Positions 1-24,272 of a stretch of 24,272 bases of DNA are shown here, piece by piece. Below the pieces are notes generated by a model. That model was not told the origin of the DNA, did no database searches, and saw nothing but the letters and a program-made list of their open reading frames with translations. The DNA lies in the IMG/VR virus record IMGVR_UViG_3300045973_000417, positions 1 through 24,272 of that record; one strand, 5' to 3'. Origin of the DNA: a virus. Position numbers and translations under genes: made by a program. How positions within the stretch are numbered: position 1 is the stretch's first letter; each line of letters opens with the position of its first letter.

Positions 1-562
1 CCTCATCAGTTCCCCATGATTTTAATGTTGCATCACGAGAAGCATCATTATTACCAAATACAGATCCAGTCATGTAATCTTCTAATGATCTAAAGGATTT
101 ATCTAAAGCATATCTTGGAATGGCTACCTGAGGATTTGTATTTTGTGACTCTGTTTTCCAATCATTATATATTGATGCAACTAAAGAATTATATTTTTTT
201 CTTGTAGAATTTTCTTCACCATAATTACTTTTATCAGGATTGCCATTATAAGCTCCGAATAAGTTTTTATTGATTGCATCTCTACTTCCGCCCCATTCTG
301 TTTTTTGTAACTCTGGATCAGTTATCTTGGAACTATCAATACTATATTCGTGTTTCACAGGATCATAAGCATATATATCATTAAAATTACTTAGCTGTGA
401 TAATTTTAAGAATTGAGCCGCGGTGTCTCTAGCTTCTCTCTCACCTTTACTAGTAAAATTTGTACTATCTAATTGTTTTGCTAGATAATCTGCAAAACCT
501 TGTCCTTGTGAAGGTATTCCTTCAGTTCATCCACCCGCTTTTAATTTTTTGACTAGTGCCAT
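1..562 (-). CDS. 5' part of a crAss-like virion-associated protein (truncated by window edge)
   Basis: About 187 residues are visible, starting at the ATG at 562 and running off the left edge. The start reads MALVKKLKAGGW, and Trp12 is a TGA codon (plus-strand tca at 527-529). Three further Trp codons are TGG. Without TGA=Trp the frame would be cut after 11 residues. The sequence is polar, and I recognise no enzymatic domain. The lysine-rich N-terminus followed by GG resembles the start of the neighbouring 87-residue protein (KVKKFQVGG). Its place downstream of the tail genes suggests a virion or cargo protein, but this is inference. A hairpin in the 67-base gap upstream may separate it from the preceding gene. 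Confidence 0.6.
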
Positions 563-585
563 GTTTTTACGATTTTTAAATTAAA

Positions 586-610
586 CAATAAAAGGGAGAC
601 AGATCTCCCT
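586..610 (-). terminator. Terminator-like hairpin between two virion genes
   Basis: On the minus strand a 7-bp perfect stem (AGGGAGA / TCTCCCT, plus 593-599 and 604-610, 4-base loop) is followed by TTTTATTGTTT. A competing outer pairing exists between AAAAGGGA (590-597) and TCCCTTTT (614-621), so the element could switch between two structures. The T-run is interrupted, so termination may be partial. Confidence 0.5.
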
Positions 611-629
611 GCTTCCCTTTTAAGGTAGG

Positions 630-893
630 CTATCGTCTGCCTATTAATACTAACTTACCTCCTTGACGTTGATAGGTTGGCTGTCCTTCGGGTTGCTGTC
701 CTTCTTGTGCAGCTCCTTGTAATAGTTGCATAATCATCTGAGCGAGGGCACTGGCGGCTTCTGGACCAAGCTGTTGAACTATTTGTTGTGCCATCTGAGC
801 AAGTTGTTCTTGCGGATTTGCTCCTTGTCCTTCTGCTGGAGCAGTTTGTTCTGCTGGTGCGGATCCACCAACCTGGAATTTCTTAACCTTCAT
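630..893 (-). CDS. Small Q/A-rich conserved phage protein, 87 aa
   Basis: Complete 87-residue frame ending in TAG. It has no Trp, so recoding does not affect it. It starts MKVKKFQVGG, has a central helix-prone segment rich in Gln, Ala, Leu and Met (about residues 28-62), and ends with a basic tail (QGGKLVLIGRR). No catalytic motif is visible. Its start overlaps the end of the upstream homing endonuclease by 11 bases, so it is probably translationally coupled. The KK..GG start is shared with the next gene to the left, which may mean a common targeting or processing tag. A small virion-associated role is the best guess; function unknown. Confidence 0.75.
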   Translation of the reverse strand: MKVKKFQVGGSAPAEQTAPAEGQGANPQEQLAQMAQQIVQQLGPEAASALAQMIMQLLQGAAQEGQQPEGQPTYQRQGGKLVLIGRR

Positions 894-1827
894 TTTTTAA
901 TAATTTAAAGTTTTTTATAATACTATTGATTTGTAACACTACTTCATTGTAGTCATTTTCATTATAGTCGTACCTTATTTCAAATAGAGTACAATTATTA
1001 TCTATACATTTTTGTCTTTTACTATTATCTCTTTCTATTATGACTTTAAATTCAATTTCTCCTCCAAAATATTTAATAGGTATATAATGTTGTTTACCAT
1101 TATATTCTATCGCAATATTATATTTAGGTATGAAAATATCAAATCTTTGTCTACCTAATCACTTTGGAGAATATTCATATAATATTTCCTCTTTAAGAGA
1201 TAATTTTAATTTTTCATAAAGTAAATTTTGATTCTTCATTTTACATTTAGGACAATGTTGCCCTAATAAATGTTTATGAGGTGTTTGTTCAAAATCCCCA
1301 TGAATAGGACAAGTTATTATTATATTTTCTTTACTATTAATATAATTAACTTTAAAATAATTATATTTATTTTTATGAATAATATTTGCCTGCTCTATAA
1401 AACAATCTAATGATTTGGTTCTATGTAAAGTATTTTTTAATACTCCACAAGTAGGACAACCTTTTCCTAAAAGATGATCTTCTGCTATTTGACTAAACTG
1501 TCCATGAATAGGACATACTATATCTATTTTTAATTTACTTTGTATATAAATTACATTTTCATAATTATAAAAATTATTGTGAACAGTTTTACAGCCTGCT
1601 ATAAAATCTTCTTGAGATTTTCTATTTCCTACAATAAGTTTACCACATTCTTTACAGCCTTTTCCACATAAATGATCATGACTATTTTGTTCAAATTCTC
1701 CATGATTTTTGCAGATAATGATTACTTTATAAGTACTACCTTTATAATCCACTTTAGAATAGTTATACTTTTCTCCATGTATTGCTTTTGCTTTACTTAT
1801 AAACTCCTCTGTTGTTAATTTTCTCAT
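883..1827 (-). CDS. Zinc-ribbon homing-type endonuclease with PD-(D/E)XK / Vsr-like C-terminus (recoded), 314 aa
   Basis: Read with TGA=Trp this is 314 residues; the standard code stops it at residue 222. Three repeats (about residues 5-62, 71-127 and 138-195) each carry an IxCxxHGxF stretch followed by HLxGxxCxxC, a zinc-ribbon pattern with Cys pairs C58/C61, C124/C127 and C192/C195. The C-terminal part has PKWLGRQRFDIFIPKYN followed by IAIEYNGKQHY, a known signature of phage and plasmid nucleases with a Vsr/restriction-like fold (Asp, then Glu, then QH). Trp223 in PKWLG is the TGA codon at 1159-1161. The gene is squeezed between a DUF192 gene (TAATG one-base overlap) and the 87-aa gene (11-base overlap). 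It is likely a free-standing selfish nuclease that helps spread its own locus. Confidence 0.85.
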
Positions 1828-2417
1828 TATTTTTTACTTTCTACAAATTCAGGCTTATTGCCCTCTTGGATTTTTAAAAATTTAAATACTCTTTTTCCTA
1901 GATTCTTATAATCATTCTCATTATTCGTAGTTGCAGCTTTTTTTGCAAACTTGATCAATATCTTTGTATTAGCCCTAGAAAAAATTCTCTCTTCACCTTC
2001 TAATTCCATTTGAATTTCTCCACCTGAATTTAGCACTAACATTTTATCTGGTTTAAGTTGTTTATGTTTTGGTTGAAACTCTAATTCATCACCTACTTTT
2101 ATACCAGAATTTTCATTAACTTCTAATACGTAATAAGCGTTTTCTTCTGTAAGAAGTTCTTTTGATAATGGTACTCCTTTTTTAACGGAAAGTACATTTA
2201 ATTCATCATCTATAAAAATAATATCCAATGGAATTTTCGTATCTTCCATTCATATTCCGTCTCCTTCAATTAGATTATCTTCTGAAAAAATAAATAACAT
2301 TCCTTCATCAGAGGCTAATTCAGTTTTTCCTTGTAATCCTTGTTCTTTATCTAAATCAGTTTGAGCAAGTTCTACTTTATAATGTTTTCCTCCAATTAAA
2401 ATATTTACTTTTTCCAT
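1827..2417 (-). CDS. DUF192 family protein (recoded), 196 aa
   Basis: The sequence matches the DUF192 pattern: QGLQGKTELASDEGMLF near residues 28-44, then WMEDTKIPLDIIFID at 56-70, then a segment ending NAYYVLEVN and a GIKVGDELEF hairpin. Trp56, the invariant tryptophan of WMxxTxIPLDIIFID, is a TGA (plus tca at 2250-2252). With the standard code only a 5'-truncated 140-residue piece would be called. The DUF192 core is about 110 residues, so there is an extra basic C-terminal extension. DUF192 is widespread in bacteria and archaea, but its biochemical role is not established. The gene overlaps its upstream neighbour by 13 bases and the next gene by one base (TAATG). Here it is probably virion-associated or a host-interaction factor. 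Confidence 0.88.
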
Positions 2418-2668
2418 TCTGATAAAATATTTGAAATAATTTCTTGATAATTCTGCATTAATACTCCACCTTCTTTTTTATGAAATCCATGATGTTTCTT
2501 CATGGTCATAGCAAAAGCTTTTCTTTTTGGAGTACATGTAGACTTAGTCATCGGTGTGCAGTAACCTTTATGTGCAGGGTTAACTGCCCCACTTATTCAA
2601 TCTTTAGATTTTCCACCCTTTTTAATCAAAGGAATGGATTGTTTTTCACTTGTTATAGTAAATTTCAT
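2405..2668 (-). CDS. DUF5872-like small basic protein (recoded), 87 aa
   Basis: Found by reading TGA as Trp. The 87-residue protein contains KDWISGAVNPAHKGYCTP, then MTKSTCTPKRKAF, then HHGFHKKEGG. I associate this Cys/His/Lys-rich pattern with the DUF5872 family of phage and metagenomic proteins. The Trp of KDWIS is TGA; a second Trp near the C-terminus (SEWKK) is TGG, so both codons occur in one small gene. The two CTP motifs and several His residues could bind a metal or nucleic acid, but that is inference. It starts 2 bases after the 453-aa gene ends and overlaps the DUF192 gene by 13 bases, so translation is probably coupled. Confidence 0.8.
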
Positions 2669-2669
2669 A

Positions 2670-4031
2670 TTATATAGTGTCTATTAATCCTGTATTGTCT
2701 TCAGTATTCTCTAATAACTCTTCAGCCACAAATTTTCCACATTCAATACAAATACGATCCTTTTCTTTTGGATCTTCTGTCTTATCAAACTGCGTAAGGT
2801 ATTCTTCCATTTTATCAGTAGCCTCTTTATGAAATATAACCTCATTCTTTTCGATTTCAGCATGTTGTTCTATTTTATCATCCTTTACTGTAATAACTGG
2901 AATACCTTTACTTGTAACAGCATCACCTAACTCGCCATCATAGTGATTTAAATTTTTATGTAATGCACCATCTGGGATTACATTCATTTTTCCACCACCT
3001 GCATATTTAACAACTTCACCATCCATTGCCTGTCCTTCTTGAGCTTTTGGTATTTTCTTCTTTACCTTATTCTTAAGATTTCGTAATTTTGCTGGATTAA
3101 TTTTAGTTCCTAATTTTCCTGATATAATTTGATTTTTATACGGATTATTTCCCCCTGCAGTTAATGCTTGTCTGTTTTTTGCGTTAATGTCTTGGGTAGA
3201 ATTCATACCTGCCATTACATTTTGCTTATCTTGCTGTATATTATTAAATTTTAAAGCATTACTTGTGTCAGCCCTTTCTACAGCAGATCTTCTATTATTT
3301 ACAAGATCTCCTTTCTTTTTACCCCCAAACAGTTTACTCATAAAGTTTGTAACTCCTCCAATTTCTGTTGAAGCAATACTTTGATCAGCAGAATATCCTT
3401 TTGTAACTTCCCCTGCGAGATCTACATCAGATCCATCAATTTTTGCTTTTGATGCTGCATTTAGAATTTTTACAGGTAACAAAGCACCTGATCCTAAAAC
3501 TGAATTCAGGAGTTTATCTCCTGTATTACTGGCATTATCAATTCCACCACCAAGTGCATTGATTCCTTTATTTAATAATCCAGATACTTTCATTGCTCCA
3601 CCTATTAAAGTTCCATAACCAGGTATACTCATTGCAGCATTTGAAGCAGCATCTCATCCTGCATCAATTCCTCCAGTAAGAGGATCATTTGCAGTTTTAT
3701 CTGGGATTAAAGAAGATAATAAATCTACTCCTTGTCCTACTAATGCTCCTTTTTGTTCTGTACCTATTCCTTTTCAAGAACTTTTCAAAGTACTTCCAGT
3801 ACTCTTCTTTGCAGTCCCACCATATTGATTTTTTTCTCATTGAGTAGAACCTATTGCAGGTATTGGCATAAATTTTTGCATCATCTGTTCAAATGCACTT
3901 CCTTTGGAAGCATCTTGAAATCCTAATAATCCAGGAATTCCTTTTGCTTTGGAATTACCTGGAGTATTATAATTAAGGGATGAATCAGAAGGAAATTCTT
4001 CTCATTTCCCTGTATATGGGTTAATTGGCAT
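2670..4031 (-). CDS. Conserved crAss-like structural-type protein (recoded), 453 aa
   Basis: The start MPINPYTGKW is 11 bases after the muzzle-type gene stop. All four Trp residues, in the first ~135 residues, are TGA; none are TGG. The middle is Gly/Ala/Asn-rich with hydrophobic stretches (around residues 134-165) that could form helices or insert in a membrane. The C-terminal third carries the motif KMNVIPDGALHKNLNH, then SKGIPVITV, then an acidic segment IEKNEVIFHKEATDKMEEYL. I recall this arrangement as recurrent in crAss-like genomes without a firm function. Its position right after the muzzle gene suggests an internal or ejected virion protein or a tail-tip component. I cannot assign a molecular role. 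Confidence 0.75.
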
Positions 4032-4042
4032 TATAATTAATT

Positions 4043-7000
4043 TTATGCGTAACTTACTGTGAATAATGTTCTAATTGCATTAACAATAGAATGTTTCTTT
4101 CCATCATATTTCACTCTTATTTTTATATATTTGTCTCTTATTCTCATTTCACTAACTTTTGAAAATCTTACTTCGCCTTCTTTTAAATAAACATATCTTA
4201 TTTTAATTGGTTGAATTTGGATATCTCAAGAATCTTCTACATAATGCATATTTCCTTTAGTTCTTCCATAATTTACAAAATCTTTTCCATCTTGATTTGA
4301 TAAAACTCTATCTTCTCCATTTCATGTATCATTTATTAATACATTATCAGAAGTAAAGTCTTCTCAAGCAATTGTGTCTAATGGACTAGTTGTTTTATCC
4401 TTAAGAACAAATGGTAATTTTAAAAACTTAAATGTGGAATAGTCAGCTGGATTTATTCAAGTAGGAACTGGAAATTCTGGATGATCTATTAAAAGTTGAG
4501 AAATAGTTTTAGATAATAAATATCTATATCCATTTAAAACTTTGTCTAGAGCTGCCTGATATAATGCAGTATTTATCTTATATGAACCATTTGATTCTAA
4601 TGTATAAGTAAAATCATCCTGTGCTAAACTATAATTGTAAAGAGGTTCGTCATTTAATCAACTAATAACTTCTTTATATAAATGTCAATCATATCCTTCT
4701 CCTACAATCTCAAAATTGAAAGAATCTGGTTTAGTTTTATTTGAAATAATTTTTAAATTATCAAATATTTTCTGAACTCCGGGAACAGCAGCTACAACAA
4801 ATTCAAATTCAAATGGATGTTGTTCTTCGTATCATACTGTATGTTTTATATTAGCAACCTCATCAGCTGTTCCAGCAAAACCATGTTTATATAATTTATT
4901 TTCTCCCTTTGAATGAATTTCGGTATTTGCAAAAGTATAAAAAATATTATTAATATTTTCTGAAAATTCCGGAAATCATGTATTCCTCGTTACCCAATGG
5001 TTTAAAAGTTCATTTCAACATAAATGTCATTGTTGTTGTTCATAGCTGAAAACAAATAACACATCTTGCTTAAATGCATTATAATGAGATTTAATACTAT
5101 AGCTTCCAGGTTTATTTAACACATCAGTAACTCTTAAACTTATGTTATCATTTAAGAATTTCTGAATTTTCATATCAGAAATGGTTTCAAATGTTTTTCC
5201 ATTAGTTCTTCAAACTCTTTTTCCAATAGTATCTAATCCATAAATAAATCTAGGTGTAGATATAACTGAATCTGCCCAAGTTGTTCCAAATGTATTGGAT
5301 AATACTTTTGGATTTTTTGGTAAAACAGTTTCTGTGTTTATATAAACATTTTCACCTTGCGCATTCATCATCATTGCACGTTCATTAACAGGAATCATTA
5401 AAACTCCATGTTCCATAACTGCAATTAATGTCCCATACCATTCTACTAAAGAAACTAATGCACCATATTCCATGGTGTAATCTTGAAAATTCTTAGATTT
5501 AAATACTCTGTTACCATTTTTAAATGCACCTTCTTGAAGTAATTCTGAATGATAAATTCTATTTGCAAAATTAGTTTTAATAAAAGGAACATCAGGGATT
5601 TCAAAATAATATCTATCTGATAATGAATGATTTATTCCATTATTCATAACAGTAGACTCTGGCAATTTATTAGTACTTTTCGCTTCTTGTAAAGGATGGA
5701 AACTACGTTTTACTTTATGTACAGCTTCTTCTAATGGTCTAGAAAAATCAACATCTCTCATTGCAAGATTTACATTACTACAAATTTTAAATGTAACCCA
5801 GTGTCCTAATGCTACTGCATTTACATCTGGTCGATTAATTTTCTCTGAGCCAAATGTTCCATTAGCTTCTGAATATTTTTTAAACTTCTTTCCATCAGGT
5901 AAGCATAATCAACTTAAAGCTACTGAACCATCTGTTGCTTCATCTAATCCACCATAAGTAAATAAATTTAATAATTTTTTATATTCAAATGCAGTTCCCG
6001 CAGGTAAATTACCAGGAGTACCACTGCCATCACCATTATCTGCTCTAACTAATCCTTGTAATGCGCCTGCAACAGTAATTGATATATGTTTAGAAGTTTT
6101 AACTTTGAAATTCTTATATCAAGTATAAGGATCAACTATTTGATTATTTGTGGGTAATTCTGGATCTATAAAATTCCACAACACTCTATGAGTATATGTA
6201 TTTATAAAACAATCTCCTCTATAATGAGCAGGTGAATCTGAATATTGATCAATTTCATCTCAAGTTAATCTATCACCAATTGCCATAAATGGAGAAGAAT
6301 CATTATATCTAATTCTAAAATAATTTTTTCAATTACTGAAATCATAACCTTTTTGGAATATATTATAATGTTGTCCAAAGACAAGATTATTATAACTACT
6401 TCCGATAAAAGTATTAAATCCTCCTCTTATTTTAGTTACTCCATTTGACCAAGCAGTTTCAGCATCAGCATTGCTATTATCTAAAGAATTAATATTTCCT
6501 AAAATTGGATCTTCAAATTTTCATGCAATTGTTGGATCTCCCGCTTTTGAACAGAATTTACCATCAGCGCCATTATTAATCAATTCGATTTCTGGTTCAA
6601 CTAATAATAAATTTGTTGCAATAGTTTCAGTTGAAAGTACATTATCCTTAACTAAATCTCCTAAATTAAATAATGTTTTAGTATTTGCTCCATCATTAAA
6701 AATCTTTCCACCTGAACTATATTTAAATTTCTTTAGAATAAATTCCGAAGAATTAAAATAATTATTGAAAATATCAGTTCTTACGCAAGCTTCTGGACAT
6801 AATAATGCATTATTTTGTGTATCTCCTGGTTGGATCTCAAACAAACTTCTTCCTAAAATTGGATAATTATGACTATCGACTTTTAAAAATGATTCTGAGA
6901 AGAATTTTCTTTGATTAACTACCCCATTATTATATTGTCCAAAAATTATGGGAGTATAGGATTTTTTAGCTGTAGCAATGCCAATAGCTTGAGTTAATAA

Positions 7001-8419
7001 TGTTGGTATTCTTTTTTGTCTTACGAAGAAAAATCCTTTTGTTAAGTTACTTAATCCATAAGCTCCAGTAGTAGCATCTTGATTAATTATATTATTTTGA
7101 AACTTAAATCTAAGACCTATTGGTTTAATACTATCAGCTCCATTAAATACATCTATGTCAGAATTAATTTTAAAAACTCCTTTGATATTCTCTTTATTAT
7201 CTTTTAAATTAGACTTCTCTAAAATAAAATCTTCGCCAAAATTTAGTTCTTCACTTCTATTATAACTATCAAATTCTGTTATACTTGACAATTCTTTAAT
7301 ACCCCTTATATTAAATACTGGGGATAAGGTATAATCTGGTAATATATAAATAATCCCAACTCTATAAATATCTTCATCCCAATATCCTAATTTGTAATAA
7401 ATATTTTTTGTATTATAATATTCATACCCAATATCAGGATTATTTTCTGTATAAGAAGCACTTAAATTTCCAATAGTTTCATCATATGCTAATTCTGGAG
7501 TAATTAATAAACTATATTTCTCTAAAATCTTAAATAATTCATAACTCTTAGTAATATTTCCAACAAAAGTTAAATTTTGACAATTTGCATTCGTTTGAGC
7601 TGAATCGAAATTAGCATACTGAATATTTATTTCAGAATTATCTATTTCAATATGATTTTCAAAACCAGTAATAGTTAATTCTGTAGAAGTTCCTCTAATT
7701 TTAAATTTATCAGTAATTTTATAGCTTTTCAATTGATCTAATAAATTATTCCCTGAGTGTCTGGTGTAATAAATATTAATATAATCATAAGCCAGATCAA
7801 GATTATTAATTTGAAATTTAATAACTTTATCACTAACTTCATCCATTTGCCCTCCTCTTATAGAAGATGGATGATTTACTGCACCAATATGACAAATAAC
7901 TTTACCTGATTCAGATATAAAATCTGATTCATTTCCGTCACTATCAGCTAATTTAAAATAAAAATTATAACTACCAACTGGTAAATTACCACCACTCTCA
8001 ATACCTTTAAAATCTAATGTTACAATTGAACGAACAGTTTTAACTAATCCTGCTTCAATTTTAAAATTTTCTTCCGTATAGATATTAGTATCTAGGTTTC
8101 CCTTCCTATCTCCGATTTTATAAGTATTTGAATCTACTAAATAAAATCTAGAATTTACTATCTTTAATGGATTTTTAGTGTCATTAATTATTATATTTGC
8201 AGAATCATCGTATGATGATTCTACATCTATAATTAATGGTGAATTAATATCAATTCCTGCAGAATCTGCATTTAAAGATAAATTTACTAAATCTATGGTA
8301 CCATCATTTCTAAAAACCTTTAAATTTTGTAAAGGCTTATATTTATACAATAATTTTCCATCTTCAGGAAAAGCATGTATCGTATTGTTTATTTGTATTA
8401 ATTGTACTGGTAAACTCAT
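4043..8419 (-). CDS. Muzzle-type giant tail protein (recoded), 1458 aa
   Basis: One continuous frame of 1458 residues when TGA=Trp, with 16 TGA and 7 TGG Trp codons; the standard code breaks it into many pieces. Near residues 139-172 it has the motif GIESGGNLPVGSYNFYFK followed by DSDGNESDFISESG, then MDEVSD and DYINIYYTRHSG. I associate these with the large conserved tail protein of crAss-like phages, whose virion structure assigns the distal 'muzzle' of the tail barrel. Later parts contain long beta-rich stretches, e.g. FGTTWADSVISTPRFIYGLD. The length suits a muzzle protein. It starts 10 bases after the stabilization gene and is followed 11 bases later by the next gene. It likely forms the tail opening through which DNA and cargo leave. 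The exact name is less sure than the family. Confidence 0.82.
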
Positions 8420-8429
8420 AATTTATAAT

Positions 8430-10430
8430 TTAGTAAGAACCACAAGTGGATGAATTAGAACATGCTCCAGATGAATACATATCAATTGGTGGCGTAACAT
8501 ATGCCATTCCATCATATGTAAACAGTGGCGTAGATGTAGAACATAATGAAAGGAACCAATTAAATCCTGAACTATCTACAAAACTCAGAAAATCATAATA
8601 TGGCGAAGTAGTTATATAAACTGTCCCGGGAATAGTATATGATATTTGTAGAACATTTTGAGTTTCATTTTCAAGTATTCCAATAGGTATTGAAAGAGCT
8701 CAACATGTTCCTATTCCTTCTGGTACAGTAGTTGTAGGCAATGTTTCACAAGATTGAGAAGGTGCTAAAACTATTTGTTGTTGAAATAATTGGAGAACAT
8801 ATTCATCAATATTAGTATTTAATGGTTCAGTAATTAAAGCTTTATTATCAGGCCCAACTGTAAAATGATTAATAATTGTTGGAGTCCCAAAAGTTTCTGC
8901 ATATGAATTAGTTAATCCATCAAGTAAAAATATGTAAGCAGTACTTATATCTGTAACTTTTAACTCATAATTTAAAAATTCTCCATTATTATTTTGTAAC
9001 CAATATTCCTGAAATAACATATTTCCATTAATACAGACATCATTTTGTGGGCTGAATTTAATGTTATCATAACTCGTATTTATAAGAACGGACCCATGAA
9101 TTGTGTATTTATCTAAAAACTCTTTAGGTAAATCATTTTCTGTATATTCTGTAATATCCCCTTCCAAAGCAAGGATGGGAGTAATAACATATTCTAATAA
9201 TTTATTATTATAATTTGCACCACTAATATCATAAATAATATAAGATGCTGAGTTATTTATAAAGTCTACATCTCATTCATCATATATTTCTACAGATTTA
9301 TCTAAATATATTTTAACTCTGGCTTTAGTGATCTTAACATCTCCAGTTGTTAAATTAATAGAGTTATGAGCAAGTCCTTGTAAATTTAAACTAAAAGAGT
9401 AATAATTTTGTGGAGTTAATGTAGTTGTTGGTAATACAGTAGTTGGTAATATAGTAGTAGTTGGTAATACAGTAGTCGTTGAAGCAGGAATATGTGGATA
9501 TCCAAAAAATTCTGAAATATTAATTGTTGGAATACCAACAACTTTAAAGATTTTTAAATCCTCTATTTCTAATGATAATGCTAACTTTCCTTTATACTGA
9601 GAAGGACAATAATATTTAAAATTACTGTCAGTAAATCAATATTCTCCAACATTAAAATGTAAATTTTTAAATGAATAATATTTTGACCAAATATCTTGCG
9701 TTAAATCTAAATATCCATTATTTAATTGATGATATAATTTTACTTTGTAAAATTTTGGCACAAATTGTATCCCTTCAACACCTTGTGAAATATTTTCTGC
9801 ATGTACAGCTAAACTATTATTAAAAACAATGTATCTCCCTGTTTTAAAATCAGTTGTATTTATAACACTGTATTTATATAATTCTGGAGTTACAAGAGTC
9901 CCAAGATAACTTTTACTATCAGAAGCTTCTGGTGAAGGATAACTACCAAATTCAATCATCCCAAATTTGTTGTTATAATCTTCTTCAGTTCCAATAATAT
10001 CCCAATATTTATTTGATTCTTCTGGTAGTTTTGGTATTGTACTATCAAAATAATCTTTTCTTTTATAAAATGTTTTAATATCTGATCATACTGGTTTAGA
10101 ATATACTAAACTATCTTTTATATATGAGGTACCATTTACTCATATTGGTATATTATTAACATCTATCTCTGGTAATTTTCGAGAAGCTATATATAAAACT
10201 CCACCAAATTCCTTCATTCCTAATGGTTGAAATCCTTCAGATAAACGAACAACTCCTTCCACTGTTTGTATTGGAGCATTACCCGCATCATTTTGTAAAC
10301 TTAATTCATCACCATTAAAGGTAATAAACGTTGCGTTTACTGCGTCTGTTAGGACATTATTAGGAGTTGTTAATGGATTTAAATCATAAACCAATCCTTT
10401 ATCAAAAGTATTAACTGATTCCTTTTTCAT
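8430..10430 (-). CDS. crAss-like tail stabilization-type protein (recoded), 666 aa
   Basis: The start MKKESVNTFDKGLVYDLNPL, followed by TTPNNVLTDAVN and GFQPLGMKEFGGVLYIAS (residues 67-83), is the recognisable N-terminal signature of the protein usually annotated as stabilization protein in crAss-like phages. A second landmark is MIEFGSYPSPE around residue 158. Five Trp are TGA (e.g. plus 10140-10142, 9636-9638 and 8700-8702) and four are TGG. A 24-residue Thr/Pro/Leu linker lies at residues 317-340. A second short TLPTTTVPE stretch and several Cys (SQSCETL, GIGTCW, GACSNSSTCGS) occur near the C-terminus. It starts inside the upstream gene (20-base overlap), indicating coupled translation. 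It probably sits in the tail next to the muzzle and ring proteins. Confidence 0.82.
9411..9482 (-). repeat. Thr/Pro/Leu microrepeat coding for a linker
   Basis: Within the stabilization-type gene the motif TTT-V/I-LP repeats about four times (residues 317-340). In DNA this shows as repeated units of the form GTATTACCAACTACT on the minus strand. Such low-complexity linkers usually join beta-rich tail domains and change length by slippage. The run of Thr residues also makes it a conceivable O-glycosylation target. Confidence 0.75.
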
Positions 10431-11442
10431 TTTCTTTTATTAATTGCTGTCATGTTTTATTTGAAGGAATAAATTTTAAATCTCTTACTTCTCCTAAATA
10501 TTCTAAATTTCTTAATTTTAATTTTGGTGCTCAAAAAGACCATCCTTTAAAAGTATCTCTTTTAAATCTAAATACATATAAATGATTTGATTTATATCTT
10601 AATTCTTCCTGAATTTTTCTTGGAATAATGCTTGTAAAATGAGTGATTTTTCTTGCCACTCTATTTACCTCACATCATTCCTGAAAAAGTCTATCATTTA
10701 AACCAATATAATAATATCCATCAAAATCCTTTCTCTCTCATTGAGCTATTTTTCGTAATTTTTTATCTCGTCTAATACTATATTGTTTTATTTGATATGG
10801 TATATTTAAAGATAAAGCTCCGATATATGCAACACAATCAATATGTTTTTTAGTATTAATAGAAATAGCACATCCGTAAGTAATAGATGAATGCATTCTT
10901 CTAAATCCATGCATTAAAATTCTTTTTAATTCTTTTAATGTTAATTCTGGGAATTTTTCATGGACTTCTGGTAAAATATCATTTATGGTTAAATCTTTTA
11001 TTGTATAAAATTTTTCTCCTGAATTTATTTTATCCAAAAATTTCTGTTTTAAGGCACCTCCGAGATACACAGGGTAAGATTTTTGGTATGCCTTAGCCTT
11101 GTAATAGTACTTCATAAAATAACCTGTAAAATCGGATTCTATAAAATCAATTTCAGAAAACCGACCACATTGTCTTTGTTTCACAAATTGTTCTTCCAAC
11201 ACAATCTCAAAGTCAAGATAACCTTCGACTGAATATGGAATTAAAAATCTTACTTTTTCATCAATCATTTTATTAATAATCAATCCAAAACAATATTTGA
11301 ATGGATCTGCTACTGCATCTGCATAACTACTAGTAGATCCATATCTTTTAATAAATCATGCTCATTTTTTATCAGTTACTTTCTTTGTTGGGTTTGTATA
11401 TAACTCTTCACAAGTTAGTCCATGATTAAAAAATATCCTCAT
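10411..11442 (-). CDS. Conserved crAss-like tail/connector-region protein (recoded), 343 aa
   Basis: Six Trp are TGA and one is TGG. The standard code leaves only an internal fragment of 181 residues that starts at an internal Met; the true start is the ATG at 11442 (MRIFFNHGLTCEELY), which overlaps the previous stop in TAATG. The protein is rich in Lys, Arg and aromatics, e.g. KKWAWFIKRYGS near the N-terminus and FKRDTFKGWSFWAPKLKL near the C-terminus. No enzyme motif is seen. Position between ring-type proteins and the stabilization protein implies a tail assembly or virion role. The last 20 bases overlap the start of the next gene. Confidence 0.72.
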
Positions 11443-12146
11443 TAACGAACAGGTTTATATGATTTACCAAATCGTTTTCTATCCCAAGAACTTCCAACAT
11501 TTAAAATCTCATCCATTTCATTTTGATTAATATACTCTGGGATTCTTGCTTGAGAACATAAACTTTTTCATTTCTGTTCTAATATTTGTGCTAACTGCAT
11601 TAAATTTCCATCTCTTGAAACTAATGCACTTCTAAAAGTATAGGTATATGCAAGAAATGCTGCTATTGCATCCAATTCTTTCACATTTAAATAAGGCAAA
11701 CCTTCTTCATCTGCAATTACTCCTTTATATAAAATATGTACACTTCTAAAATTATCAGATAGAAATATTTTCTGTCCTTCTTGTCTATATTTAATATACT
11801 TACCAGAAGAATATAATGTACCTGTATTATATTTCCTAGATTCTATATAACTTTCTATTCATCCACTTTGTGAATTTCCAGGTAATAATTGATTAGAAGT
11901 TTTTTGGTAATCTTCATAATCTGCTGTAACTGCTTCAATTATATCAACATTACATGGAAGATCTACGTAATAATTTAATGATACATCTTTAAGAGGTTCT
12001 GTTATATATTTATATAATCTAGTTTGTTTATTTCCTATTCTATCTCATCCAATTAAACCAATTGATTCGAATTCATCTGGATTAAGCTCTAATCCATATA
12101 GTTCTCTGGCTTGCGTGTAAGCCGTATTAAAGTTGTAACTTGCCAT
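11442..12146 (-). CDS. Ring / head-tail connector-type protein, P22 gp4-like (recoded), 234 aa
   Basis: This gene is invisible in the standard code because TGA codons cut it; with TGA=Trp it is 234 residues (three TGA, one TGG). It starts MASYNFNTAYTQARELYG. A helical C-terminal half contains LNVKELDAIAAFLAYTY and LMQLAQILEQKWKSLCSQAR. The alpha-helical layout, length and location between ring-type genes fit the P22 gp4-like tail accessory/connector proteins described in crAss-like phages, which stack as dodecameric rings below the portal. The gene starts 2 bases after the previous stop and ends in a one-base TAATG overlap. The specific ring number cannot be told from sequence alone. Confidence 0.72.
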
Positions 12147-12148
12147 TA

Positions 12149-12817
12149 TTAACGTGGTGTTTGATCATTAGGGTGAGGTTGAGCCATAAGCTGTCTGTAA
12201 TAACGAATTTTCTTTTCAGTCAATCTTTTCTTCACTTCTGCAGAAATAAAAGATAAATTATCTACTTCTTCTGGAGTGCAACATTTATATTCTGATAATT
12301 GTCTTGGATCTTTAAAAATAGCAATAACTGAAATCTTTTTCAACATAGGGGCATTATAAATTCATGCATCATACATATTATTATCATTAGGAGTAGGCTC
12401 AACATAAACATAGGGTTTATCTGCGCCTCTTCTTAAATATTTATGATATTGAAAAGCAGTATTAGTATATATTTTTAATTGTACTTCTCTATCTATTGAT
12501 CCAATAAATTCAATTGCTTCACTTTGAAGATCATTAACTGTTTGTGGCATTTGGAAATGTAATTGTGGAGTAGTAAATGAATCTGTACTACATGGACATT
12601 TATCCAAAGACTCACAATCCACATCAATACAATTAATTGACATTAACAAATCATTTCTTGGAACAAGATTTTTTAAAGAATATTCTTTTATAATCTGTAA
12701 TCTTTCATCTACTATATCGTCCATTAATTGATCAAGTGAAAGACTTGGAGTACTTGTAATTCCTCCCAATCCTCCAACTATATCATTATATATTGCGGAA
12801 GCTAATTTTCTTATCAT
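12149..12817 (-). CDS. crAss-like ring protein-type gene (recoded), 222 aa
   Basis: The first 151 residues run to a TGA at 12362-12364, and reading through joins NMYDA-W-IYNAPMLKKISVIAIF in one 222-residue protein. The segment IEFIGSIDREVQLKIYTN, then FQYHKYLRR and NAPMLKKISVIAIFKDPRQL, is one I recall as conserved in the ring region of crAss-like phages. There is a Cys cluster at C63, C68, C74 and C76 plus CC later in the protein, a possible metal site. It is the first gene after a strong terminator hairpin and starts a tightly packed tail gene set. The role is inferred from context. Confidence 0.75.
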
Positions 12818-12831
12818 AATAGTTTATTAAA

Positions 12832-12861
12832 CTAAAAAAGGCGACGGTAATCCGCCGCCTT
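12832..12861 (-). terminator. Strong Rho-independent-type terminator
   Basis: The minus strand forms a 10-bp GC-rich stem AAGGCGGCGG / CCGTCGCCTT with one G-U pair and an ATTA loop (plus 12838-12861), followed directly by TTTTTTAG. It lies 21 bases after the TAG stop of the Ig-domain gene and before the next start, so it would cut transcription between head and tail genes or reduce it. Confidence 0.8.
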
Positions 12862-12884
12862 AATTAGACCATATTTATTTAATG

Positions 12885-13985
12885 CTAGGCTGTAATTGTG
12901 TAATCCACATGGGCTGTATTACCAACTGCGTCAGTAACAGTAACAACTACTGCTCCTTCTCCTGCGACCCCAAGAGTAGTAACCATACCAGTTGCATTAA
13001 CTGTAGCTCTTGTTGGTTGATCGGAAACAAATGTAACTGCGCCAATAGCTCCAGTAACAACCATTTGATCTGATTCATCACCACCAGTACTTAATGTAGC
13101 TGTTGTAGTAACAGCAGCAGTTAATTTATAAGGGATAGTTAAACTTAATTTATCCAATTCAGTTTCAAAACCTGCTACAAGAGTAGCTTTTACCCAAAAT
13201 ACATGAGTTGTAATTGATGTTGCTCCAGAAACAGTTCCATCTTGACCATCTTTAACTATAGAATAACGAAGTGTATATTCTGTGTAATTACCTCCAAGAA
13301 CAGGACGCTCTTCTTTACTAACACCAAAAGCGCGAACATTTTCAGCTGTTGGAAGAACAACTTGTCTCATCATCCAAGCATCATCACCAAAAGCAATAAT
13401 ACCAGCAGTAGTAACTGCTCCAGTGGCTACAGTTGTAAATTCTGGTTGGATAATACTATTAGGGGAAGTGGCTTCTTTGGAAAGAACTACTGATGCAAAT
13501 CTTTGAGTAGTATCTTTAGCAGTCAATGTAATTACAGCTCCATTTGCAGAAGCAGTTACATAAGTATGCCCAAATCTATTCTTCATTGTATTTAATGCAG
13601 CTACTAAAGAAGCAACGTCATTATTTGTGTTATTTGTTGCTAAAATCTCAACAGTAACTGGTTTCTTAAAATCTAAAGAATAATTTACATATTCTGATAG
13701 TGTAGACTGAGAAAGTTTTAAATCAATCTGTAATCTGTAAATAAGACCGGCAGCCACTTGAACTCCTGTAATCTGTGCAACCTCTTTAACACCAGCTTGG
13801 TAAGGTCTTTTGTGTAAAGCAACAATATTTGCTTTTTTGAAAGTTCCTACTTTTGCAACAAAAAGTTGAGAAGCAGAACCTACATATTTATCTACATTGG
13901 CACCATTACTGTCAAGTAAAGCATTGCCGTCATAATCTACCGCATATTGCGAATTAATAACATTAGTTGTCGTAAATTGATACAT
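12885..13985 (-). CDS. Auxiliary capsid / head-fibre-type protein with C-terminal Ig-like domain, 366 aa
   Basis: Complete frame of 366 residues ending in TAG. Both Trp codons are TGG and none are TGA. The C-terminal ~80 residues (about 284-366) have a Big_2-type Ig-like pattern: STGGDESDQMVVTG, then FVSDQPTRATVNATGMVTTL, then GEGAVVVTVTDAVGN. The main body is Ala/Thr/Val-rich and beta-prone, without signal peptide or membrane segment. Composition (Ala, Thr, Val rich, few Cys) is typical of abundant virion surface proteins. It sits in the capsid region and is followed by a strong terminator. A decoration or fibre role, displaying an Ig domain that may bind mucus or cell surface glycans, is inferred from Ig domains on other phage capsids. 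Confidence 0.7.
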   Translation of the reverse strand: MYQFTTTNVINSQYAVDYDGNALLDSNGANVDKYVGSASQLFVAKVGTFKKANIVALHKRPYQAGVKEVAQITGVQVAAGLIYRLQIDLKLSQSTLSEYVNYSLDFKKPVTVEILATNNTNNDVASLVAALNTMKNRFGHTYVTASANGAVITLTAKDTTQRFASVVLSKEATSPNSIIQPEFTTVATGAVTTAGIIAFGDDAWMMRQVVLPTAENVRAFGVSKEERPVLGGNYTEYTLRYSIVKDGQDGTVSGATSITTHVFWVKATLVAGFETELDKLSLTIPYKLTAAVTTTATLSTGGDESDQMVVTGAIGAVTFVSDQPTRATVNATGMVTTLGVAGEGAVVVTVTDAVGNTAHVDYTITA

Positions 13986-14019
13986 GTTATAAGGATTTTT
14001 TTATTGTGTTAATATTTAT

Positions 14020-14877
14020 CTATTTTTTACGTGGTTGTTCTTGTTGAGGGGAAGCTATTGATTGATTAATTGGAATATGACTTTGTAATCTTGGATCACT
14101 TGCATTTTCCATTAATAAATGTATTAGTTCGTTAACAATTTCTTGAGCAACATAATCTGGAAATTCTAATAATTGTGATGTATCTTCTACCGCATCGACT
14201 TCTTCTTGTGTAAGACGAATAAATTGTGGGGATCTTAAATAATCTACATAAACTTTTGAAAGTTTAAATATAGCGTCATCTTTTCCATATCGAATCTCCA
14301 TCCTAACTTTAGATCTATTACCATATCTATATTCAGCAGATTTTTGAACTAAATCTCCAGGCGTGCCTTGAGTATAAGTAACATCTGTAGGTTTGGTAGA
14401 AATAGGATTAATTAGGTCTGTGTTTATATTATTAATATAATAATATGGATTTTTATATGAGGGTCTCATATAGTAATTATGTAATAATTGGGATAACATA
14501 TCAGCAGTAGCACGTTTTGCTCCTTGCTGCCATTTCATTCCGGCATTATAACATTTATACTGTTTTTGAACAGTATATTCTACTATACAATTCAAAATAT
14601 GTAAATAATCATCTGGTAAATCAACATCATAAGTTTTATCAAATAAATCTGATGCAGCCCATTCTGTTGCAGGAACTGGGGCTAAAACCACTGATCCTTT
14701 TAACACTCTTAAATCATCTGTTTTTTGTTGATTTACATCATAAGCGTTGTAAGCTTTATTGATGAACTGGTTTACAGCTTTATTTGCAAAATAATTATAA
14801 TCCTCAAGCAAAAGACTCGGGGCTTCTCTCTTATTCAATTCAATTAAAGCAGCTTCGAACATTTGTTTGCTCGTCAT
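14020..14877 (-). CDS. Ring/connector-type protein, 285 aa
   Basis: Complete frame of 285 residues ending in TAG, with two TGG Trp and no TGA. The N-terminal part MTSKQMFEAALIELNKREAP, then LEDYNYFANKAVNQFINK and QKTDDLRVLKG (about residues 49-61), matches a recurrent pattern of crAss-like connector/ring proteins, where a helical N-terminus ends in a ...QK..DDLR motif. A Pro/Gln-rich basic tail (SPQQEQPRKK) closes the protein. The middle includes a Tyr/Asn-rich loop (HNYYMRPSYKNPYYYIN). It follows the GIY-YIG gene by 23 bases, so the nuclease gene has inserted between two virion genes. It probably forms a dodecameric ring under the portal; assignment is by motif memory and position. Confidence 0.7.
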   Translation of the reverse strand: MTSKQMFEAALIELNKREAPSLLLEDYNYFANKAVNQFINKAYNAYDVNQQKTDDLRVLKGSVVLAPVPATEWAASDLFDKTYDVDLPDDYLHILNCIVEYTVQKQYKCYNAGMKWQQGAKRATADMLSQLLHNYYMRPSYKNPYYYINNINTDLINPISTKPTDVTYTQGTPGDLVQKSAEYRYGNRSKVRMEIRYGKDDAIFKLSKVYVDYLRSPQFIRLTQEEVDAVEDTSQLLEFPDYVAQEIVNELIHLLMENASDPRLQSHIPINQSIASPQQEQPRKK

Positions 14878-14900
14878 ATGGTAGTGTATTTTTTATTAAA

Positions 14901-15965
14901 TTAATTTATATATTCAAAATTATATCCATGAGATTGTTTACATCTACCATTTAATACACTAGCACATCCTGGAAATTCTTTAATTGCATCTGACACAGAC
15001 TCAAAGATTTTTATAACATCATTATTAGAATTAATCATTTTAACTTGTCTTTTTGCATTTGAATTTTTTACAATGTTTAAAGTTTTCTCCGGATTATCAT
15101 TTCTGGTTCATAGAAAACCATTACAAGCATGTTTTAATTTAATTGCAGCACTAATACTTGATAATTTTAAATTTAATTTATCTTTAGCTTCCTTGATAGT
15201 TTTAAAACTGTCAATATATAGACCGTCTAAAGAATACCTATTTAGTTTTCTAGATACTTTACTAACTATGATCTGTAATTTATCATACTTCTCAGTACTA
15301 ATAAAATATCCAGATATTTTATAATTTGCATGAATGGTTCTATTTAAATTTGCATTATTAGTGTCAAGAAATTTAATTACATCTCCTGCTTTTTCAAATT
15401 CATTTATCAATACTCCATCAGAGTTATAAAGATAATAATTATTTGTAGAATGTAAATGATAATCTTTAATATTAATTATTCCATCATAACTTCAAAGAAA
15501 TCCTTTACAAGTTCTCTTATTATTAATGGCCTCATAAATATTTGGACTATTACAATCTATAATTTTACTAACTTCTAATACAGAATCATAAACTTTAAGT
15601 AAGTTACCATTAAAATCAAATTGATATATAACTTGTTGTGGTCTAGGCCTTCCTTTTCCACCAAGGGAAACATTATAAGTTTGATCACTATTTATAAATT
15701 CTTCTGTTACTATATCTGATTCCTTATTATAAGCATCTTCTTCATTTTCAAAAACATATAAAATATCTCTTTTAAAATTTGAAACACCATGCTTTATTAA
15801 AGCATAATGAAAAGGAGCTACAGGATAAGTTAAATAATGAGTAGTATTAATAAAGAAACCTCTTCCTAAATAATTATCAAATATATTAGGATCTTCAGTC
15901 TTATGTACACCAATATAAATTTTATTGTTAATTAAACAAGTAGTTTTATAAACAATATATTTCAT
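14901..15965 (-). CDS. GIY-YIG homing endonuclease with NUMOD1-like repeats (recoded), 354 aa
   Basis: The N-terminus reads MKYIVYKTTCLINNKIYIGV (a degenerate 'GIY' as YIV, then an intact YIG), then NYLGRG, FKRDILYVFENEEDAYNKE and YNVSLGGKG, the usual order of a GIY-YIG nuclease domain (about residues 1-110) with a candidate catalytic Glu in that last helix. The rest has repeated DNA-binding modules ending in CKGFLW (Trp158) and CNGFLW (Trp286), of NUMOD1/IENR1 type; both Trp are TGA (plus 15492-15494 and 15108-15110). The standard code would split it into three pieces. It is a free-standing insertion between two virion genes, with 18 and 23 base gaps. It probably cleaves related phage genomes lacking the insert. 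Confidence 0.9.
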
Positions 15966-15983
15966 AAAAAATTAATATTTTTG

Positions 15984-16889
15984 TTATTTTTTATTAACAG
16001 GGCCACCTTTAGGTTTTAAAGGCACACCTTCTACTAAATCAGATATATCAGATTCAAGTTCAGCACCTTCCTCAGCAATTTCTTTTCTGGTCATTAACTC
16101 AGGATAAGTTTCTCTTTTAATCGAATCTGTTAATTTCTTATATCGAATATCTCTTAAAAATGTAATTGTCGCTTCTATTGATCCACCAAGCATTTTATCA
16201 TCATATTTATAAATACCGTCAGAACGTCTAATGACTCCTCTTTCAACAGCATCTAAAATAAACAAATGCATCTTCCAATCCTCACCTTCATAAAGATCAA
16301 TAATCTTCTTTGGTGTTTTTGAAGCAAGTTCTAATAAATAATCTAATACATCTGCAGGCACAGCATTTTGTAAATTTCTTCCTAATACCCTAGCTTTTTT
16401 AATTCTTTCTTGTTCAGAATCTTCATAGATATATCTTTCTGCTGAGAAAATAACTTGTTTTTTATTAACCTTAGCTTTAGTAATTTCTCCTGGTCTTTCA
16501 ACATATAAATCAGCAACACCATATCTTTTGGCTCCACCGTCTATAATTAAATTACCTTGATCATCACGTTGATATCTATCCTTTGCAATCCAATTGCAAA
16601 ATTCAATTGATTCCCAATGGGCTTTATCTACAATATCATCTAAATCAAATCTTGTTCCATCAACAATTTGGAAAACCTTATCTGCTGGAACAAAATGTTT
16701 TTTACCTTTACTCATTTGATCAATATCATCTTCTGATAAAATCATTTCAGTATTATCAACAGGACCTTTTACTGGTTTAACGCAATCAGGAAGTCTACCT
16801 GTTCTAGGATTGGGACATGGTTGTATATAATATATTTGATTTACTTTACCATACACACTTCTCAGAAGTATTTCATTACTCATATTCAC
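15984..16889 (-). CDS. MCP-adjacent conserved virion-type protein, 301 aa
   Basis: Complete frame of 301 residues, three TGG Trp and no TGA, ending in TAA. It starts MNMSNEILLRSVYGKVNQIY; a second Met at residue 3 is an alternative start. The N-terminal segment includes IQPCPNPRTGRLPDCVKPVK, with two Cys that could form a small turn. The C-terminal half is helical and charged (RYIYEDSEQERIKKARVLGR; KLTDSIKRETYPELMTRKEI) and ends with a Lys/Pro tail. No enzyme signature is visible. It lies directly downstream of the MCP, behind a terminator-like hairpin, where crAss-like phages carry small head proteins. A capsid-associated role is plausible but not proven. Confidence 0.65.
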   Translation of the reverse strand: MNMSNEILLRSVYGKVNQIYYIQPCPNPRTGRLPDCVKPVKGPVDNTEMILSEDDIDQMSKGKKHFVPADKVFQIVDGTRFDLDDIVDKAHWESIEFCNWIAKDRYQRDDQGNLIIDGGAKRYGVADLYVERPGEITKAKVNKKQVIFSAERYIYEDSEQERIKKARVLGRNLQNAVPADVLDYLLELASKTPKKIIDLYEGEDWKMHLFILDAVERGVIRRSDGIYKYDDKMLGGSIEATITFLRDIRYKKLTDSIKRETYPELMTRKEIAEEGAELESDISDLVEGVPLKPKGGPVNKK

Positions 16890-16935
16890 TTTTATTTTTT
16901 ATATTTACGTATATAATCTAATTAATATTTATCTA

Positions 16936-16960
16936 AATAAAGGAGGAATTACTTCCTCCC
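16936..16960 (-). terminator. Terminator-like hairpin after the major capsid gene
   Basis: On the minus strand GGAGGAA and TTCCTCC (plus 16942-16948 and 16953-16959) form a 7-bp perfect stem with a 4-base loop, followed by TTTATTTAGAT. It begins about 15 bases after the TAG of the MCP gene. The weak T-run suggests partial termination that would favour MCP over downstream genes, or an RNA-stabilising 3' hairpin. Confidence 0.6.
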
Positions 16961-16974
16961 TTATTATTTTATTT

Positions 16975-18405
16975 CTAAACTTCTTCAGCGATGAAGGATT
17001 TGTATGGTGCAAAAGCAGCCAATCCTGCATAACCAGCAACAATTAATTTAGATCCAGCGACTGGAGAACTAACAATACCACTTGTGATACCATCAATTCC
17101 ACCAACTCCAGGATATTTAGAAGTAACAAATTCTGCACCAGCTAAAGTAAATCCAGCGATTGCAGGTTGATTTGTACTCATATCAGGAGTCATATCTAAA
17201 CAAATTCCGTAAGCTTTAGTAGGATATTCTTTTGATAAAGCACGGTCTACCATGAATGTAACTTCGTTACCAGCAATTTGATATGTAGTGAAAGTTCCAC
17301 CAACTTTAATTGGGTTGTCAACTTTCATCATAGCGTTTGCATCTCTAGAATACAACATAGTAGGAGTAGATCCCCATAATTTCAACCAATCTCCAAGAGT
17401 TGTGTTAATTTGTCCCCAGAATCTATCATTAATTACAAATGTATAATGATTTCCTGTTGGATTAACAGCTTTTTGGTTCATTTGCTCCATGATAGTATTA
17501 ATAACATTAATATTCAGTTTTGCAAATTTGAATTTGGATGCGAATCTTTCAATCTGTGGAACAAGACCATCACCAGCGATTAACGGACGACCATCTTCTG
17601 TTAAAACAGTAGATTTTCCGTTAGTATCCATAGTGGTTTTTTGCCATAATAGAGCGTTATTTTTTACTGTATTAAAGTTATCCAGTAAGTCTTTTTCCAT
17701 TTTGTTCAATTTGAACAATTTTTCTTTCATCTCACCAGTACCATCACCTTGGGCGATTTTAATAAACTGATCTTCCATCTGTGCATAACGTGCAGAGTAA
17801 GAAATATCATTTCTATGCTCAGTTATCCATTGACGATGTTTCTCAATGTTACTTTGGTATTTAGTGAATCCTTCCTCATGATATTCAGGTTGGATGTTTG
17901 CCAAGAAACGAGTTGTCATTCCTAATTGACATGCTGATGAATCTAATACTGCTGAATAATCAGCATCAATTAACTGTACGGTATATACCCAGAAGTTATC
18001 AGCTTGTCTTTCTGGAGTTGCTTTTACAATACATTGTTGACGAGAACCGTCAATCTTAAAGGTGTCATATTTCTCATAGTATCTCTCTTTGAAATACATG
18101 GTAATATCTGCACCGATAGCACCTGTTCCAGATGGAGCAGCTGCAAACTCAACACGTTTAACAAATTCAACATCAATTTCCCATTCAATCATGAGAGAAT
18201 TAATTGGTTGGAATTTATTAACACTTTTTGAGTTATAATAAATATTCATTAAACCTTCAGTAAGGAATGTGGCAGTGTTTTGAGTATTCATTCTTGCCAT
18301 AACTCCCATCATCTTTGGTCTAGTTCCTAAAAATTTGTAGAAATCTTCATAAGTTCTACTGTGTGCCATTTCAGGCTTTACGTTAACGTAACTTGCTACA
18401 ATCAT
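16975..18405 (-). CDS. Major capsid protein, crAss-like, 476 aa
   Basis: A 476-residue protein ending in TAG. It starts MIVASYVNVKPEMAHSRTYE. The stretch LLWQKTTMDTNGKSTVLTED followed by GRPLIAGDGLVPQIERFASK is a crAss-like MCP signature, and the length fits the HK97-fold capsid proteins of this group (about 490 residues). Seven Trp codons are all TGG, so this most abundant protein needs no recoding. It lies 10 bases after the scaffold-like gene and is followed by a hairpin terminator. It assembles the icosahedral head. The assignment rests on motif recall and on its position between an acidic scaffold-like gene and the head/tail genes. Confidence 0.88.
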   Translation of the reverse strand: MIVASYVNVKPEMAHSRTYEDFYKFLGTRPKMMGVMARMNTQNTATFLTEGLMNIYYNSKSVNKFQPINSLMIEWEIDVEFVKRVEFAAAPSGTGAIGADITMYFKERYYEKYDTFKIDGSRQQCIVKATPERQADNFWVYTVQLIDADYSAVLDSSACQLGMTTRFLANIQPEYHEEGFTKYQSNIEKHRQWITEHRNDISYSARYAQMEDQFIKIAQGDGTGEMKEKLFKLNKMEKDLLDNFNTVKNNALLWQKTTMDTNGKSTVLTEDGRPLIAGDGLVPQIERFASKFKFAKLNINVINTIMEQMNQKAVNPTGNHYTFVINDRFWGQINTTLGDWLKLWGSTPTMLYSRDANAMMKVDNPIKVGGTFTTYQIAGNEVTFMVDRALSKEYPTKAYGICLDMTPDMSTNQPAIAGFTLAGAEFVTSKYPGVGGIDGITSGIVSSPVAGSKLIVAGYAGLAAFAPYKSFIAEEV

Positions 18406-18415
18406 TTTTTAAATC

Positions 18416-19390
18416 TTAAAATAAGTCGTGTATATTTTCTTTTCTTTTTGATGCGTTTTGCACAACGACATTAGGCTTAACTGGTTTTTTCAATCTTGTT
18501 ATCTCTGCTTCATAAGCATTTTTTATTGCATCAAAGGCTTCTTTACCATAACGCAAATACCAAGCAGCTTCGTAAAGTTTGGTTGGGTTATTTAAATCTT
18601 TATAAAAATTACTTAATCCTTTATCATCTAATTCTAACAAATAAGATAGAGTCTCATTTTTATCTTCATCTTCAAGATCAATTCCATGAAACTCATTTAT
18701 TTTAGTAGCAATATCAACCATTTGATCTGCAAATTGATTGTATTCCTGTTCTCTAAGTTGCTCAGCTTCTTGAGACTGGGTAAGTTTATACTGATCTTCA
18801 AGAGTTTTATACTCTCCTCTTAATTTTGTAACTTTTTTATTAAAAATCTCTGGATTTTTTAATTCTTTTTCAAGTTCAGCAACTAATTCATCATCTGTTA
18901 ATTCAAACTTATTTTTCATATCTAAAAGATACAATTCTTGATCATCATATGCGTCTATATCATATGTTGCTTCAGCAGGTTTACCCAATTCTGAAGCAAT
19001 TGAGTCTTTAAATTGTTGTAAGAAAGCTTCAACTGTTAAATTATTTGATCTTAAATGATTTAATAATAATATTTCTTCCTCATCTAAATTAGGATTGGTT
19101 ACGTTATCTTCATTTCTTGCATTTAAAATCTCTAGTTGTTCTTCTTTAGTTAATCCGTAAAAGTCAACTTCTTGTTCTTGATCTTTTTCATCTAATATTT
19201 TAATTTTTGCATTACTTATTCCCCTTAATTTTAAGAGTTCATCTACTAATGTAGGTTCTTTAGTAATAGGATCTTCTCCTTCTAATAAAAAATCATCATT
19301 ACTTAAATTTTCACCTGAAACAGGTTCATTATTCTCTCCTCCAACTACAGAACTTTCTTCAAAAAGGTCATCGAATTCTTCCATTGTCAT
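18416..19390 (-). CDS. Acidic scaffold-like protein upstream of the capsid gene, 324 aa
   Basis: A 324-residue, strongly acidic, coiled-coil-prone protein. The first 40 residues are Asp/Glu-rich (MTMEEFDDLFEESSVVGGE), and the middle holds long heptad-like runs of Glu, Leu and Lys (e.g. FELTDDELVAELEKELKN at about 166, then LRGEYKTLEDQYKLTQSQEA). It has one TGG Trp and no TGA. Its place 10 bases upstream of the MCP, acidity and helical character are those of a head scaffolding protein. No protease triad is seen. The ATG at 19384 (MEEFDD) is an alternative start two codons in. Function is inferred from context. Confidence 0.65.
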   Translation of the reverse strand: MTMEEFDDLFEESSVVGGENNEPVSGENLSNDDFLLEGEDPITKEPTLVDELLKLRGISNAKIKILDEKDQEQEVDFYGLTKEEQLEILNARNEDNVTNPNLDEEEILLLNHLRSNNLTVEAFLQQFKDSIASELGKPAEATYDIDAYDDQELYLLDMKNKFELTDDELVAELEKELKNPEIFNKKVTKLRGEYKTLEDQYKLTQSQEAEQLREQEYNQFADQMVDIATKINEFHGIDLEDEDKNETLSYLLELDDKGLSNFYKDLNNPTKLYEAAWYLRYGKEAFDAIKNAYEAEITRLKKPVKPNVVVQNASKRKENIHDLF

Positions 19391-19474
19391 TAAACATTAA
19401 TTCATTATATATTTTTTTATCTATATTAACTTGTTTTTATTTTTTTTGAAATAATTAAAATTAATTTATAGTCA

Positions 19475-19482
19475 CAAAATTA
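19475..19482 (-). promoter_or_regulatory. Candidate Bacteroidota-type promoter (-7 element) before the scaffold-like gene
   Basis: On the minus strand TAATTTTG matches the Bacteroides -7 consensus TAnnTTTG, about 85 bases upstream of the ATG at 19390, inside a 172-base gap that has no other coding content. No clear -33 TTG is seen at the right spacing, and in sequence this AT-rich such matches can arise by chance. Confidence 0.35.
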
Positions 19483-19562
19483 ACATGAAAATACTTATAA
19501 AATATAAAAATATCTAAAAATTTATATTTTATGAATAGAATTCATTGTTAATAATTTTTTTA

Positions 19563-19778
19563 CTATTCTTTTGTTAATTTTGCAGAAACACCCATAGCAG
19601 CAGTAGCTACTAATACGTATTTACAAATATTTAAAATTATTTGAGGAAGTTCAAGAGTTAAAGCAGTATTCATTGTTCAAATACTTAAGGCGCTCCCCCC
19701 AAGTGTTATTGCCAAATTTTGAACTTTTACTCAAAAAATTGGACTTTTTGCTTTTCAGCGTTCGATTAATTCTTTCAT
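19563..19778 (-). CDS. Holin-like small membrane protein (recoded), 71 aa
   Basis: This 71-residue gene appears only if TGA is Trp. All three of its Trp codons (W8, W16, W34; plus tca at 19755-19757, 19731-19733 and 19677-19679) are TGA, and it ends in TAG. The start is MKELIERWKAKSPIFWVKVQ. Two hydrophobic segments follow, about residues 20-40 (NLAITLGGSALSIWTMNTAL) and 44-65 (ending LVATAAMGVSA), with a charged end KLTKE. The charged N-terminus with SPxFWxKVxN plus two membrane spans resembles small holins of Bacteroides phages. It is the first gene of the minus-strand operon, behind a promoter and inverted repeat. It probably permeabilises the inner membrane at lysis; no endolysin is visible in the window. 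A structural membrane protein is the alternative. Confidence 0.72.
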
Positions 19779-19805
19779 TTGGTTATTTTTAGTTATTTTT
19801 TATAA

Positions 19806-19829
19806 ATTTATAAAATGCCTTTTATAAAT
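19806..19829. repeat. Perfect 10-bp inverted repeat in the divergent promoter region
   Basis: ATTTATAAAA and TTTTATAAAT are exact reverse complements separated by TGCC. The repeat lies between the candidate minus-strand promoter (19847-19854) and the holin-like start codon at 19778. It could be an operator for a dimeric regulator, or a hairpin in the 5' leader of the late operon. The surrounding region is very AT-rich and has further TTATAAA-type copies nearby (e.g. about 19877-19889). Confidence 0.6.
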
Positions 19830-19846
19830 CTAATTTGTTTTACCAA

Positions 19847-19854
19847 CAAAGGTA
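19847..19854 (-). promoter_or_regulatory. Candidate Bacteroidota-type promoter (-7 element) for the late operon
   Basis: On the minus strand TACCTTTG fits TAnnTTTG exactly. Transcription would start near 19840 and give a leader of about 60 bases containing the inverted repeat before the holin-like gene. No well-placed -33 element is seen. The 290-base gap between the divergent genes (19779-20068) otherwise shows no coding content on either strand. Confidence 0.5.
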
Positions 19855-20036
19855 AATTTTATTTTTAAATTATATTATAAATTTTATAAATTTTTAAATT
19901 TGAAACATTAAATTATGTTTAAATGTATTTTTTGTTTTCTTCAAATTTATTTATTTAAAAGATAGCTTCTGGATTTAACTTAGACTTATATTCTTATGTA
20001 TGTATTTTTTATATAATTTTTTATTTTAAATTTATA

Positions 20037-20044
20037 TATCTTTG
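20037..20044 (+). promoter_or_regulatory. Candidate Bacteroidota-type promoter (-7 element) for the glycosyltransferase gene
   Basis: TATCTTTG fits TAnnTTTG exactly on the plus strand, 25 bases before the ATG at 20069. The leader would be short, under 20 bases, and A/T-rich without a Shine-Dalgarno site, as is common in Bacteroidota. No clear -33 element is visible. Confidence 0.55.
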
Positions 20045-20068
20045 TATATTATAAATTAAATATGAATT

Positions 20069-23000
20069 ATGAAATATGATTTTGTAGAAATTGGAACATC
20101 GGATTTCGATACTCTTATCGAAACAGCAGATGACAATACGGTCGGCCTTAGCATTGAACCGTTAAAGTATTACCTAGATAGACTACCAGATAAGCCTAAA
20201 GTAACTAAACTAAATATGGCAATTTCCTCTGAGGAAAATTTTATGGATATATATTATATCCCAGAAAACCAAATAATTAAACATAAGTTACCATATTGGG
20301 TTCGTGGCAGCAATTCTGTTGGACAGCCCCATAAATTTACAATTCAAGAAATAGGTCAAGAGTTATATGATCAAATTGTAAAAACAAAACAAATACCTTG
20401 TACTACTTTAAAAAAACTTGTAGCGGATTATGATGTTACTGGTATTTATTTTTTAAAAATTGATACTGAGGGAATGGATCATATAATACTAAAAGACTTA
20501 GTTGAGTTATGCATTGCTGATAAAGAATTGAAACCTAAAAAAATTAAATTTGAACGCAATCCTAGCGTGTCTAATATAAAAGAAACAGATGAAGCATTAG
20601 AAAGTTTAAAAGCATTAGGTTATTCTATAACATTAGCTGATAATGATGGAACTGCTTCTTTAAGTTTAATTCCTAGAATTATACATCAAACTTTTAAAGA
20701 TTCTAATTTGTCGCCTGATGTACAAAAAGCTGTCAATGGTCTCAGAAAAATGAATCCTACTTTTGAATATAGATTCTACAATGATCAAGATTGTATTGAT
20801 TTTATCACTAATAATTACCCTCCAGAATATTTAGAAGATTATTTAAGTATAAATGCTAATTATGGATCAGCACGTGCTGACTTTTTTAGATACTTATTAA
20901 TGTATAAAGTAGGTGGGGTATATTTAGATATTAAAAGTACAACTTTAGAACCATTAGAAGAATCCTTACTTCCAACAGATGAATATATTTTAACTCATTG
21001 GGAAGGTAAAGATTGGAATAAAGAATTGAATTATGTACACGGAGAATTCCAAAATTGGAATATCATCTGTCGACCAGAACATCCTTTTTTAAAGAAAGTT
21101 ATAGAAGAAGTTAGAAATAATTTACATAACTACTCTGGGGAATTAGGTAAAGAGGCTGTATTACATTTAACTGGTCCAATTGCATATAGCAAAGCTATTT
21201 TAAAAATATTGGATAAATATCGTTTAATGACTATAGATTCTCCTGTAAGAGAATTTGGATCAGAAATAGAGGTGGGATTAATTTATATGGCAACTGCTGT
21301 CCATCATCATTTTCTATATCCAAATAGTTATCATAATACAGAGCCTATAGTAGAAATTAAAAAGACTAAAGAAGCTAGAGCTTGGGTTTTATATGCAAAT
21401 AAAGCTTATATCAAAACTGTACAAGCATGTGTTAGATCGCTCAATATGTTTAGCACTGCTAAAGTTATTGTTTATCTTATTAACTGCGATGAAAAAATTA
21501 ATGGAGCGGTAACAGTCAATTGGAAATGTGATGTTCCTGATATCGAACAAAAATCATATATTGATAGAAAAGATCCTGCTACTTATAGAATGCTAATTGA
21601 AAGACCAATGATTGTTAAAAACGCTTTGGTTAATTATGCAAATGAGGTATGTTATGTAGATGCCGATAGTGTGGCTACTCCTCATGTTAATACTATTTAT
21701 AGATATGTTCCACAAGATACTAAATACCCATATTTTGTAGAAAGTATATATGATTATTTACATGTAGACGGACGTGGCGGGGCAGATAGTAGAGACGATA
21801 TGTCTACTACTTTAGAAGCTCCTGCATGTGATTTATTTTCAGTAAATCAATACGTACGTCAAAGATATCGTCAAACAGGATATTTTGTTGCAAATATGAA
21901 TTGTATTGATTTTCTAGATGAATGGTATACAATGTGTACACATCCTGTGGTTATGGCGGATAATGCTGAATATGCTCCATATAATGAAGAAACTATTGCT
22001 AATGTACTTCTATGGAAATATAATTTTATGGGCGGTCTTCCCTATATCTATTGTAATACTGGATTAGATAGACTCTCTAAAATAATAGATAATCAATATC
22101 CTTGGGGAGAACAGGTTGAATCTTGGTTTAGACTTCCAGAAAATGAAGAACAATTATTCTTTTTGCATGGAGAAAAAGAGGCAACAAGAATGAACCAAAT
22201 GGCAGATATGCTTAATCACACAATTTTTAAACAACGAACACACAGTAAAATGAATATATTATTTTTGGCTCCTCATCTTTCAACTGGAGGAATGCCTGCA
22301 TTTCTATTAAAACGAATAGAAGCTTTACAACAAAATCCAGAAGTTGAAATCTATGTAGTAGAATGGCAATGTGTTAGTCCACATTTTGTTGTTCAAAGAA
22401 ATAAAATAATAAAATTAGTTAAGAATTTTTATTCTCTTGGAAATGATAAAAATGAACTAATGGAAATTATTAAAACTAATCGAATTGATATAGTTCATAT
22501 TGATGAAATGGTTGAACATTTAGACGGTTGTTCTTTTGATTTAAAAAGTCAATTATATTCTCCAGATAGAACATGGAGAATAATTGAGACTTGTCACAAT
22601 GTAGTTTTTAATCCAGATGGATCAAAACAATTTCATCCTGATGCTTATGCTTTCTGTACTCCGTATCATCTTGATGTTTTTGAACGTATGCCTTCTTATA
22701 AAGAGGTTATACAATTTCCTATTGATTCTAAACCTGTTACATTTGAAGAACAATTAGCTGCACAAGAATCATTGGGAATGGCTTCAGGAAAATCTCATGT
22801 TTTAAACATAGGACTTTGGACTAAAGGAAAGAATCAAGGAGAAGGACTTAAAATAGCTCGTAAATATCCACACATGCAATTTCATTTTGTAGGAAATAGA
22901 GCAGGGAATTTTGAAGATTATTGGAAACCATTAATGAGAGATGTTCCTTCTAATGTCACTATATGGGACGAACGAGAAGATGTTGATACATTTTACAGAG

Positions 23001-24272
23001 CAGCAGATATTTTCATGTTTAATTCTACATTTGAATGTAGTCCTTTAGCTCTTCGAGAAGCTATTAGTTATGGACTTCCTATTATTGCTAGAGATTTATT
23101 AGAATATAGGGATATGTTTACTCCTTATCTTCAACCCATCAATACAGACTTAAATTCTATTATTGCACAGTATGATGTTCCTTCTGATAACACAACAGAA
23201 GATTTTGGTAAAAATCATTATGAATTTTATTCCACAGTAATAGAACAACCAGTTGTATTAACAGAAATAGTACCAAATAAAGTTTCTATTACACAACATT
23301 TTGTAAACAATCCTTTTCTGGAAATTACTGGTGACAGTACAGCTGACTATCTAATAAAATTCTTTGACGAGAAAAATGTATGTCATTATGAAAATACTAT
23401 AAAATCAAATCATTGGGTACAACTTAATCGTAGTTATTTTACTAAATGGACTGCAAAAGTATGGGAAGATGGAGATCTTATATACGATGAAGCTTTAAAT
23501 TTTAAAGGAAAGAAAGTATTTATTGTATTTAATAGTCGGGCTTTAGGAGATACCATAGCCTGGATTCCATATTGCTTAGAATTTCAAAAGAAACATGACT
23601 GTAAAGTTTTTGTATGCACATTTCATAACAAATTATTTAAAAGTGTATATCCTGAATTAACATTTGTAGAACCAGGAGGATCAGTGAATGGTTTGATAGG
23701 TATGTATCATATAGGATCACATGATGATCATGATAGTTATAAAGAGCCTGAAAATACTGTAGAAATTCCTTTACAAAAAGTAGCTTGTAATATACTTGGA
23801 TTAGAGTATAAAGAGATTAGACCTAATATTAAGTTTAACAAACTATATAATAAACACAAAAAGAAGTATGTAACTATAGCTACTAATAGTACAGCTGGAT
23901 GTAAATTCTGGCAGAAAGAAAATTGGCAAACTATTATTGATTATCTTGTGAATAAAGGATATCTAGTTATTAATGTGTCTAAAGAAAAGAACGAGTTCAA
24001 AAATTGTACCCAAATATTGGACGATTCTATTAATAATACAATGAATATTATCCATTATAGTGAATTCTTTATTGGATTATCTTCTGGATTAAGTTGGTTA
24101 GCTTGGGCACTTGAAAAAGAAGTCTTAATGATTGCTAATTTTACAAGAAAAGATTATGAATTTAAATGTCATAGACCTGTAAATACATCTGTGTGTAATA
24201 GTTGTTTTAACAATCCTAAGTTTAAATTTGATAAAGGAGATTGGGATTGGTGTCCTATGCATAAAGGTACAT
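20069..24272 (+). CDS. Multidomain methyltransferase-glycosyltransferase protein (FkbM + GT32 + GT-A + GT4 + TibC-like), partial, at least 1401 aa
   Basis: One open frame from the ATG at 20069 to the right edge with no stop of any kind. (1) About 1-200: FkbM-type SAM methyltransferase, VEIGTSD at 6-12 and IDTEG at 131-135. (2) 201-430: OCH1/GT32-type transferase, IPRIIHQTF at 201-209, ARADFFRYLL at 268-277, GGVYLDIK at 282-289, with D-x-K in place of the usual D-x-D. (3) About 436-700: GT-A, GT8-like, with a DAD motif at 531-533. (4) 728-1050: GT-B, GT4-type, with an EX7E motif at E989/E997. (5) About 1110-1401 onward: TibC-type O-heptosyltransferase, GDTIAW at 1160-1165, GLSSGLSWLAWAL from 1336, CNSC at 1376-1379 and GDWDWCPMHKGT to the edge. 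All ~25 Trp codons are TGG. No signal peptide, so probably cytosolic. It likely builds a methylated glycan on a protein or host surface; the acceptor is unknown. An upstream ATG at 20062 is out of frame. Confidence 0.9.
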   Translation, partial: MKYDFVEIGTSDFDTLIETADDNTVGLSIEPLKYYLDRLPDKPKVTKLNMAISSEENFMDIYYIPENQIIKHKLPYWVRGSNSVGQPHKFTIQEIGQELYDQIVKTKQIPCTTLKKLVADYDVTGIYFLKIDTEGMDHIILKDLVELCIADKELKPKKIKFERNPSVSNIKETDEALESLKALGYSITLADNDGTASLSLIPRIIHQTFKDSNLSPDVQKAVNGLRKMNPTFEYRFYNDQDCIDFITNNYPPEYLEDYLSINANYGSARADFFRYLLMYKVGGVYLDIKSTTLEPLEESLLPTDEYILTHWEGKDWNKELNYVHGEFQNWNIICRPEHPFLKKVIEEVRNNLHNYSGELGKEAVLHLTGPIAYSKAILKILDKYRLMTIDSPVREFGSEIEVGLIYMATAVHHHFLYPNSYHNTEPIVEIKKTKEARAWVLYANKAYIKTVQACVRSLNMFSTAKVIVYLINCDEKINGAVTVNWKCDVPDIEQKSYIDRKDPATYRMLIERPMIVKNALVNYANEVCYVDADSVATPHVNTIYRYVPQDTKYPYFVESIYDYLHVDGRGGADSRDDMSTTLEAPACDLFSVNQYVRQRYRQTGYFVANMNCIDFLDEWYTMCTHPVVMADNAEYAPYNEETIANVLLWKYNFMGGLPYIYCNTGLDRLSKIIDNQYPWGEQVESWFRLPENEEQLFFLHGEKEATRMNQMADMLNHTIFKQRTHSKMNILFLAPHLSTGGMPAFLLKRIEALQQNPEVEIYVVEWQCVSPHFVVQRNKIIKLVKNFYSLGNDKNELMEIIKTNRIDIVHIDEMVEHLDGCSFDLKSQLYSPDRTWRIIETCHNVVFNPDGSKQFHPDAYAFCTPYHLDVFERMPSYKEVIQFPIDSKPVTFEEQLAAQESLGMASGKSHVLNIGLWTKGKNQGEGLKIARKYPHMQFHFVGNRAGNFEDYWKPLMRDVPSNVTIWDEREDVDTFYRAADIFMFNSTFECSPLALREAISYGLPIIARDLLEYRDMFTPYLQPINTDLNSIIAQYDVPSDNTTEDFGKNHYEFYSTVIEQPVVLTEIVPNKVSITQHFVNNPFLEITGDSTADYLIKFFDEKNVCHYENTIKSNHWVQLNRSYFTKWTAKVWEDGDLIYDEALNFKGKKVFIVFNSRALGDTIAWIPYCLEFQKKHDCKVFVCTFHNKLFKSVYPELTFVEPGGSVNGLIGMYHIGSHDDHDSYKEPENTVEIPLQKVACNILGLEYKEIRPNIKFNKLYNKHKKKYVTIATNSTAGCKFWQKENWQTIIDYLVNKGYLVINVSKEKNEFKNCTQILDDSINNTMNIIHYSEFFIGLSSGLSWLAWALEKEVLMIANFTRKDYEFKCHRPVNTSVCNSCFNNPKFKFDKGDWDWCPMHKGT

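Follow-up and report, generated by a model that had tools for sequence, protein, structure and literature searches.

The DNA analysed here (the window) is an entire IMG/VR record of 24,272 bases. It ends inside a plus-strand open reading frame (20069..24272, +; 3'-truncated), which starts with an ATG and runs uninterrupted for 1401 codons (20069-24271). From N to C, the encoded chain carries an FkbM methyltransferase, a GT32-like module, a GT-A module (GT6/GT8-like), a GT4 module and a TibC/Aah-type (BAHT) module. A sequence-only reading had described an FkbM domain and four glycosyltransferase folds in one frame of at least 1401 residues; the intact frame, together with Pfam, TIGR04414 and fold matches, bears this out. 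Because the C-termini of relatives lie a median of 24 residues past the point where the enzyme is cut, its full length should be about 1425 aa, with some 24 codons to the stop missing.

The other arm of the contig is read from the minus strand. It holds a small 71-aa protein with three in-frame TGA codons, read as Trp (19563..19778, -), at whose 5' edge homology to the related contig L087 ends, followed by a probable scaffold gene (18416..19390, -) and the probable major capsid protein (MCP) gene (16975..18405, -). The last two were assigned by gene order: the MCP is 98% identical in L087, which also has an MCP-adjacent homologue of the head gene. Comparison of the MCP with the PDB gave no sequence match, most structural genes had no match in PHROGs, Rfam gave none for the window, and terminator and promoter searches where the two arms meet returned nothing above chance.

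Lineage of the phage and integrity of the contig

The lineage was tested on the terminase and portal genes of L087, neither of which lies inside the window. The terminase matches 115 phage records, including crAss phages, and the portal matches crAss001 gp20 (7QOG, E 7e-16). With the shared MCP, this homology confirms the crAss-like setting proposed earlier, in a lineage whose late-gene TGA is read as Trp. TAG recoding was rejected, as the tail frames are open with TGA, not with TAG.

The enzyme is missing from all nine related records searched, L087 included. It occupies the position where relatives carry Laminin_G, beta-helix or S74 proteins, and its gene lies in the lineage's variable fibre locus. 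The same absence would be expected of a chimera near 19.8 kb, joining the structural operon to a foreign glycosyltransferase contig, in which case the enzyme would be real but would belong to another phage. Homology to L087 does stop at about 19,789, and the exact junction was seen in no second contig. Nevertheless, the tetranucleotide distance between the enzyme region and the rest (0.168) falls inside the within-window range (0.15-0.21), the homology ends where a small intact gene starts, and no long repeat capable of causing a misjoin was found. Early-strand genes of L087 also prefer TGG and scarcely use TGA, as does the enzyme gene. After these composition, breakpoint, repeat and code-usage tests, a chimera is not favoured and is considered quite improbable; the five-domain fusion is, moreover, present in other contigs irrespective of the junction. 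The results equally run counter to the bacterial contig joined near 20000 that the sequence-only reading had allowed for, given the matching composition, the end of homology at a gene boundary and the recurrence of the fusion in virus contigs.

Methyltransferase and elongating modules

The N-terminal module (aa 1-199; 20069..20665, +) matches FkbM (PF05050) over aa 24-186, with an E-value of 2.5e-12 and 47.7 bits against a gathering cutoff of 22.7. Other SAM methyltransferases replace it at the same place in most relatives of 1130-1180 aa. The GT32-like module (aa 200-435; 20666..21373, +) matches PF04488 over aa 217-303 (E 3.6e-10; 40.9 bits against a cutoff of 23). Its motif is GGVYLDIKS, in which the 'DXD' reads D-I-K, as it does in L019; the second Asp is absent and the DXD is not intact. 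Within the family sample, the PF04488 module occurs, besides the window, only in the protein of L019, L021 and L027.

The next segment (aa 436-720; 21374..22228, +) was assigned from its fold. Its AlphaFold model (pLDDT 93.5) resembles, in Foldseek, the retaining GT-A transferases of GT6 (ABO enzymes) and GT8 (glycogenin), with a TM of about 0.5, and its D-A-D motif (D96/D98) is invariant in the family and has the form of a GT-A DXD. The GT8-like label given earlier thus holds for the GT-A fold and the motif, but not for the family: the Pfam search of this segment gave no match, leaving GT8 without profile support, and Foldseek ranked GT6 enzymes above glycogenin. The GT4 module (aa 728-1058; 22250..23242, +) is recognized by PF13692/PF00534 (aa 906-1019, E 4e-9), by its fold, and by the EX7E motif ECSPLALRE.

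The TibC/Aah-type module

The C-terminal module (aa 1071-1401; 23279..24271, +) comprises a beta-barrel, a GT9-like core (PF01075, aa 1257-1355) and an iron finger. The equivalog model TIGR04414 (hepto_Aah_TibC) matches aa 1094-1401 with 220 bits, against a curated cutoff of 200, while LPS heptosyltransferase models score 25 bits; the relative L002, a GT4-TibC protein of 674 aa, reaches 251.6 bits with TIGR04414. The module also matches the sequence of TibC (PDB 4RAP) with an E-value of 1e-35, and Foldseek gives a TMt of up to 0.75. Scans of 16 family members detected a TibC module in every one (E<=1e-3; best E 5.4e-88).

In TibC, D110 is the catalytic base, T226, K230 and W305 belong to the sugar site, and cysteines form the iron finger; R286, which binds the sugar at the donor site, is required, as is a beta-hairpin thumb for assembly of the ring dodecamer (PMC4358343). 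The equivalents of D110, T226 and K230 are each found in 64 of 64 aligned family sequences, window included, as are those of the iron-finger residues C339, C342 and C358. W305 has its equivalent in 61 of the 64, again with the window, and His stands in the other three. The C370 equivalent lies beyond the contig end, and is present in all 63 sequences that reach it. By homology, the C-terminal module is a member of a protein (Ser) O-glycosyltransferase family. The R286 position is Thr in the window and in 60 of the 64 sequences, and the thumb segment is missing from the family alignments. Since Arg-286 of TibC is lost, the donor may be other than ADP-heptose.

A widespread phage enzyme family

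Relatives of the enzyme are encoded by at least 587 virus-contig stretches. Among the best 80 of these, the architectures mostly form a nested series of chains, from GT4-TibC up to MT-GT32-GT8-GT4-TibC, with about 22 architecture changes on the family tree and an order that is almost always nested. Nested architectures might also arise from easy N-terminal truncation. A search of the relatives for the same fusion found the five-domain chain, complete at 1447 aa, in other virus contigs (L019, L021 and L027), one of them 318 kb long; in L021, its neighbours are FkbM, sulfotransferase, APS kinase and GlcNAc-transferase genes. Because the complete chain recurs in other virus contigs, the five-domain fusion is no misassembly, and that of the window is one member of a widespread phage family rather than unique to this phage.

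A bacterial origin of the enzyme was rejected: a genome-contig scan with GT4-TibC, using patterns from the GT4 part only, yielded one match, at the truncated contig end of a Bacteroidetes MAG. The phage family is apparently so far undescribed. A literature search covering few subscription papers and preprints found no description of phage TibC-like enzymes or of glycosylated (GTS)n fibres, and, within the same coverage, nothing on crAss-like virion glycosyltransferases or on the phage Mel-JY01.

Linkage to Ser/Thr-rich tail fibres

Coding repeats of the type (Gly-Thr/Ser-Ser/Thr)n were found in 45 of 45 family records tested, on the opposite strand to the enzyme, compared with one of 29 random virus contigs and none of five close relatives without the enzyme (Fisher 1.5e-19, for records that are not fully independent). 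Conversely, the enzyme module occurs in 16 of 39 contigs selected for GTSGTSGTSG and in 0 of 29 random ones. Ser or Thr makes up 86% of residues at the X position of the repeats and 83% at Y, and a true collagen helix is unlikely, with Pro at about 0.5%. The proteins that carry the repeats resemble tail fibres, and several have an S74 chaperone domain; four fibre C-termini tested for S74 were all positive, one of them under the Pfam cutoff. The window itself contains no (GTS)n repeat, as the contig breaks off within the enzyme gene, before any fibre gene; the fibre partner of this phage presumably lies just past the contig end.

Shared phage ancestry could account for part of this linkage. More strongly, enzyme and (GTS)n fibres might simply both be frequent in a single group of phages while serving different functions, with another phage or host protein as the glycosylated target. 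The family contigs are mostly metagenomic phages of unknown relatedness, and for 23 of the 39 GTS contigs the recovered fragment lacks a TibC module, as this explanation would allow. It is nevertheless judged unlikely: the linkage extends to a cultured Microcystis phage and a jumbo phage of 735 kb with distant modules; of the 40 loci retrieved with at least 8 kb downstream, 35 have a repeat ORF in the retrieved flanks; the repeats are rich in potential acceptors; and TibC itself glycosylates Ser in the passenger domain of an adhesin (PMC4358343).

Proposed function

The enzyme probably acts in protein O-glycosylation, with the phage's own Ser/Thr-rich tail fibre as its substrate. The TibC-type module would put the first sugar on Ser (or Thr) of the (Gly-Thr/Ser-Ser/Thr)n stretches in the cytoplasm of the infected cell, ahead of assembly. 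Further sugars would be added singly by the GT4, GT6/GT8-like and GT32-like modules, and the glycan would be methylated by the N-terminal FkbM domain, giving virions with densely glycosylated fibres. We infer the acceptor, the cytoplasmic site, the C-to-N order and the role of methylation as a cap.

The earlier reading had left the target between a virion protein and the host surface. Phage glycosyltransferases altering host surface glycans exist, and LPS enzymes occur within the GT9 and GT4 families, so that LPS, capsule or a surface protein might be altered, with adsorption of other phages blocked or receptors masked. This appears improbable for the present enzyme, whose top match is the protein-modifying equivalog rather than LPS heptosyltransferase models (220 versus 25 bits), whose linkage runs to fibre genes, and whose gene sits in a variable fibre locus. 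The virion option is favoured by the Ser O-glycosyltransferase family and the Ser/Thr-rich fibres, while superinfection exclusion through the host surface gained no support.

Fibre glycosylation can tentatively be extended to a broader scheme, which is possible though it seems rather less likely to be right than wrong. The enzyme would be a one-protein assembly line widespread in phages, in which the C-to-N domain order is the order of synthesis (priming of Ser/Thr, GT4, GT8-like, GT32, methyl cap). Lineages would gain or lose terminal steps and so diversify the fibre glycan, and dedicated (Gly-Thr-Ser)n acceptor fibres would carry a mucin-like, phage-made coat.

Comparison with known systems

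The closest system is that of TibC/AAH (TIGR04414; PDB 4RAP/4RB4), which has in common with the phage module the fold, the catalytic Asp, the sugar-site Thr, Lys and Trp, and the four-Cys iron finger, as well as the link to a repetitive, Ser-containing surface protein. It differs in that the phage module sits behind up to four extra catalytic domains, has Thr for R286 and no beta-hairpin thumb, and likely has a (GTS)n fibre as its acceptor in place of a beta-helix autotransporter. Several glycan-building activities per chain are also found in the Actinobacillus serotype 3 capsule multienzyme (8QOY) and in WbbM (6U4B), both of which gave fold matches; these enzymes, however, build capsule or O-antigen polymers, not protein-linked glycans.

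Among viruses, chlorovirus A64R (PBCV-1) likewise combines glycosyltransferase and O-methyltransferase domains, with the glycan of the major capsid protein as its proposed target (PMC4691112), but it is a three-domain enzyme of a eukaryotic virus, with a C-terminal methyltransferase and without a TibC-type priming module. Mimivirus L230 (PMC4691112) represents a similar idea, a bifunctional viral enzyme glycosylating the virus's own repetitive collagen-like protein, although it relies on hydroxylysine glucosylation, has a hydroxylase domain and uses unrelated acceptor chemistry. In Microcystis phage Mel-JY01, the 1226-aa protein WWT39291.1 combines GT4 and TibC modules beside (GTS)n genes, as in the family, but with another N-terminal arrangement and a distant TibC module; it is annotated only as methyltransferase FkbM.

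Implications

Glycosylation of phage virion proteins is a little-known field. A family of hundreds that rests on an already characterised protein-glycosyltransferase module, and is linked to one specific type of fibre, turns it into a directly testable question. It also offers a route to annotating phage genes labelled 'FkbM' or 'glycosyltransferase', of which there are hundreds, together with their (GTS)n partners. Glycoengineering would gain a tool in a single polypeptide that makes a complete methylated glycan. If true, fibre glycosylation would open a new approach to adsorption, receptor mimicry and fibre stability in crAss-like, jumbo and cyanobacterial phages.

Module composition of the enzyme

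The window is a whole IMG/VR record of 24,272 bases and carries, on its plus strand (20069-24271), a single open frame of 1401 codons running from an ATG to the contig end. All five domains that a sequence-only reading had proposed for this chain are supported by Pfam, NCBIfam, a PDB match, and AlphaFold models. Pfam places FkbM at residues 24-186, PF04488 (GT32 family) at 217-303, GT4 at 906-1019, and GT9 at 1257-1355. The C terminus is recognized by NCBIfam as TIGR04414, the Aah/TibC autotransporter O-heptosyltransferase equivalog (220 bits, for a cutoff of 200), and matches TibC in the PDB (E 1e-35). Residues 436-720 have no Pfam match; their AlphaFold model (pLDDT 93.5) adopts a GT-A fold whose nearest matches are GT6 (ABO transferases), followed by GT8 (glycogenin), at a TM of about 0.5, and the segment contains an invariant D-A-D motif. 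The GT32 module has D-I-K in place of DXD. For a model of residues 436-1401 (pLDDT 86.7), structural matches include GT4 enzymes and TibC, the latter with a TMt of up to 0.75. The relatives' proteins extend a median of 24 residues beyond the window's cut point.

The TibC module can be compared with its namesake, in which D110 is the catalytic base, T226, K230, W305, and R286 form the sugar site, C339, C342, C358, and C370 form the iron finger, R286 is needed, and a beta-hairpin thumb links dimers into a dodecamer (PMC4358343). Mapped onto 64 sequences, D110, T226, K230, C339, C342, and C358 are invariant, W305 is kept in 61, C370 is present wherever the sequence extends that far, the R286 position is Thr in 60, and the thumb is missing. 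The module should therefore be active, but it may use a different donor than TibC and form a smaller oligomer. It passes the TIGR04414 profile and retains the base, the iron finger, and all of the sugar site except R286 (three residues of four), but it lacks the thumb; we file it as a divergent relative of the bacterial autotransporter heptosyltransferases.

Authenticity of the fusion

The same five-module fusion is found in other virus contigs: a complete protein of 1447 aa is encoded by L019, L021 (part of a 318-kb virus record), and L027. On the TibC tree, the five-module forms of the window and L019 stand at separate places. A misassembly near position 20000, which the earlier reading had named as a possible refutation, is unlikely. 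The tetranucleotide distance between the enzyme region and the rest of the window (0.168) lies within the spread of within-window segments (0.15-0.21), and no long repeat able to cause a misjoin was found. Similarity to the closest relative, L087 (MCP 98%; DNA 93% over 15968-19789), breaks off where a small, intact minus-strand gene (19563-19778) has its 5' edge. Some doubt persists because the exact enzyme/virion junction is seen in no second contig.

Lineage and genomic locus

The crAss-like setting, also part of that reading, is supported through L087 (172-kb record), as its terminase matches 115 phage records, Bacteroides crAss phages among them, and its portal matches crAss001 gp20 (7QOG, E 7e-16). 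The window's tail genes (883-12823, minus strand) are open only if TGA encodes an amino acid (Trp), which gives 1459 codons for 4043-8422 and 668 codons for 8430-10436; TGA clearly outnumbers TGG in the tail genes counted. Only TGG is used in the head genes and in the enzyme gene, which has 25 TGG and no TGA. Since plus-strand replication genes of L087 have few or no TGA, whereas its minus-strand late genes are TGA-rich, the standard code of the enzyme gene fits its strand.

Upstream of the probable scaffold gene, the lineage has a hypervariable locus. The site equivalent to the enzyme's holds a triplet of Laminin_G-type proteins in L087 (3090-7961), a beta-helix protein in L088 (5470-8241), and an S74 protein in L097 (4347-6908), so the enzyme looks to occupy a variable fibre locus. 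The window's minus strand also carries a probably membrane-associated 71-aa protein (19563-19778; three in-frame TGA, DNA conserved in L087), a GIY-YIG homing endonuclease between virion genes (15492-15965; stretch absent from L087), and an HNH-like endonuclease gene, likewise between virion genes (1159-1827).

Diversity of the family

A TibC-module profile detected at least 587 virus contig stretches encoding a relative. Among the best 80 kept for analysis, architectures in the tree rows are largely nested: GT4-TibC (22), GT8-GT4-TibC (11), X-GT8-GT4-TibC (22), and MT-GT32-GT8-GT4-TibC (2), X being mostly a SAM methyltransferase. Among 23 N-terminal pieces, matches are to Methyltransf_11 (17), FkbM (4, including the window and L019), and GT25 (1). 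The main exception to the nested order is a 1495-aa variant (L037, 100-4587), with an extra N-terminal TibC/GT9-like part and Methyltransf_24. The TibC tree requires 22 architecture changes; modules are thus often gained or lost, nearly always at the N-terminal end. Sequential chemistry, in which the final step can be dispensed with, would permit such a series, but easy N-terminal truncation predicts the same. A search of 84,980 genomes of bacteria and archaea by a GT4-TibC profile, using patterns from the GT4 part only, gave one truncated match, at a Bacteroidetes MAG contig end, so on this part the GT4-TibC form looks essentially viral.

Candidate acceptor and proposed mechanism

Among the first relatives seen, Gly-Thr-Ser repeat proteins adjoin the enzyme in three: L002 (66-kb phage), L003 (735-kb jumbo phage), and L004 (cultured Microcystis phage Mel-JY01). 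In 45/45 family records, a DNA pattern encoding Gly-Thr-Ser-Gly-Thr-Ser-Gly is present opposite the enzyme's coding strand; one of these records also has a single match on the enzyme's own strand. The pattern is found in 0/5 close relatives of the window lacking the enzyme and, as a single match, in 1/29 random virus contigs (Fisher P = 1.5e-19, overstated as some contigs are close kin). Conversely, the TibC module is present in 16 of 39 contigs with a longer Gly-Thr-Ser repeat, versus 0/29 random contigs. Where at least 8 kb is available downstream, a (GTS)n ORF lies within the fetched flanks of 35/40 loci.

With 86% Ser/Thr at X, 83% at Y, and almost no Pro, the repeats are dense in potential acceptor hydroxyls and unlike a Pro-rich collagen helix. 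These long proteins reach 3117 aa, and matches to the S74 fibre chaperone were obtained for the four C-termini tested, in one case below the Pfam cutoff. The longest (L083, 11507-20860) contains GXY repeats over more than 2500 residues (1319 Ser, 415 Thr) and adjoins a GT4-TibC gene. In L003, a 1140-aa protein (3746-7168), whose N-terminal domain resembles the N-terminal part of the window's GT4, adjoins a GT4-TibC gene and a (GTS)n protein. No (GTS)n repeat lies within the 24,272-base window, because the contig ends inside the enzyme; past position 24,272, a minus-strand fibre gene is predicted.

The L021 enzyme sits in a glycan-building island with another FkbM, a sulfotransferase, APS kinase, GT25, GlcNAc transferase, and GT9; the FkbM, sulfotransferase, APS kinase, nucleotidyltransferase, and GT9 genes span 11260-15466. 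The glycan may thus also be sulfated.

Our literature search found no paper describing the enzyme, which does not prove that none exists. We read it as working like TibC/AAH, and it resembles in logic chlorovirus A64R, a GT plus methyltransferase, and Mimivirus L230, an enzyme that glycosylates a collagen-like protein of that same virus (PMC4691112). In the order that we infer, the TibC module would act in the cytoplasm and attach a sugar to Ser/Thr residues of the (GTS)n fibre, the GT4, GT-A, and GT32-like modules would successively extend the glycan, and FkbM would methylate it; the sequence of the steps after the first is hypothesized from the nested architecture.
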